From an uncultured Poribacteria bacterium (GTDB lineage: Bacteria > Poribacteria > WGA-4E > WGA-3G), in contig OX639973.1 in NCBI GenBank assembly GCA_951828385.1, positions 310,001 through 374,000 of the forward strand: a stretch of 64,000 nucleotides of DNA, in the 5' to 3' direction. The notes below the pieces were generated by a model, which did no database searches, was not told the DNA's origin, and saw only the letters and a program-made list of their open reading frames with translations. The position numbers and the translations under genes were made by a program. Positions within the stretch are counted from its first letter, which is position 1. The number at the start of each line of letters is the position of its first letter. This document shows positions 1 through 64,000 of the stretch, one piece after another.

Positions 1-532
1 AACGGTTACGTGCGCGACTGAGGCGGCTCTTGACGGTATTCGGCGAGATACCGAGAAAATCACCTATTCCTTTGATTGTCATCTCACCGAGGTAAAAAAG
101 CGTGATTACCGTGCGTTCACTTTCTGGCAGTTTTTGGAGCAGCTTCTTAACGACTTCGCGGCGTGTCTCATCGGCTTCTGTCGCCTGTTTGTCTGCAACG
201 TATCGAGAATATGACACCCGATCCACCTCACTTGGGTCAATATTATTTAAGGATTTCATCGGCATAGCGTTCTTTTGGTGCCAGTCATAACACAAACGCG
301 CCGCAATAACATAGAGCCAGCCAGCAAACAGGTTGTGGTTTTTTAAGTCACCAAGATTCTGGTATGCCTTAAGAAACGCATCTTGCGTGATCTCTTGAGC
401 GATGTGAAAATCACCGATTTTCCGCCACGCCAGCGTGTGAACCGGTTTCTGATATTTTTTCACCAAAGAAGCGAACGCGTCCTGGTCACCTTGCAAGCTG
501 CGTTGAATGAGTTCAGCATCGTTCTGGGTCAT
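1..532 (-). CDS. ECF sigma-70 family protein, N-terminal part (cut by window edge)
   Basis: This is the N-terminal 177 codons of an ECF sigma factor that continues beyond the left edge. Reading leftward from ATG at 532, the translation begins MTQNDAELIQRSLQGDQDAF. Region 2 follows (KYQKPVHTLAWRKIGDFHIA, then AQEITQDAFLKAYQ), and the visible part ends in region 4 with GISPNTVKSRLSRARNR. GGAGG lies 10 nt before the ATG. It is clearly paralogous to the sigma parts of the genes at 1213-4365 and 9754-12846, so by analogy it probably continues into a membrane segment and a propeller, but that part is not visible. An ECF-type promoter motif lies 41 nt upstream. The sigma identity is secure from the motifs; the fused tail is inference. 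Confidence 0.85.
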   Translation of the reverse strand, partial: MTQNDAELIQRSLQGDQDAFASLVKKYQKPVHTLAWRKIGDFHIAQEITQDAFLKAYQNLGDLKNHNLFAGWLYVIAARLCYDWHQKNAMPMKSLNNIDPSEVDRVSYSRYVADKQATEADETRREVVKKLLQKLPESERTVITLFYLGEMTIKGIGDFLGISPNTVKSRLSRARNR

Positions 533-572
533 CACAAGCATTCCTCCAGATTGAATCTATCTTTAACTATAA

Positions 573-602
573 GTGACTGGTTTTAGGGATCGAAAAGTTG
601 CA
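573..602 (-). promoter_or_regulatory. ECF-type promoter motif, copy A
   Basis: On the minus strand TGCAACTTTT (593-602) is followed by exactly 15 nt and then GTCAC (573-577). The same two blocks at the same spacing precede the other two sigma genes and one small ORF (4401-4430, 12886-12915, 13189-13218). The -10 block ends 41 nt before the sigma start codon. The arrangement is that of an ECF promoter and suggests autoregulation. Confidence 0.65.
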
Positions 603-640
603 TTATTTAACGATATTTTCAGAAAGAGGGTTTATGCCAA

Positions 641-668
641 TAAAAAAGGCGCGCTTGAAAGCGCGCCT
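641..668 (-). terminator. Rho-independent terminator
   Basis: An 8-bp perfect GC-rich stem, AGGCGCGC (647-654) with its complement at 661-668 and a 6-nt loop, is followed on the minus strand by six T (641-646). It lies about 50 bp past the stop of the gene at 717-1163. The same stem sequence occurs in the terminator at 58238-58271. Confidence 0.85.
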
Positions 669-716
669 ACGATAATTTAATCACGTTGATAACGACCGCT
701 ATGCTTCATGGCAACT

Positions 717-1163
717 TTAATTGGTGACAAGCTTATGAGCGACTTTACGCGGTTCTATACTTTCCACACTCGCTTGAAAACCTAAGTCTTCAACAGTCTT
801 AATTAATGCTGCTTTCACACGGTCAGAGATCGCCTCATTAGCACCCTGTGCAGGATCCGATCCACGAAGTGCCCACACTTCAACAGTAAAGTTTTGTGGT
901 TCATCAGGATCCAGATGCCACCCGTTAAGGGGTGCCTCAAGCTTCGTTACTTTATAGACCGCATCATCGATAACCAACGCGTCGGTCTTTTGCAACGACC
1001 GCATAACACCGAACACAGAGGTAACCCGTGTCATACCCGTAACCGATAACTTAACATCAAACCCCGTTTTGCCCATGGCTTGGGGCGTGCAACCTATCTG
1101 AAAAACAAATGACACTGCGAACAAGACCAAAAGACAGATAAATACCCACTTTAACTGACGCAT
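717..1163 (-). CDS. Putative secreted lipoprotein, function unknown
   Basis: A protein of 148 residues begins MRQLKWVFICLLVLFAVS, a basic start followed by a hydrophobic segment, and then reads FQIGC. The cysteine could be lipidated, though Q at -3 makes the lipobox weak. The rest is a small soluble domain with no motif I recognise. The start at 1163 is chosen because GGAGG lies 8 nt before it; the ATG five codons earlier overlaps that ribosome site. The gene begins 49 bp after the sigma-propeller gene at 1213-4365 and is followed by a strong terminator, so the two probably form an operon driven by the ECF promoter at 4401-4430. It may be an accessory or target protein of that sigma factor, which is inference. 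Confidence 0.65.
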   Translation of the reverse strand: MRQLKWVFICLLVLFAVSFVFQIGCTPQAMGKTGFDVKLSVTGMTRVTSVFGVMRSLQKTDALVIDDAVYKVTKLEAPLNGWHLDPDEPQNFTVEVWALRGSDPAQGANEAISDRVKAALIKTVEDLGFQASVESIEPRKVAHKLVTN

Positions 1164-1212
1164 TGCAATTTCCTCCATATCTTAAAATCTAAACGTAACA
1201 CAATCTATTGAA

Positions 1213-4200
1213 CTAATCATCAAGCGTGAAACGTAGCACGCCACTGCTGGAAGTTCCGACATAGAGAACGTTGCCATCAACAGCAAATGACAAAACAGAA
1301 TCTGGGATTTCAGGCGTTACCTGTTTCCACGTGTCAGAATCTTCTCTCAACGCATACACGTATTGACCGGTTGTACCGTATACCGTTGTTCCCTCTACTG
1401 CAACCTTCTCCACGACAAGCGGGTTGCCTTCAGCATCGGTTGCCGCGCGCCAGTTAACACCACCGCTCGAATAGGCAACGCCTTTGTCGGTTGCCACATA
1501 AACCGTTGATCCTGCGAAGGTAATCGCGTTGAACGCCGCAAAAGAAAACGGAATCTCTGGCGTGACATCGTTCCAAGTCTCGCCCTCATCAAACGACTGC
1601 GAAAGATGTCCATCCCGTTTCCCAACGTAAACGGTATCTCCTGACACAGCAATTTTGAAACCCGTAGAATCCATCATATTCGTAAAAGCAGAAAAACCCC
1701 CTGAATAATCGAAAGGCTTGGATATTAAAGCCGCAAAAACACCTTCTCCGCTATCTACCAATCCTGTGTTGTACCATTCAGTCTCACCGGGTTTCCATCT
1801 GAAAAGTTTCTGCTTGTATTCAACGTAGTACGTCTCACCGCTAACAGCAAAACTTCCGAACATCGGTGCTATGGCGGATATAGCCGCTTCCGCGAACGCC
1901 TTATTCATCCCTTCATTTATCTGTTCAAAATCAATATCCTCAGGATTCGGGGCTTTACCGCTCTCAAGGTCTTGCTTAGCCGCATCCTTAAGTGCATCAA
2001 ACACAACCTTACCACTTTTTTCGTTTATCTGGTCTGTCAGATCATTATCCAGAGGAATGGCTTGTGCTTGCATAGGTTTTTCAACAATCATAGGGATGTC
2101 CAAAATGGGGGTCATTCTCTCATCCGCTATAGAGAAGCGAAGCATCTGAGGTGTCATGCCGACCATATTCTTCACATAGAGCGTATTATTAAAGATCTCC
2201 CATACGGGTGGCATAAAGGAAGTTTCTAACTTCTGAGGACTATCAACGGTAAACGGTATCCAAGACGCACCACCATCCGTTGAGGTAACAAAGTCATTCA
2301 TACTAAGAGCGTAAAGTTTTCCGTTGATAGCGAATAACTTCATAACAGTGGCATCAGCGAGTCCTGTATTAAATTGGTCCCACGACTTGCCAGCATCGGC
2401 ACTGCGAACGACTCCAGTCTGTGTGCCCATGTAAAAGGTATTGGCATCCAGCATGACGATAGGCGGCGCAATATTCGTATGTGTCGTTGACATACGCTTT
2501 AAATCTAAGGCGGTCCACGTCTCGCCAGCATTCACTGAGTAGAAAAGTTCCTTTGGATCCGCTAACATGACTTTCGCTTTATGGGTGATTATCTTGATAT
2601 TGGAATAGGTAAAATCAACAGGTTTGGAATTAGCACTCGGCAGTGGGAACTGAATCGAAACCTGTCCCTTCTTTTCTCTCTCATTTTCCGTTTTCTTTTT
2701 TGGATTAATGTCATACCATGTGTCGCCTAAATCGGTTGAACGATAAAGTGACCACCAGTTATCACCTGTCATTATCGCTTTCAATTGTGTACCGATCTCA
2801 TTTGTAAATTCCCAACCCGCGGCGACATAGAGACGGTGTTCAGAGGCTGCCAAGGCGTTAATAGTCAGTTTCTGATCGCGTTTATCTGCCGGACCCACCG
2901 TCAACCGTTCCCACGTCTCAGCATTAAGGCGATAGAGGCCGGTATCCGTGCCAACAAACACGGTGTTTTCAACGGCAACAAGTCCGCGAATCTTCTCGGC
3001 TTCTAAGTCGCCTTTCAATGATACCCACGACGACTGACCATCTTCGGAGAAATAAATATCTTCAATAAACGCGATATAAAAACCAGTATCGGTTACCGCG
3101 AAACCTTTGGGAGCACCTTCAGGGTGGGTTCCGAGCGAATTCCATGTCTCACCCTTATTTGCAGATGTCAACACTTGGGTATCAGTCGCAAGATAGAGCC
3201 TATCACCGTGCTCTGTTATCTGTATCCCGCCGGCGAGCCAATCTTGGAAACTCAGCGAATTGGCACTCCACGTGTTGACGTGTTTCCATGCGCCGGAATC
3301 CGCTGTGAGTTTATAGAGGCTCGAAGGTGTCCCGGCGTAAATATCACCGGAACTCGTCGTGAAGAGGGTATTGACGATACCGCCCTCCGGTCCTTTGGTC
3401 CGCGCCCACTGCGGTGTCGGGGTCAATTCCTCTGCTGCGTCAACCGCTGCCGCTGCGAAAAGTCGCGCATCGGGCTGCTGACCACTCCCTGGACTTTTAC
3501 CCGGAGTCGCGGAACTTCCTGCCTGATTCCGTACAGCAGGCTTCGCAGGCGTATCAACAACGAAGAGTGCCTCGATGAGATCAACCGTCGGCTCAGATGT
3601 GGCATTTAGATTGTACGGCTTCTGGAAACGAGAGAGGTATTGTGCACCCACCCCCATCAGTAGAAAAATCAAAACGGCTGAGGCGGCAGAGAGTGCCCAC
3701 GGCAATACAGGTTTACTCGCCGCAGGTCCAGTGGGAACGATACGCGAGATTTCTCGCATGATGGTCTCTGTTAAGTTCGCAGGCAGTTGGAAACTGCCGA
3801 TATTTTGTCGGATCATGTCTTCTTCCTTCCTTAAACGGTTGCGAGCGCGACTGAGGCGGCTCTTGACAGTATTCGGGGATACACCCAGAAATTCACTGAT
3901 GGTTTTGATCGTCATCTCTCCGAGATAATGCAGCGTCATCACTGTTCTTTCACTCTCTGGCAGTTTTTGGAGCAGTTCCTTGACGACTTCACGACGTGCC
4001 TCATCCGCTTCCGCCGTCTGTTTTCCTGCTATATATCGAGAATATGACACCTGATTCACCTCGCTTGCATCGGTAACTTCCAAGGATTGCTCCGGCGGCG
4101 GATTCTTTCGGAGCCAGTCGAGACACAAGTTTGACGCGATAACATAAAGCCAGCCGCCAAACAACTCATAACTTTTCAAGGTTCCGAGTTTCTGGTATGC

Positions 4201-4365
4201 TTTGAGAAACGCGTCTTGTGTAATCTCTTGTGCGATGTGAAAGTCCCCGATTTTCCGCCACGCCAGCGCGTGAACCCCTTTCTGATATTTGTTGACCAAC
4301 GACGTAAATGCGTCTTGGTCACCCGCTAATATCCGTTGAATGAGTTCGGCATCCTTCTGTTTCAT
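1213..4365 (-). CDS. ECF sigma factor fused through a membrane segment to an Asp-box propeller
   Basis: This 1050-residue protein combines three parts. Residues 16-88 are sigma region 2 (GDFHIAQEITQDAFLKAYQK). Residues 130-180 are region 4, a DNA-binding helix-turn-helix (GVSPNTVKSRLSRARNRLRK). Residues 222-242 form one hydrophobic segment (ALSAASAVLIFLLMGVGAQY). From about residue 320 there are repeated Asp-box motifs typical of BNR/sortilin-like propellers: STDLGDTW, SVNAGETW, SADAGKSW, STDGGASW, SFDEGETW. The layout predicts a cytoplasmic sigma domain tethered to an extracytoplasmic sensor, a one-protein signalling device. Planctomycete-type ECF factors with C-terminal propellers are known; the Asp-box version is less familiar to me. 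No separate anti-sigma gene is visible. An ECF-type promoter lies 36 nt upstream. Confidence 0.85.
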   Translation of the reverse strand: MKQKDAELIQRILAGDQDAFTSLVNKYQKGVHALAWRKIGDFHIAQEITQDAFLKAYQKLGTLKSYELFGGWLYVIASNLCLDWLRKNPPPEQSLEVTDASEVNQVSYSRYIAGKQTAEADEARREVVKELLQKLPESERTVMTLHYLGEMTIKTISEFLGVSPNTVKSRLSRARNRLRKEEDMIRQNIGSFQLPANLTETIMREISRIVPTGPAASKPVLPWALSAASAVLIFLLMGVGAQYLSRFQKPYNLNATSEPTVDLIEALFVVDTPAKPAVRNQAGSSATPGKSPGSGQQPDARLFAAAAVDAAEELTPTPQWARTKGPEGGIVNTLFTTSSGDIYAGTPSSLYKLTADSGAWKHVNTWSANSLSFQDWLAGGIQITEHGDRLYLATDTQVLTSANKGETWNSLGTHPEGAPKGFAVTDTGFYIAFIEDIYFSEDGQSSWVSLKGDLEAEKIRGLVAVENTVFVGTDTGLYRLNAETWERLTVGPADKRDQKLTINALAASEHRLYVAAGWEFTNEIGTQLKAIMTGDNWWSLYRSTDLGDTWYDINPKKKTENEREKKGQVSIQFPLPSANSKPVDFTYSNIKIITHKAKVMLADPKELFYSVNAGETWTALDLKRMSTTHTNIAPPIVMLDANTFYMGTQTGVVRSADAGKSWDQFNTGLADATVMKLFAINGKLYALSMNDFVTSTDGGASWIPFTVDSPQKLETSFMPPVWEIFNNTLYVKNMVGMTPQMLRFSIADERMTPILDIPMIVEKPMQAQAIPLDNDLTDQINEKSGKVVFDALKDAAKQDLESGKAPNPEDIDFEQINEGMNKAFAEAAISAIAPMFGSFAVSGETYYVEYKQKLFRWKPGETEWYNTGLVDSGEGVFAALISKPFDYSGGFSAFTNMMDSTGFKIAVSGDTVYVGKRDGHLSQSFDEGETWNDVTPEIPFSFAAFNAITFAGSTVYVATDKGVAYSSGGVNWRAATDAEGNPLVVEKVAVEGTTVYGTTGQYVYALREDSDTWKQVTPEIPDSVLSFAVDGNVLYVGTSSSGVLRFTLDD

Positions 4366-4400
4366 GACAAGCCCCCGGAAGCGTTCATCTTTTAATTAAA

Positions 4401-4430
4401 GTGACGAATTCTCAATATTGAAAGGTTGCA
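4401..4430 (-). promoter_or_regulatory. ECF-type promoter motif, copy B
   Basis: TGCAACCTTT (4421-4430) and GTCAC (4401-4405) on the minus strand are separated by exactly 15 nt. The site is 36 nt upstream of the sigma-propeller gene at 1213-4365. Confidence 0.65.
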
Positions 4431-4503
4431 TTATTTTTTTTTATCGCAATTATAGATACATTACTAAACAGAAGCGAGAGAAAAAACCACACATCAGTGA
4501 CAG

Positions 4504-4531
4504 AAAAAAGGCGAGGTTTCTCAACCTCGCC
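4504..4531 (-). terminator. Rho-independent terminator
   Basis: A 9-bp perfect stem, GGCGAGGTT (4510-4518) with AACCTCGCC (4523-4531) and a 4-nt loop, is followed on the minus strand by a run of T (4504-4509). It ends transcripts from the permease gene at 4689-6119; the element at 4548-4667 sits between gene and terminator. Confidence 0.8.
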
Positions 4532-4547
4532 AGCAAATGAATTTGTT

Positions 4548-4667
4548 AGGACTTACGCATGCTGCTCTTTTGTAGCACAAACTTCCCAGTTTGTGCCACC
4601 AGAACGCTGTGTTTTCCGAAAATTCTCATCTAACAGAACGGGCTGCAGTCAAAATTGCGTAAGTCCT
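4548..4667. repeat. Short element with 12-bp terminal inverted repeats (AGGACTTACGCA family)
   Basis: The segment is 120 bp long, begins AGGACTTACGCA and ends with its exact complement TGCGTAAGTCCT. Inside is a hairpin, GCACAAACT with AGTTTGTGC. A partial extra end (GTAAGTCCT) follows near 4674-4682. Single ends of the same family occur near 54366 (AGGACTTACGCAAAATTGA), 62375 and 20437. There is no coding capacity, so it resembles a MITE or the remains of an insertion sequence. Confidence 0.65.
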
Positions 4668-4688
4668 ATTTGTGTAAGTCCTGCATAA

Positions 4689-6119
4689 TCAAATATCGGA
4701 ACGGAAAAACTTCAGAAACGCTATCGCTGTAAACGCTATAGCGAAAAAACCGAGTAAGAACACGTCTACTGCAGAGCGACGCAATGTGTCCGATAAAGAA
4801 GGTTCTGTCAGGGTTGGCGGCGGTGGGATTTCGTCAGTTTCGGATTCAGAAGAATCATTCATCCGAGTCAATATCTGCATAGCCTGTGCCATTGCATCGT
4901 CTGAAACTTCGCTGAAATACGAGTCATCAACTTGACTATAGTACCGCTCACCCGTTTGAAAGTAGCGGTCTCTTTTCAACTTACCCGTTTGGGTTAGGTT
5001 TATAGCAATGTATGTCAGAGAGGACGTTGGCACGATCCGAGAAAGTGTCTCCCCAACACGTTCTTGCCGCGCCTTCTCACGCTGATAGTCTCTGTCAATC
5101 TTGTCCGTTTGATCCTGGAACTCCTGTCGAAACTGCTCGTTAATCGGCTTTTTGAGTTTATCTAATCTTTCGTCGTCTGAGCGAATAGAGATACCTTCGC
5201 TACCCGCGAAAGTTTCCGTCATTTTTTTGAAAATTTTTTCATCCCTATCCTTCGTCAGGTTGTTGCGAAGTGCCGTTTTTTCCATATAAACCGCCTGCTC
5301 TGTCCGGGTGGGCGCAACGAGTTTAGCCATGACAAACGCACCGCGTGGTGCGATCAGCACCGCAAATACCCAAAACGTAAAAGCGACAATTAGCGCAGTC
5401 TTAGCGTTATCCAGATAGGTTGAAATGACCACACCTATCGCAAAAAACACAGCGATATAGAGCAACGAGATCAGCGTCAGACCTAACACGGGCAGCGCAA
5501 TTTTGAGCTCACCTAACGGAAATCCCTGCCAAGTGATTAGGAGTAACCCTAACAGGAATGACACTAAAAACGGAACGACAAATACAATGTAGCCACCGAT
5601 TAACTTGCTCCACAAAAACACATCTCGCGGCAGGGAGTTCGATAGATTTATCCGAAGCGTTCCCGCCTCACGCTCTCCCGCAACAGCATCGAAGGTAAAC
5701 AAAAGTGCCAACAGACTGAAAACGGTCCCGACAATAAACAGGAAATCAAGATTTCCGAGGACATACGCAACGGATGCTTGAGAAACCCCTGCTGAACCTT
5801 GCCGGACCCCATTACGCGTCATCCCAAGATAGGTCGGAAGGGCATCCTCTAAACCGTTCGCAAACACGCTCAAAGGCGTAGGTTTGAGGAATAACTTGGA
5901 AACCTCGGTGTTCGGGTCCGACGCATTCGGTGGATTTTCCTTCGCTTCTGTCTGTTCGCGTTTAATCGACTCTTGGTAGTCCACAAGGTTCTGGCTATAC
6001 CTCCGATAATTGATCGAAAGGGTGAGCGGAACGAGCAAAAGGCACATTAACAGCAGCGCGACAAACCGAACACTCAAAATGTGGTGCATAATTTCTTTTT
6101 GGATCAATGTCATTAGCAT
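4689..6119 (-). CDS. ABC-2 type transporter permease (NosY/GldF-like), copy 1
   Basis: A 476-residue membrane protein. It starts MLMTLIQKEIMHHILSVRFV, with the first membrane helix at about 15-35. A long extracytoplasmic stretch follows, then a block of five or so helices at roughly residues 120-260, and a last helix near the C terminus ending FLKFFRSDI. The sequence EREAGTLRINLSNSLPRD after the second helix is typical of ABC-2 permeases that move lipids or other substrates. AGGAG lies 9 nt before the start. It is a close paralog of the gene at 6647-8083. No ABC ATPase is encoded nearby, so the partner must lie elsewhere. The substrate cannot be told from sequence. Confidence 0.85.
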   Translation of the reverse strand: MLMTLIQKEIMHHILSVRFVALLLMCLLLVPLTLSINYRRYSQNLVDYQESIKREQTEAKENPPNASDPNTEVSKLFLKPTPLSVFANGLEDALPTYLGMTRNGVRQGSAGVSQASVAYVLGNLDFLFIVGTVFSLLALLFTFDAVAGEREAGTLRINLSNSLPRDVFLWSKLIGGYIVFVVPFLVSFLLGLLLITWQGFPLGELKIALPVLGLTLISLLYIAVFFAIGVVISTYLDNAKTALIVAFTFWVFAVLIAPRGAFVMAKLVAPTRTEQAVYMEKTALRNNLTKDRDEKIFKKMTETFAGSEGISIRSDDERLDKLKKPINEQFRQEFQDQTDKIDRDYQREKARQERVGETLSRIVPTSSLTYIAINLTQTGKLKRDRYFQTGERYYSQVDDSYFSEVSDDAMAQAMQILTRMNDSSESETDEIPPPPTLTEPSLSDTLRRSAVDVFLLGFFAIAFTAIAFLKFFRSDI

Positions 6120-6217
6120 GGTGATTTCTCCTCTGTTTTTTATTGATTAACCGTTTAATCTTTTTTTCGGTAATTTTATGTTTGCCCCAGGTCCGGTAGG
6201 TGCGGTTTGCAACCGCG

Positions 6218-6551
6218 CCATAGGTGTCAATTTAAGAAAAAATAACCGTTGTGGTCCCCAGGCCGGTAGGTTCGGTTTTGCGGCGTACTCGCCCAAATGC
6301 GACCTGCATTCCAACCGAACCGGACTTTGAGCGGAAACTTTGGATCCTTCAAACTCTCTTTAGTCCCGTAGGGTTTATTTGCTTGGGTATTTCTTCAGTA
6401 TGTTTATAGCAGCATTTTCAATCAAAAACCTTAGCCCTGTAAGGGGTTTTTGCTTGGGGTTTTTGCTTGGGTGTTTCTGCGGATTTCTTCAGCATGTTTA
6501 TATTTATGGTCGCCACAACGCTGGCAAATATCCCTAAATTGACACCTATGG
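6218..6551. repeat. 334-bp element with 17-bp terminal inverted repeats (CCATAGGTGTCAATTTA family)
   Basis: The left end is CCATAGGTGTCAATTTA (6218-6234) and the right end its exact complement (6535-6551). Between them lie fragments of other local repeats, including the GCGGCGTACTCGCCC palindrome (about 6275-6310) and GCTTGGGTGTTT phrases. A minimal version of the same element, just the two ends back to back, is at 25552-25592, and an isolated end is near 24213. There is no ORF of note, so it looks like a non-autonomous mobile element that has collected other repeats. Confidence 0.65.
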
Positions 6552-6646
6552 TACGGTTTCCTAACCGAACCGGGCCTGGGGATTGATGCACAATCTAAAA
6601 GTTTATGCTACAAAGTGGCAACTTGGGTTATTACTAACCAATTGTA

Positions 6647-8083
6647 TTAAATATCGGAACGGAAAAATTTCAGGAACGCCACCGTCGTAAACGCCAACGC
6701 AAAAAGACAAAGTAAAGATATATCCGCTGCAGAGCGACGCAATGTGTCTGACAAAGAAGGCTCCGTCAGGGTTGGCGGCGGTAGGATTTCTTCGGATTCA
6801 GAAGCATCGTCCATCTGATTCATCAATTGCATGAATTGCCCCAGTGTATCGTCCGAAATTCCGCTGAAATATGACGCATCAAGTTGATTATAGTACCGTT
6901 CACCCGTTTGAAAGTAGAGCTTCCTTTTCAACTTACCTGTCTGCGTCAGGTTCATAGCAATGTATGTCAGAGAGGATGTTGGTGCGATCCGAGAAAGTGT
7001 CTCTCCAACATGTTCTTGCCGATCCTTTTCGCGTTGATAGTCTCGGTCAATCTTACCCGCTTGGTTCTGGAACGTCACTCGAAACTGTTCTTCAATCGGT
7101 TTTCTGAGATCATTCAACCTTTTCTGCGTCCCTGGATCGTTTAGCGAAATATTAACACTGCCCCCGCCAGCCATAGCTTCAACCATTTTTTCGCTAATCT
7201 TCTCTTCCTTATCTTTCGTCAGGTTATTGCGAAGTGCGTTTTTTTCCATATAAACCGCCTGTTGTGTCCGGGTCGGTGAGGCGAGTTTAGCGATGATAAA
7301 GGCACCCCGTGGTGCAACCAGCACGGCAAGCACCCAAAACGTAAAAGCGACAATCAGTGCGGTCTTAGCGTTATCCAGATAAGTCGAAATGACCACACCT
7401 ATCGCAAAAAACACCGCAATATAGAGCAACGAGATCAGCGTCAGACAAAACACGGGTGCAGCGACCTCAAACTCGCCCAAAGGAAAGCCTTGCCAAGTGA
7501 GCAGGAGCAGCCCCAAGAGGAACGATACCAAAAATGGGACCACAAACACGATGTATCCACCGATCAGTTTACTCCACAAAAACACGTCTCGCGGCAGAGG
7601 GTTTGACAGGTTTATCCGCAGCGTTCCCGCCTCCCGCTCTCCAGCAACAGCATCGAAAGTGAACAGCAGTGCCAGTAGACTGAAAATAGTCCCGACAATA
7701 AACAGGAAATCAAGGTTGCCTAAGACATACGCAACAGATGCCTGCGTAAGCCCAGTAGAACTTTGCCGGACCCCATTACGCGTCATACCAAGATAGGTCG
7801 GCAACGCATCCTCTAAACCGTTCACGAAAACGCTCAAAGGCGTGGGTTTAAGAAACAACTTGGAAACTTCTGTGTTCGGGTCCTGTGCATTCGGTGGATT
7901 TTCCTTCGCTTCTGTACCTGCCTGTCTAACGGACTCTTGATAATTAATTAGGTTCTGGTTATATTTACGATAATTGATCGAAAGGGTGGTGGGAATGAGC
8001 AGCACACACATCAGCAGGAGCGCGACAAACCGAACGCTGAGCACATGATGCATAATCTCTTTTTGGATCAATGTCATTAACAT
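6647..8083 (-). CDS. ABC-2 type transporter permease (NosY/GldF-like), copy 2
   Basis: This is a tandem paralog of the gene at 4689-6119, with nearly the same opening (MLMTLIQKEIMHHVLSVRFV), the same EREAGTLRINLSNPLPRD stretch and the same end (FLKFFRSDI). The start at 8083 is chosen because AGAGGAG lies 9 nt before it, exactly as in copy 1. An upstream in-frame extension to 8251 translates a dispersed repeat and is not protein. The two copies differ most in the soluble segment at about 260-340. Both have conserved 5' flanks, so the duplication included the ribosome site. They might form a heterodimeric permease, which is inference. Confidence 0.85.
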   Translation of the reverse strand: MLMTLIQKEIMHHVLSVRFVALLLMCVLLIPTTLSINYRKYNQNLINYQESVRQAGTEAKENPPNAQDPNTEVSKLFLKPTPLSVFVNGLEDALPTYLGMTRNGVRQSSTGLTQASVAYVLGNLDFLFIVGTIFSLLALLFTFDAVAGEREAGTLRINLSNPLPRDVFLWSKLIGGYIVFVVPFLVSFLLGLLLLTWQGFPLGEFEVAAPVFCLTLISLLYIAVFFAIGVVISTYLDNAKTALIVAFTFWVLAVLVAPRGAFIIAKLASPTRTQQAVYMEKNALRNNLTKDKEEKISEKMVEAMAGGGSVNISLNDPGTQKRLNDLRKPIEEQFRVTFQNQAGKIDRDYQREKDRQEHVGETLSRIAPTSSLTYIAMNLTQTGKLKRKLYFQTGERYYNQLDASYFSGISDDTLGQFMQLMNQMDDASESEEILPPPTLTEPSLSDTLRRSAADISLLCLFALAFTTVAFLKFFRSDI

Positions 8084-8231
8084 GGTAATTTCTCCTCTGT
8101 TTTTTATTTGAAACACCGACATCTGCCTTCTCAACGCCGTTCTACCTGGGGGAAATCCGCAGAAATACGCAGAAACACCCCAAGCAAAAACACCTACTGG
8201 GCTGTCCACACTAAAATTCGGAGTAACCCCG

Positions 8232-8298
8232 TTCGTAGTAGGGCAATTCATTGCCCGTTTTCACCAGCGGACGTGCGATAAATCGCACTACTACAAAC
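8232..8298. repeat. Composite palindrome (GTAGTAGGGCAAT family), full copy
   Basis: Outer arms TTCGTAGTAG and CTACTACAAAC enclose two small hairpins, GGGCAATTCATTGCCC and GTGCGATAAATCGCAC. A second full copy is at 24389-24457 and half copies are at 21616-21642 and 25981-26008. The layout is REP/BIME-like. Confidence 0.7.
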
Positions 8299-8339
8299 GA
8301 GTCCAACCACAATTCAAAGGCGGACAACCCACTACGAGA

Positions 8340-9641
8340 CTATTTTTTCCTAAAATCGACCCTTACTTTTGAGTTTCCTAACTGCACTGGGGCCTCCGGG
8401 AATAGCACCGATAATTGCTGACGTATGTCCTGGCCCTCTTCTGTCTTAAGAAATTCTGCACCGAGTTGTGCTTCAAGTTGCGACTGTAGCTGTTCCTTAA
8501 TCTGATCTCTCACCTGCACGGTCACTTGTTGGAGGATACCCATACCCATTTGTGTCTCGAGAATACCCTTTCCAAGTTGTGCTTCGAGCTCCGGTTTAGC
8601 TTGTTCAAGGATACTAATCTCCATGCGATTAAGCATCTTCGGTAAGTGTTTGAGTACCAACGTCTCAGTCGCTGCCTTAATTTCCTTTCTGACCATTTGT
8701 GTCTTGAGAAAATTCTCCCCGTGTTCTGCCCGTAAGTCCCGTAAAAAGTCAGATAAAGCAGAAAACGCCGTCTTGTTGCTATTATAGATCGTTCTTTCCG
8801 GTCCGTTGCGATAAAGTTTTCCGGAAACACTTAAGTTGAGGCGATGATGTTCACACCGAACGATCGGAGTCATATCACCTTCCTGCATCCGCATCGTTTC
8901 CTGATCCGCTTTTTTACAAGGACACATCTCATAGAGATAACTACACGGCAGCGTTGGGTCCACCGCGTCTTCAATTAAGAAGAAACCAGGGTCTCCTGCT
9001 GTCGCATCCGCCGGGCAGAGGAGCACTTTCTTCTCCAAGTATTCTGGGGAAAGTTCAGAAAGCCACTGCGGATCTGCATCGGCATTAGCAATCCGATATT
9101 TTTCACGTGCCAGTTTTATCAATCTCAAATTTTCTCTGCATGCCGCAATGCCTCTGGAATCCTCAGAATCCTGCTGCTCTGAAAGTGAGGCTAATTCATA
9201 AGGATAAGCAGCTGCTAAGAGGGATCGGTTTAGGCGAACCAACGCTTCTCCATCTTTCGGATTTTGGGCAATAAGTGCCTGCGTACCTTCACTGAGTTCA
9301 ATATCAGCGAACACTTGCGCATCATAGAGAGACCCCGCTTGAAGCAGCCGATTCAGTTCTGCAAGCAGTGCCTCCTGCAGCTTCGGAGACGGATCGCTTG
9401 CGCCATCGTATCCAACTAACAGCCACTGTATATCTTCGGACAATTGCGAAGCAAGTAATTGGGACACCGGTGCGCGCGTGTCCTCAAGTTTCACCGCCAA
9501 ACTGCCCGGATCTTTAATCTCGTCCATATCAAAGAGAAACTGATTTGCGCTTGCATGGAGGGTCAGTTGTAAGCCCATCGCCATCAATAAAGTGACGAAT
9601 AGAAGTGTTGTTGACTTGGATTGTCCAATCATTTTTAACAT
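8340..9641 (-). CDS. Secreted protein of unknown function with a pilin-like segment
   Basis: A 433-residue protein begins with a basic stretch and a hydrophobic signal segment (STTLLFVTLLMAMGLQLTLH), probably cleaved after HASA. The middle, near residues 165-215, reads CRENLRLIKLAREKYRIAN and later LLCPAD. That resembles the soluble part of GspG/DUF1559-type pilin-like proteins, though the usual N-terminal pilin helix is absent. The C-terminal third is rich in Gln, Glu and Leu (LEAQLGKGILETQMGMGILQ) and is probably helical or coiled coil. AAGGAG lies 10 nt before the start. It follows the sigma-propeller gene at 9754-12846 by 112 bp and may be in its transcript. Function unknown. Confidence 0.65.
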   Translation of the reverse strand: MLKMIGQSKSTTLLFVTLLMAMGLQLTLHASANQFLFDMDEIKDPGSLAVKLEDTRAPVSQLLASQLSEDIQWLLVGYDGASDPSPKLQEALLAELNRLLQAGSLYDAQVFADIELSEGTQALIAQNPKDGEALVRLNRSLLAAAYPYELASLSEQQDSEDSRGIAACRENLRLIKLAREKYRIANADADPQWLSELSPEYLEKKVLLCPADATAGDPGFFLIEDAVDPTLPCSYLYEMCPCKKADQETMRMQEGDMTPIVRCEHHRLNLSVSGKLYRNGPERTIYNSNKTAFSALSDFLRDLRAEHGENFLKTQMVRKEIKAATETLVLKHLPKMLNRMEISILEQAKPELEAQLGKGILETQMGMGILQQVTVQVRDQIKEQLQSQLEAQLGAEFLKTEEGQDIRQQLSVLFPEAPVQLGNSKVRVDFRKK

Positions 9642-9753
9642 TTTTCAAAATCTCCTTTTTTTGTGGTTATTGGTTATTGGTTATAAGTTAAGAGAGTTGC
9701 GTAACTGTTATCGTTTTCCTCTTAACTAAAAACCAACAACTGACAACTGACAA

Positions 9754-12700
9754 CTAATTAATCGTGAAACGTAGCACGCCATGACCAGGTGTCCCAACAT
9801 AAAGTGTATTACCATCAGCAGTAAACGCGCTAATCTTGCTCGGAACTTCCGGTGTGACGGGTTCCAATATGTTTGAATTCTTTTTCAATTGATATATCTG
9901 TTGCTCAGTTGCGCCGTATACCGTTGTGCCAGCCACTGCCATTTTTTCTATGATTAGCGGTGTGCCTTCTGCATCGGTTGCCGTCTGCCAGCGAATGCCA
10001 TCGCTTGAATACACAACACCTTTATCGGTTGCAATGTAAAGCGTTGGTCCGGCAAAGGCGATATCTTTGAATTGCGTAACGGAAAACGGGAGGTTCACAG
10101 TGACATCGTTCCAAGTATCGCCTTCATCAAACGATTGAAGGAGGTGTCCGTCCCGTTTACCAACGTAAACAGTTTCACCTGAGACTGCGATTTTGAAATC
10201 AATGGAACCCTGCGCATCAAGAGCAGCAGCAGAATGAATAGACGCACCTGCATCTGCCAAGCCAGTATTGAACCATTCAGTCATACCGGGCTTCCACCTG
10301 AAGAGCTTCTGGTTATATTCCATATAGTAAGTGCTACCGCTGACAGCAAAACTCCCCAAATATGCCTGAATGAGTTCAACCATACTTTCCTCTAAGATCT
10401 GACTACCAACCGTGCTGAGATTATCCAGATCGAAATCTTCAAGTAAATCTTCAAGTTTTAATTCCGTCCGTTCCTCAGCGTTTTTCTCAGGTTCATCTTC
10501 AACGCTTTCCCGAACGATGTTTTTAAGTTTTTCACCGATGAGTGTTTCAATGTCCGATGCCACGAAACTTGGCATTTCGGGGACAGGCGTTAACCCGTTA
10601 TCCTCGGTAGATACGCGGAAAAGTTGCGGCGATGTTTCTTTGACACCTTTGACATAGAGCCTATCGTTAAATTTCATCAGACTCGTAAAAGTTTCAGGAC
10701 AACGTAGCACAGGTGCCCACGATTCACCCCCATCATACGAGACAACGAGTTCTTTCCATATTGTCGCGTAGAGCGCATGATTGGCATAGACTAAATTGCC
10801 CACACCCGTCCTCACTAATCCTGTGTTAAACGGATGCCATGTTTCGCCTGCATCGGTCGTGCGCTGAATCCCAAATCGACCCCCTGTGTAGAAAGTATTC
10901 GCACCCGACATGACAACGCCGAAAGTATTTGCCATATTTAGGATGTCTGAACCTAAAGATATCCATGTTTCCCCGGCATCACTGGAGTAATAAATCTTCC
11001 CGCTATCTAAGACTAAAAGTCTTTCTTGCGCTGCTACCATTTTAAGGCTGGAAGCCTTTTCCACTTCTGAGGTGTCTGCCATTTGTGTTGCCACTTGAGG
11101 TTTGTTAACTTCACCGGAAACACTAAGCCAACCGTTTTCCTCGGAATTTTCCTCGGAATTTTCCTCGGAATCGGAATCCATTTCTACGACATCTATTGAC
11201 TGCCACGAATCTCCGAGGTCTGTTGATCGGTAAAGCGACAAAGAGGTCTTAGATGTCGAAGAAATTGAGATGGTCATCGAAAGTATCTTCTTTTGAACAT
11301 CATTTCCGACGGCAACGTAGAGTCGGTGCTCAGCACTCGCTAATGCGCGAATATTTCCGGTTTCACCTACCGGTAATTGTGCCCAGCCTTCCGAACTGTG
11401 GCGATAGAGACCTTTATCTGTACCTACAAAAACAGTGTTTCCAATAGCCGTGATTGCCTGAATTTTCTTATCCGCCAAGCTTCCATCGTTAAGAGATGTC
11501 CACGATTTACCGGCATCCACCGAGCGGAATACACCGTCAGCAAGTCCCAGGTAAAGGACCTCATCCGTTATGACAGTACCAATTAATTGCCCTTCTGGAC
11601 GCGCGCCCTGCACGCGCCATGTCTCACCTCTATCTACCGACGCAAGCGTTTCCGCGTCAGAAACGATGTAGAGGGTATCCTCATGTTCTGCCATTTGCCA
11701 GTAACCGTTAAGAGACACGTCAGTATTAGTAGGTATCCACGCCCTTCTATCGTCTGTTAATCTATAGAGATCCGCACCTGATCTGGCATAAACGTCGCCG
11801 TTAGATGCCATGAAGAGGCTGTTGACGATACCTCCTTCGGGCCCCTTCGTTTGGTTCCACTGAGAGTTCGGCGTTGAGACTTCTGTTGTATCAATTGGCA
11901 GTGTATCAAAAAGCGAGTCGTCAGATTTCTGACCTGCGCCGGGACGCTTACCTGGGGCATACGAACTCCCTACCTGACTTCGGACCGCAGGCTTCGCCGG
12001 GGTATCCACAACAAAAACAGCATCAATCAGCTCAACCGTCACTTCCGATGTGGCGTTTAGACTGTACGGTTTCTGAAAACGGGAAAGATACGGCGTGCCA
12101 ACCCCGATCATTAGGAAAATCAAGACAGCGCAGGCAGCAGAAATTGCTAAAGGTGCTACCGGTTTACTCACCGCAGGCGGAACAGGCGCGATACGCGCAA
12201 CCTCTTGCATAATGTTCTCCGCCAAGTTATCCGGGAGTTGGAAGCTGCCGAGGTTCTGCTGAATTACGTCTTCCTCTTTCCGCAAACGGTTGCGTGCGCG
12301 GCTGAGACGGCTTTTGACGGTATTCTGGGAGACACCGAGAAACTCACTGATGGCTTTGATTGTCATTTCGCCGAGATAGTGGAGCGTCATCACCGTCCGT
12401 TCACTTTCCGGTAATTTTTTGAGAAGCTCCTTGACAACCTCGCGGCGCGTTTCGTCGGTTTCCTCTTCCTGTTTTTCTGCTACATATTGAGAATATGACA
12501 CTTTGTCCACCTCGCTTGAATCGGCAGTATCAAGGGATTCCATGGGTATGCGGTTCTTTCGGAGCCAATCAAGGCACTCGCGGGCTACGATAACGTAAAG
12601 CCATCCGCCAAACGCGTTAGGGTCTTTTAAGGTCCGCAGTTGCTGGTACGCCTTGAGAAACGCGTCTTGCGTAATTTCTTGGGCGATATGAAAATCACCG

Positions 12701-12846
12701 ATTTTACGCCACGCCAGCGCGTGAACCCCCTTTTGATATTTCTTTATCAAGGGATTGAACGCCTCTTGGTCGCCTTGTAATATCCGCTGAATGAGTTGCG
12801 CATCGCTCTGTTGCTGCGCATCGCTCTGTTGCATTGTCTGTTGCAT
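9754..12846 (-). CDS. ECF sigma factor fused through a membrane segment to an Asp-box propeller, second complete paralog
   Basis: A 1030-residue paralog of the gene at 1213-4365 with the same order of parts. It opens with a short Gln-rich tail (MQQTMQQSDAQQQSDAQ) absent from the other copy. Region 2 (GDFHIAQEITQDAFLKAYQQ) and region 4 (GVSQNTVKSRLSRARNRLRK) follow. One hydrophobic segment lies near residues 235-255 (SAACAVLIFLMIGVGTPYLS), and repeated Asp boxes come after it (SVDRGETW, SVDAGKSW, STDLGDSW, SSDAGETW, TTDAGETW, SFDEGDTW). An acidic repeat (SEENSEENSEEN) interrupts the propeller. GGGAGG precedes the start and an ECF-type promoter lies 40 nt upstream. The propellers have diverged more than the sigma parts, suggesting shared promoter recognition but different external signals. 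Confidence 0.85.
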   Translation of the reverse strand: MQQTMQQSDAQQQSDAQLIQRILQGDQEAFNPLIKKYQKGVHALAWRKIGDFHIAQEITQDAFLKAYQQLRTLKDPNAFGGWLYVIVARECLDWLRKNRIPMESLDTADSSEVDKVSYSQYVAEKQEEETDETRREVVKELLKKLPESERTVMTLHYLGEMTIKAISEFLGVSQNTVKSRLSRARNRLRKEEDVIQQNLGSFQLPDNLAENIMQEVARIAPVPPAVSKPVAPLAISAACAVLIFLMIGVGTPYLSRFQKPYSLNATSEVTVELIDAVFVVDTPAKPAVRSQVGSSYAPGKRPGAGQKSDDSLFDTLPIDTTEVSTPNSQWNQTKGPEGGIVNSLFMASNGDVYARSGADLYRLTDDRRAWIPTNTDVSLNGYWQMAEHEDTLYIVSDAETLASVDRGETWRVQGARPEGQLIGTVITDEVLYLGLADGVFRSVDAGKSWTSLNDGSLADKKIQAITAIGNTVFVGTDKGLYRHSSEGWAQLPVGETGNIRALASAEHRLYVAVGNDVQKKILSMTISISSTSKTSLSLYRSTDLGDSWQSIDVVEMDSDSEENSEENSEENGWLSVSGEVNKPQVATQMADTSEVEKASSLKMVAAQERLLVLDSGKIYYSSDAGETWISLGSDILNMANTFGVVMSGANTFYTGGRFGIQRTTDAGETWHPFNTGLVRTGVGNLVYANHALYATIWKELVVSYDGGESWAPVLRCPETFTSLMKFNDRLYVKGVKETSPQLFRVSTEDNGLTPVPEMPSFVASDIETLIGEKLKNIVRESVEDEPEKNAEERTELKLEDLLEDFDLDNLSTVGSQILEESMVELIQAYLGSFAVSGSTYYMEYNQKLFRWKPGMTEWFNTGLADAGASIHSAAALDAQGSIDFKIAVSGETVYVGKRDGHLLQSFDEGDTWNDVTVNLPFSVTQFKDIAFAGPTLYIATDKGVVYSSDGIRWQTATDAEGTPLIIEKMAVAGTTVYGATEQQIYQLKKNSNILEPVTPEVPSKISAFTADGNTLYVGTPGHGVLRFTIN

Positions 12847-12885
12847 CGCACGCCGCCTCCCAAATTATCACGTCTGTTGATTTAA

Positions 12886-12915
12886 GGGACGTAACTTAGG
12901 TACAAAAAGGTTGCA
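12886..12915 (-). promoter_or_regulatory. ECF-type promoter motif, copy C
   Basis: TGCAACCTTT (12906-12915), 15 nt, then GTCCC (12886-12890, one change from GTCAC) on the minus strand, 40 nt upstream of the sigma-propeller gene at 9754-12846. Confidence 0.6.
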
Positions 12916-13022
12916 TTATTTTGAAAAAAATAAAAAATTGATCTCCAGTTAGACTAAACATCCGTCAAAATTAGCTTATGTCTCTCGCTGTTCAAGTGTC
13001 TGCGTCCTTAGTTTTCAGGCGT

Positions 13023-13097
13023 TTAGCCGAAAGCAAGGTAACCAATCCCGAAGAACAACAAAAAGACAAGTATCAGATGAATCATGAAAAAGCGCAC
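13023..13097 (-). CDS. Candidate 24-residue membrane peptide under an ECF-type promoter
   Basis: A short reading frame starts with GTG at 13097, has AAGGAG 6 nt upstream (13104-13109), and encodes MRFFMIHLILVFLLFFGIGY followed by LAFG and TAA. Almost the whole peptide is hydrophobic and would span the membrane once. It lies about 90 nt downstream of a fourth copy of the ECF promoter motif (13189-13218), with no other gene between that promoter and the next. The ribosome site, membrane-like composition and promoter support a real gene; the tiny size and lack of any comparison keep confidence moderate. It might modulate the sigma-propeller proteins, which is inference. Confidence 0.45.
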   Translation of the reverse strand: MRFFMIHLILVFLLFFGIGYLAFG

Positions 13098-13188
13098 GGT
13101 TTTCTCCTTCTAAAGTGCCTTCCAAACTAAAAGGGGCGTTCAGTGTGTGAGTGACAACTCGCCTGAAATTTAACATCCATTGATTGTA

Positions 13189-13218
13189 GTGACGTAACTT
13201 AGATTTCAAAAGGTTGCA
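13189..13218 (-). promoter_or_regulatory. ECF-type promoter motif, copy D
   Basis: TGCAACCTTT (13209-13218), exactly 15 nt, GTCAC (13189-13193) on the minus strand. The flanks also resemble copy C (both read TAAGTTACGTCMC toward the -10). It is not next to a sigma gene but faces the small ORF at 13023-13097. Confidence 0.6.
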
Positions 13219-13403
13219 TTATTTTCAAAAAGCCCTGAAATTAGACAATCAATGTAGAAAAGCACAACAAGATTGCAATTTTCTTTTATGCATCTTAAAA
13301 TATATGCTATACTTTGTATACAAACTTTTGGCACGGCTTGCAAGTTTCCAAAACTTGCAATACAAAAGTTAGCACCACGATACGTTTAATTCGGAGGCAT
13401 GAA

Positions 13404-14225
13404 ATGGCACACCAGATAACAGATGAACAGTGGGAACATTTCACGGAAAACGGTTACGTGCGCATCGGACAAGTTGCAACGGATGCCGAACTTGTGAGAC
13501 TACAAGCGCGGATGGATGACATCATGCTCGGCACAGCACCCTTGGATTACAACCAAATCATGATGCAATTGGACCGAGAACCCGGCAAAAACGTACCGGG
13601 ACCGCAGTCGAAAGGCCATAAAGGCGCGACGTTATTGTATCGGAAAATTCAGAACCTTGAACTCGATCCGATCTTTTTGGAATATCTTCAGAAACCGGTT
13701 TTTGAAGAGGTTTGCGCGAAAATCTACGGGGATGATACCCCGGTTACCTGTTTCCGGGCAATGTTTATGAATAAACCCGCACACGAAGGCACGCAGCTCA
13801 CGTGGCATCAAGACAGGTGGAGGGACCTCGACCGCGATCCGAAGATTACGATTTATACTGCCTTAGATCCAGCCATGATTGAGAACGGCTGCGTACATAT
13901 CATTCCAAAGTCGCATAGCAGGCTTATCAATCCCGAAAACGGATCCGGTTTTTTGACACAAGAACACATCGACGACATCGTCGCGAAGGCTAAACCGCTA
14001 CCGATGGAGTTGAAGGCCGGAGAAGTCGTCTTACTCCATAATTGGATGCTGCACAGTTCCGGTACGAACAATACGGATATCCCACGACGCGCGTTCAGTG
14101 TCTGCTACATGCACGGTGATACGAAATCGCATCATGGGCATGCCTTTACGCGGGTGTTCGGCGATGGCGCGATCAGTGTCACCGATTTAGCAAAGTCTCA
14201 GCATGAAAGCCCAGTCGTTTATTAG
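13404..14225 (+). CDS. Phytanoyl-CoA dioxygenase (PhyH) family protein
   Basis: A 273-residue Fe(II)/2-oxoglutarate-dependent oxygenase-like protein. The metal-binding HxD is visible in LTWHQDRWRDL, and the distal His with the 2-oxoglutarate-binding Arg in the stretch MLHSSGTNNTDIPRRAFSV. The start is ATG at 13404 because GGAGG lies 7 nt upstream; an earlier in-frame ATG at 13314 has no ribosome site. Proteins of this family hydroxylate small molecules or lipids; the substrate here is unknown. The gene is followed by an oxidoreductase on the same strand, and the pair may act in one catabolic route, which is inference. Confidence 0.88.
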   Translation: MAHQITDEQWEHFTENGYVRIGQVATDAELVRLQARMDDIMLGTAPLDYNQIMMQLDREPGKNVPGPQSKGHKGATLLYRKIQNLELDPIFLEYLQKPVFEEVCAKIYGDDTPVTCFRAMFMNKPAHEGTQLTWHQDRWRDLDRDPKITIYTALDPAMIENGCVHIIPKSHSRLINPENGSGFLTQEHIDDIVAKAKPLPMELKAGEVVLLHNWMLHSSGTNNTDIPRRAFSVCYMHGDTKSHHGHAFTRVFGDGAISVTDLAKSQHESPVVY

Positions 14226-14296
14226 GTTTCGGAGCAGGAACCGCAATCCTTCAGATGTCAGAAAGAGGCGTTCGTCTCACCAGAAACCTCTTTAAT

Positions 14297-14324
14297 TGAT
14301 AACTGATAACTGATAACTGACAAC
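14297..14324. repeat. Heptamer tandem repeat (TGATAAC)
   Basis: Three copies of TGATAAC and one TGACAAC lie just before the ribosome site of the next gene. Related runs occur at 9728-9752, 57980-58000 and 58183-58236, so this is a dispersed simple repeat of this genome. Confidence 0.75.
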
Positions 14325-14346
14325 TTAAAAAACAAGGAGAAACATA

Positions 14347-15351
14347 GTGGCGAAAATTCGACTTGCCATGATTGGGTGTGGTGGAAACTCCTCCGGCCAC
14401 GCCAGACGCATGAATGCAAACGCCGATGTCCAAATTGTCGGTGCCTGCGATGTGAACACAGACATCGCCGACGGCTATATCGATCGAAACATCCCCGATC
14501 TCAGCCCGCGCCCTGGTGCCTTTGATGACATCGGTAAAATGCTCAAGGCGACTACGCCGGACGCAGTGTTAATCTCTACACCGCATACACTCCATTTTGA
14601 GCACGGCATGCAGGCACTTGAAGCCGGATGCCATGTCCTGATGGAAAAACCGATGGTCACCTCTTCTAAAGATGCGTATACCCTCGCTGAGAAAGTAGAA
14701 GAGACCGGATTAGTCCTCACAATCGGTTACAATACGCCGTGTTCGCCGAATTTCTACTACACCCGAGAGGTCGTCCGCAGTGGTGATCTCGGCAAGTTGG
14801 AATTGGTGATTGGGTATATCACACAAGGTTGGAAAGGTGGCACAACCGGAACGTGGCGGCAGAATCCGAAACTCTCCGGCGGTGGACAGGCTTATGACAG
14901 TGGCGCACACCTCCTGAATAGCCTCTGTTGGACGGTCGAATCGAAAGTCGCCGAAGTCTACGCATATACCGATAACCATGACCGTGACGTAGACATCAAT
15001 TCTTCGATGAACGTCAAGTTTGAAAACGGTGTGCTCGCTGCGATGGCAGTGAGCGGCAATTGCCCAAGTCCGGGTGGCACGCACATGGCGTTAGTCTTTG
15101 AGAACGGACGGATTGAGATTGATGGCTGGGGTGGCGGTTGGATTCGCGTCTGGAAAGGTGGCGAAGCGTTGGATCCGCCTCCGATCACAGAGGACATGTC
15201 GGCTGGCACGCCTGATGATAACTTCATTGATACGATCTTAGGAAGAGCGGAACCGCGGACGAACCCGATGAACGGGATTATCCAGTCTGAATTGATGGAT
15301 CTCATCTACGAATCCGCAGAGACAGGAGTCCCCGCGCGTCCCGAACGCTAA
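14347..15351 (+). CDS. Gfo/Idh/MocA family NAD(P)-dependent oxidoreductase
   Basis: A 334-residue protein with an N-terminal Rossmann fold (RLAMIGCGGNSSGHARRM) and the family signature EKP in LMEKPMVTSSKDAY. The C-terminal alpha/beta domain contains GGGQAYDSGAHLLNSLCW, with the usual catalytic-region Asp and His. Enzymes of this family oxidise or reduce sugars, inositols and related polyols. The start is GTG at 14347 with AAGGAG about 8 nt upstream. A run of heptamer repeats precedes the ribosome site. The gene is followed by a palindrome that could stop transcription from both sides, since the next gene is convergent. Confidence 0.88.
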   Translation: MAKIRLAMIGCGGNSSGHARRMNANADVQIVGACDVNTDIADGYIDRNIPDLSPRPGAFDDIGKMLKATTPDAVLISTPHTLHFEHGMQALEAGCHVLMEKPMVTSSKDAYTLAEKVEETGLVLTIGYNTPCSPNFYYTREVVRSGDLGKLELVIGYITQGWKGGTTGTWRQNPKLSGGGQAYDSGAHLLNSLCWTVESKVAEVYAYTDNHDRDVDINSSMNVKFENGVLAAMAVSGNCPSPGGTHMALVFENGRIEIDGWGGGWIRVWKGGEALDPPPITEDMSAGTPDDNFIDTILGRAEPRTNPMNGIIQSELMDLIYESAETGVPARPER

Positions 15352-15357
15352 AACAAC

Positions 15358-15413
15358 AAGCGCGGTTTTGCGGCGTACTCGCCCAAATGCGATCTGCATT
15401 TGCGACCGCGCTT
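15358..15413. repeat. Palindromic repeat (GCGGCGTACTCGCCC family) between convergent genes
   Basis: Outer arms AAGCGCGGT and ACCGCGCTT enclose GCGGCGTACTCGCCC and an inner palindrome CAAATGC/GCATTTG. Related copies are near 6275-6310 and at 25905-25954, where the outer arms differ but still pair. It lies between two convergent genes and could act as a two-way terminator. Confidence 0.7.
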
Positions 15414-15435
15414 ACCACAAAAAGGGAAATGCCTC

Positions 15436-16614
15436 TTAAGGCAGTGCCTCTAACGTAGCCCCTTCAGGTCGCGGTGCTACCGGTCGGATAGGCATCTTCT
15501 CGTAAGAGCGATAGGCAAGTCCTGCCAAATGTGGGGTCTCAACTCGGATGTGTCCGTCCGCACGCGAGTGCATCAGCGCGTCAAGAATACCCGTCACGAG
15601 CAGCGTCCGTTCGACTGGATATTGCGGCTCCCCAGTCACGAACATCTCCTCGATATTGAGGCTCAAATAACTGAAATGGGAATGCGGGGGTCCATTTTGT
15701 AGGTAGACCTCTGTAGCATAATCAGCGTCCGCCGCCTTCGCCGCATAAGCAAAATCTGAAACGTAGCCGTTCAACATCAAGACTGCAGAACAGAATCCGT
15801 CACTATGCTCAAGCAGAAACGCCGTTGGATTTGGGCAACCTTCTATAAACGTGCTATCCGGACGGTTTTCGATCTGCGCACACGCCGTTTCCGCTAATTC
15901 CGTAGACCATTTTCCAGCCTCACCGGCTTCCCAAACCGAGTCGCCTTCCAAACACTGGACCGCCACAACGCCTGACTCGCCACCTTCTCGGCGTTCAATC
16001 ATACATTGTAACGTCTCAAGCGCATGGAACCCGTAGGACTCCACACCCCCATAGCCGATACCGACAGCCGATTCCAGTGCTGTGTCGAGTGGGTGTTCTA
16101 AAAACGGTTTCCGCCAACCGAGCGGTAGTGAAGAACCCGCCATGAACGGCACGTCGAGCATTTTCGCCCTCTCATACATCCAGATCGCGTCGTCCCAATT
16201 GTAAGCGAGATGTTTATCGTTAAAGACCGGTACCGATCTACCACTCGACGCAAAGACACCGCAAATCTGTTCAAACATATAGCGGCGCGGATACATGTGT
16301 TGTTCAAACTCGTTATGCGGATAATCGCCGTGTTCACCGATAAGTATCACACCATCGACGGCTAATTCGCTGCCACCAAGCGTCAACGCCTGCCGAATGC
16401 TCGGATAGATAGGAACATTATGCTCGGCTGCCAAACCGACACCAATATCTCGTTCATCAACCTGATCGAGATAGATAGATACCAATTCAACGCGCGGTGC
16501 CTGCAGTCCGGTATCCGTCGGGAAACCTTTCATGTATTTAGTGGCGATTACGTCCGCGTGTGAATGCTGAAAATAGGTAGTGATGATCGCAGCAATTTTT
16601 TTACTATCAGCCAT
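15436..16614 (-). CDS. Conserved-looking cytoplasmic protein, function not recognised
   Basis: A 392-residue soluble protein that I do not recognise. The N terminus (KKIAAIITTYFQHSHADVIA) looks like a Rossmann-type beta-alpha-beta start, and the segment ELAVDGVILIGEHGDYPHNE has the hydrophobic pattern of a nucleotide- or cofactor-binding fold. Many His and Asp residues could bind metal (GEHGDYPHNEFEQH). There is no signal peptide or membrane segment. The start at 16614 has GGGGAG upstream. It is convergent with the oxidoreductase at 14347-15351 and probably belongs to the same metabolic neighbourhood. It could be a divergent oxidoreductase; no function is claimed. Confidence 0.7.
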   Translation of the reverse strand: MADSKKIAAIITTYFQHSHADVIATKYMKGFPTDTGLQAPRVELVSIYLDQVDERDIGVGLAAEHNVPIYPSIRQALTLGGSELAVDGVILIGEHGDYPHNEFEQHMYPRRYMFEQICGVFASSGRSVPVFNDKHLAYNWDDAIWMYERAKMLDVPFMAGSSLPLGWRKPFLEHPLDTALESAVGIGYGGVESYGFHALETLQCMIERREGGESGVVAVQCLEGDSVWEAGEAGKWSTELAETACAQIENRPDSTFIEGCPNPTAFLLEHSDGFCSAVLMLNGYVSDFAYAAKAADADYATEVYLQNGPPHSHFSYLSLNIEEMFVTGEPQYPVERTLLVTGILDALMHSRADGHIRVETPHLAGLAYRSYEKMPIRPVAPRPEGATLEALP

Positions 16615-16696
16615 CTTCTTCTCCCCTCAGTCATCTGAATCTCGGATTAGCACGAATTTTCGCGCATTCTATCTTCTTTTTCAAAGTGTGCTAACT

Positions 16697-17341
16697 TCAA
16701 TTAGAAACAGTATCAATCGCTTCGCAAATCTTCTCAATAAAATCGAGAGTGCTTGTCACGTCCGCGGGAGAAATTGACCAACGAGCGATGGTGCCTGGAT
16801 AACTTGGGTCTAAATCAGCTTCATGGACAATTTGGTTCCGCCGTTTGATTATCGCACGAAGTTGATTCTTGACATCTTGCACATCCAGATTCAGTTGTTT
16901 CGCTACAGATGGCCACAACTCACACGATGAAAAGAGTCTAATTGCATCAGCTATGTTGTTCGGATCCTGAAAGGATTGGTGTCCATGCCTTTCTCGAATT
17001 TCTACGTCAAGCCATTTATCATCAAGCCATTTTTTCTTACCATTATCATCTTCTTCTTTAGTTGCGCTAGATATTCCTTGGATTGCCGATCCCAAAGTCA
17101 CTTGAAATCGTAGAAAAGCGTCCGTTTGTGGACGCGCTCCGTTGTAAACTGCTAACATGCCGACTCGCGTGATTTCGTGAATATAGAGGTCCAGTGCACT
17201 GACAATCATGACGATTTGTGCGCGTAACAGGTCCGTCAAATCCATGACTGAGGTCGTCGTATTGTCAAGTGCTGTATGCAATCCACTGAGGTTTCGCACT
17301 CGCGTTATATTTTCTCGAAATTGTTCAATAGGACTCAGCAT
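16697..17341 (-). CDS. HEPN-domain protein (RiboL-PSP-HEPN-like), putative RNase
   Basis: A 214-residue, mostly helical protein. The segment LLRAQIVMIVSALDLYIHEI and the C-terminal RRNQIVHEAD are the two conserved helices of RiboL-PSP-type HEPN domains. RNQIVH fits the R-x4-6-H motif that forms the RNase site in HEPN toxins and defence effectors. The start codon lies inside the end of the ParA-like gene (17-nt overlap), so the two are translationally coupled. HEPN proteins next to an ATPase are commonly toxin-antitoxin or anti-phage modules. The HEPN call rests on two motifs read by eye. Confidence 0.7.
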   Translation of the reverse strand: MLSPIEQFRENITRVRNLSGLHTALDNTTTSVMDLTDLLRAQIVMIVSALDLYIHEITRVGMLAVYNGARPQTDAFLRFQVTLGSAIQGISSATKEEDDNGKKKWLDDKWLDVEIRERHGHQSFQDPNNIADAIRLFSSCELWPSVAKQLNLDVQDVKNQLRAIIKRRNQIVHEADLDPSYPGTIARWSISPADVTSTLDFIEKICEAIDTVSN

Positions 17342-18437
17342 TTTCAGTAAGGGTGATTATCCGGTCTGCGCCATCAGAGAATAAATCTCGAAACTTATTC
17401 ATTGATTTCTTGGTATTTTTCAGGACTTTTCCTGTTCGTTCGAGCTGATCATCGGTCAAATCAAAAACTGGGGCTTTATGTTTTTGTGAGAGGGCTATCA
17501 ACGTATTGAAGTCTGACAACTGGAGCAGGGGTTGACTTATAACTGAGTCGTAGACTACATCTTTAACCAAAAAATCAAATTGGGTTAAATCCGATCCTAT
17601 CTCATGTGCTTTCTTATATAATTCATTAGAAAGTAGCATATCGTTATCGCGTAGTGCAGGAATAAGCCTTGTTTCAACACCCAATTTTATATCTTCAATC
17701 CACCGTCGGAAAGCGGCGGTAGGGTTCTCTTTCCTGACATTATAATTTTGCATTATAGTACCAAGAAATTTAGGGCGTTTATCTGGAAAGGGATAGATCG
17801 CTTCTTGTAGCAAAGGTAAGGTTCTACTCTGCTTTGCCCATGCTGACCACTTGGGTAGTATTTGGGCGAGGCTATTCGTTGCCATCGCTGAGAAGTAGTC
17901 AGGAAACATGGGAACAATGAAATAGTCGCTCGTCGTCAGCAGATTTTGGTTAATCGGTCCTAAACTCGGACTCATATCAACAAGGATAAAATCAGCATTA
18001 TATTTTTTAGCGGTTTTGGTAAAAAGGTAATGCAAAGCCCCTGGCAAGTTCTGGAGCGTTCGGAGTGAACCCGAAAGCTCCTGCGCAATTCCTAAAGTGA
18101 CCTCGTACTCCGCAAGACCGATATGACCCGGTAAAAGGAACATGTTCAATTGTCCTTTTATTTTTTGACAATCAACCGGTTCAATAAGAACTGGACGCGA
18201 TTCAAAAGCGGGGGCAAGCCCGTCTCGAATATTCGTTACGCCATCTGATGCGTACATAGACTCAAAACTTTTAGCATCCTTGAACCCAAGCACCATTCCA
18301 GTGAGGTTGCACTGCGGATCGCAATCAACAAGTATGACCTTCTTCCCTTTATCCGCCAACATCCAGCCGAGATTAAAAGCAGTTGTTGTCTTCCCTACGC
18401 CACCTTTGTGGTTGAAAAGTGCTATCTGTTTTGCCAT
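17325..18437 (-). CDS. ParA/MinD-like ATPase paired with a HEPN gene
   Basis: A 370-residue ATPase with the deviant Walker A motif KGGVGKTT at residues 11-18, switch Asp in VILVDCDPQCNLTG (about 35-48) and Walker B-like FILVDMSPSLGP near residue 150. This is the ParA/Soj type that dimerises on ATP. It is longer than typical ParA (about 250-280 residues); the C-terminal 100 residues (after about 270) are an extra helical region. No parB or centromere-like repeat is seen nearby and the locus is chromosomal in context, so plasmid partition is unlikely. The downstream HEPN gene overlaps by 17 nt. AAGGAT precedes the start. Confidence 0.85.
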   Translation of the reverse strand: MAKQIALFNHKGGVGKTTTAFNLGWMLADKGKKVILVDCDPQCNLTGMVLGFKDAKSFESMYASDGVTNIRDGLAPAFESRPVLIEPVDCQKIKGQLNMFLLPGHIGLAEYEVTLGIAQELSGSLRTLQNLPGALHYLFTKTAKKYNADFILVDMSPSLGPINQNLLTTSDYFIVPMFPDYFSAMATNSLAQILPKWSAWAKQSRTLPLLQEAIYPFPDKRPKFLGTIMQNYNVRKENPTAAFRRWIEDIKLGVETRLIPALRDNDMLLSNELYKKAHEIGSDLTQFDFLVKDVVYDSVISQPLLQLSDFNTLIALSQKHKAPVFDLTDDQLERTGKVLKNTKKSMNKFRDLFSDGADRIITLTENAESY

Positions 18438-18552
18438 GTTGTTATATCCTTTTGTTTAAGATACATCGCATTTTTTATGCGAGGGGAGTTAAGTTCATTT
18501 CAAAAGTGCTTTGCCTAATATGCAATCATTCAACCCAATCTGCGATGCTTGC

Positions 18553-19428
18553 CTATCTAACGATCTCCGTGCCGACACCACCCTCTGTGAAAACTTCAAG
18601 CAGCAGCGAATGCGGAATCCTACCATCAATAATATGTGTTTTATACACGCCACCGATGAGTGCCGTTGTACACGCCTCTACCTTCGGCAGCATGCCACCC
18701 GCGATGAAACCCTCTTTAATGAACTCGTCCACCTCTCTCATACGGATTGTTGGCATCAACGACGCGTCATCCGAAAGGTCCCGGAGAATCCCGCGCGTGT
18801 CTGTGAGCATAATGAGTTTCTCTGCCTGAAACGCCGATGCGATCTCGCCTGCCATTGTATCCGCATTAATATTATATGTCTGACCATCAACACCGACACC
18901 GATCGGTGTAATCACTGGAATATACCCCCCTTTGTCAAGCGCAGTAACCGACTCCGTGTTGATGCCGATAATCTTTCCGACGAACCCCAAATCCACGTCT
19001 ATTTCCTGCCCGTTTTCATCCGTGACCTGCGTCTCTTGTTTTTCTGCAAGCACCAAATTAGCGTCTTTCCCAGAGAGTCCAATCGCTTTCCCACCGTGTT
19101 GATTGATACGCGACACGATTTCTTTGTTAATAGACCCGAGTACCATTTCGGCGATTTCAACGGTTTCCGCGTCGGTTACACGTAATCCTTGTACAAATTC
19201 TGGCACTTTCCCGATTTTATCCATCCATGTGGTAATCCGTGGGCCGCCGCCGTGAACGATGATCGGTCGAATGCCGACATATTTCATCAGCACGATGTCC
19301 TGCATCACCGAGTGAACAAGTGTGTCATCATCCATCGCGGCACCACCATATTTGATAACAATCTGCCGGTCATAAAAGTGTCGGATGTAAGGTAGCGCCT
19401 CAATAAGAACTTCAGCCGTTTTGTTCAT
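18553..19428 (-). CDS. argB: Acetylglutamate kinase
   Basis: A 291-residue enzyme that phosphorylates N-acetylglutamate in the second step of arginine synthesis. The length and motifs match the family: KYGGAAM near residue 26 (phosphate-binding Lys and Gly), VHGGGPRI near 58 (substrate loop), GLSGKDANL near 119, and NINADTMAGEIA near 190 (nucleotide site). AGAGG lies about 13 nt before the start, a little far. It stands alone here, without other arg genes. The neighbouring ParA-HEPN pair is on the same strand but separated by about 115 bp. Confidence 0.95.
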   Translation of the reverse strand: MNKTAEVLIEALPYIRHFYDRQIVIKYGGAAMDDDTLVHSVMQDIVLMKYVGIRPIIVHGGGPRITTWMDKIGKVPEFVQGLRVTDAETVEIAEMVLGSINKEIVSRINQHGGKAIGLSGKDANLVLAEKQETQVTDENGQEIDVDLGFVGKIIGINTESVTALDKGGYIPVITPIGVGVDGQTYNINADTMAGEIASAFQAEKLIMLTDTRGILRDLSDDASLMPTIRMREVDEFIKEGFIAGGMLPKVEACTTALIGGVYKTHIIDGRIPHSLLLEVFTEGGVGTEIVR

Positions 19429-19482
19429 TTTGCTATATTTTGTCCTCTATCTCTAATAGAATGGTGTTTACTATGTCAAGTA

Positions 19483-19841
19483 CCCGCTGACTAAAGTCAG
19501 GGGCTTGTAGCGAAGTTGCCCCGTCCTTCTCAGCAGTTTATGTTCCGCGGTCTTGGAAACCCGTAACTTTACCTGTATGCCACCGCACCCCTCAAGCAGG
19601 GGGTTAGAGAGATTGCTTCACGCTCTCCATACAGAACCTCAGACACTTCCGACTTCGGAAGCAGAACGAGCGTTCTAACGTCTTCGAGTTACTTGGACAC
19701 GGATATAATCAACGTGTCCCATAAGGCAGACACTTCCGACTTGCCTTTGAAAGCATTCTAACATTTTTGACATATTTTGTCAAATGAAAAACATAGGAGC
19801 GGTGTTTCCTCCCCTACCTAAAGGTAGGGGTTTCCACACCG
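19483..19841. mobile_element. Remnant of an IS200/IS605-like element without transposase
   Basis: The left part is a hairpin, CTGACT/AGTCAG inside CCC/GGG (19483-19503). The right part is a nested hairpin: CGGTGT (19800-19805) with ACACCG (19836-19841) around CCCCTACCT (19811-19819) with AGGTAGGGG (19822-19830). Such terminal hairpins and the CCCCTACC..GGTAGGGG phrase are typical of IS605/IS1341 ends. Between them is a 16-bp direct repeat, CAGACACTTCCGACTT (19640-19655 and 19727-19742), and no tnpA or tnpB frame. It could be a non-autonomous derivative or an internal deletion. Confidence 0.5.
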
Positions 19842-19998
19842 AAGAATTTGATGATACGAAGTGCTTAGAATTTTGTCAAATTAAAAACCGGAGTTGTCTG
19901 TTATCAGTTATGAGAAGTCCGCTGTCGGCGATAAAAGCTGGAATTTTGTTGACACACGGACGCAAATATGATTTACTATCTTTAAAAGGAGACACCCA

Positions 19999-20388
19999 GT
20001 GAAAACGATTTTTACCCTCTTGATACTCTTTTCTGCTACTGTCTTGCCAACCTTCGCAGAGTTGAGCGATGCGGACCTTGATAAGATCCGCCTAATTGTC
20101 ACCGAGGAAGTCACCAAAGAACTGGATCCAATCAAAGTTAGCATCGTTCAAATAGATACACGACTTCAAAACGTCGAAATCGCTATAGGTGCTCTCACCG
20201 GTCGCATAGACGGCGTTGAAAAACAGGTTTCACATGCCACGAATGTGACGTATGGTCTCATCGCTCTTATTGTCGTAGCTATAGGTATCCCCGCTTGGCA
20301 CGGCAAAAGAGACCGCGACCAAGAGCGAAAGATTGAAGAACTCACAAGGGAAATTGAAACCCTAAAGCAGCGGATCGCAAGTCTTTGA
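19999..20388 (+). CDS. Small secreted/membrane protein with coiled coil
   Basis: A 129-residue protein with a signal peptide (MKTIFTLLILFSATVLPTFA), a helical region (residues 22-75) and one membrane segment near 84-100 (YGLIALIVVAIGIPAW). A basic junction (HGKRDRDQ) and a final heptad-rich coiled coil (EELTREIETLKQRIASL) follow. The start is GTG at 19999 with AAAAGGAGA upstream. It would sit in the inner membrane with the coiled coil inside. No family recognised. Confidence 0.7.
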   Translation: MKTIFTLLILFSATVLPTFAELSDADLDKIRLIVTEEVTKELDPIKVSIVQIDTRLQNVEIAIGALTGRIDGVEKQVSHATNVTYGLIALIVVAIGIPAWHGKRDRDQERKIEELTREIETLKQRIASL

Positions 20389-20461
20389 CGCAGTCCGCCC
20401 TTCCATCGCCTTCCCTTTAACAGGGAAAATATGCATAAGTCCTATTACGGAATACCGCGCA

Positions 20462-21553
20462 ATGCAAATATCAGCACACATTTCCGAATTTCACGGCACA
20501 GGCACACCTTTCGAGATTTCTGAGACGCCTGTAACGATCACACCCGATAATATCCTTGTCCGCGTCTCTCTTGCGACCATCTGTGGCTCCGATCTCCATA
20601 CCGTATCAGGGCGCCGCGGTGCAGATACACCGTGTGTGCTTGGACACGAAATCGTCGGCACGATTGCAGCACCGACACGCCTCCACGCCGTAACCGGTGA
20701 ACCCTTAAACGAGGGAGACCGGGTTACGTGGAGCCTCACGGCTTCCTGTGGTACCTGTGACTATTGCGTCAATAGGGGACTCCCTCAGAAATGTGAGACC
20801 ATGTTTAAATACGGACACGCACGGAATGAAGGTGCTACTGCTGTGTCCGGCGGATTCGCCACACATATTCTGCTGCGTCCGGGGACGACCGTCTATCACA
20901 TTCCTGATAATGTAACCGACGGAGAAGCAGTGCCAGTCAACTGCGCCTTTGCGACCGTAGTCAACGGTTTGACGACTATCGGCACACAGCCTAACGAGGC
21001 AGCTATTATCCACGGTGCGGGGATGTTAGGCATCTATGCAGCGTGCTACTTGCGGGAACAGGGTTATAATATCGTTGCTGTCGTAGACATCAACGAGGAA
21101 CGCTTGCAGACTGCCAAACGCTTCGGAGCAACACACACTTTCAACCCAGAAAAAATGTCCGTCTCAGAGATTGATGATGCCTTAAAAACACTTACAAACG
21201 GACGCGGGATTGATCTTGGCGTAGAGGTTAGTGGCGTAACAAGCGGCTTACCGAATCTGGTTACGTGGGCGGCAATCGGCGGACGGGTTTTAACACTCGG
21301 CTACGTCTATCCAAACGCGTATGCCTCTGTCGATGCACATCACATTGTCACAAAATGTGTGACACTCCGAGGCGTTCACAACTACCACTACACGGCACTC
21401 GGCACCGCACTCCGCTTTGTCGAAGAAAACCGGTCCCGCTATCCGTTTGCTGAACTTATCGGGCAGACATATCCATTAGCAGCCATTAACACCGCTTTTG
21501 AACACGCAATGCGTCAGGATAAGATCCGCATCGCTATTGCGCCATTTGGATAA
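20462..21553 (+). CDS. Zinc-dependent alcohol dehydrogenase, phosphonate-catabolism-associated type
   Basis: A 363-residue medium-chain dehydrogenase. The catalytic zinc ligands are seen in TICGSDLHTVSGR (Cys) and LGHEIVGTI (His-Glu). The structural zinc loop is CGTCDYCVNRGLPQKC, and the cofactor fold has AIIHGAGMLGIYAACYL. The phrase GRRGADTPCVLGHE and the loop ending in GLPQKCETMFKYGH match the family named for its place in phosphonate catabolism operons (TIGR03366 type), recalled from memory. No phosphonate genes are next to it here, so the substrate is uncertain. There is no clear ribosome site before the ATG at 20462. Confidence 0.85.
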   Translation: MQISAHISEFHGTGTPFEISETPVTITPDNILVRVSLATICGSDLHTVSGRRGADTPCVLGHEIVGTIAAPTRLHAVTGEPLNEGDRVTWSLTASCGTCDYCVNRGLPQKCETMFKYGHARNEGATAVSGGFATHILLRPGTTVYHIPDNVTDGEAVPVNCAFATVVNGLTTIGTQPNEAAIIHGAGMLGIYAACYLREQGYNIVAVVDINEERLQTAKRFGATHTFNPEKMSVSEIDDALKTLTNGRGIDLGVEVSGVTSGLPNLVTWAAIGGRVLTLGYVYPNAYASVDAHHIVTKCVTLRGVHNYHYTALGTALRFVEENRSRYPFAELIGQTYPLAAINTAFEHAMRQDKIRIAIAPFG

Positions 21554-21615
21554 CGGAACAGCACACGGCGTATGCCTACCACCGCTCTATCCATTTTCAA
21601 ATTGAAGTAACCATG

Positions 21616-21642
21616 GTTCGTAGTAGGGCAATTCATTGCCCG
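21616..21642. repeat. Half copy of the GTAGTAGGGCAAT palindrome
   Basis: GTTCGTAGTAGG followed by GCAATTCATTGCCCG matches the left half of the composite repeats at 8232-8298 and 24389-24457. It lies just past the stop of the minus-strand comEC-like gene. Confidence 0.7.
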
Positions 21643-21656
21643 TTCCGGACAAAGCA

Positions 21657-24104
21657 CTACTTTAACCCTTCAATCCAACACCGCTTTCCATCGGTGCGAA
21701 GCGTAATCGCTGCTGCTGTATCTGTTCGCAACTGTACACAACCGCGCGCACGATACCGCGCCACCACATCCGCATGCGGAAATTGATACTGACTGCTCTG
21801 ACCGAGTGAGAAAATCGCATACCGCGGCTCGACTGCCCGTATAAAGGCTGCGCTGCTGGACGTACGGCTCCCGTGATGTGGCACCTTCAAAATCTCAGAA
21901 CGGAGGTCTTGACCAGACGCGATGAGCCGAGTCTCCGCTTGCTTACCGATGTCCCCTGTGAACAGAATATCCACTTCGCCATACGTGAGCTTCATCACAA
22001 GGGAATCGTCGTTCCTGTCCTGATCCAGCAGATTGGTTGACGCGGCATCCATCGGATGCAATAGGTTCAACGTCGCTGTCGGTGTGAGTTCAATTTTTCC
22101 AGCGAACGGAAACGCGTACGGAATATCATTGGCGTTCACAATCGCGTGCAATCGCCGATGCGTCTCGGAATTGAGCGGCATATCCGATATACCGAGGACG
22201 CGTCCGACTTCAAAATTCTCTAAGATATGTCCAAGTCCACCGCCGTGGTCAATATCTGGGTGTGTCAACACCACCATGTCAAGTCTCCGAATCCCGCGAA
22301 AATCAAGATAAGGTTCAATAACGCGCTTGCCTACGTCATAATCAACCCATCTCTGTTTCTTAGGGTCGTAATATGACCGTTGGATACCGCCATCAATCAA
22401 CAGCGTTCGATTGTCTGGAAAGCGAATGAAAGCAGCATCGCCTTGTCCAACGTCGAGCGTGACCACTTCCAGCAGCCGCCCTTTTTCGTGGAACGCAGTA
22501 TCCCAGACGCAGATTGCCAAAACGGACAACCCGATGAGGCTTGCGATCCGCCAATGTCTATAAACATACCGCCAATGCGCGATCCCAAGAAAGAAGGCGA
22601 TGTAGAGGACGAAGACACCCACCGTCGGCGGGGTTAGCTTCACGATACCCCACGTCTGCCCAAATATCCCGATCAACCCCAAAAAGACAGAGATAATGGC
22701 GTGATTGAATAAGGCGAGCAGCGCCGTAAGCGGCAGCCAAATAAAACCGACGCATACCGATGCCATGCCGACCGCAACGATCAGCGAGACAAGCCCGACA
22801 GCAAACGGTCCGACGATGAGACCGAGCGGGTATGCTCGGAAAAAGTGGTAGCCGATCAACGGTGTTGTCCCAATTTGTGCGGCAAGGGTCACAAGATAGG
22901 AGAGTACGAGCCATTTAACCACCCTGTGCCTAAATCTCGTCAGAACGGAAACGCTACCCTCTGAAGGCGAACCGTCTTCATTTTCCCACAACCGACGCAG
23001 CGGTTTTTCCATTTTCGGAACGAAATAGACGATCGCGGCAACGGCGATAAAAGACAATTGAAACCCAACATCCCACATCTGAAGCGGGTTCAAGAGCAGC
23101 AACACCAATGCCGCAAATGCTAACAAATTGAAGAGATCCGCATCCCGGTCCATAAGCGTTGCAAAAAGAAAGAGGATCGCCATCAGCGACGCTCGGAAAA
23201 CGGAAGGCCGGAAACCGATTAAACAGGCATAAATCAGCACTGCTGCGATTGTGAGCAGACAAATCACCTTCTGTGGCAACCGAAAGCACGAGAATCCGAG
23301 ATAGCAGAACATCGCGACAAGCCCGACGTGCAAACCGGACACAGCGAGCACATGAAAGGTACCACTATTTCGGAAAATGTCTAATGTCTCCGTAGGGAGA
23401 TCGCTCCGTTTGCCGAGCAAGATACCTTTGAGCAGCTGCGCATGCAGCGAGGGTTCTATCGTCCCGGATGTGGTGTAGATATGGTCAATGACACGTTCTG
23501 TCCGAATGCGGAGTGCCTCTATCCAACTTAAAGGCAAAAATCCACCCTGTTCGCCTATCCGTAACAACCCCTTGGCATCAATGATGCCGACAATACCTTG
23601 CCGGGCAAGATAGGCACGGTAGTTAAAACCACCCGGATTCCGTTTGTCTTGCGGTTGCTGCAGCACACCTGTGAGGGTTACCTGTCTGCCGTATCGAAGC
23701 GGCACCAACTTTTGAAACCTGATGAGAAATTTTGCGGACACCTCCTGCGTTGGATCCGACAGTAGTTGAAGGTCGCCGGTGGCATAACACGCATCCCACG
23801 CCGCCCCGCGTTCAGGTTGATATGTAGTGGTACCAGAGAAACTCACCGGCTGGTTGTAAAAGTGTGAGGGAATCGGTGAATCCGAGGCGGTTTCCAAACG
23901 TAGCATACCGCCTGCAAAAACAGCGAGATGGAGCAATCCGTAGCAGAGGTAACGCCGCCGGTGCCGTGTCAGGATGCTACCCATAAGACAGAGCAGCACA
24001 GACAACCAAAGCCACAGCAACGGGATAGATACCCATCTGCCTGCAAGGATGCCGAGTAGATACGGAATAAGAAAATAGAGCGCGGGACGCGGTTTGAACT
24101 TCAT
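21657..24104 (-). CDS. comEC: ComEC/Rec2 family DNA-uptake channel protein
   Basis: An 815-residue membrane protein with three parts. The N-terminal hydrophobic DUF4131-like region has LLWLWLSVLLCLMGSIL and a small soluble domain (about residues 60-220). The multi-helix competence domain contains FHVLAVSGLHVGLVAMFCYL and FRPSVFRASLMA. The C-terminal metallo-beta-lactamase-like domain has VVLTHPDIDHGGG (metal site), VDILFTGDIG and VPHHGSRTSS. ComEC forms the inner membrane channel for single-stranded DNA in natural transformation. Full length for the family. No other com genes nearby, as is common. Confidence 0.92.
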   Translation of the reverse strand: MKFKPRPALYFLIPYLLGILAGRWVSIPLLWLWLSVLLCLMGSILTRHRRRYLCYGLLHLAVFAGGMLRLETASDSPIPSHFYNQPVSFSGTTTYQPERGAAWDACYATGDLQLLSDPTQEVSAKFLIRFQKLVPLRYGRQVTLTGVLQQPQDKRNPGGFNYRAYLARQGIVGIIDAKGLLRIGEQGGFLPLSWIEALRIRTERVIDHIYTTSGTIEPSLHAQLLKGILLGKRSDLPTETLDIFRNSGTFHVLAVSGLHVGLVAMFCYLGFSCFRLPQKVICLLTIAAVLIYACLIGFRPSVFRASLMAILFLFATLMDRDADLFNLLAFAALVLLLLNPLQMWDVGFQLSFIAVAAIVYFVPKMEKPLRRLWENEDGSPSEGSVSVLTRFRHRVVKWLVLSYLVTLAAQIGTTPLIGYHFFRAYPLGLIVGPFAVGLVSLIVAVGMASVCVGFIWLPLTALLALFNHAIISVFLGLIGIFGQTWGIVKLTPPTVGVFVLYIAFFLGIAHWRYVYRHWRIASLIGLSVLAICVWDTAFHEKGRLLEVVTLDVGQGDAAFIRFPDNRTLLIDGGIQRSYYDPKKQRWVDYDVGKRVIEPYLDFRGIRRLDMVVLTHPDIDHGGGLGHILENFEVGRVLGISDMPLNSETHRRLHAIVNANDIPYAFPFAGKIELTPTATLNLLHPMDAASTNLLDQDRNDDSLVMKLTYGEVDILFTGDIGKQAETRLIASGQDLRSEILKVPHHGSRTSSSAAFIRAVEPRYAIFSLGQSSQYQFPHADVVARYRARGCVQLRTDTAAAITLRTDGKRCWIEGLK

Positions 24105-24224
24105 CTACATTCAATATAAAGTTGTGCTTAGAATGTCCCGCTATTATATCAATATCTCTCAAAATATCCACCTTTTTGTGGTAATTTCGTTTTTCCGATC
24201 AAATCTTCACCATCGGTGTCAATT

Positions 24225-24353
24225 TATAGTGAATCCTAAAAATAAATAGACACATTCGTACCACAAACTTCCAGTTTGGGTTTCCAGTCTGAATGCCTGT
24301 TATAGGTATTCAGACTGTTTGAGAGTGCCCAATTAATTCTAAACTTTACTATA
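24225..24353. repeat. 129-bp MITE-like element, copy 1
   Basis: Begins TATAGTGAA and ends TTTACTATA, imperfect terminal inverted repeats. The centre is a long hairpin, CAGTCTGAAT with ATTCAGACTG. A second copy of the same length at 58024-58152 differs at only about four positions. No coding capacity. Confidence 0.8.
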
Positions 24354-24388
24354 GTAGTTCTTCAATGTTGAGTTTTAGGGTAAATCTG

Positions 24389-24457
24389 GTTCGTAGTAGG
24401 GCAATTCATTGCCCGTTGCTGACTTTTGGACGTGCGATAAATCGCACTACTACGAAC
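24389..24457. repeat. Composite palindrome (GTAGTAGGGCAAT family), second full copy
   Basis: Outer arms GTTCGTAGTAG and CTACTACGAAC are perfectly complementary and enclose GGGCAATTCATTGCCC and GTGCGATAAATCGCAC, as in 8232-8298. Confidence 0.75.
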
Positions 24458-24842
24458 CGTACCTCAAGTTCAAAGTTGAAAGACTAATAGTACCGTAGGT
24501 TGGGTTGAAGGGTATTGAGAAGGTATATGTCAGTGTGCCACTCCCCTCAAATTCAACCTATCGTCATATACAGCCAAAAAGGCAGTGAAACCCAACTTCA
24601 CACCGCCAGGGTCTCGGAAACCGCAAAGGCGTTGGGTTTCTCTCGGTTTTTTATTTCGTGTCCCATCTATGGAGAGAATTTAGGCTTGTGTTGCTTTTCA
24701 GAGTTTTGAGGTATCCGTTCAACCTAGGGGAAACACCCAAGCAAAAACACCTACGGGACTGCTGATGCTAATGGCTAATACATTTGACACTTTCCTACAA
24801 CTATGATAAAATCTACAGAACACCACGCCATAGGAAACATCA
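24458..24842. other. Intergenic region without a supported gene
   Basis: It holds a 10-bp inverted repeat, GAAACCCAAC (24587-24596) with GTTGGGTTTC (24631-24640), and the dispersed phrase CACCCAAGCAAAAACACC near 24735. The same phrase recurs near 8185 and 45850 and in reverse near 6465. No convincing promoter or gene seen. Confidence 0.5.
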
Positions 24843-24968
24843 ATGTCAAAAAACAGCATCTTATCGCAACTTCCGATGGATTTAGGCGATAACCTAAAAC
24901 TCCGATTCGCCACCCCAGACGATACAGATATGCTCGTTGAATTCAACTCTAACCACCCACATACATGA
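24843..24968 (+). pseudogene. N-terminal fragment of a GNAT acetyltransferase
   Basis: A 41-codon frame reads MSKNSILSQLPMDLGDNLKL, then RFATPDDTDMLVEFNSN. The pattern of a loop, a first beta strand and then RxATPDDxxxLxxFN is the usual start of GNAT N-acetyltransferases, which are normally 150 or more residues. It stops after HPHT, where its last codons overlap the next gene's start (ATGA). The acetyl-CoA binding part is missing, so it is probably a truncated remnant joined to the unrelated downstream gene. Confidence 0.55.
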
Positions 24969-25543
24969 CAACACACTCACACGTCATCCTGAACATAGCA
25001 CTCCTCTCCAAGCGAGACAAACCGTTCCTGCACCGTTACGCCTTCATCGGTGCCGTGCTACCCGACCTCCCCCTATTTATCTTCTTCATCATCGAAAGCA
25101 TCATCCGCAAAACACCACAACACGAACTCTGGGGCACCCGATACTTCACGGAATCGTGGCAGAATTTCTTCGATATTTTCAATTCCGTCCCACTAATTCT
25201 GATGCTATTAGGGATCGGGTACTATCTCCTGAACTCCGAGCGGATAACTGTCTTCGCATGGAGTCTACTGATCCATTGTGCTTTCGATCTCCTGACACAT
25301 CACGACGACGGACACCACCATTTCTACCCACTCTCCGATTTCGCTTTTGAAAGCCCAATCTCCTATTGGGATCGCGACCACTACGCCAGCATCGTCGCCC
25401 CGATAGAACGCGTCGTCTTTCTCATCGCCTCTATCTACCTCTTCCCCAGACTGAAAACCCGACTTGCGCGAGGGTGCCTAATCGTCGTGAATATCCTGTT
25501 CGTCGCTTCTTATCTACTCTTCTTCCTTTTCCGATCACGCTAA
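24965..25543 (+). CDS. DUF457/YdjM-like membrane protein, putative metal-dependent hydrolase
   Basis: A 192-residue membrane protein with about four hydrophobic segments (FIGAVLPDLPLFIFFIIESI, VPLILMLLGIGYYLLN, VVFLIASIYLFP and a last one near the C terminus). His and Asp residues are placed as in YdjM/DUF457 hydrolases: THSHVILN at the start, GAVLPDLP, and HCAFDLLTHHDDGHHHFYPL. These would bind metal at the membrane face. The family is linked to membrane lipid or stress functions but is poorly defined. The start overlaps the end of the GNAT fragment by 4 nt. Confidence 0.65.
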   Translation: MTTHSHVILNIALLSKRDKPFLHRYAFIGAVLPDLPLFIFFIIESIIRKTPQHELWGTRYFTESWQNFFDIFNSVPLILMLLGIGYYLLNSERITVFAWSLLIHCAFDLLTHHDDGHHHFYPLSDFAFESPISYWDRDHYASIVAPIERVVFLIASIYLFPRLKTRLARGCLIVVNILFVASYLLFFLFRSR

Positions 25544-25551
25544 TTCCGCAC

Positions 25552-25592
25552 CATAGGTGTCAATTTAGGGATCCCCCAAATTGACACTTATG
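25552..25592. repeat. Minimal CCATAGGTGTCAATTTA palindrome
   Basis: CATAGGTGTCAATTT and AAATTGACACTTATG (one mismatch) face each other with only a short GGGATCCCC-like centre. It is the two ends of the 334-bp element at 6218-6551 without its interior. It follows the gene at 24965-25543 and may act as a terminator. Confidence 0.65.
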
Positions 25593-25603
25593 ATGCCTGA
25601 AAA

Positions 25604-25621
25604 TGTTACACCAGTGTAACA
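25604..25621. promoter_or_regulatory. Perfect 8-bp inverted repeat, possible operator
   Basis: TGTTACAC, CA, GTGTAACA. The size and symmetry fit a regulator-binding site, but the flanking 400 bp (25622-26054) are AT-rich or repeat-derived and no gene start is close, so its role is unclear. Confidence 0.3.
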
Positions 25622-25904
25622 TTGCATGTTTTTTGTTTTTTCGTGTTAACCCGCGTGGTGTCTGGTTTATGAGGCGTTTTCGGTGTCGGTTTTTTTAGTG
25701 GAAAAAAATAATAATTGGGTAAAAAGTGTAACATTTTGTTTGTCTGAATCGGGATTATAGGATGCTCGTGTTTTGTCTTAATTTTAGTATACATTATATA
25801 TGATAACATATATAATTTGTAAAAGCAAATTTATTTTACGAGACTTGTGCTGTATTGATGCAAAAGGTTATAGGTTATAAGTTGTGGGTAATTAGTTCGT
25901 AGTC

Positions 25905-26008
25905 GTGCGATTTTTTGCGGCGTACTCGCCCAGATGCGAAGTGCATTATCGCACTGCTTCACAGTGAGAACCGGTCAGAACGGGCAATGAATTGCCCTAC
26001 TACGAACC
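25905..26008. repeat. Two dispersed palindromes side by side
   Basis: 25905-25954 is a GCGGCGTACTCGCCC-family copy with outer arms GTGCGAT and ATCGCAC. 25981-26008 is a reversed half copy of the GTAGTAGGGCAAT family. Together they show the two families sharing the GTGCGAT/ATCGCAC arm. Confidence 0.65.
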
Positions 26009-26054
26009 GGGTTACTCCCAATTTTAGGCTGGATAGACCAATAGGCGCGGGTGT

Positions 26055-26978
26055 TCAGGACTTCTCAAAATCCGCGAAATGGGTCTTTAGGGCATCTTGG
26101 AAGTCTCGAAAAGAGGTGGCGAGTGAAGCATTAAGGTTCGCTTGCTTGAGTTGGTTGAGATCCGCGATGGCTTCAAGCCTATTCCTGACAGCATTAACAT
26201 CAACCCCTGGGAAGCGTGCTTCGAGGATTGCCAATGTATTTTCAATACTTATTTGGCGCGCCCCTTGCTCAATACCTTGCTCAATACCTTGCTCAATACC
26301 TCGTTGGATCACTTGTTCGTAAAAAGGAGATTCTTGCATGATTGCCTCCAATAAAGGGTCCTGAAAAAACTCAGATGGATGCACTAAACTCCCGAAAACC
26401 GAGAGCACAAATAAAAGGGTGGCACGCATCTTTCCGTCTACATCTGCTGCCTGTGTCGTCTCTATACACTTTTCCACCCAGGCTTGAGAGGGCATGTCCC
26501 CCGGCGGTTTCATCAAAGCGGTGAAAGGCAGCAACCCGACAGCCTCCGGATCCAAATACGCTTCACCTGATAACTCATAGATACGGATGACGTTATACTG
26601 AAACCATCCGCCGCCCCGTTGTGCATTGCCATACCTATAGAAACCAGGGTCTCTTTGCCCCGCAGGGGGGCGAAAATACAACACCGTTGAATAGACGTTT
26701 TTCTCATGCTCAAGGGACAGGAAACTCGAATATGCCAGCATCCGCAGCGGCATCGGTTTATGAGTGCTATCGTCGGTTTGTGCTTCTATATGTAGGATCG
26801 CCTCTTCATCAGGCAGACGGATATGAAACGTCATATCGCTGTGATGCATCCGCACTGTAGCGTGCTCTGTGCTCAGGCGTTCTCCGACTTCCACCTCTGG
26901 TGTCTTCAATGCTAACGCTGCCAACGGATGCGGGAACTCCGTAGTAACATGCTTGAAGAGTTCATCATAGTATGGCAT
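26055..26978 (-). CDS. Rpn-like PD-(D/E)XK nuclease (recombination-promoting nuclease/transposase family)
   Basis: A 307-residue protein of the Rpn/YhgA-like family. It starts MPYYDELFKHV, and the nuclease core is visible as HSDMTFHIRLPDEEAILHIE followed by AQTD, that is an Asp and then an E-x-Q motif in the place of the usual E-x-K. A tandem tetrapeptide repeat (GIEQGIEQGIEQG) lies near residue 230, as often seen in this family, where such repeats vary in number. The proteins promote RecA-independent recombination and are usually scattered in many copies per genome. It sits 63 bp left of the trailer end of the CRISPR array but is read away from it. Confidence 0.7.
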   Translation of the reverse strand: MPYYDELFKHVTTEFPHPLAALALKTPEVEVGERLSTEHATVRMHHSDMTFHIRLPDEEAILHIEAQTDDSTHKPMPLRMLAYSSFLSLEHEKNVYSTVLYFRPPAGQRDPGFYRYGNAQRGGGWFQYNVIRIYELSGEAYLDPEAVGLLPFTALMKPPGDMPSQAWVEKCIETTQAADVDGKMRATLLFVLSVFGSLVHPSEFFQDPLLEAIMQESPFYEQVIQRGIEQGIEQGIEQGARQISIENTLAILEARFPGVDVNAVRNRLEAIADLNQLKQANLNASLATSFRDFQDALKTHFADFEKS

Positions 26979-27041
26979 AGGAGTAGTATACCCGCATTTA
27001 TGGAAAATGTCAAGAGTTTTTCAGAGATGGCGCAATCGGAG

Positions 27042-30000
27042 GTTTCTATTCCATACTGGTTCGATTAAAAGTATTTGGACAACAGAAAACATTATCACAA
27101 CCAAACGTGTTTCTATTCCATACTGGTTCGATTAAAAGCGATAAGCATCCGTTCCCAGGCTTGTTGTCGTAAAGTTTCTATTCCATACTGGTTCGATTAA
27201 AAGCCCGGATACAATATCCTCAACCCACAAATGCAGACCGGTTTCTATTCCATACTGGTTCGATTAAAAGGTTAGGTGCTGTGTAGAGGGAATCGACGAA
27301 ATGTTGGTTTCGATTCCATACTGGTTCGATTAAAAGCGCACGGTCGAATATGCGACAGGGATCAGCGATGGTAGTTTCGATTCCATACTGGTTCGATTAA
27401 AAGACCGAAGAACCCAAGCGAGAAAAGTTTTCGATCGACAGTTTCGATTCCATACTGGTTCGATTAAAAGTCAATCACAGGCATGATGCCGGGTAGCACG
27501 TTTTCAGTTTCTATTCCATACTGGTTCGATTAAAAGTCAAACAGTAGACGCTAACGACCGACTTGTATGGAAGTTTCGATTCTATACTGGTTCGATTAAA
27601 AGTTAGAGCGTCCATAGTCTCCTCCTATTCCTCTGCTTCGTTTCGATTCCATACTGGTTCGATTAAAAGCGAAGATAATGTTGTGCCTTTATCTCAGATC
27701 AGAGATGGTTTCGATTCCATACTGGTTCGATTAAAAGTGAAGGTTGCTCGCGCACAAACTCACTAAAAAACAAGTTTCGATTCCATACTGGTTCGATTAA
27801 AAGCCTCAAAAAAGCATACTGACCATTAGCGTTAGGAGGTTTCGATTCCATACTGGTTCGATTAAAAGTCTTGCTAACCTGAAACCAATACTCAGGGCTG
27901 GTCTCGTTTCGATTCCATACTGGTTCGATTAAAAGTGCTTGTCAACGCGTCCCCACGTCCAGGTGTGTCATGTTTCGATTCCATACTGGTTCGATTAAAA
28001 GGAACGTGGGTTTGAGTATCATGGCAGACCCGGTTTTGTTTCGATTCCATACTGGTTCGATTAAAAGTACGAGTTACCAGTTAAGAAAAGAGGTCTCTTT
28101 TACGTTTCGATTCCATACTGGTTCGATTAAAAGACAACCATAAAGATTTATGGTTGAATGTTAAAACATTCGTTTCGATTCCATACTGGTTCGATTAAAA
28201 GACAGCGTTTTTCCGTTGTGCGAGCGTATTGTAAAACTCGGTTTCGATTCCATACTGGTTCGATTAAAAGGCGCATGGGGCTTTTTTCTGTATCAGCGAG
28301 GGGGTAGTTTCGATTCCATACTGGTTCGATTAAAAGATTGACGATGGCAGTTTCCCTACGGGTGAAGCCACGTTTCGATTCCATACTGGTTCGATTAAAA
28401 GTGGATAACAGGGAACACGCTTTATGCGGCGTGTACAGTTTCGATTCCATACTGGTTCGATTAAAAGCTTCTATGGGTGGTTCTTTTTCAATGGGTTGGG
28501 CTTTGTTTCGATTCCATACTGGTTCGATTAAAAGTGCCCCCAACTAAAAGACCTACTTGATTTTCTGACAAAGGTTTCGATTCCATACTGGTTCGATTAA
28601 AAGTTGCGTCTCATGATCCAGTGCATTTTGCCGAGGACGTGGTTTCGATTCCATACTGGTTCGATTAAAAGCTTTCCGCATGAGATTTATGTTCCCATTG
28701 AAGGTGTGTTTCTATTCCATACTGGTTCGATTAAAAGACGTGGTGTTTCCATATCCAGAGGTAAAATATTCTCGTTTCGATTCCATACTGGTTCGATTAA
28801 AAGGGAACGCTCGCATTGAAGAATGACCTTGACATGATCGTTTCGATTCCATACTGGTTCGATTAAAAGAGGAGCGTCAATTCCGATTTTTTGATGAAGA
28901 GACGCGTTTCGATTCCATACTGGTTCGATTAAAAGCTATCGGATTCGCAAGTATGTTAACCCAAGTAAAGTTTCGATTCCATACTGGTTCGATTAAAAGC
29001 GTAGCTGCTGCCATCGTTACTCGATTTAGTGACATGTTTCGATTCCATACTGGTTCGATTAAAAGCTTACCGCCTTTACCATCACCCCGCAATGTCGAAT
29101 ACGTTTCGATTCCATACTGGTTCGATTAAAAGCCGAACGCTGTTCAAACCCCGTACTCCGTATCTCATGTTTCGATTCCATACTGGTTCGATTAAAAGGT
29201 TCCCTGTGAAAGACGTGATTGTGCTGCCCTGTGTGTTTCGATTCCATACTGGTTCGATTAAAAGTGATAGAGTTCCGGTGGCATCGGGATCATCGGCATC
29301 TGTTTCGATTCCATACTGGTTCGATTAAAAGGAAATTTAACGAAAACTTGGCGAATGCCGGGTATAATGTTTCGATTCCATACTGGTTCGATTAAAAGAG
29401 GTTACAGAGCGTCCTGTGCCACTACGCGGTATAGTTTCGATTCCATACTGGTTCGATTAAAAGTCAAAGAACGGCTTGGTGCGCGTATCAAGAAATGCGC
29501 GAGTTTCGATTCCATACTGGTTCGATTAAAAGCAAGAAGTAAAATCTATCAAAACACGTATCAACGAATGTTTCGATTCCATACTGGTTCGATTAAAAGC
29601 CCCCGACACATGAGACACCCGAAACACACTTTTCGCGTTTCGATTCCATACTGGTTCGATTAAAAGCATCACGGATGCGATATGTGCCAAGCGGTTTGTT
29701 CACAAGTTTCGATTCCATACTGGTTCGATTAAAAGCAACTCGCTTGGAAAATAGGGTAGTAGTATAAATTAGTTTCGATTCCATACTGGTTCGATTAAAA
29801 GGAGTGTGAGTTGCATTGTTCTTCCTTGTTAGGGGTTGTTTCGATTCCATACTGGTTCGATTAAAAGGTGAGTGTTATGACCAGTAAAGTGTTTTATCCG
29901 AAAATGTTTCGATTCCATACTGGTTCGATTAAAAGCCAACAGATGCAGGTTTATGTGACTGTTGCAGATGGTTTCGATTCCATACTGGTTCGATTAAAAG

Positions 30001-33000
30001 TCAGTATCCAGGCGGTTTGTCTCGGTTCTTGACGTGTTTCGATTCCATACTGGTTCGATTAAAAGTTTGAGTCGATGATAACGAGTAAAGTGCTATCAAG
30101 TTTGTTTCGATTCCATACTGGTTCGATTAAAAGATATTCAGGCGAACCGAGATGAAACTTACATTGAGTGTTTCGATTCCATACTGGTTCGATTAAAAGT
30201 ATGTGATGACCGTTCATTGAAGTATGCTGTTCAAGGTTTCGATTCCATACTGGTTCGATTAAAAGCAGAACGCCCCCGCATTTCCAAAGTGTTCAGAATT
30301 GTTTCGATTCCATACTGGTTCGATTAAAAGTCCTCAGCGACGACATCCTCAAGACTGTTATACGTCCGGTTTCGATTCCATACTGGTTCGATTAAAAGGG
30401 AAGGTAGAGCAACACCAAGAGCAACACCCGAAATGCGTTTCGATTCCATACTGGTTCGATTAAAAGGGAAGATGTCCTACCGGGACCGCTTGCTGAACTC
30501 AGTTTCGATTCCATACTGGTTCGATTAAAAGGGCTTTGATTGCGATTGACGAACCCGATCCGATTTCGTTTCGATTCCATACTGGTTCGATTAAAAGTCG
30601 GGGCGAATAGAATATGTCGCTGAAGCCATCATGTTTCGATTCCATACTGGTTCGATTAAAAGCGTATTCTTTCCATACCCATTGCTCCGCGATGAAAGTT
30701 TCGATTCCATACTGGTTCGATTAAAAGTCAACAGCGAAGGTTTGACCGACTGCCGGTAATTCTATGTGTTTCGATTCCATACTGGTTCGATTAAAAGAGT
30801 GAATGACAGGATACGCGAAGCATGCTTACAGAGACGTTTCGATTCCATACTGGTTCGATTAAAAGCCAATAACGCCTTGCGTGCCTCTGTAAGCGGATGC
30901 GGGTTTCGATTCCATACTGGTTCGATTAAAAGCCTTTCACGGACACGCGGCTTTACTGGACGAAGTAGTTTCGATTCCATACTGGTTCGATTAAAAGTCG
31001 CTCGTGTTCAAAACGTTTATGACAACTGTCTTGTTTCGATTCCATACTGGTTCGATTAAAAGTCCCCAAACCATCACCGACACCCCCCGATAAAAACGTT
31101 TCGATTCCATACTGGTTCGATTAAAAGGCGTCAACATTATAACCCGCAGTGGTAGAACTTCCGTCGTTTCGATTCCATACTGGTTCGATTAAAAGTGTCT
31201 TGTAGGTCTCTTTCTCCAAATCGCTTGCACTGTTTCGATTCCATACTGGTTCGATTAAAAGTACCGTTACGCTCCACCGTCAACCGATGAAGGAACGGTT
31301 TCGATTCCATACTGGTTCGATTAAAAGCCTCAGCACGAATCCGCGCATTTTCCGCTTCAATATCAAGACGTTTCGATTCCATACTGGTTCGATTAAAAGG
31401 GACCCCTTTAACCGAGAGAGTGAGCTTAGCAAAAGAGTTTCGATTCCATACTGGTTCGATTAAAAGGGAGCAGATTGATGGGTAGTTTCAAGAAAGATGT
31501 CTTGTTTCGATTCCATACTGGTTCGATTAAAAGTTCCCCATAGATCAAGAATTGCTTGATGTAAGAGATGTTTCGATTCCATACTGGTTCGATTAAAAGC
31601 ACCAAGCGTTGCCAAATTGCTGAAAATCCCAGCACGCTTGTTTCGATTCCATACTGGTTCGATTAAAAGTTCAGACATAGGAAATAATCATCTTTTTCAG
31701 AAGTGTTTCGATTCCATACTGGTTCGATTAAAAGGCAGACCCGCAAGCCTAAGTCCCCGCCCGGACCCGGTTTCGATTCCATACTGGTTCGATTAAAAGC
31801 AACACGTTTTCTATACTGCTGTGCTTTATACAACCGCTGTTTCGATTCCATACTGGTTCGATTAAAAGTTATTAAATGAGGTGTTGCGTGCGTAAAAAGT
31901 AAAGTTTCGATTCCATACTGGTTCGATTAAAAGCGTATAACACTATCAACGAGGTCGAGGAGAAGATGAGTTTCGATTCCATACTGGTTCGATTAAAAGT
32001 TGATGATTGCATCAAAGAATTGTTAAAAGAAGCGTTTCGATTCCATACTGGTTCGATTAAAAGCAGGAGACATCAGACGGTTCTTTGGTATGTGCTTATG
32101 TTTCGATTCCATACTGGTTCGATTAAAAGTAGGTAGTGTAAAATTAAGATTGAAGTTAGCGTTGTTTCGATTCCATACTGGTTCGATTAAAAGTCCCACC
32201 CCGCTTGGCAAATTAAATCTACGTGTGAGTTTCGATTCCATACTGGTTCGATTAAAAGCTCGGTATAACGATAGATGGCAATGATTTGTATGTTGGTTTC
32301 GATTCCATACTGGTTCGATTAAAAGGAGAACAGGGAAACTCGATCAAAGTCGTCGATATAGAGTTTCGATTCCATACTGGTTCGATTAAAAGTGCACAAG
32401 CACGTATGCAAATCCCACTAAGTCGAAGTTTCGATTCCATACTGGTTCGATTAAAAGCCTGACGGCACTACCTCAACGCTGGAATCACACAGGTTTCGAT
32501 TCCATACTGGTTCGATTAAAAGCGGTGTTGACGGACCCGATGGACCCGAATTGGGTATTTCGTTTCGATTCCATACTGGTTCGATTAAAAGTAGAGTCGT
32601 ATCTTGCTTTGTCCATGTCCACACCATTGTTTCGATTCCATACTGGTTCGATTAAAAGCTTGTTGCACAGGCGTTGACGAAAGAGGAACAGGACAGTTTC
32701 GATTCCATACTGGTTCGATTAAAAGTTTTTCGACCTCATTATGACACTGGCACGCTGGTTCGTTTCGATTCCATACTGGTTCGATTAAAAGCGTGCGGGT
32801 TGTTGATGACTGCAGCCGTTCTTCATGTTTCGATTCCATACTGGTTCGATTAAAAGGGTGCGTTCGAGGCACTCTATCACTATCTGACTGCGTTTCGATT
32901 CCATACTGGTTCGATTAAAAGTCAACGGATGTGAGAATACCCATAGGCGTTTTTTTGAGTTTCGATTCCATACTGGTTCGATTAAAAGTCGTCAACGCCC

Positions 33001-36000
33001 CGTCCAAGTGCGCGTCTTGGTGCTTGGTTTCGATTCCATACTGGTTCGATTAAAAGCCACAGACATTCTTGTTTGACATCACTGGTGAAGTTTCGATTCC
33101 ATACTGGTTCGATTAAAAGGATACAAGGGTTGTTTTGATCTCCATTGATTATGTTTGTTTCGATTCCATACTGGTTCGATTAAAAGGTTATCGCTCCGAT
33201 GGCATGCGATAAACGCCATAAACCCGGTTTCGATTCCATACTGGTTCGATTAAAAGAAAAAGCGATAATCAACTCAACCTAACACAACCGAGTTTCGATT
33301 CCATACTGGTTCGATTAAAAGATAACCCAGTGTACAACGCTCTGGAACGTGTAGGTGTCGTTTCGATTCCATACTGGTTCGATTAAAAGGCACATCATAA
33401 TGGCAGCACAGATTCAGCGCGGTTTCGTGTTTCGATTCCATACTGGTTCGATTAAAAGCTCCGAATGGTTCATAGACAGTGATGTTGCGTTTGGTTTCGA
33501 TTCCATACTGGTTCGATTAAAAGAAAACTCTACAGATAGAACAATAGAAAGAACCATGAGGTTTCGATTCCATACTGGTTCGATTAAAAGATGGCAATGA
33601 ATGAACGCTGGACTGACGCGAACACGTTTCGATTCCATACTGGTTCGATTAAAAGTCTATCGTTTGGGCGGCTCGGTATGTGTGATGATGTGGTTTCGAT
33701 TCCATACTGGTTCGATTAAAAGAAGGCGATAAATTTCAAAGCATGCGCGACAGCGAGAGAGTTTCGATTCCATACTGGTTCGATTAAAAGTCTAAAAGGA
33801 TTTGGCTCTTGATTTGCATTTGTTACATGTTTCGATTCCATACTGGTTCGATTAAAAGAGAATAAGGTCAAACTTCACACTATCTTTCGCATTGAAGTTT
33901 CGATTCCATACTGGTTCGATTAAAAGGCAAGTATTTTCAAACGCTAACAACCCAACCGCCAGGTTTCGATTCCATACTGGTTCGATTAAAAGTTCAGATA
34001 CAAGATCGTCAAGTCTAAATCGTCTCGGTTTCGATTCCATACTGGTTCGATTAAAAGTCGCATTCCAGTAAGGCGGTGTCCATGCGGTCTCATACGTTTC
34101 GATTCCATACTGGTTCGATTAAAAGTATCGGCTGGAGGCAAATATGAAACTCCAAGAGATTGGTTTCGATTCCATACTGGTTCGATTAAAAGCTTTGTGA
34201 TTGGGTAAGCGTGCATAACGCTGATACGTTTCGATTCCATACTGGTTCGATTAAAAGAAAACTATCCATATATGAGACTCCTGCCTGTAGATAAGTTTCG
34301 ATTCCATACTGGTTCGATTAAAAGTTTCATGCTTACGCTTAAGCCGTCGATTGACAAAAGCCGTTTCGATTCCATACTGGTTCGATTAAAAGGATCATAG
34401 AGAGGTTTTGGTATGTTCAAGTGCCATGTTTCGATTCCATACTGGTTCGATTAAAAGTTGTGCTGTGTGATGGACAACTTGGCGGATTGTTGAGTTTCGA
34501 TTCCATACTGGTTCGATTAAAAGACGATCGCCGAGATGACAGAACAAGACGCACAGCAACGTTTCGATTCCATACTGGTTCGATTAAAAGTTTAACGAGG
34601 TTATCAAGAGACGCGGTGCATACGCAAGTTTCGATTCCATACTGGTTCGATTAAAAGTCCATAAGTCTTTCCATTCATAGTCTCCTTTCGCCCGTTTCGA
34701 TTCCATACTGGTTCGATTAAAAGAGATGGAACGCAGTTATTGATACTCAACGACACAGAGTTTCGATTCCATACTGGTTCGATTAAAAGAAGCACGGTTA
34801 CGACAAAATACAGGGGATGCTCTTCGGTTTCGATTCCATACTGGTTCGATTAAAAGGCTAACCGAAGTGCCAGAACCGCTTTCCCATAGTGATGTTTCGA
34901 TTCCATACTGGTTCGATTAAAAGCGCCGACCTGAGCATGTCGTAAAACTGCTCATTTTTCGGTTTCGATTCCATACTGGTTCGATTAAAAGTCATTCCAG
35001 TTCATTGGATGTCCCTTTTTTCCTTTACGTTTCGATTCCATACTGGTTCGATTAAAAGTTGACGATCGGGTTACATAACCGCTGATGGATATGGTTTCGA
35101 TTCCATACTGGTTCGATTAAAAGTCCCAACGATTTGCTCAAGTGTCTCGTCAGGTATATGTTTCGATTCCATACTGGTTCGATTAAAAGTTGGCCCTTGG
35201 GGTGCAGCTGGCGGTGCGTTTCTTGGGTTTCGATTCCATACTGGTTCGATTAAAAGACATGCACGTTTACTCCACGACATCACCACCAACACGGTTTCGA
35301 TTCCATACTGGTTCGATTAAAAGACAGAGGCACAGCAGCAGCAAGCGCGCAATAATATGTTTCGATTCCATACTGGTTCGATTAAAAGACGCGCACAATT
35401 GGGAATTCATACTTTCCATTACACAGTTTCGATTCCATACTGGTTCGATTAAAAGTTGAAAGTCTTACAAATGAAGGAAAATCTTATCATGATAGGTTTC
35501 GATTCCATACTGGTTCGATTAAAAGTCTCCGCTTCGGTAAACGTGTACTCTCTTTTGAGGTGTTTCGATTCCATACTGGTTCGATTAAAAGTCTATGCCC
35601 TGCACGTGTGCTTTCGTGCCATCACGCTGTTTCGATTCCATACTGGTTCGATTAAAAGTCGCTGAGGCTCAGTCTGAGGTTTACGGTTGACATTGTTTCG
35701 ATTCCATACTGGTTCGATTAAAAGCGTAAGCAAGTCCGATAGGCTGGTCGTTTGCTGCAGCAGTTTCGATTCCATACTGGTTCGATTAAAAGCGCAAGCA
35801 GATGCAATTGCAGCGAACACAGCTAAAGTGTTTCGATTCCATACTGGTTCGATTAAAAGACGTTCTATTTGAACGTCGACTGCTGATGTATATCCGTTTC
35901 GATTCCATACTGGTTCGATTAAAAGTCTATCACAGAATAACCGAATCGGCGCGTCTCTACTTGTTTCGATTCCATACTGGTTCGATTAAAAGGGAAAGAA

Positions 36001-39000
36001 AGCAATAACCGAAGGATGCATAAACGACGTTTCGATTCCATACTGGTTCGATTAAAAGTGTGATAGTATAATACCACAAAACACGCAAAAAGTCAGTTTC
36101 GATTCCATACTGGTTCGATTAAAAGAGAAAAGCCCACAAGCAGTTATAGCAGAAGAAAAGAGTTTCGATTCCATACTGGTTCGATTAAAAGAAGTGATAC
36201 TTATCAGATCGTAATAACTCAGAGAATGCGTTTCGATTCCATACTGGTTCGATTAAAAGAAGTTTATCGAAGCTTACATTACCCGCGAAAGCGGGTTTCG
36301 ATTCCATACTGGTTCGATTAAAAGCAGAAGATACCGGCATCAATTACATCACAGATTACGTTTCGATTCCATACTGGTTCGATTAAAAGGAATATCACCT
36401 TGGCTCTACACCGCTAACCAATACATGTTTCGATTCCATACTGGTTCGATTAAAAGGAACCAGTCGATGAAATACTCGACAAGCCGTCCGACGTTTCGAT
36501 TCCATACTGGTTCGATTAAAAGTCTGCTTATCCATAGCGTCAAGCATCCGAAGTTGCTGTTTCGATTCCATACTGGTTCGATTAAAAGTGGAACTGTAAT
36601 CCTTATCCTTATTCCAGCCATAATGCGTTTCGATTCCATACTGGTTCGATTAAAAGCGACCTTTTATGAGTAAACCAAGAGTCTATAATAAAGTTTCGAT
36701 TCCATACTGGTTCGATTAAAAGAAAGAAGGAAATAAAATTGCCATAGCCATTTATGACAGTTTCGATTCCATACTGGTTCGATTAAAAGATAAGTTTCAG
36801 AGCCTCCGAGAGAGTCAAAGATGGATGTTTCGATTCCATACTGGTTCGATTAAAAGATCCCCACCGAGACGACCAATGCAGGTACATCATAGTTTCGATT
36901 CCATACTGGTTCGATTAAAAGCCCACGACACCAAGTCCTTGAAGTCCTCGAATCGAAGTTTCGATTCCATACTGGTTCGATTAAAAGCCTGATATTTCTG
37001 GCTGGACGTTTCATCTGTTTCAAAGTTTCGATTCCATACTGGTTCGATTAAAAGCGCAAAGTTTATCCAGAACCTCAACAACCTGAAAAAGTTTCGATTC
37101 CATACTGGTTCGATTAAAAGCAGCCAACAGGATTAACCTGCATCAACTGCTGTGCGATTTTGTTTCGATTCCATACTGGTTCGATTAAAAGTCGCTGATG
37201 GATTCAAAACTTATCCGCATGTACTTGCGTTTCGATTCCATACTGGTTCGATTAAAAGACGCTGGAGCAGTCAGACACCGAAGAAAGACAGAGCAGTTTC
37301 GATTCCATACTGGTTCGATTAAAAGCAAATTACATGCCAATTTTACCAAAATCTGTGAAATTGTTTCGATTCCATACTGGTTCGATTAAAAGTCTTTATC
37401 TGACACTCGCTGAAGGACAGTCAAATAGGTTTCGATTCCATACTGGTTCGATTAAAAGACGCTGGGAGGATGCCGCGAACGAAATGATGTGGCGCGAGTT
37501 TCGATTCCATACTGGTTCGATTAAAAGGGATCGACGATGGAAGTGATACTACCGATACTGTCCCAAGTTTCGATTCCATACTGGTTCGATTAAAAGTCGC
37601 GGTATCAAAATAGAGATTCACGAAGCACAGTGGAGTTTCGATTCCATACTGGTTCGATTAAAAGAGAGATATAACCACTTGGCGGATCTGGTGCAGTGGT
37701 GGTTTCGATTCCATACTGGTTCGATTAAAAGAATGGATTCGCAAATGCGACGAGCTGATTGCTAAAGTTTCGATTCCATACTGGTTCGATTAAAAGGCAG
37801 ACCCGGTCAACCCCTAACAGAGCGAGTGAGATGTTTCGATTCCATACTGGTTCGATTAAAAGATAATCTTGATCATCTTGACTATGACCGAAAAATTGAG
37901 GTTTCGATTCCATACTGGTTCGATTAAAAGGTTAGCGAAACACAAACAATAGCAGATACGCTGGGTTTCGATTCCATACTGGTTCGATTAAAAGGATTTC
38001 CTCATGTGGGGCATCGTGGTAGAAGTAGGCGTGTTTCGATTCCATACTGGTTCGATTAAAAGAATCAAAGTTGTCAATCGCATAGATCAGCCCCTCGAGT
38101 TTCGATTCCATACTGGTTCGATTAAAAGACACCTAAAATTAGACGTTTTTGGTTAGAGCTACAAAGTTTCGATTCCATACTGGTTCGATTAAAAGCCAAT
38201 TGCGTTGTCTGCCGAAAACAGAAACGTGATACAGTTTCGATTCCATACTGGTTCGATTAAAAGTTTAGGGGCCCATGCTGCGTAGGGTCATAATTGTCGT
38301 TTCGATTCCATACTGGTTCGATTAAAAGTTTTGCGGAAATGGAAGACGATATAGATGAATTCCATTTCGATTCCATACTGGTTCGATTAAAAGGAAGTAG
38401 AGGCACATTTTCAGAATTGCCCTTACACAAGTTTCGATTCCATACTGGTTCGATTAAAAGTCCTTGCGAATCTTTTATGCATTGACATGCACATTGAGTT
38501 TCGATTCCATACTGGTTCGATTAAAAGCGCGACGGAAGCCTAAAGATCGAGAGAAACGCATCGTTTCGATTCCATACTGGTTCGATTAAAAGGATAGTGT
38601 TCAGTTGTTAGTTGACACAAGGTTTCTTGTTTCGATTCCATACTGGTTCGATTAAAAGCTTAGCACTTGATACCAAAGGCGGTATCTCACAAAAGTTTCG
38701 ATTCCATACTGGTTCGATTAAAAGCAGATTAGGATTGACGAAGTCACTGACTTTCACCCTACGAGTTTCGATTCCATACTGGTTCGATTAAAAGGGAGTT
38801 ATGCGACGCTTGCGTCGCTGACTTTGAAGCAGTTTCGATTCCATACTGGTTCGATTAAAAGTCAAAAGGGACACGGGAACAGAACATCGAATCTTTCGTT
38901 TCGATTCCATACTGGTTCGATTAAAAGGTAAAAATACTTTGAAGTTCTGCGGCAGCACCCATGTTTCGATTCCATACTGGTTCGATTAAAAGCAAACTTC

Positions 39001-42000
39001 TCTCTATCGCCTCGGACAAAAAGAGGCATGTTTCGATTCCATACTGGTTCGATTAAAAGTATTGACATTTTGGAAAATGTCCCACGCTAAAACAGGTTTC
39101 GATTCCATACTGGTTCGATTAAAAGCCGGGTGAAGTCGTTTTAAAGGATCCGAAGATACTTGTTTCGATTCCATACTGGTTCGATTAAAAGGAGATTTTC
39201 ATTATGGGTCTTACCATGCAAATAAACTAGTTTCGATTCCATACTGGTTCGATTAAAAGCGGATTCTGCCCAAATTTCACGCTGGTAACCACCGCTGTTT
39301 CGATTCCATACTGGTTCGATTAAAAGGCGTCTATTGATATATCGAACCTTGAAGTATCGTTCCGTGGTTTCGATTCCATACTGGTTCGATTAAAAGCTCA
39401 CCAACCATAGTTGCACACCTCTCTATCCTGAGTTTCGATTCCATACTGGTTCGATTAAAAGCAGTCACACGCGAACCCGATGTAGGAAACGCTCGAAGTT
39501 TCGATTCCATACTGGTTCGATTAAAAGTCGCCTGTTCGAGTTCGTGGTTCGCCAGTATAATTCCGCGTTTCGATTCCATACTGGTTCGATTAAAAGGTTC
39601 CTCTCTCTCGCCTTTGGCAGTCAAACGCTGCGTGTTTCGATTCCATACTGGTTCGATTAAAAGACGCTTGACGAAGTTCATTACGAGGTAGTCTGCTGTG
39701 TTTCGATTCCATACTGGTTCGATTAAAAGGCGGGACTTTCCTTGCTTTCGCCATCTGTGGCTGTTGTTTCGATTCCATACTGGTTCGATTAAAAGGCTGA
39801 ATCATTAGAAGGATAACACCACCGGATAGCGGTTTCGATTCCATACTGGTTCGATTAAAAGGTTGACAGTCTCCGACAGAGACGCTGAGAACCGACGTTT
39901 CGATTCCATACTGGTTCGATTAAAAGCAGTATCCGTTCCGCTTGCTCGGTGCTAATACCTACTGCTGTTTCGATTCCATACTGGTTCGATTAAAAGTCGT
40001 GCTGGTGTCCATTAGGGGTTCTCCTTATACTTGCGTTTCGATTCCATACTGGTTCGATTAAAAGACAAAACCTTCTGCGGTTTTTGTGAGCAGTATCTGT
40101 GTTTCGATTCCATACTGGTTCGATTAAAAGTTTTGCTAACCTCTTTCCCCTACTCCCTCACAAGTGAGTTTCGATTCCATACTGGTTCGATTAAAAGTTC
40201 CAACCCTTTGCCACCCCTCAGACAAAGTACTACAGTTTCGATTCCATACTGGTTCGATTAAAAGAAAGAGCAGAGGGATGCCCTCGAAGATTTACTCGAA
40301 GGTTTCGATTCCATACTGGTTCGATTAAAAGTTATTAAGTTGGGAAAGTAGTTTACCTGTCGGACACGAGTTTCGATTCCATACTGGTTCGATTAAAAGC
40401 AGCAAAGGGACAAAACAACAAAACATCGAATCTTTCGTTTCGATTCCATACTGGTTCGATTAAAAGCGAAAACCCGATAAGTCGTGAGGCTTGCATCTTC
40501 GGTTTCGATTCCATACTGGTTCGATTAAAAGCAAGACCTTTTGCGGCTTTTGCGATCAGTATGTATGTTTCGATTCCATACTGGTTCGATTAAAAGATTC
40601 TTCTGCGTATTCACCCCCCTCTCCCTATACATGTTTCGATTCCATACTGGTTCGATTAAAAGCAAATTTCAAACGCAATGCACGAATCGCATCTCAGGGT
40701 TTCGATTCCATACTGGTTCGATTAAAAGCAACGAACGGATGCCATATCCGAAAGGTGTATCTATACGGTTTCGATTCCATACTGGTTCGATTAAAAGCTT
40801 TCGCAGAGGTTATCCTATCTCTAACGCCTAACGAGTTTCGATTCCATACTGGTTCGATTAAAAGAAAGACGATCGATTCTCTGTCACAGAAAGTTGCCGA
40901 CTGTTTCGATTCCATACTGGTTCGATTAAAAGCTGGATACCTAACCCGTATTTATAAATGGCTTTGGCATGTTTCGATTCCATACTGGTTCGATTAAAAG
41001 ACCCGGACGAACCGGATCATTACCTGAAACAACGCGGTTTCGATTCCATACTGGTTCGATTAAAAGCATAACACTCCAGAGGGAGCGTACATTACAATGA
41101 AGTTTCGATTCCATACTGGTTCGATTAAAAGGTTGTGGTGGTATTTCGCCTGTGGTAACTCTTTTGAAGTTTCGATTCCATACTGGTTCGATTAAAAGAT
41201 CTCACCACATTTATCACATTCATACTTTTCAAAGTTTCGATTCCATACTGGTTCGATTAAAAGACCCACAGGAGATTAAATGAAAAGCCCATTTGTTTCG
41301 TTTCGATTCCATACTGGTTCGATTAAAAGTCGTTTTGTAGGTCTGCCCGTCGAGGTTTAGCCCTTTAGTTTCGATTCCATACTGGTTCGATTAAAAGCTT
41401 GTTGGGTTGGGGTGAGTCCTCTGCATTTTACGTTTCGATTCCATACTGGTTCGATTAAAAGGAAGGTGGAGAATTCCACACTTACATCCAGAAGCAAAGT
41501 TTCGATTCCATACTGGTTCGATTAAAAGCAAAGGCAAGACATACACCGAGAACGCTTGGTTTACGTTTCGATTCCATACTGGTTCGATTAAAAGGACACG
41601 TCAAAAGTAAGTTCGGCGTGCGCCTTGCCGGTTTCGATTCCATACTGGTTCGATTAAAAGATGCGATCCTCCTTAGCACAAACACCACACAGCCCATGTT
41701 TCGATTCCATACTGGTTCGATTAAAAGTTTTAGGAACTGTAGTTTCCGCACGATATTCAGTTGTTTCGATTCCATACTGGTTCGATTAAAAGATTTTGCG
41801 ACAATCATACCCCGTATTATAGAGATACACGTTTCGATTCCATACTGGTTCGATTAAAAGAAACGCCTAAAATTGTGGTATAATATATGTATAATAAGTT
41901 TCGATTCCATACTGGTTCGATTAAAAGCTGTGAGTTATGGGCAGGTTTTTAACGCCTGCCCTGCGTTTCGATTCCATACTGGTTCGATTAAAAGGATGGA

Positions 42001-45000
42001 TTAACCAACGCTGCCGCCGCCGCTTTTGGCAGTTTCGATTCCATACTGGTTCGATTAAAAGTCTACACAAGCGATCCGTATTGACTTCTCGTCAATTGGT
42101 TTCGATTCCATACTGGTTCGATTAAAAGCATCGAGGCACTGCGCGACCTAATGGCTAATATTAAGTTTCGATTCCATACTGGTTCGATTAAAAGTTTGAC
42201 CAGCAGTTTGTTATCCCATTGAAGGAAACAAAGTTTCGATTCCATACTGGTTCGATTAAAAGATTAGAATTGACGAAGTGACAGATTTGAAACCAACGAG
42301 TTTCGATTCCATACTGGTTCGATTAAAAGTGAGAAAAACCGTTTTCACAGAGCGATCAAGCAATAGTTTCGATTCCATACTGGTTCGATTAAAAGAACAA
42401 GATTATTAACATCTTGTCTGAATCCCTTCTGTTTCGATTCCATACTGGTTCGATTAAAAGGGTTCTACGCCACCCATCTCGGTGGGTTCGATGGGTGTTT
42501 CGATTCCATACTGGTTCGATTAAAAGTGCTTTACGCATACGACCCGACGGACGCAACTCAACAGTTTCGATTCCATACTGGTTCGATTAAAAGGAGCCTC
42601 GACACCGACAGCAAACTGTGCAAGATATAGTTTCGATTCCATACTGGTTCGATTAAAAGCATCGGGTTTCTCCGTTGTTATGCGCGCCTTGTTGTGTTTC
42701 GATTCCATACTGGTTCGATTAAAAGCACCCCACCCCGAAAATCCCTCTTTGCGACCCACATCTAAGTTTCGATTCCATACTGGTTCGATTAAAAGACGAG
42801 ATCATCAACGAGTAATCAACCTAACATAACCGAGTTTCGATTCCATACTGGTTCGATTAAAAGGATAATGTATCGGAGGGTTGTAAGCCCCATGTTCATT
42901 GGTTTCGATTCCATACTGGTTCGATTAAAAGATTATGTTCGTTTAAACGCATAATCGCATTTTAGCAGTTTCGATTCCATACTGGTTCGATTAAAAGGTT
43001 TTCTCCTATGAAGTCTAACACGAGACTTATGTGTTTCGATTCCATACTGGTTCGATTAAAAGTTTTGATGACAGCTCTGCTGAATACTACGAGCAAAGTT
43101 TCGATTCCATACTGGTTCGATTAAAAGCTTTTTTTCCTTATTTTTATCGACTAATTCTATCGTCGTTTCGATTCCATACTGGTTCGATTAAAAGAAGGTA
43201 CGGTTACAGCGTTTCGAGTTCTGCGGCCCAGTTTCGATTCCATACTGGTTCGATTAAAAGTCAGTCCAAACGAGAACGTGGTAGTCAAGCGATTAGAGTT
43301 TCGATTCCATACTGGTTCGATTAAAAGCAAAGCACCTCGTCACCTTCAGCGCAAACATCTGAGTTTCGATTCCATACTGGTTCGATTAAAAGGGTACGTG
43401 TGTGCATCCTGATGACCAGTCTTTAATTGTTTCGATTCCATACTGGTTCGATTAAAAGCTTAAACGAAGCGAAACGCGTTGAATATACCTGCACATGTGT
43501 TTCGATTCCATACTGGTTCGATTAAAAGAGTGTGCATCGTTGCACCCGCTGGCATGAAGAACGTCGTTTCGATTCCATACTGGTTCGATTAAAAGTTCGC
43601 CGCCAATGCGACCGACTCGCCCGCATCTTCGTTTCGATTCCATACTGGTTCGATTAAAAGATTCTCGAAAGGAATTTACTATGGAAAAGCAAGCGTTATG
43701 TTTCGATTCCATACTGGTTCGATTAAAAGCTTCGGATTTGAGTACGGCTGCGCTGAATGCGATTCGTTTCGATTCCATACTGGTTCGATTAAAAGCGGAT
43801 TATCACGCCAAAAGCCAAAGATAGACTTCCGCGTTTCGATTCCATACTGGTTCGATTAAAAGGAGAAAATATTGAAATTCCCCGTGCGTGACTTTATGCT
43901 GTTTCGATTCCATACTGGTTCGATTAAAAGGGTATTATCGAAATACTTAATTGAGGAGACAACGAGTTTCGATTCCATACTGGTTCGATTAAAAGGCAAC
44001 AGTAACCTTTTTTGATAAAGATAAAGAGGAAATGTGTTTCGATTCCATACTGGTTCGATTAAAAGGGCTTCCATATTCATTAATAAGCATTTCTACCCGC
44101 TTGTTTCGATTCCATACTGGTTCGATTAAAAGGGTGCGAAAGCGAGACTGACACAAGAAGCGAAGAAAGCGTTTCGATTCCATACTGGTTCGATTAAAAG
44201 TCTAACACAGAGAAAGTTCTGTTTGAAATCAAAAAGTTTCGATTCCATACTGGTTCGATTAAAAGCAAATATCGTCTATTCCCGATTTCGAGGAAGTCTG
44301 TCGTTTCGATTCCATACTGGTTCGATTAAAAGGAATTCGTCTACTGTTGCGTCTTATGTCGTGCGAAAGTTTCGATTCCATACTGGTTCGATTAAAAGAC
44401 TAAAATACTTGAAGGGTCTAAATGTTTTACGGCTGTTTCGATTCCATACTGGTTCGATTAAAAGCAACAACATCCAAGCCACACCCGAACTCGTAGACAG
44501 GTTTCGATTCCATACTGGTTCGATTAAAAGTCAAAAGCGAAGTTATCAGCATTCTCGGTTTAGATGGTTTCGATTCCATACTGGTTCGATTAAAAGCGAA
44601 AGCATGGAAACGCAAATTGGGCGCGTTATTTCGTTTCGATTCCATACTGGTTCGATTAAAAGTCGGACGGCGTGTCGGACGGATATTGTCAAGGTAAGTT
44701 TCGATTCCATACTGGTTCGATTAAAAGGTTAACAGATGATTCTGTTTTACCTCGCTATCTGCTCGGTTTCGATTCCATACTGGTTCGATTAAAAGAACGG
44801 AAGTCAATCTTGGGTGGACTTCGGTAAACGCGTTTCGATTCCATACTGGTTCGATTAAAAGCTTCATAAGTAGCATACTAACAAGGAAGGTTTTTATTAG
44901 TTTCGATTCCATACTGGTTCGATTAAAAGAGTTTAACACGAATATAACAGGATACAACCGCTCACGTTTCGATTCCATACTGGTTCGATTAAAAGTTAAC

Positions 45001-45195
45001 ACTTTTGAAAAGGAACTCCGAAAAGATGTCAGTTTCGATTCCATACTGGTTCGATTAAAAGTCAACCCACGCTTGGAATGCACGCACTGGAAAAGTGTTT
45101 CGATTCCATACTGGTTCGATTAAAAGAAGTAGCTCCGAAAGCCGAACATGATGTGCCTCTGTGAAGTTTCGATTCCATACTGGTTCGATTAAAAG
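27042..45195 (-). CRISPR. CRISPR array, 273 repeats and 272 spacers
   Basis: The repeat is 30 nt, on the plus strand beginning GTTTCGATTCC and ending CGATTAAAAG. Spacers are mostly 35-39 nt, so a unit averages 66.6 bp. I counted 273 repeats by hand (an error of one or two is possible). The crRNA strand is the minus strand: the repeat then ends GGAATCGAAAC, resembling the usual ATTGAAAC handle, and a consensus promoter lies at the right end. Repeats 1-4, 8 and 26 from the left read GTTTCTATTCC, repeat 9 (27573) has ATTCTATACT, and the repeat at 38364 begins ATTTC. All others I read are identical. The variants cluster at the left, the old trailer end. The array belongs to the type I-B cas operon on its right. 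Confidence 0.98.
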
Positions 45196-45217
45196 GCTTT
45201 ATGAAAACCGTTAATAT

Positions 45218-45247
45218 ATTATACGCGATCCTTGTGGGACGTGTCAA
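45218..45247 (-). promoter_or_regulatory. Consensus promoter of the CRISPR array
   Basis: On the minus strand TTGACA (45242-45247), 18 nt, TATAAT (45218-45223). Transcription would start near 45211, about 15 nt before the first repeat (45195). Both boxes are perfect sigma-70 consensus, so pre-crRNA transcription is probably strong. Confidence 0.85.
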
Positions 45248-45283
45248 GTTAATTTTTAGGATTGCGATTTTTCGGGTTGTGTT

Positions 45284-45327
45284 GCTGTCAACCTCCGGTT
45301 GTGCAAATTCTCTGGGAGGTTGACAGC
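45284..45327. promoter_or_regulatory. Leader inverted repeat
   Basis: GCTGTCAACCTCC (45284-45296) and GGAGGTTGACAGC (45315-45327) are perfect inverted copies with an 18-nt loop. A third, direct copy GAGGTCGACAGCA is at 45407-45419. They lie upstream of the -35 box, within the leader, and could bind a regulator or an adaptation factor. No T-run follows, so a terminator for cas2 is less likely. Confidence 0.55.
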
Positions 45328-45452
45328 ATCAGATAGGACCTGGGTTTAGAACGGTAATTGCCTGAAATTTGCGTACTTGTCCCCCGCCGAAAATGGATAT
45401 TTGGGTGAGGTCGACAGCAAATAGTCTATCTACATTTTCTCGGAAGGCGTGC

Positions 45453-45716
45453 CTACAATAGGTTTGTCGCGGGATTTTTATCTATCCCCATAACCTCCTT
45501 ATTCATCCAGCGTGCGTCGCGAAGTTGGTAGATGATGATGGAATCTTTTTCTGGATCAGTGATGGCTGCTAATCCTGATTTGACACGAGCGAATTGTGCT
45601 TTGGTTAATTGTCCTTCAAAGACGGAGTTCTGAACCCAGTTGAGATGTTGCCGGAGATATTTGCATACTTTTGCGACGCGTTTGACTTCGATATCGTAGA
45701 CGAGAATGATGTACAT
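45453..45716 (-). CDS. cas2: CRISPR-associated endonuclease Cas2
   Basis: An 87-residue protein starting MYIILVYDIEVKRVAKVCKY. The ferredoxin-like fold begins with a beta strand ending in the metal-site Asp (VYDI). NWVQNSVFEGQLTKAQF is the typical second motif. With Cas1 it forms the spacer-integration complex. The start at 45716 is fixed by a near-perfect ribosome site (AAAGGAGGT, 7 nt before ATG). An upstream in-frame extension is made of tandem repeats and is not protein. It is the last gene of the cas operon, next to the leader, and the 185-bp gap to cas1 holds a 41-42 bp tandem repeat. Confidence 0.95.
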   Translation of the reverse strand: MYIILVYDIEVKRVAKVCKYLRQHLNWVQNSVFEGQLTKAQFARVKSGLAAITDPEKDSIIIYQLRDARWMNKEVMGIDKNPATNLL

Positions 45717-45744
45717 TGTGGGTACCTCCTTTCGGTATCCTGAC

Positions 45745-45850
45745 GGGCGAGGAGACCTCGCCCCTGCGATTCGGGGTATATCATCGGATGAGGAGACCTC
45801 GCCCCTACGATTCGGGGTTATATTTTCGGGCGAGGAGACCTTGAAGAAAC
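45745..45850. repeat. Tandem repeat with palindromes between cas1 and cas2
   Basis: About two and a half units of 41-42 bp, each carrying GAGGAGACCTCGCCCCT and a CGATTCGGGGT phrase. The first contains the perfect hairpin GGGCGAGG-AGA-CCTCGCCC (45745-45763). It resembles dispersed repeats of this genome rather than a cas element. The hairpins could reduce transcription into cas2. Confidence 0.75.
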
Positions 45851-45901
45851 ACCCAAGCAAAAACCCCCTACGAATAGAGCAGCGTTTATTGAAACTCGTA
45901 T

Positions 45902-46897
45902 CTACCACCACGGTCGGAGTGCCTGATAGGTTTCCATTTCAACGAGATGTTTTATGAGTTTGTAACACTCTAATCGGATGAGTCGTTGATAGGAGACGTG
46001 CCGTTTTAACCGCCGATGTGATATGGTCTGTTTGAGTTGTTCGTCGAATTCGGCGATAAATAGTTTGCGTCCGCTTTCGTTGAGGTAGCAGCCATCAACA
46101 TTTGTCTCGAAATGCTTTGATTCATCGAGCTGCCGCCGGTTGAATAGGCGGAAGATGATACGGTCAATAATGAGTGGCTTGAATATTTCGGCGAGATCGA
46201 GGCTGAGTGAGAAGCGTCGGTCACCGGGCTCGTGGAGAAAACTGATCGTTGGGTTGAGTTGCGTGCGATAAATTTCGGTGAGGCACGCGGCATACATCAT
46301 TGAATTTCCGAAGGAGATGAGCGCGTTAATGGGATTATCAGGTGGACGACGAACACGCTTCTCTAACGGTGTTTTTAGGGTCAAGATGGTGTTGAATGCA
46401 GTGTAATAGAGGTCTCGGATAGAGCCTTCGTATCCCATCAACTCGTTTGTGTTCTTGGCATTTCGGCTTTCAGCGAGGATGGTCTCAATCGCCTCAATTT
46501 GTGCGGTGCAATCCTTATCACGGTTGGTGTGATAGCGTAGGATTCGGAGCATGTTGAAGACGGCAGACTCAACGAACTCGTGTGCGATGGTCATGCGTTT
46601 GGCTGGTTTTTCATAGTGCTGTACCTGTTTGACGAGTAGGGAGCCAGAGTTTAGATATTCACGAGGATAGTAACTGCCGGAATAGTACCCGTAATAATTG
46701 AATACGTGGAACGCTATTTTCTTTTGTGCGAGGAAGTTGAGCAGTTTGGTGTTGAGGTCCAGTTCGCCGTAGAAGTAGAGTGCGTCGATGTCCTCGACGG
46801 GGATGGGTATGCGTGAGGCTGCTTCTGGTTCGAGGTAAATCGTGTTGTCTTTCCGGCGGAGTCTGCCGGGCTGCGTGATGTAGTAGTTGCGGGACAT
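45902..46897 (-). CDS. cas1: CRISPR-associated integrase Cas1
   Basis: A 331-residue Cas1. Catalytic residues are visible: Glu157 in GYEGSIRDLYY, His222 in SFLHEPGDRRFSLSLDLAE, and Asp234/Glu237 in the same stretch. The start MSRNYYITQPGRLRRKDNTI is the usual N terminus of the I-B type. ATG at 46897 is chosen because GGAGG lies 10 nt upstream; the ATG at 46915 overlaps that site. It catalyses spacer insertion at the leader end. It is 55 bp after cas4 and part of the cas operon. Confidence 0.96.
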   Translation of the reverse strand: MSRNYYITQPGRLRRKDNTIYLEPEAASRIPIPVEDIDALYFYGELDLNTKLLNFLAQKKIAFHVFNYYGYYSGSYYPREYLNSGSLLVKQVQHYEKPAKRMTIAHEFVESAVFNMLRILRYHTNRDKDCTAQIEAIETILAESRNAKNTNELMGYEGSIRDLYYTAFNTILTLKTPLEKRVRRPPDNPINALISFGNSMMYAACLTEIYRTQLNPTISFLHEPGDRRFSLSLDLAEIFKPLIIDRIIFRLFNRRQLDESKHFETNVDGCYLNESGRKLFIAEFDEQLKQTISHRRLKRHVSYQRLIRLECYKLIKHLVEMETYQALRPWW

Positions 46898-46952
46898 AAT
46901 TGGTTTTCCTCCCATGGTTGGCTTACGGCACGGCGGAGCGTGCCTGCTACCT

Positions 46953-47462
46953 TTAACTCCAGCAGAGCTCCTGATAACTACAAGACTTGCAGATTTTCAT
47001 ATAATCAGCATGCGGTGGCGTTGGCAATGCCGCTATTTCGCCGACTTTTTCAATGGCGGTTTCGATTTCCTGTTCTCTTTCGGGTGTGAGTTGCACTTCG
47101 GTGGTACGTCTTTGGCGCGGGTAGTTGATAACGCCTTTCCTATTAGTTACGCCTTTTTGTTTGAGGAGATAGAGGTAATAGCAGAGCTGCATGATGTGTG
47201 CGGTCTCCATTGCGGGGCCGGATTTGATGTCGTGGAGAACGCCGTGTTTGTCAACGAAGTCTATCTTTACAAGATTGTCAATGTCCCATTCTCTACGTTT
47301 TTCGCGTGGATAACTTTCGTCGTGGAGGAGTTGTCCGAGGTCAACGCGTTCGGAGGTATGCTCCATTTCGAGATGGTTTTGGTAGAACCAAAGTTTACGC
47401 GTGCAAATATAGAGGTAGTTAATGGCGGTGCCGGTGATGTTGGGGGCGTTTGAGTTTTGCAT
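46953..47462 (-). CDS. cas4: CRISPR-associated exonuclease Cas4
   Basis: A 169-residue Cas4 that helps Cas1-Cas2 choose and trim prespacers with the right PAM. The four Fe-S cysteines are Cys20 (LYICTRKLWFY), Cys158, Cys161 and Cys167 (CKSCSYQELC). The RecB-like nuclease core shows HDESY, VKIDFVDKHG and HDIKSG, the last in the place of the usual E-x-K motif. AAGGAG precedes the start. It is 27 bp after cas3. Confidence 0.93.
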   Translation of the reverse strand: MQNSNAPNITGTAINYLYICTRKLWFYQNHLEMEHTSERVDLGQLLHDESYPREKRREWDIDNLVKIDFVDKHGVLHDIKSGPAMETAHIMQLCYYLYLLKQKGVTNRKGVINYPRQRRTTEVQLTPEREQEIETAIEKVGEIAALPTPPHADYMKICKSCSYQELCWS

Positions 47463-47489
47463 GGTTGGTGTCTCCTTTGGTTTATGTTG

Positions 47490-49937
47490 TTATAGAAGAT
47501 TTGGGATAGCGTCCTCATCAAGTTCAAGACCAACTTCAAATGTATAACGCGATTTAATGGCTTTAAAACGAATTTTGATTTCTCGTGTTCTTCCTTGGCG
47601 GTTCGTCAATTTTTGCGTTGCTTCTCGCGATAGTATTTTTTCTTTTACACGTGCGATGTGGAATATCCACTCTGATACGCTGAGATAATGTGACTTGTAT
47701 TTGCGATAATCTTCTTCAACGCATTCAACAAATTCATAAGGAACAACATCATAAGTTTGGTAATTCTTCTTTCGGATAACAACGTGTCCTTCTTCTTCAA
47801 CATCCTCACCATAATTATCTTGTGGTTTTTTGCCAAATACTACATCTGTATCAATGGCTATTGCAAGTTCGGAATGCATAAGCGAAAGGCTTTCTGGGTA
47901 TACAACATTCACCCAATCACACGCATTCTGAAAAGTATAATGCTGCCCAAAGACTTCCCATGAACGTTGCAAAATATCTAAGTCGTAGGGCAGACACGCC
48001 TTTTCATTCTTGTAAGGTGGAGCAATGTACATCCGATGAACATATCCATCCTGATTTGGAGACTCTCCTTTTCTGTGAAGTCTGCCCCCCCGTTGAACAA
48101 TTGAGTCAATCGGTGCGATTTCAGAATACATCACGTCTGCGCTAATGTCTAAACTGAGTTCACTCACTTGGGTAGACACAAGTATGCAGGGTTCAGTGTT
48201 GTAAAAATCACGGCATTCTAATGCGTTAATATCCGCTTCCTTTCTATCTTTCGGCTTCTTGAAAAGGGCACGGATTATTTTTTCTTTTTCGTTTCGGTGT
48301 TTACTAATGAACCCAGAATGATAACAAATCAAATTTTCATCAATACCAGAATCTGCTAAAGTCTGATAGATTTTCTTAGCACGTGCAACTTGGTTGACAA
48401 AGATAATTTGCCTTCTATCAATGTTTTGCCGAATGAGTTCCAGCAGTTCGTCTGAAACGGATTTATCATCCTCATCAATCAAGATATCAGTTAACCGCTC
48501 TATTTCAAAAGGTGTTTTGGGTTTTGAAGTGTTTTGGATAACTGCTGGGGCGCGCTGAAATTTATAGGGTTGATTTGTGACCAATGTATCTAACTCGTTA
48601 TGAACAGCACACGGGATTGTAGCGGTCATCACGAGATGTGGAACCTGCAATTCGGTTAACCTTCGCATAGTTTCTGCAATTGCCCCCAAAGTGTGCTTTT
48701 CATAATAGTGGATTTCATCAAAAACCACCAATGAAGAAGCGATGTTAGAGAAAGCTCTATCTGCGAATCTATAGCCGTGGTAGAGACTCATAATCAGGTG
48801 ATCAACTGTGGAAATAGTTATCGGTTTGGCATAGATACTATTCTCGAAGACTTGTTCCATAATTAAGTTTTCCATTTCATCTTCTTTAGTATCCTCTTCG
48901 TTAGTTTCTTGTGTCCTTTGACGAAGGAATTCAGATGCGTCGCCGTGTGTAATTCCGACAAGTTCCTCGGGTATTGCATACTTTTCGTCGTCAGTTAAAT
49001 CTTTGCTGAGATTGTTTGCAGTGAATTTTGTCGGCAACGTAAAAATAATCCGGTCAATACGATTTTCTCTTAGCAACTTTTGTGCTAAGAGCAAGGCAGC
49101 AGCAGTTTTTCCTTCGCCACATCCTGCGTTTAAAATGATCCTCTCTGAGTCTTGCCGAAGAATATCCTGTTGCATCTCATTTGGTGTAGGAACAAAGGAA
49201 TGATCGCGCAACTGTTCATTACTGTAGAATGGAAACTGGTTTTTAATAGCAGTGAGTTCTTCAGGAGTTAAGTTGGTCGCATAAGGATTTCCAATAGTAC
49301 CACCTTCAGGAGCGTTTTTACTTGCGTAAGCGTCTGAGGTAGTTAGCACATTTAGCATGAGCGAGTAAAGTGCCTTAAACCGCGAGTCTGCTTGCTTCTT
49401 AATGACCTTTTTCAATTTATCTATTGCTTGACAGATTTTGTCAAACGGAAGTCTTTCTAATTGCCATGACCTCAGCTGAAAATTGGGCTCTAACTGGCGG
49501 AAATAGTCAAAATGAGTGTTAATGTAATCAACTGGTAAAGTGGCATTTTGCCATCGGAAATTATCCTCTCGGAATGCATCTTTATGAAGTTGTCCATGAT
49601 GCGCAAGGACTGCAAACATGGCTGCATAAAGTGGGCTATTGTCGAAAGAGCGTGGAGCATTGCTTGTCATAAGCCCAATTCCAAAAGATGGAAGTGCGTG
49701 TGTGATTCTGTTTCCATTGTCTCGGATATAATCCTGCCACTCGTCAGATGCTTTCCCAATGTCATGACACCAGACAGCAAAACGTAAAGCCTGCCTCACC
49801 TCTTGCCAATTCCAACCGTATCTTTGGCACAATTGACGTAGAAATGTTTCGCGGCGTTCTATAATCTCATCACAAACTGTTAAACAGTCCTGAATATGTC
49901 CCCGTAAAGTTTGATTGGTTTTACCGAGAATTTCCAT
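47490..49937 (-). CDS. cas3: Cas3 nuclease-helicase (HD plus DEIH helicase)
   Basis: An 815-residue Cas3 that degrades target DNA after Cascade binding. The N-terminal HD nuclease shows His14 and the HD pair in WCHDIGKASDEW (about 57-68). The helicase has a Walker A variant (LNAGCGEGKTAAALL), motif II DEIH in LVVFDEIHYYE, VMTATIP (motif III) and DSIVQRGGRLHRKGE (motif VI). So nuclease and helicase are fused in one protein, as usual for I-B. I use ATG at 49937, which overlaps cas5 by 17 nt; an in-frame TTG at 49961 is the alternative. Confidence 0.93.
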   Translation of the reverse strand: MEILGKTNQTLRGHIQDCLTVCDEIIERRETFLRQLCQRYGWNWQEVRQALRFAVWCHDIGKASDEWQDYIRDNGNRITHALPSFGIGLMTSNAPRSFDNSPLYAAMFAVLAHHGQLHKDAFREDNFRWQNATLPVDYINTHFDYFRQLEPNFQLRSWQLERLPFDKICQAIDKLKKVIKKQADSRFKALYSLMLNVLTTSDAYASKNAPEGGTIGNPYATNLTPEELTAIKNQFPFYSNEQLRDHSFVPTPNEMQQDILRQDSERIILNAGCGEGKTAAALLLAQKLLRENRIDRIIFTLPTKFTANNLSKDLTDDEKYAIPEELVGITHGDASEFLRQRTQETNEEDTKEDEMENLIMEQVFENSIYAKPITISTVDHLIMSLYHGYRFADRAFSNIASSLVVFDEIHYYEKHTLGAIAETMRRLTELQVPHLVMTATIPCAVHNELDTLVTNQPYKFQRAPAVIQNTSKPKTPFEIERLTDILIDEDDKSVSDELLELIRQNIDRRQIIFVNQVARAKKIYQTLADSGIDENLICYHSGFISKHRNEKEKIIRALFKKPKDRKEADINALECRDFYNTEPCILVSTQVSELSLDISADVMYSEIAPIDSIVQRGGRLHRKGESPNQDGYVHRMYIAPPYKNEKACLPYDLDILQRSWEVFGQHYTFQNACDWVNVVYPESLSLMHSELAIAIDTDVVFGKKPQDNYGEDVEEEGHVVIRKKNYQTYDVVPYEFVECVEEDYRKYKSHYLSVSEWIFHIARVKEKILSREATQKLTNRQGRTREIKIRFKAIKSRYTFEVGLELDEDAIPNLL

Positions 49938-50589
49938 TGAATATAATGTTCCGTCCTTCAATTGGATACGCGAGGCGTGGTTCGCTTAGCGCAACCGATT
50001 CACCTTCCGGTGGAATAGAGTAAATTTGCCGATGCATCTGCCACTGTTCTCTTGATGCTTCGGTATAACGAGAAGGCATGTTCACCAATTGACATCCTTC
50101 CACAAAACCTGGGATAATTGAATGAATTTGTTGCATTTCAGCCGGTTCGCATTCAACAATACGCGGGTTAATAATATCAACGACATCATCCGATTCACCA
50201 AGATAAAGAGGCCAGTGCGGGGCAGTAAGTGCTTGTTGTGCTTCGATAAGCAGCGATTCATCAGTTTTAAGGTAGATAGTAGAGCGAACCTGTATTAATT
50301 TTTGACGCATCAATATCGTTCTGTCAAATAATGCATTTCCCTCTCGTGCAGGTTTAAAAATCTTGCTAAACGTCTCAAGGAATTTTCCTTTAGATTCTAT
50401 AACGAGGGAGATTTGCCAATTATCTCTGTCCGCATTCCAATCTTGCGGTTTACCTCTTGCGGCATTTAACATGCCGTAAAGTGTTGGTGGCGGCGGGATA
50501 GGATATGTCACATGAACGTTCACCGCCTGTGGCTGCTTAAATGATGCCCAAAATGGACAAATTACACCAAAGGTAAGTATCTTTTCCAT
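49921..50589 (-). CDS. cas5: Cascade subunit Cas5
   Basis: A 222-residue RAMP protein that caps the 5' end of crRNA in Cascade. The N terminus MEKILTFGVICPFWASFKQP and the following YPIPPPPTLYGMLNAARG are typical of Cas5 of the I-B (Cst) group, with the first beta strand and the hinge that contacts Cas8. GGAG precedes the start by 7 nt. It follows cas7 by 52 bp and overlaps cas3. Confidence 0.92.
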   Translation of the reverse strand: MEKILTFGVICPFWASFKQPQAVNVHVTYPIPPPPTLYGMLNAARGKPQDWNADRDNWQISLVIESKGKFLETFSKIFKPAREGNALFDRTILMRQKLIQVRSTIYLKTDESLLIEAQQALTAPHWPLYLGESDDVVDIINPRIVECEPAEMQQIHSIIPGFVEGCQLVNMPSRYTEASREQWQMHRQIYSIPPEGESVALSEPRLAYPIEGRNIIFNGNSR

Positions 50590-50641
50590 AACATACTCCG
50601 CTAAGGGCGGGAATTCATGAGAATACCCGCCTTTTATTCGG

Positions 50642-51592
50642 TTATTCAGAAAGTGCCTCTTGCACGTGTGTTGTGAGATTTTTCAAGGCACGAAGTGGAT
50701 TGGCTCTCTCTATCTCAAATTCATCCAAAATATGAGTCAACGCGTCATCGTTTTGGATCACCCCTGGCGTAAATCCGCAGAAAAGTTTTGCACCATCATC
50801 CTCTAAATCCTGCAATACGACCCGCAGTGTTTCCGTGTTAACATCTCCATCATCGTCAAGCTCTAAAGCCCTTAAGGTTCTATGTGAATAACGGGTGTGG
50901 GTTGACGCTATGAAAATGTCTGGGGCAAGCGATGCAGCATTCCGAGCTTGTTTTGCAAAATCAGTAAGACCACCAATCGCCTCTAAAACGGCAATAGTCC
51001 GTTCTATCTTCTTTTCCTTTTCAATCTCAACCGTGGTTTCCCATTCTTTGAATGTAGCGTTTTTGCCTTTACCATCATATTGTGGTGTAATCACTTTGCC
51101 GATGTTCGCAACATCAAGTGACAACCCAACGCGATAAACATTTGCCATTATTTGTACATAGGCGATGCGCTGATCCGCAGTTTGTTTACCCTCTTTTTCA
51201 ATCCCGCTCATGCGAATTAGCAAATCTGTGACCTTATCAGAGACAATCTGACCGAGCGCAGGTGTAGCTTTGATGGGTGACCATCGTCTGTCAAAACCTT
51301 CACCAGATTTCGGATTGAGAAAACCGAACAGATCACAGAGCCAACACTCTGCAACTTTGGTACAAGGTGTTTCAGGTACACAAAGAAATACACCCGGATT
51401 GTTCCGATGAATCGCTTCGCGTAATGCATGCCGCACCGATTGACCGGAGGCGTAAGGTTTTCGTCCGTTGTCATAGGTTTTCAGTTCTGTGACGTTACCA
51501 CCGCCACCTTCACCAGCATTGAGGTTGCTTAAGTCGGTTTTGCTAAGCCAAACCATTGCAACACCTTTCAAATCATTCGTGTTATTAGTCAT
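50642..51592 (-). CDS. cas7: Cascade backbone subunit Cas7 (Cst2/DevR family)
   Basis: A 316-residue protein forming the filament that coats the crRNA spacer. The beginning GVAMVWLSKTDLSNLNAGEG followed by a Gly-rich stretch, and YASGQSVRHALREAI, are marks of the Cst2/DevR branch. Two Cys pairs (FLCVPETPCTKVAECWLCDL) may bind zinc. ATG at 51592 is chosen because GGAGGT lies 8 nt upstream; an upstream in-frame extension lies inside cas8. The start overlaps the end of cas8 by 8 nt. Confidence 0.93.
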   Translation of the reverse strand: MTNNTNDLKGVAMVWLSKTDLSNLNAGEGGGGNVTELKTYDNGRKPYASGQSVRHALREAIHRNNPGVFLCVPETPCTKVAECWLCDLFGFLNPKSGEGFDRRWSPIKATPALGQIVSDKVTDLLIRMSGIEKEGKQTADQRIAYVQIMANVYRVGLSLDVANIGKVITPQYDGKGKNATFKEWETTVEIEKEKKIERTIAVLEAIGGLTDFAKQARNAASLAPDIFIASTHTRYSHRTLRALELDDDGDVNTETLRVVLQDLEDDGAKLFCGFTPGVIQNDDALTHILDEFEIERANPLRALKNLTTHVQEALSE

Positions 51593-53300
51593 TTTGACTA
51601 CCTCCATTATCAGATTTAGATTCAAAAACCTTAGCGTTGTAAGCGGAAAGACAGACATAAGTGGAAAGCGTCTCAGCGATCTCCTTGTAATTCTTATCTG
51701 TCAGTTCGTTCAAAATGTGGTCAACACGTTCTTGCTTAACCGGAACCGCTTTTTTAGCATCTTCACCTGTACTAAACTTATACAAGCGGAACATGACTAT
51801 ATTGAGAGCATCTCTGAAAGCATTTACACTGGAAATGTTGAACAGTTTACTAACGAGCGTTACATCTTTATAAAAAGTAGTTCCGATTGTGGTACCTAAG
51901 GCACGCAAATCTTCACGTAATTTTTCATCTAACACTTGATTTACCTCCAAAAAATGGTTTACAAAAACACGAAGCAGCCTTATAGGATGTGGCGCACCTC
52001 GCTGTAGAGAAATCAAAACAGCATCCTGATGTTTCCATAGGTTAAACAACGCAACCTTCATCAAGGAAGGGGTACTGGTTGCAATGGCTTGGCTTAATTG
52101 TCCGATTGCATTTTCACCGTCAGGGGTTCGGGATGACATCCTAACAAGAATATCTGGGACAAGTTTAATTTGTGTGGGTTTGAAATCAATAGGTTCAATG
52201 AATTTATACAATCGCGTATCCACATCAACAGTATGGAAATTTTGAAAAATCACATTTTGTCCTTTACTGAATGGGATAATTACCCAACGTGTCAGCTGAC
52301 TGACAGATTCCGCAGTTTGTTCCACAAGTGGTGAAAAATCCCATTCACCTTCGCCCTCTTCGTCATCGGATGGTGTAAATTCATAAAAAATGTTATGGAA
52401 TAACGAGATAGCAAGTGAATATCGGTTGGAAACTCGCATTTGAGTCCGTAGGTTGGTATAAGGGTAAAGTCCTTTTTGCCTTAAATCATCTTTTAAATTG
52501 TCTTCCAATCTTTCATGAACTTTAGCTAACAACTCAATATCAGGAATATCGGGTAGAATCAACTTTGTTAATTGTTTAGCGGGGTTATAAACAAAGGGAA
52601 CATTTTCGTCAAGAGTAGCACAGAGGCTAAGCAGATAGTAAACCGAACCCACTTTAGGTACAACAGCACTCCCGTAAAATCCCCGAACTTTTGTGTTTTG
52701 ATGCTTGCTAGCAAAAGGGTTCACCACTTGAAGAAGATCTTTAGATTTAGTGCAAGACCTACCCGACATCTCGCAAACTTTTTTACCTCCTCCGCCTTGC
52801 CAATCTTGAATAAAGTCTCGGATGTTTTGTTGTTGCTTTGTTCTAAACGTATCGGCATTATTACCAATACCAACAAAATTAAACCTCATCTGAATGAGGG
52901 ACAAAGTGTCCTTAATCGTGCTGCCTTTCCACTCTTTTTTAATGAGTGCGCGATCATCTTCAGTAGTTTGTATCCGCGATCCATCTCGATCAATATAACC
53001 ATGCTCATCATAACTTAACTTTGCGCCTTCAAGGATTTTAGCACCACGACTCAGCCAGAAAAGGCTATTCCATCTTTCCATGAACCTCTGATTCAACCAT
53101 TCCTCAAACTTTTCAAGATTTGCTACATCTATTGTAATAGTTGCCTCATGCGGTGTTAACGCTAACTTGCAATCGAAAGGCGTAGAGCGTAATTCCGCAC
53201 CAAAACTCACAATCCCGAAATCTGTCCATGGATTTCCGGTCAGTTCCAATACCAGTGATGAAGTGTCGCTTAAATTGAATTCCAACTGTTGGTTTTCCAT
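51585..53300 (-). CDS. cas8b1: Cascade large subunit Cas8 (Cas8b1/Cst1 type)
   Basis: A 571-residue large subunit that reads the PAM. LELTGNPWTDFGIVSFGAEL near the N terminus is the signature of the Cst1 group. A KKVCEMSGRSCTKSKD segment near residue 190 looks like the partial zinc-binding loop of this family. The rest is helical with an acidic linker (SDDEEGEGEWD) at about 325. AAAGGAGG lies just before ATG. Its own promoter lies in the 73-bp gap after cas6. The name rests on motif recall. Confidence 0.85.
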   Translation of the reverse strand: MENQQLEFNLSDTSSLVLELTGNPWTDFGIVSFGAELRSTPFDCKLALTPHEATITIDVANLEKFEEWLNQRFMERWNSLFWLSRGAKILEGAKLSYDEHGYIDRDGSRIQTTEDDRALIKKEWKGSTIKDTLSLIQMRFNFVGIGNNADTFRTKQQQNIRDFIQDWQGGGGKKVCEMSGRSCTKSKDLLQVVNPFASKHQNTKVRGFYGSAVVPKVGSVYYLLSLCATLDENVPFVYNPAKQLTKLILPDIPDIELLAKVHERLEDNLKDDLRQKGLYPYTNLRTQMRVSNRYSLAISLFHNIFYEFTPSDDEEGEGEWDFSPLVEQTAESVSQLTRWVIIPFSKGQNVIFQNFHTVDVDTRLYKFIEPIDFKPTQIKLVPDILVRMSSRTPDGENAIGQLSQAIATSTPSLMKVALFNLWKHQDAVLISLQRGAPHPIRLLRVFVNHFLEVNQVLDEKLREDLRALGTTIGTTFYKDVTLVSKLFNISSVNAFRDALNIVMFRLYKFSTGEDAKKAVPVKQERVDHILNELTDKNYKEIAETLSTYVCLSAYNAKVFESKSDNGGSQND

Positions 53301-53333
53301 AGCATTCCTCCTTTCAAAACCGTTATAAATATA

Positions 53334-53362
53334 TTATAACAAATTTGCTTTGTTAAGTCAAC
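53334..53362 (-). promoter_or_regulatory. Internal promoter before cas8
   Basis: On the minus strand TTGACT (53357-53362), 17 nt, TATAAT (53334-53339). The transcript would begin about 27 nt before the cas8 start. After the -10 the sequence TATAATATATT..AACGGTTTT matches the same part of the array promoter. Confidence 0.75.
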
Positions 53363-53373
53363 TTAAAACTTAT

Positions 53374-54126
53374 TTAGACTTCTGCCATGCCGAAACCTGC
53401 GCTGTTTTTGTCGCCGAAACCGCATTCGTATCCGATCTGGATTAACGCAGGATTCCCTGTGACACGGAACGGACACATGATGCCTCTTATCTTGATGCCC
53501 TTGTAGTCTATGAGACGGGTGACGCGTCCTTGTCGCCTGTCGATATAGGCTTTGTCAAAGGCGAAAGTCAAGGTGTCGTCATGAGGGGCGCGACCGTGGA
53601 TTGCTTCGTGTTTGCGGATTAGGTTTTGACGGATGAGCCCAGGGAGCGCGGGATCGTCGGGCATGCAGTAGTGCATTACTTGTTTTCCATCTCGCTCGCG
53701 TTTTGTGGACATCGTAATCGGAGAGAGACATCGAAAACGCATCTCTGGCCGAAAGCGAGGGATACGCGGTATTGTGACATCCCTGATGGGTAACTGACGC
53801 TGTCCAAGGGATAACTGTCCCTCGGTTAAGAGTGTGTCGGCGAAATGGGAGAGAAAGCGTTCTACTGGGGAAGAGACGTACCACGTTAACGTTGAACGGA
53901 AATGGATATTGTCACCAGTGATGCGTCTGCGTTCCGCCATGAGTTGTGAGAAGGTGAAGAGTTTGAACCGTTTTTCTGCAGCGCGGTAGCCTTCCTCGTG
54001 GAGAAAGGATGCGTATTCAGGGTCGGATTCGGCGAGGAAACGGTAGATTATGCCTGCAAGCAGATGATTGTAGTTAACGGGGAGCGTGATGCCGTCCCCA
54101 ACGTCGGCGAGAATTTGGATTCGCAT
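53374..54126 (-). CDS. cas6: CRISPR repeat-processing endonuclease Cas6
   Basis: A 250-residue protein that cuts the pre-crRNA within each repeat. MRIQILADVGDGITLPVNYN is followed by HLLAGIIYRFL, where His21 is the likely catalytic His and Tyr28 may assist. The C terminus GYECGFGDKNSAGFGMAEV is the Gly-rich loop typical of Cas6. AAAGGAGGT precedes ATG. It is the first gene of the cas operon, directly after the cas promoter at 54196-54224. Confidence 0.93.
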   Translation of the reverse strand: MRIQILADVGDGITLPVNYNHLLAGIIYRFLAESDPEYASFLHEEGYRAAEKRFKLFTFSQLMAERRRITGDNIHFRSTLTWYVSSPVERFLSHFADTLLTEGQLSLGQRQLPIRDVTIPRIPRFRPEMRFRCLSPITMSTKRERDGKQVMHYCMPDDPALPGLIRQNLIRKHEAIHGRAPHDDTLTFAFDKAYIDRRQGRVTRLIDYKGIKIRGIMCPFRVTGNPALIQIGYECGFGDKNSAGFGMAEV

Positions 54127-54170
54127 AAATACCTCCTTTAGTGATTGAGCATCACTTCTTGCATAGCGTT

Positions 54171-54190
54171 ATTAGGTAGTATAACAATGG
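54171..54190 (-). promoter_or_regulatory. Putative Cascade target site in the start of the cas transcript
   Basis: On the minus strand CCA (54190-54188) is followed by TTGTTATACTACCTAAT (54187-54171). The spacer of the degenerate mini-array starts TTGTTTTACTACCTAAT: 16 of 17 agree and the one mismatch is at position 6. The site begins at about +1 of the cas promoter, so a bound Cascade complex would block it. Confidence 0.6.
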
Positions 54191-54195
54191 AAATA

Positions 54196-54224
54196 ATTAT
54201 ACCATTATAAAAAATCATTGTCAA
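54196..54224 (-). promoter_or_regulatory. Consensus promoter of the cas operon
   Basis: TTGACA (54219-54224), 17 nt, TATAAT (54196-54201) on the minus strand. A second TATAAT lies inside the spacer (54204-54209). Start near 54189, 60 nt before cas6. Confidence 0.85.
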
Positions 54225-54226
54225 AT

Positions 54227-54316
54227 TTTTTTATTCCAAACTGGTTCGATTAGAACAAAACTTGTGCTAATTAGGTAGTAAAACAAGTTTCTATTCCATA
54301 CTGGTCTGATTAGAAT
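54227..54316 (-). CRISPR. Degenerate repeat-spacer-repeat unit, candidate CreR-like regulatory RNA
   Basis: Two 30-nt sequences resemble the array repeat. 54287-54316 (first in transcription order) keeps GTTTCTATTCCATACTGG and ends CTGATTAGAAT. 54227-54256 reads TTTTTTATTCCAAACTGG and then TTCGATTAGAAC. The spacer between them (54257-54286) is 30 nt, shorter than in the array. On the minus strand the first repeat would give a normal GGAATAGAAAC crRNA handle. The unit ends 3 bp before the cas -35 box, and its spacer matches the cas transcript start (54171-54187). No clear promoter precedes it; TTGAAA near 54345 is only a weak -35. The spacer ends can also pair with each other (AAACTTGT with ACAAGTTT). 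Confidence 0.65.
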
Positions 54317-54876
54317 CTGCTACATTTGTTTAAGACGTTCCTTTTCAAAAAAGGTTTAAGGCAGTAGGACTTACGCAAAATTGAGCCCGGACACATGCGT
54401 TGCGATGGCACCAGATGAGTTAGCCATCATCAGTTAGGAGAATAATTGTGATACCACGAGGCGGGCGACACAACCATTGTGCTTATTGATGTAATTTGTA
54501 ACCATATCACATTGCCATCCTTGCACTGATCGAAGCAGTACCAAGCTCCGTGATAAAATTTCATAGCAAATTTCATAGCAGCTTCATAGCACACTTCACT
54601 AAAACCGTCAAAAACACAGTTGTGGTTTAGGTTTATGGCACTTCATAAATTTCATAGTTGTTCGATTTGCTATGAAAACTGTGAAATTTCATACGCAGCA
54701 TTTCGCTAAAAAGATGTCCGATCCAATAATTTCTTAAAATTGAATGGCCCTTTAGAAAATGGGCAATTGGGTTGATTTTTTGTTAGGTAAACGGTTAGAA
54801 TTATAGCATGAAAAAAATAATCCCGACGATTTTGATAGTTTCATGGTTAACGTGTTTTTCGACGAGGATCGCTATA
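54317..54876. other. Intergenic region without a supported gene
   Basis: It contains a single end of the AGGACTTACGCA element (54366-54384), a short hairpin CCTTTT/AAAAGG near 54338, and several copies of TTTCATAGC/CATAGCAAA phrases (about 54545-54695), some in inverted order. A short frame from 54808 opens with a signal-like stretch but overlaps the end of the next gene and is not convincing. Confidence 0.5.
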
Positions 54877-55383
54877 TCAAATCCCCATACGGAGCGCAAC
54901 CGCGGCGAGCAGGATGAGCAACGAAACCACACCCATCAGACTCGATACCACCGACATCTGCGAACGGAGTGGCTTGATTTCGGGGGGGAGCTCTTCAAGT
55001 GTCGGGTCTAAATCCTCAATCGCTGCTGCCAAGCGGGGCGCGAAAATCATGCTGTGTAAAACCGTGAGGATAATCAGGACGAAGAAAAGTCCGATTTTAA
55101 TCAGGAGGGTTCGCATAAACGCATCAGAGATCGGACTTGGGGAAGTGATGTCAACGGAGAAAAAGATGTTGACGATGCCGGTAAAAAATAATACACCGAT
55201 ACACACCCAGACAACAGGTTCAAACCGTTTGCCGATCTGCATCAAGAGTTTGATGCGTTGAATAGGTGGCAGGCTCTGTCTGAAGTGCGGGACAATCACC
55301 ATCGCCAAAATGAGGTTACCGCCGACCCATGTAACAGCAGCGATAACGTGTATCCAGAGAACGAAGAGAGAGAATATATCCAT
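54877..55383 (-). CDS. CopD-like four-helix membrane protein
   Basis: A 168-residue protein with four membrane segments. The first, LFVLWIHVIAAVTWVGGNLI, has the His and the W-x-GG typical of CopD/DUF4149-type proteins. The second is FEPVVWVCIGVLFFTGIVNI and the third IGLFFVLIILTVLHSMIFAP with another His; the last is near the C terminus. Such proteins take part in copper handling or bind haem in the membrane. No copper genes are adjacent, so the role is uncertain. Confidence 0.7.
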   Translation of the reverse strand: MDIFSLFVLWIHVIAAVTWVGGNLILAMVIVPHFRQSLPPIQRIKLLMQIGKRFEPVVWVCIGVLFFTGIVNIFFSVDITSPSPISDAFMRTLLIKIGLFFVLIILTVLHSMIFAPRLAAAIEDLDPTLEELPPEIKPLRSQMSVVSSLMGVVSLLILLAAVALRMGI

Positions 55384-55558
55384 GTTTTAAATTCCTTATA
55401 GAGTTGTCGGTTATCGGTTATTGGAGAGTTTTAAAGTCCGTAAAGTGTGCTAAAGTGTTATTGCTTCGGTGTTTCCCTTAGTAAAGTCGTTAACAACTTT
55501 AGGATACTTCGCAACTTTAGATACACTTGCAAACTTTCTGACCACTGATGGCAACCTC

Positions 55559-57286
55559 TTAACTGGCGGCTGATGGCTGAACGCTGATCGCTATTTTGCT
55601 GATAACCGATTCAGCGCGTGCGATTAACGTGCTACGCTCGTTTGCCGTGAGCGGCACAGGTGCGAAGCGATGATAATCACATTTCGTAAGGATATCCACG
55701 AGTTCTTCAAGAATCTGTTCAGAGACACCGGCTTGCGTACACACCTCGCGCGCCGTGTCGATAGTGCGGTGTGTCAGTCCAAGTGTGTCCTCAAGGTATT
55801 GATACAACGTCTGTGCGAGTGCATTCGCAAACGCCGTCGCTGTCTCTGTCGTATCGTTGCGTGCGAGTGCTGTCAGTGTATCGCGCGCGTGTGAAACGGG
55901 CGGTGTAACTTCTGTTTCTGCCTGTCGTCCTTTTCGTCCGTTCGATTCAACGGTGTCAACCGAACCCGTTCCAAGGGTAGTGTTTACTGGCGTATCCGTA
56001 GACTTTTGGAATCTGGCACGGTACCAGAGAAAGCCTGCCACTAACAAGCCGAGGAGCAACACTGCCGATAAGATTATCCATAGCTGCCACGGTGAAGGTT
56101 CCGTCCCAACGCCAACGGCATCTGTCGGGTTTGGATGCACGGAAACAGGAATAGGGGTTGTCTGTGCCGTTGCGTAAACCGCACGGCTCGGATCAAAGTA
56201 GATATACGCGATAGCAGGGATCCGCAGCGTTCCAGATCGAGCGGGGATTAAGGCATACGCGTAAGTGCGAGTTGTCGGTACAGCATCTTCAACGAGGGTG
56301 GGTCCGTTCACAACAACCCCCGGTATCGCTGGCAATTTGGGAGCCGTGACCGTTTGCATGCTGCCCCGTCCAGAGATTTGCAGTGACAACGTGAGGGCGC
56401 GCCCTGCTTCTATGGAACGCCGGTCGACTTGAGCAGCAATTTGGTATTCACCAACCGCACCACTAAACTGCACCGGCTTTCCGGTTTCAGGCAAAGGTTG
56501 GACCGTCAATTTCAAGGGTTTCGTTTTCAGCGTCTTACGTCCACGCGGGACAGGCAGCAATAATGTAGCCGGTTCGATGATAATCTGTCCTGTCCGCTGT
56601 GGATATAACCGTCGGACCTGTTCCTGCACCCAAAACGTTTTCCCACGAATGCGCTGCGTTTGTGGCGACAGCGGTGGCAGTTCCTCCACTAAAAAGTCGG
56701 GGAATGTAGGGAGTTGCGGGGTTGGCGACTCCTGCGTCGGTAGCACTGCGGTATAGAGATAACGAAAGGTGTATGTCAGCGGCGCGTTGAGATATGGTTC
56801 GGCGGTACTCACTTCGGCTTCGACTTGATGAACACTGCGCGTCGAAACGTCTGTGTAAGTATCAGCACTGCTAACTTGAATGGATCCGGGATTGGCAAAA
56901 TAGGTGCTGCCTTGGTAGGGAAAACGGACATCGGAGAGCGAAAAATCACCGATTGCCTGTGGAATCAGTTCATAAGCCCACGCCATGGAAACGGCGATCT
57001 TATTGGATTCCAATCGGGGTGTCGTTTCAGAGTGGAGGGGCACCGCGAGGAACGCAGGCAGAAAATTGAACTTCGGTGCCTCAATATGCGTGATAACGGT
57101 ATCCCCTGAAAGGGTGAGGTCCAACCGTGCCTTCTCACCGATCTGAATGTGGCGAGGCTTTATGACAGCAGCGACATTAATTTCTTGGCTTTGCACCGCT
57201 GTTGCAAGCAAGATGAAAACGATGCCGACGAAAAAGATTGGAAGACGGGAAGATTGGAAAATCTGAAGTTTACCAATCCCTCTCAC
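55559..57286 (-). CDS. batD: BatD-like protein
   Basis: A 575-residue protein with signal peptide (LPIFFVGIVFILLATAVQSQ), repeated beta-sandwich domains and one C-terminal membrane helix (LWIILSAVLLLGLLVAGFLW). PRHIQIGEKARLDLTLSG at the mature N terminus and the layout match BatD (Bacteroides aerotolerance) proteins. BatD acts with MoxR and VWA-domain BatA/BatB proteins in envelope stress; none of those is in the window. The start is uncertain. I use GTG at 57286 (17-nt overlap with the TPR gene), which gives a normal signal peptide; ATG at 57343 would add 19 residues. No strong ribosome site before either. Confidence 0.78.
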   Translation of the reverse strand: MRGIGKLQIFQSSRLPIFFVGIVFILLATAVQSQEINVAAVIKPRHIQIGEKARLDLTLSGDTVITHIEAPKFNFLPAFLAVPLHSETTPRLESNKIAVSMAWAYELIPQAIGDFSLSDVRFPYQGSTYFANPGSIQVSSADTYTDVSTRSVHQVEAEVSTAEPYLNAPLTYTFRYLYTAVLPTQESPTPQLPTFPDFLVEELPPLSPQTQRIRGKTFWVQEQVRRLYPQRTGQIIIEPATLLLPVPRGRKTLKTKPLKLTVQPLPETGKPVQFSGAVGEYQIAAQVDRRSIEAGRALTLSLQISGRGSMQTVTAPKLPAIPGVVVNGPTLVEDAVPTTRTYAYALIPARSGTLRIPAIAYIYFDPSRAVYATAQTTPIPVSVHPNPTDAVGVGTEPSPWQLWIILSAVLLLGLLVAGFLWYRARFQKSTDTPVNTTLGTGSVDTVESNGRKGRQAETEVTPPVSHARDTLTALARNDTTETATAFANALAQTLYQYLEDTLGLTHRTIDTAREVCTQAGVSEQILEELVDILTKCDYHRFAPVPLTANERSTLIARAESVISKIAISVQPSAAS

Positions 57287-57899
57287 GTCGAGGGCCGCTT
57301 TTACGCTGTTGTTGAAGTAATTTTTGCCGTAGCCTATTCTCATTCTTACTAAAACGTTCCAAGAGTTCGAGTGCCTCCGCTTCGCCACTATCGTTCCGTT
57401 CGGTTTGCGGTTTCGCGTTTGTATCGGCACGCTGTTGCTGTGCTAAATCCTCTTGTTGTTGCAGAAGTCGAAGTGCCAATGCAAGGTTATGTTGTGCATC
57501 GGCATCCTGTGGATTCAAACGGAGTGAGTGCCTGTAGGCTTCAATCGCACGCCTAAGATCGCCGGTTTTAAATTGCGCATTTCCCAAGTTATAATAGATA
57601 TGCGCCAGATTGAGTGTATCCTCGGTTTCTCCACCGTGCCTTGCTAACGCTTCCCGAAACGCCTGCGCCGCTTCGTTAAACTTGCCCATCTTATAGAGTA
57701 CGGCACCGAGGTTATAGTGCGCCACCGGGTTCTCAGGCTTCTGAAACGTCGCCTCTTGAAAGGCGACCTGTGCTGCGCTGTAGTTCCCGTGCTGATACGC
57801 CTCATTTCCGGTTTTCATCGCGCGCGACCAACCACCGATCCAGCTGACCAGTCCAGAAGCGAGTAAAATTAAAAAGCAGATAAAGCATGTATGTCGCAT
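57270..57899 (-). CDS. TPR-repeat protein (BatC-like)
   Basis: A 209-residue protein with an N-terminal hydrophobic segment (CFICFLILLASGLVSWIGGW) and three to four TPR units, e.g. AVAHYNLGAVLYKMGKFNEA-like at about 57-85 and IYYNLGNAQFKTGDLRRAIE at about 105-125. A charged Gln-rich tail follows (LRQKLLQQQRKSGPRRERDW). Placed before batD, with a short overlap, it matches the BatC position of Bat operons. It would scaffold the complex at the inner membrane. Confidence 0.8.
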   Translation of the reverse strand: MRHTCFICFLILLASGLVSWIGGWSRAMKTGNEAYQHGNYSAAQVAFQEATFQKPENPVAHYNLGAVLYKMGKFNEAAQAFREALARHGGETEDTLNLAHIYYNLGNAQFKTGDLRRAIEAYRHSLRLNPQDADAQHNLALALRLLQQQEDLAQQQRADTNAKPQTERNDSGEAEALELLERFSKNENRLRQKLLQQQRKSGPRRERDW

Positions 57900-58023
57900 A
57901 GTCTGAGTTTGGGTAGGTGCTGTGGAAATATTTTAACGTGCCAATCCAGATTTGTCAAGTGTATTTCGGTATTGAGCCATCAGTTATCAGTTATCAGTTT
58001 GCCTCGCAGTGAGAGTTGTTAGT

Positions 58024-58152
58024 TATAGTGAATCCTAAAAATAAATAGACACATTCGTACCACAAACTGTTAGTTTGGGTTTCCAGTCTGAATGCCTGTT
58101 ATAGGTATTCAGACTGTTTGAGAGTGCCCAATTAATTCTAGACTTTACTATA
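58024..58152. repeat. 129-bp MITE-like element, copy 2
   Basis: Nearly identical to 24225-24353: same length, same TATAGTGAA start and TTTACTATA end, same central hairpin. Differences are three bases after CCACAAACT and one near the right end. The gap 57900-58295 otherwise holds TGATAAC-type simple repeats (57980-58000, 58183-58236) and the terminator of the next gene. Confidence 0.8.
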
Positions 58153-58237
58153 AACGGGAAATCTGATTAAACAGAACATCTCTTTACTGATAACTGAAAA
58201 GTTTTCGTAGAAAACCGTACTGATAACTGACAACTAT

Positions 58238-58271
58238 TAAAAAAAACAGGCGCGCCGTAAGAAGCGCGCCT
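58238..58271 (-). terminator. Rho-independent terminator
   Basis: AGGCGCGC (58248-58255), 8-nt loop, GCGCGCCT (58264-58271), then an almost continuous T-run on the minus strand (58238-58246). Ends the gene at 58296-59117. Confidence 0.85.
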
Positions 58272-58295
58272 CCAAAAAATAGAAATAATAAATGC

Positions 58296-59117
58296 TTATT
58301 TCCGCTTGATGTCTGCCCAAGTCGTTGTCAATTTCCCAGCGGGTTCAACAGGGGTCAGCGGAGCGATTTCATCAAAGAAACCCTGCTGATCCGTTGCGTC
58401 TTTCGGGTAAATCGTAACAGCGTCATGGGTTGCGTCATCAAAGTGCAAGTTGAAGTATGCGGAACCGCCGCCTTCACCACACCGATAAAGCAGCACGTTG
58501 CCACCTTTTTGCAATTCGACCTCGACGTTGTGAAGAATCGTTCGTGCGGCACCTGTCCATCTGGAGTTGTTGTACCATTTTTCGCCGTTAATCCAGATTT
58601 GGGCATGGTCATCGTGTGCAGGGGACATGATGGCGGTCATAGCACTCGGCGCGTCAATAACGATAACAGCATAAGTTTCGATGTCATCAACCGGACCACC
58701 TCTGTTCATGTTGTTGCCGTCCGCAGGATCAATTTCAAAGACCGTCCAAGCACGCGTACCGCCGTGGTCGGGCCATTCCACATCAACGCCCTGTGTCATG
58801 AGCAAACCTGACATGGTTGAAAGCGAGACCTGGGTAATTTTATCACCGGTCCCTAAGGCTATGTGGTCTCTCTCAGCCTCATCGCCAAAGCCATCACTAT
58901 TTTCATAGTTACCATCGGGTCCATACCACTTGGTAATCCAGTTTTCGTTGTCAGCGTGATCTTCTCTCAGATCGTCACCGTTGGGGTCTGGATCTGCTAA
59001 GAGTGCGTCTCCTTCCAAGGGACCGCCTTGGAGGAGATCAGCTGCAAATACATGGTGTGAGCCGCTGATAACGAGTGCGAAAACAATCGCGAGTGTAAAA
59101 ATACCAAATTTTTTCAT
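58296..59117 (-). CDS. Secreted protein with a jelly-roll-like domain, paralog 1
   Basis: A 273-residue protein with a signal peptide (MKKFGIFTLAIVFALVISGS, then HHVFA) and a mature part of the pattern GGPLEGDALLADPDPNGDD, HADNENWITKWYGPDGNYEN, then SPAHDDHAQIWINGEKWYNN and GGNVLLYRCGEGGGSAYFNL. The late part (a hydrated Asp/His-rich loop, then INGEKW and VLLYR) resembles PA14- or CBM-like beta-sandwich domains that bind sugars at the cell surface. That is a comparison of pattern only. It is clearly paralogous to the gene at 59313-60146 and has its own promoter and terminator. Confidence 0.7.
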   Translation of the reverse strand: MKKFGIFTLAIVFALVISGSHHVFAADLLQGGPLEGDALLADPDPNGDDLREDHADNENWITKWYGPDGNYENSDGFGDEAERDHIALGTGDKITQVSLSTMSGLLMTQGVDVEWPDHGGTRAWTVFEIDPADGNNMNRGGPVDDIETYAVIVIDAPSAMTAIMSPAHDDHAQIWINGEKWYNNSRWTGAARTILHNVEVELQKGGNVLLYRCGEGGGSAYFNLHFDDATHDAVTIYPKDATDQQGFFDEIAPLTPVEPAGKLTTTWADIKRK

Positions 59118-59236
59118 TTTTTGTAATTCCTTTTTGGGTTAAGAGTTAAGAATACTAAGCTGCACTAAAATGCCTCTTAGAACTCTTTAAATACACGCAG
59201 AAATGCTGAAAAATGTTTCAAACATTCCAAACAATT

Positions 59237-59274
59237 GTTATAGCATTTTCACAAATATTTGTCAAATGCTATAA
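59237..59274 (-). promoter_or_regulatory. Promoter of the 58296-59117 gene inside an AT-rich cruciform
   Basis: TTGACA (59260-59265), 17 nt, TATAAC (59237-59242) on the minus strand. The same DNA is an 11-bp perfect inverted repeat, TTATAGCATTT (59238-59248) with AAATGCTATAA (59264-59274), with CAAATATTTG palindrome in the middle. Both boxes sit on the arms. Confidence 0.6.
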
Positions 59275-59312
59275 TAATCACAAATCGTGGGGGTGTAACC
59301 CCGATTTACGAT

Positions 59313-60146
59313 TTATCTCCGCTTGATGTCCGCCCAAGTCGTTGCCAGTTTTCCAACAGGTTCAACATCAAGGAAGCCCTGGATTTCGTCAAAGAAGCTC
59401 TTCTGGTCGTTCGATTTATTGGGATAGATTTTAACGGCATCATGGGTATCATCATCAAAATGGAGGTTAATATACGCGGAGCCGCCGGATTCACCGACCC
59501 GGTAAAGAACAACATTGGCACCTTTTTTCAACTCTACTGTTACGTTGTGAAGAACCGTGCGTGCGGCACCCGTCCATCTGGAGTTATTGTACCATTTTTC
59601 GCCGTTAATCCAAATTTGGGCGTGATCGTCATGTGCAGGGGACATGATGGCTTCTCTTGCAACAGGCGAGTTAATGACGATAATTCCGTAAGTATCAATA
59701 TTATCAATAGGTCCGCCCCGGTTCATATTGTTGCCATCTGCCGGATCAAGTTCAAAGACTGTCCACTCTCGCGTACCGCCGTTACCTGCTTTCCACTTCA
59801 TATCGAATGATTTTGTGCGGTTCAGTCCTGCAACTGTTGAAAGTTCAACTTGTGTGATCTTACCGTTAGTCCCTTCATCGATAAGATCTTTCGGAGCAGA
59901 AGCCGGAAAACCGCCGTTGTTTTCATAGTTACCATCGGGCCCATACCACTTGGTAATCCAGTTTTTGTTGTCAGCGTGACTTTCCCGCTGACCGTCAACG
60001 TTGGGGTCTGGGTCTTTGAGGAGCTCGTCCGCCTTCAAGGGACCCCCTTCGATATCGTTTGCTTGCGCGAATGCAGAAGATGAGGTTCCGATAACCATCA
60101 GGAAACTCATCGTGATTACGAATGTCAACTGGTAAAAAATTTTCAT
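59313..60146 (-). CDS. Secreted protein with a jelly-roll-like domain, paralog 2
   Basis: A 277-residue tandem paralog of the previous gene with a signal peptide (MKIFYQLTFVITMSFLMVIG) and the same motifs: HADNKNWITKWYGPDGNYEN, SPAHDDHAQIWINGEKWYNN, GANVVLYRVGESGGSAYINL. Divergence is highest near residues 75-105. Both copies end in TWADIKR, so the C terminus is conserved. It is transcribed from its own promoter at 60270-60298 and has a leader of about 117 nt. Function unknown; a surface or matrix protein is plausible. Confidence 0.7.
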   Translation of the reverse strand: MKIFYQLTFVITMSFLMVIGTSSSAFAQANDIEGGPLKADELLKDPDPNVDGQRESHADNKNWITKWYGPDGNYENNGGFPASAPKDLIDEGTNGKITQVELSTVAGLNRTKSFDMKWKAGNGGTREWTVFELDPADGNNMNRGGPIDNIDTYGIIVINSPVAREAIMSPAHDDHAQIWINGEKWYNNSRWTGAARTVLHNVTVELKKGANVVLYRVGESGGSAYINLHFDDDTHDAVKIYPNKSNDQKSFFDEIQGFLDVEPVGKLATTWADIKRR

Positions 60147-60269
60147 TAAAAATTTGCCTCCTTATAGACACAATTCATAAAAATAGCAGGCTTTAGGAAC
60201 CTACTATCTTGTGAGCAGATTTTGAATCTCAATATAATTTGGATTCATAAGATTTATCGCTATGTATAT

Positions 60270-60298
60270 AGTATACATTCTTAACGATAATTTGTCAA
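60270..60298 (-). promoter_or_regulatory. Promoter of the 59313-60146 gene
   Basis: TTGACA (60293-60298), 17 nt, TATACT (60270-60275) on the minus strand. Confidence 0.65.
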
Positions 60299-60400
60299 GT
60301 GGGAAATGTTTAAAATTCAGGACTATTTAGTTTTCAATTTTGATATTGGTTTTGGTTGGCAGATGCTAACTTTTGGACGCAATATCGCGAGCGACAAGAA

Positions 60401-60472
60401 ATCCGCAGAAATCCGCAGAAATCCGCAGAAATACCCTATCAAATACCCCTATCAAATACCCCTATCAAACAC
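60401..60472. repeat. Two adjacent short tandem repeats
   Basis: Three units of ATCCGCAGAA (60401-60430) are followed by three units of CCCTATCAAATAC (60434-60472, the last with one change). A following CAAGCAAAAACAC phrase is one of the dispersed motifs. No gene in 60300-60537. Confidence 0.85.
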
Positions 60473-60537
60473 CGCAAGCAAAAACACTCGCTCCTACAGT
60501 GGAAGATTTGCCCTTAAAATCCGCGTCATCCGTTTCA

Positions 60538-62355
60538 TCAAACCGGATAAGCATCTAAAGCCGTATGCCACTTCGTGAGTTGCGCGACGCGTTGTTCGGC
60601 ATCCGTCGGCATTTCAAGCGGTCTACCGCGGGTATCAATAACTAAACCGACGACACCGCCCATCGCTTCTGTTTCAATAGCGTTCCCGTTCCCCGCACCG
60701 AGGTCAAACCGACGTGAAGGTTGGAGTTTCAGTGTCGCTTTTTCACCCAACGGCAGTGGATAGCGACGGAGCTCACCAAACTGAATATCTTCAGTCATCG
60801 ACATGACACCTTCACCCGTAATTTCAACGGAGAGACATTCATCGCCAGTATGACCTTTACCGATCGGCGCGACAGAGGTGCCTAAGTGGATGAGACAGTC
60901 TCGTTCAAAGACGTGTGTAGCCGCTTCTGGGTTAACCTGCGCAAGCACACCGAGTTGCGGCATCATGAAGATGCTGTCAACGGCGAGGTGCGTTACGCCT
61001 TCAGGTTGAAACGCGTCGATCATCATGAGCATCGCTTGTTGCCGACGCGGCGCGTGCGATAAAACGCCACCGCTGCCGACGAGCATATCCAAAGCGAGCA
61101 TATTCACGAGCGTCTGACCACTCTCCGCCTGATCAAAGGCTTCAGAGATCGTCCGCTGCTGTTGCACACCTCGCAATTCAACTGCGAGCTGTTTGTGCTG
61201 TTCAAAGGCAAGCCGGAGGGCTTCACGGGCAATCGCTTGTTCCAAGATTAACTCTTGTAAAGTTTGCGGAATCGTCGTCGGACGAATCATCTTATTTTTT
61301 ACGCGATTACGGAGATCACCGAGTTCAATATCAAACGGTACCCATCGGAGGACGTTTTCTAAACCCGCTTCAGCAAGAACATTCGAGACGCTGTAACTCA
61401 TACCGAGATTGGCACTCACTGTACGGTTAAAGATCGGTTCTGCCTCCTTATTTTTAAAGACAGAAAAGACATCCGTCGTTGCCCCCCCGATGTCAACGCC
61501 AACCACCGCAATATCTTGTTGGGTAGAGACCGTCTGAATTATCTCCCCAACTGCACCCGGTGTCGGCATAATAGGCGCGTCTGTCCAGTCAATGAGCCGC
61601 TTATAGCCGGGGGCATGTGCCATAACATGCTCAAGGAACTGTTCCTGAATCTTGTGGCGTGTCGGCATCAGGTTTTCACGTTCCAAAACGGGACGCAGGT
61701 TGTCTACCGTCTCCAGTGCCATGACATCTCGCAAGCGTTCCTGAATGGATTCCCGTGCGTCTATATTGCCAGCATAGATAAGGGGGAGTTCATAAGCGAT
61801 ACCGAGCCGGGGTCTCGGCCGTGCAGCGGCAATAATTTCAGCCAATTCAACGACGTGCGAGGTCGTCCCGCCATCAACGCCGCCGGAGAGGAGTAACATA
61901 TCAGGGCGGAGATGCCGAATCCGTTCAATTTTTTCGTGAGGGAGGCGTTTGTCGTTAGATGCGATAACATCCATGACAATCGCACCGGCACCGAGTGCCG
62001 CACGCTCCGCGCTCTCGCCTGTCAGGTTACGTACAACACCTGCTACCATCATCTGAAGTCCACCGCCGGCACTGCTGGTTGATATATAGATGTCAACCCC
62101 TTCGTCGCCGCGCTGCGGTTTGAGGATAACGCCATCATCAAGCAGTTTGCGTCCAGCAAGTTCTTCAACTTCCATGACGGCGTTGATAACCCCCGCCGTT
62201 ACATCTTCAACGGGTGCCTCAACAGTGGTCGGGGCTTCGCCGCGGACGATGAGTTGATACTCGTCGCCGCGTTTTTCAATCAGAATCGCTTTCGTGGTAG
62301 TGCTACCACAATCGGTAGCAAGAATAGAGCGGATGTCCTCCGCTGATTTGTTCAT
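60538..62355 (-). CDS. MutL/GlmL-type ATPase (glutamate mutase-associated family)
   Basis: A 605-residue ASKHA-fold ATPase. The first phosphate motif is ATDCGSTTTKAILIEKRG near residue 14, and the second DIGGATTDVFSVF near residue 275. Other marks are STSSAGGGLQMMVAGVVRNL and LLSGGVDGGTTSHVVELAE. The family (TIGR01319, glmL) occurs next to cobalamin-dependent mutases and is thought to act in their activation, but no mutase is in this window. Also related to hydantoinase/oxoprolinase ATPases. ATG at 62355 is chosen; AGGAGA lies about 9 nt before it. Confidence 0.82.
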   Translation of the reverse strand: MNKSAEDIRSILATDCGSTTTKAILIEKRGDEYQLIVRGEAPTTVEAPVEDVTAGVINAVMEVEELAGRKLLDDGVILKPQRGDEGVDIYISTSSAGGGLQMMVAGVVRNLTGESAERAALGAGAIVMDVIASNDKRLPHEKIERIRHLRPDMLLLSGGVDGGTTSHVVELAEIIAAARPRPRLGIAYELPLIYAGNIDARESIQERLRDVMALETVDNLRPVLERENLMPTRHKIQEQFLEHVMAHAPGYKRLIDWTDAPIMPTPGAVGEIIQTVSTQQDIAVVGVDIGGATTDVFSVFKNKEAEPIFNRTVSANLGMSYSVSNVLAEAGLENVLRWVPFDIELGDLRNRVKNKMIRPTTIPQTLQELILEQAIAREALRLAFEQHKQLAVELRGVQQQRTISEAFDQAESGQTLVNMLALDMLVGSGGVLSHAPRRQQAMLMMIDAFQPEGVTHLAVDSIFMMPQLGVLAQVNPEAATHVFERDCLIHLGTSVAPIGKGHTGDECLSVEITGEGVMSMTEDIQFGELRRYPLPLGEKATLKLQPSRRFDLGAGNGNAIETEAMGGVVGLVIDTRGRPLEMPTDAEQRVAQLTKWHTALDAYPV

Positions 62356-62398
62356 CAAATTCGTCTCCTGTAGGACTTACACAATCCACTTGGTAGGT

Positions 62399-63190
62399 TT
62401 AGTACCCCAATTGCCGTAGATACTCCCGATTCACCGTCATCCGTTCTTCATCTGAACGGTCCTCAACTGTGCCAGGACACGCCGTAACCCATCGGTCATA
62501 ATTGAGTTTTTCCAATGTCGACATGATACCGGGAAAATCCATAACATTTCCACTGCCGACATCCACCCAATCCACGTCATAAGAGGTGCCCGCTCCGCCT
62601 GTATAGCCTGCATAATCCTGAAGATGAACATAGACGAGAACGTCGCTATAACGCTGGATGGACGCAATCGGATCGTAGCCCCAGAGTGCGGAATGCGATA
62701 CGTCTATGCATAACTTGCACTTTCGGAGCAGGCTCATATATTTCGCCCAATCGTCAATAGAATCAACAGTGGTGTTCGTGTGGATATGGTAACAGACATC
62801 CAACCCGTATTGTGAGGCGTATTCTGCCCACGCTTCGGAGACATCCGCAAGTGCTGCGAGGTCGGAGCTATCGACGGGTCTATCCTGCGGTTTGCCTGCG
62901 CCCATGAACATGAAACAGTCGGCTTCAACCGCTGCGGCGAAGTCAATTCTGCGTTTATTGAGTTCCATCTGTTCCAGGTTTTTGTCGATCGGCAGTCCCC
63001 GTGCTGTTACAGCAGCGACGGGCAGGTCAACATTGTCGCAAATCTGTCGGATCCGCTGCGGTGTTCCGACCCAATCTAAGGATTGGCGCATCTCCCAACC
63101 GTCCCACCCCGCGTCTTTGAGTTGGGTCAAGAGTTCTTCAAAATCAGGTTGTTGCCAACGTAAAGTGCTATATCCAAATTTGAAACCCAT
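62399..63190 (-). CDS. Sugar phosphate isomerase/epimerase-like TIM barrel
   Basis: A 263-residue protein of the xylose isomerase-like (AP endonuclease family 2) TIM barrel fold. Typical marks are KFGYSTLRWQQPDFEELLTQ at the start, LPVAAVTARGL, CFMFMGAGKP, VCYHIHTNTT (metal His), LCIDVSHSALWGYDP (Asp-His) and VYVHLQDYAG (His-x-x-Asp). ATG at 63190 has GGAGG 6-7 nt upstream. These enzymes often work with Gfo/Idh/MocA oxidoreductases on inositol- or sugar-like compounds; one is divergently transcribed next to it. Confidence 0.87.
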   Translation of the reverse strand: MGFKFGYSTLRWQQPDFEELLTQLKDAGWDGWEMRQSLDWVGTPQRIRQICDNVDLPVAAVTARGLPIDKNLEQMELNKRRIDFAAAVEADCFMFMGAGKPQDRPVDSSDLAALADVSEAWAEYASQYGLDVCYHIHTNTTVDSIDDWAKYMSLLRKCKLCIDVSHSALWGYDPIASIQRYSDVLVYVHLQDYAGYTGGAGTSYDVDWVDVGSGNVMDFPGIMSTLEKLNYDRWVTACPGTVEDRSDEERMTVNREYLRQLGY

Positions 63191-63381
63191 AGTTTTCCTC
63201 CAGTGCGATACGATTTTCGGTTTAGGTGGAAGCTCCACTACCATAAAAAGATATTATAGCACATATTGAAATAAATTGCAGTTTTCAATAGAATAAATTA
63301 CTTGCTATATAACAGAAGGTTTTGATAAACTATAGCAGTAAAACTTAGGGATTTTGAAATACCCATTTTTAAGGAGAACAC

Positions 63382-64000
63382 ATGGATAAAGTGAAACTCG
63401 GTTTTATCGGCACCGGCGGTATGGCGGGCGCGCACATGCGTAACCTCAAAGATAACTTTGAAGACGTTGAATTTTCTGCGATGTGCGACATTTCGGAAGA
63501 CCGCGCGAAGGCACGTGCCGAAGAATACGGTGGAAACGCTTACACCGACTATCGCGTCATGTACGACAAAGAGGACTTGGACGCGGTTTATATCTGCACA
63601 CCGCCGTTTGCACACGGTGAACAGGAACGCATCGCTTGTGAACAAGGCATCGCGATGTTCATTGAGAAGCCGATTCATTCTGAACTCGAACCCGCAATTA
63701 TCATCAATGAAGACGTTGAGCGGAGTGGTGTCATCACGAGTGTTGGTTACCACTGGCGGTATGGCGGCAATGCACAGAATGCGAAGGCCATGCTTGGAGA
63801 GCAACCCCAAATTCTCGGTGCGCTCGGCTACTGGATCGGCGGCATGCCCGGTACACCGTGGTGGCGGGTTCGCGCACAATCCGGCGGACAGCACGTTGAA
63901 CAAACAACGCACATCTTTGATCTCGCACGCTTCCTCGTCGGCAGCGACGGTAAAACCGTACACGGTGTCGCCGCAAGCGGTAGCATGACGCATATTGAAA
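63382..64000 (+). CDS. Gfo/Idh/MocA family oxidoreductase, cut by window edge
   Basis: The first 206 codons are visible. It starts MDKVKLGFIGTGGMAGAHMR (Rossmann NAD site). EKP is in MFIEKPIHSEL and the pattern GYHWRYGGNAQNAKAMLG follows. Near the edge, GGQHVEQTTHIFDLARFLVG has the usual Asp-Leu-x-Arg catalytic helix. AAGGAG lies about 6 nt before ATG. Divergent from the TIM-barrel gene, with about 190 bp between them. The remaining part lies outside the window. Confidence 0.88.
   Translation, partial: MDKVKLGFIGTGGMAGAHMRNLKDNFEDVEFSAMCDISEDRAKARAEEYGGNAYTDYRVMYDKEDLDAVYICTPPFAHGEQERIACEQGIAMFIEKPIHSELEPAIIINEDVERSGVITSVGYHWRYGGNAQNAKAMLGEQPQILGALGYWIGGMPGTPWWRVRAQSGGQHVEQTTHIFDLARFLVGSDGKTVHGVAASGSMTHIE

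Follow-up and report, generated by a model that had tools for sequence, protein, structure and literature searches.

Small RNAs termed CreR, which regulate cas genes, were reportedly described by Liu et al. (2023) in Cell Host Microbe. According to recent reviews, CreR RNAs occur in CRISPR-Cas types I-B, I-E and V-A and show partial complementarity to promoters (PMC13131331, PMC12737573). The rules of guide reading are known from related systems: in CreA, changes at positions 6 or 12 have no effect and a change at any of positions 1-5 or 7-11 abolishes function (PMC8501985), and in the type I-B system of T. maritima a mismatch at position 6 is likewise without effect, the PAM is YYD, including CCT, and the repeat-adjacent AAC is rejected (PMC13199841). 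Guides pairing over 26 nt or less give repression without cleavage in one type I-B system (PMC10551041), and in a second one neither interference nor priming was left at 24 nt (PMC10989794).

The window analyzed here, a stretch of 64,000 nucleotides from an uncultured Poribacteria bacterium, carries on its minus strand a cas operon in the order cas6, cas8b, cas7, cas5, cas3, cas4, cas1, cas2, followed by the main CRISPR array; Cas protein profile matches assign the resident system to type I-B. We identified cas6 at 53374-54126 (NCBIfam TIGR01877, E 7.6e-42), a weak match to cas8b at 51585-53300 (PADLOC Cas8b, E 1e-9), cas7 at 50642-51658 (TIGR01875, E 1.2e-23), cas5b at 49921-50589 (TIGR01895 at E 2e-21, short of its cut-off, and PF09704, which passes), cas3 at 47490-49961 (TIGR01587, E 1.9e-70) and cas4 at 46953-47462 (PADLOC Cas4b, E 4.8e-57), while cas1 (45902-46915) and cas2 (45453-45716) are named from ORF and place only. 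The effector genes available to a guide, encoding Cas6, Cas8b (weak match), Cas7, Cas5, Cas3 and Cas4, are found intact in the same genome. The main array (45195-27042, minus strand) is very large, comprising 272 spacers and 273 nearly all identical copies of the repeat CTTTTAATCGAACCAGTATGGAATCGAAAC. Protospacers that could show the PAM were sought for the array part at 27000-34900 in phage records and, in viral contigs, for two spacers on the leader side; none was found. Elsewhere in the window, at 58296-60146, lie two tandem related genes that share DNA blocks with 72-87% identity and encode secreted-looking proteins of ~275 aa.

Outside the main array, ~100 bp upstream of cas6, the minus strand contains a mini-array whose two repeats are decayed copies of the resident repeat. 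The degenerate repeat R1 ATTCTAATCAGACCAGTATGGAATAGAAAC (54316-54287) agrees with the main repeat at 25 of 30 positions and ends in GAAAC; it is followed by the 30-nt spacer TTGTTTTACTACCTAATTAGCACAAGTTTT (54286-54257), the putative guide, and by the degenerate repeat R2 GTTCTAATCGAACCAGTTTGGAATAAAAAA (54256-54227), which agrees at 24 of 30 positions and has its 3' end decayed to AAAAAA. The cas operon promoter lies just behind it and has the perfect form TTGACA-17-TATAAT (54224-54196, 12/12 consensus; TTGACA at 54224-54219, TATAAT at 54201-54196). The sequence CCA (54190-54188), which resembles a PAM, precedes the predicted guide target TTGTTATACTACCTAAT (54187-54171) just past the -10 box, at the expected transcription start; AGGAGG and then cas6 are located downstream. 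Over positions 1-17, spacer and target differ at position 6 only (16/17), and identity past position 17 is at background level. These comparisons bear out the preliminary description with regard to the repeat-spacer-repeat unit at 54227-54316, the extent of the match with CCA ahead of it, and the consensus promoter, though the gap between unit and promoter is 2 bp and not 3 bp as it had given. Its remark that position 6 goes unread in type I effectors agrees with the findings for both CreA (PMC8501985) and T. maritima I-B (PMC13199841).

As to the expression of the unit, the preliminary description had seen no clear promoter. This holds in the window, where a promoter scan returned no sigma-70 consensus hit at 54317-54356 and where we read by eye only a putative weak promoter or leader of the mini-array on the minus strand, around the element GAACGTCTTAA, which is common to two relatives (G048 and G082). 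The caveat loses weight in view of four other relatives: a leader promoter resembling that of the main array (TTGACA...TATAAT) precedes the mini-arrays of G079 and G061, and those of G031 and G036 have TTGACA or TTGACT upstream, followed by TAAAAT. A second caveat, that the spacer ends can pair with each other, is weakened as well, as the hairpin is nothing unusual; z values range inconsistently from -2.9 to +1.0 and energies are like those of ordinary array crRNAs, and we rejected the idea that the unit exists for the sake of this hairpin. A search against Rfam gave no match.

A chance origin of the match was rejected. Over positions 1-17 without 6 and 12 (15 positions), the window pair scores 15/15, a value that none of 3,000 shuffled spacers and none of 3,000 shuffled regions attained; none of the 272 ordinary array spacers of the same genome comes near this match to the promoter, the best of them scoring 12. 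Across the 6.66-Mb genome, the only sites with zero mismatches to the motif are the spacer and the target themselves, and at two mismatches or fewer there are 15 sites, the same number as for a reversed control pattern.

To place the unit in an evolutionary context, 85 genomes of the phylum were searched for cas6, which 55 of them have; upstream regions were read, and this was complemented by a pattern search for repeats with a promoter behind them and by a filtered scan of all loci for self-matches. Reading and pattern search revealed mini-arrays that match the promoter next to them in G048, G079, G061, G036 and G082, and the filtered scan added G031, so that, together with the genome of the window (G000), seven genomes share the same position and architecture. 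Their targets, TTGTTATACTACCTAAT (window), ATGTTATGTTTAATAAT, ATGTAATTTTGAGTAAT, ATGTAATGTTGCGTAAT, GTATAATGTTTAATAAG, TTGTTATGTTAAGTTAT and TAATAATGTTGAATAAT, each lie a short way past a -10 box, with CCA or CCT in front, from which we infer a CC PAM for the resident system; CCA/CCT fits the YYD of T. maritima I-B, and the repeat end here is AAC, the sequence which that system rejects. In the order of the targets, the own-pair scores are 15, 15, 14, 15, 14, 14 and 15 of 15 (102/105 in total), as against 7-12 of 15 for cross pairs, except between G079 and G061, which have near-identical spacers. When the pairing of spacers and promoters was permuted, 2 of 5,040 arrangements were as good as the own pairing, the tie being the swap of these two spacers. 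The match spans 16-17 nt, and up to 22 nt in G082.

The mismatches within positions 1-17 are {6}, {6,12}, {6,8,12}, {6,12}, {6,12,17}, {6,12,15} and {6,12} in the same order. Thirteen of the 16 mismatches fall on position 6 (7/7 pairs) or 12 (6/7 pairs); the per-locus odds of such placement multiply to 5e-13, a guide value and not a probability, given that the loci share ancestry. At positions 1, 3, 5, 9, 11 and 13, spacer and target have changed in step. Position 6 is A in all seven targets and T (six) or C (one) in the spacers, while the neighboring read positions co-vary. Co-variation of mini-array and promoter, which the preliminary description had set beforehand as a check, is therefore present: the seven genomes differ in sequence, and each is matched within itself.

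Most relatives with cas6 showed no such mini-array, and the unit is thus dispensable. In one case, G066, the promoter of the window is closely kept (TTGGCAATAATTTTTTATAATGGTATGAT), with ACA and not CCA at the PAM position and with differences at seed position 3 and later positions; the 270 bp of contig upstream contain no recognizable repeat and are unrelated in sequence. This single natural control, in which the PAM-like motif and the seed have decayed where the mini-array is not recognizable, speaks for the guide function proposed below. An eighth pair is likely split over two assemblies, G057 and G045. The G057 contig ends just past the -35 box, at an apparent insertion-sequence end, and the other end of this insertion-like sequence, together with an 8-bp duplication, opens the G045 contig; read across the junction, the two yield the promoter TTGACA-17-TATAAT and the site CCT-ATGTGATGTTGATTAAT, to which the G057 spacer ATGTGTTGTTGTGTAAT fits apart from positions 6, 12 and 13. 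This pair was left out of the seven-pair count on account of its two different assemblies. The G057 mini-array (L102, G057:C92:213892-214050) has three repeats and two spacers, and its leader-side spacer TTCGTTGATGCTGGTGTATGTGGTATCTGTGAATGGTG shows 3-7 mismatches over 37 positions to the conserved cas8b1 start of relatives, next to CCN, possibly a case of CRISPR-against-CRISPR targeting. In G062, a single repeat (L103, G062:C90, ~19833-19888) stands directly before the TTGACA-TATAAT promoter of a gene whose start resembles cas10, and neither a further repeat nor a spacer with a match was recognized there. A loose pattern scan of GTDB gave no convincing self-matching unit among the 81 sites checked, and a wider pattern search for the spacer type of the window returned ordinary array hits only.

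The genes behind the guided promoter vary among the seven genomes. The first one is cas6 in the window and in G048 and cas8b1 in G031, while in G061, G036, G082 and G079 (where it is broken) an ORF of 120-140 aa precedes the cas genes. Members of this protein family lie at L101 3599-3961, L148 277-684, L100 3425-3841 and L099 1851-1454. For this ORF, searches of Pfam, PADLOC, PHROGs and PDB gave nothing meaningful; G048 and G031, two genomes in which the guide-promoter match persists, yielded no such ORF. The sole mini-ORF in the leader of the window, ATGCAAGAAGTGATGCTCAATCACTAA (MQEVMLNH-stop, 54134-54160, minus strand), has no rare codons in tandem and resembles the final part of a protein gene that relatives keep whole (compared with L105 and L099); its ...EVMLNH-stop corresponds to AWKEVMLN in G082 and EETMFNH in G079.

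Thus, we propose that the mini-array is very probably a CreR-type guide by which Cascade would repress its own cas operon; this reading of the preliminary description is supported, at the level of sequence, by the seven co-varying pairs, by mismatches that sit at 6 and 12, and by the PAM-like CCA/CCT. The mini-array would be transcribed and cut by Cas6 at its degenerate repeats, and the resulting RNA, with a 5' handle supplied by the GAAAC end of R1, would be taken up by the type I-B Cascade of the same genome; R2 lacks the final repeat bases, and its cleavage is therefore not assured. Seed pairing at positions 1-5 and 7-11, continued to 17 beside the CC PAM, would direct Cascade to 54187-54171, where it would block RNA polymerase at the promoter of the whole cas6-cas8-cas7-cas5-cas3-cas4-cas1-cas2 operon. 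A pairing that ends at ~17 nt would not suffice for cleavage by Cas3, judging from the type I-B systems studied. The level of the operon would then be set by the Cascade that is free for the guide, and abundant crRNAs or an anti-CRISPR would relieve the repression. Expression, processing, repression and the sensing role are parts of the scheme that we infer from the genomic data.

Several other explanations were weighed against this autoregulatory reading. The shared 17 nt could stem from a local duplication, as the preliminary description had cautioned, or from a self-acquired spacer, in either case a functionless promoter piece copied into a dying array; the 99-bp gap between spacer and target, the sharp end of the shared stretch and the decay of the repeats all suit such an origin. 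This caveat is weakened by the relatives, as it fails to explain why seven genomes with differing sequences keep the match of their own pair in the same register, why mismatches gather at 6 and 12 instead of scattering, and why CC stands before every target; moreover, the low cross scores indicate pairs that diverged together, whereas a dead copy would drift apart, and we regard this origin as quite improbable. In type I systems, adaptation can be primed by guides that pair imperfectly, and the guide might accordingly act mainly by priming or cleavage at the promoter, as autoimmunity, and not by repression. The ~17-nt pairing is shorter than the 24-26 nt at which the two I-B systems cited above lose cleavage and priming, and thus fits repression and not cleavage, and a lethal conserved unit would be lost; this alternative is accordingly extremely improbable.

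A toxin-antitoxin module of the CreTA or CrePA type, in which the guide would repress a toxin expressed from the same promoter and make the cell dependent on Cascade, draws on the identical layout of H. hubeiense creTA upstream of cas (PMC8501985) and on the 120-140 aa ORF directly behind the promoter in several relatives. Against it, the match persists where this ORF is reduced to its last codons (the window) or was not found (G048 and G031), and the window has neither CreT-like tandem rare codons nor a terminator-like site before cas6; the promoter reads into cas. The cas effector operon is common to all seven genomes, which argues for CreR rather than a toxin module, and we consider the latter improbable. 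Its toxic-RNA form was ruled out, there being no CreT-like RNA and the leader reading into cas6 behind AGGAGG; CrePA was rejected for the window, where the promoter drives cas6 and the relatives' ORF is a remnant. As an extension of the CreR-type reading, we consider it unlikely, though conceivable, that the 6/12 mismatch is itself kept and not just tolerated, and that in some relatives the unit also guards the 120-140 aa protein as a CrePA-like toxin. If the mismatch is kept, the flipped-out base could serve to adjust how strongly the guide binds, or to keep cleavage or priming from occurring.

The predicted CreR-type unit would extend RNA-guided self-control of CRISPR to the Poribacteria, the mechanism itself being already published for CreR. 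It also provides natural evolutionary evidence for guide-target pairing, with the read positions co-evolving and two unread ones mismatched across seven genomes, and, with 272 spacers in the same genome, it lends itself to the question of whether such a regulator is titrated by a large pool of crRNAs. Compared with an ordinary array or a self-targeting spacer, the unit belongs to the same repeat family and has a spacer of similar length (30 nt as against 33-42 nt) but differs in its degenerate repeats, its ~17-nt match, the site in its own cas promoter and the co-variation. With CreTA, especially the creA of H. hubeiense, it shares a spacer-like sequence flanked by two degenerate repeats ahead of cas, the type I-B effector, a putative PAM beside the site and seed pairing that skips 6 and 12 (PMC8501985); it differs in that the promoter drives cas directly, without a CreT-like mini-ORF with tandem rare codons or a detected terminator, and in that the match exceeds the 11-nt seed of CreA. 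With CrePA, in which CreA represses a protein toxin (PMC12737573), it has in common a predicted guide-repressed promoter next to cas and, in several relatives, a first gene encoding a protein of ~120-140 aa, but only the last codons of that gene remain in the window and the gene was not found in two of the genomes. The closest counterpart is CreR as described in the reviews (PMC12737573, PMC13131331), with which the unit shares a crRNA-like element beside the cas genes, a type I-B effector, no need for a toxin and partial complementarity to the cas promoter, here with spacer pairing from position 1; by these descriptions we found no mechanistic difference, and the new aspect is the host group, Poribacteria.
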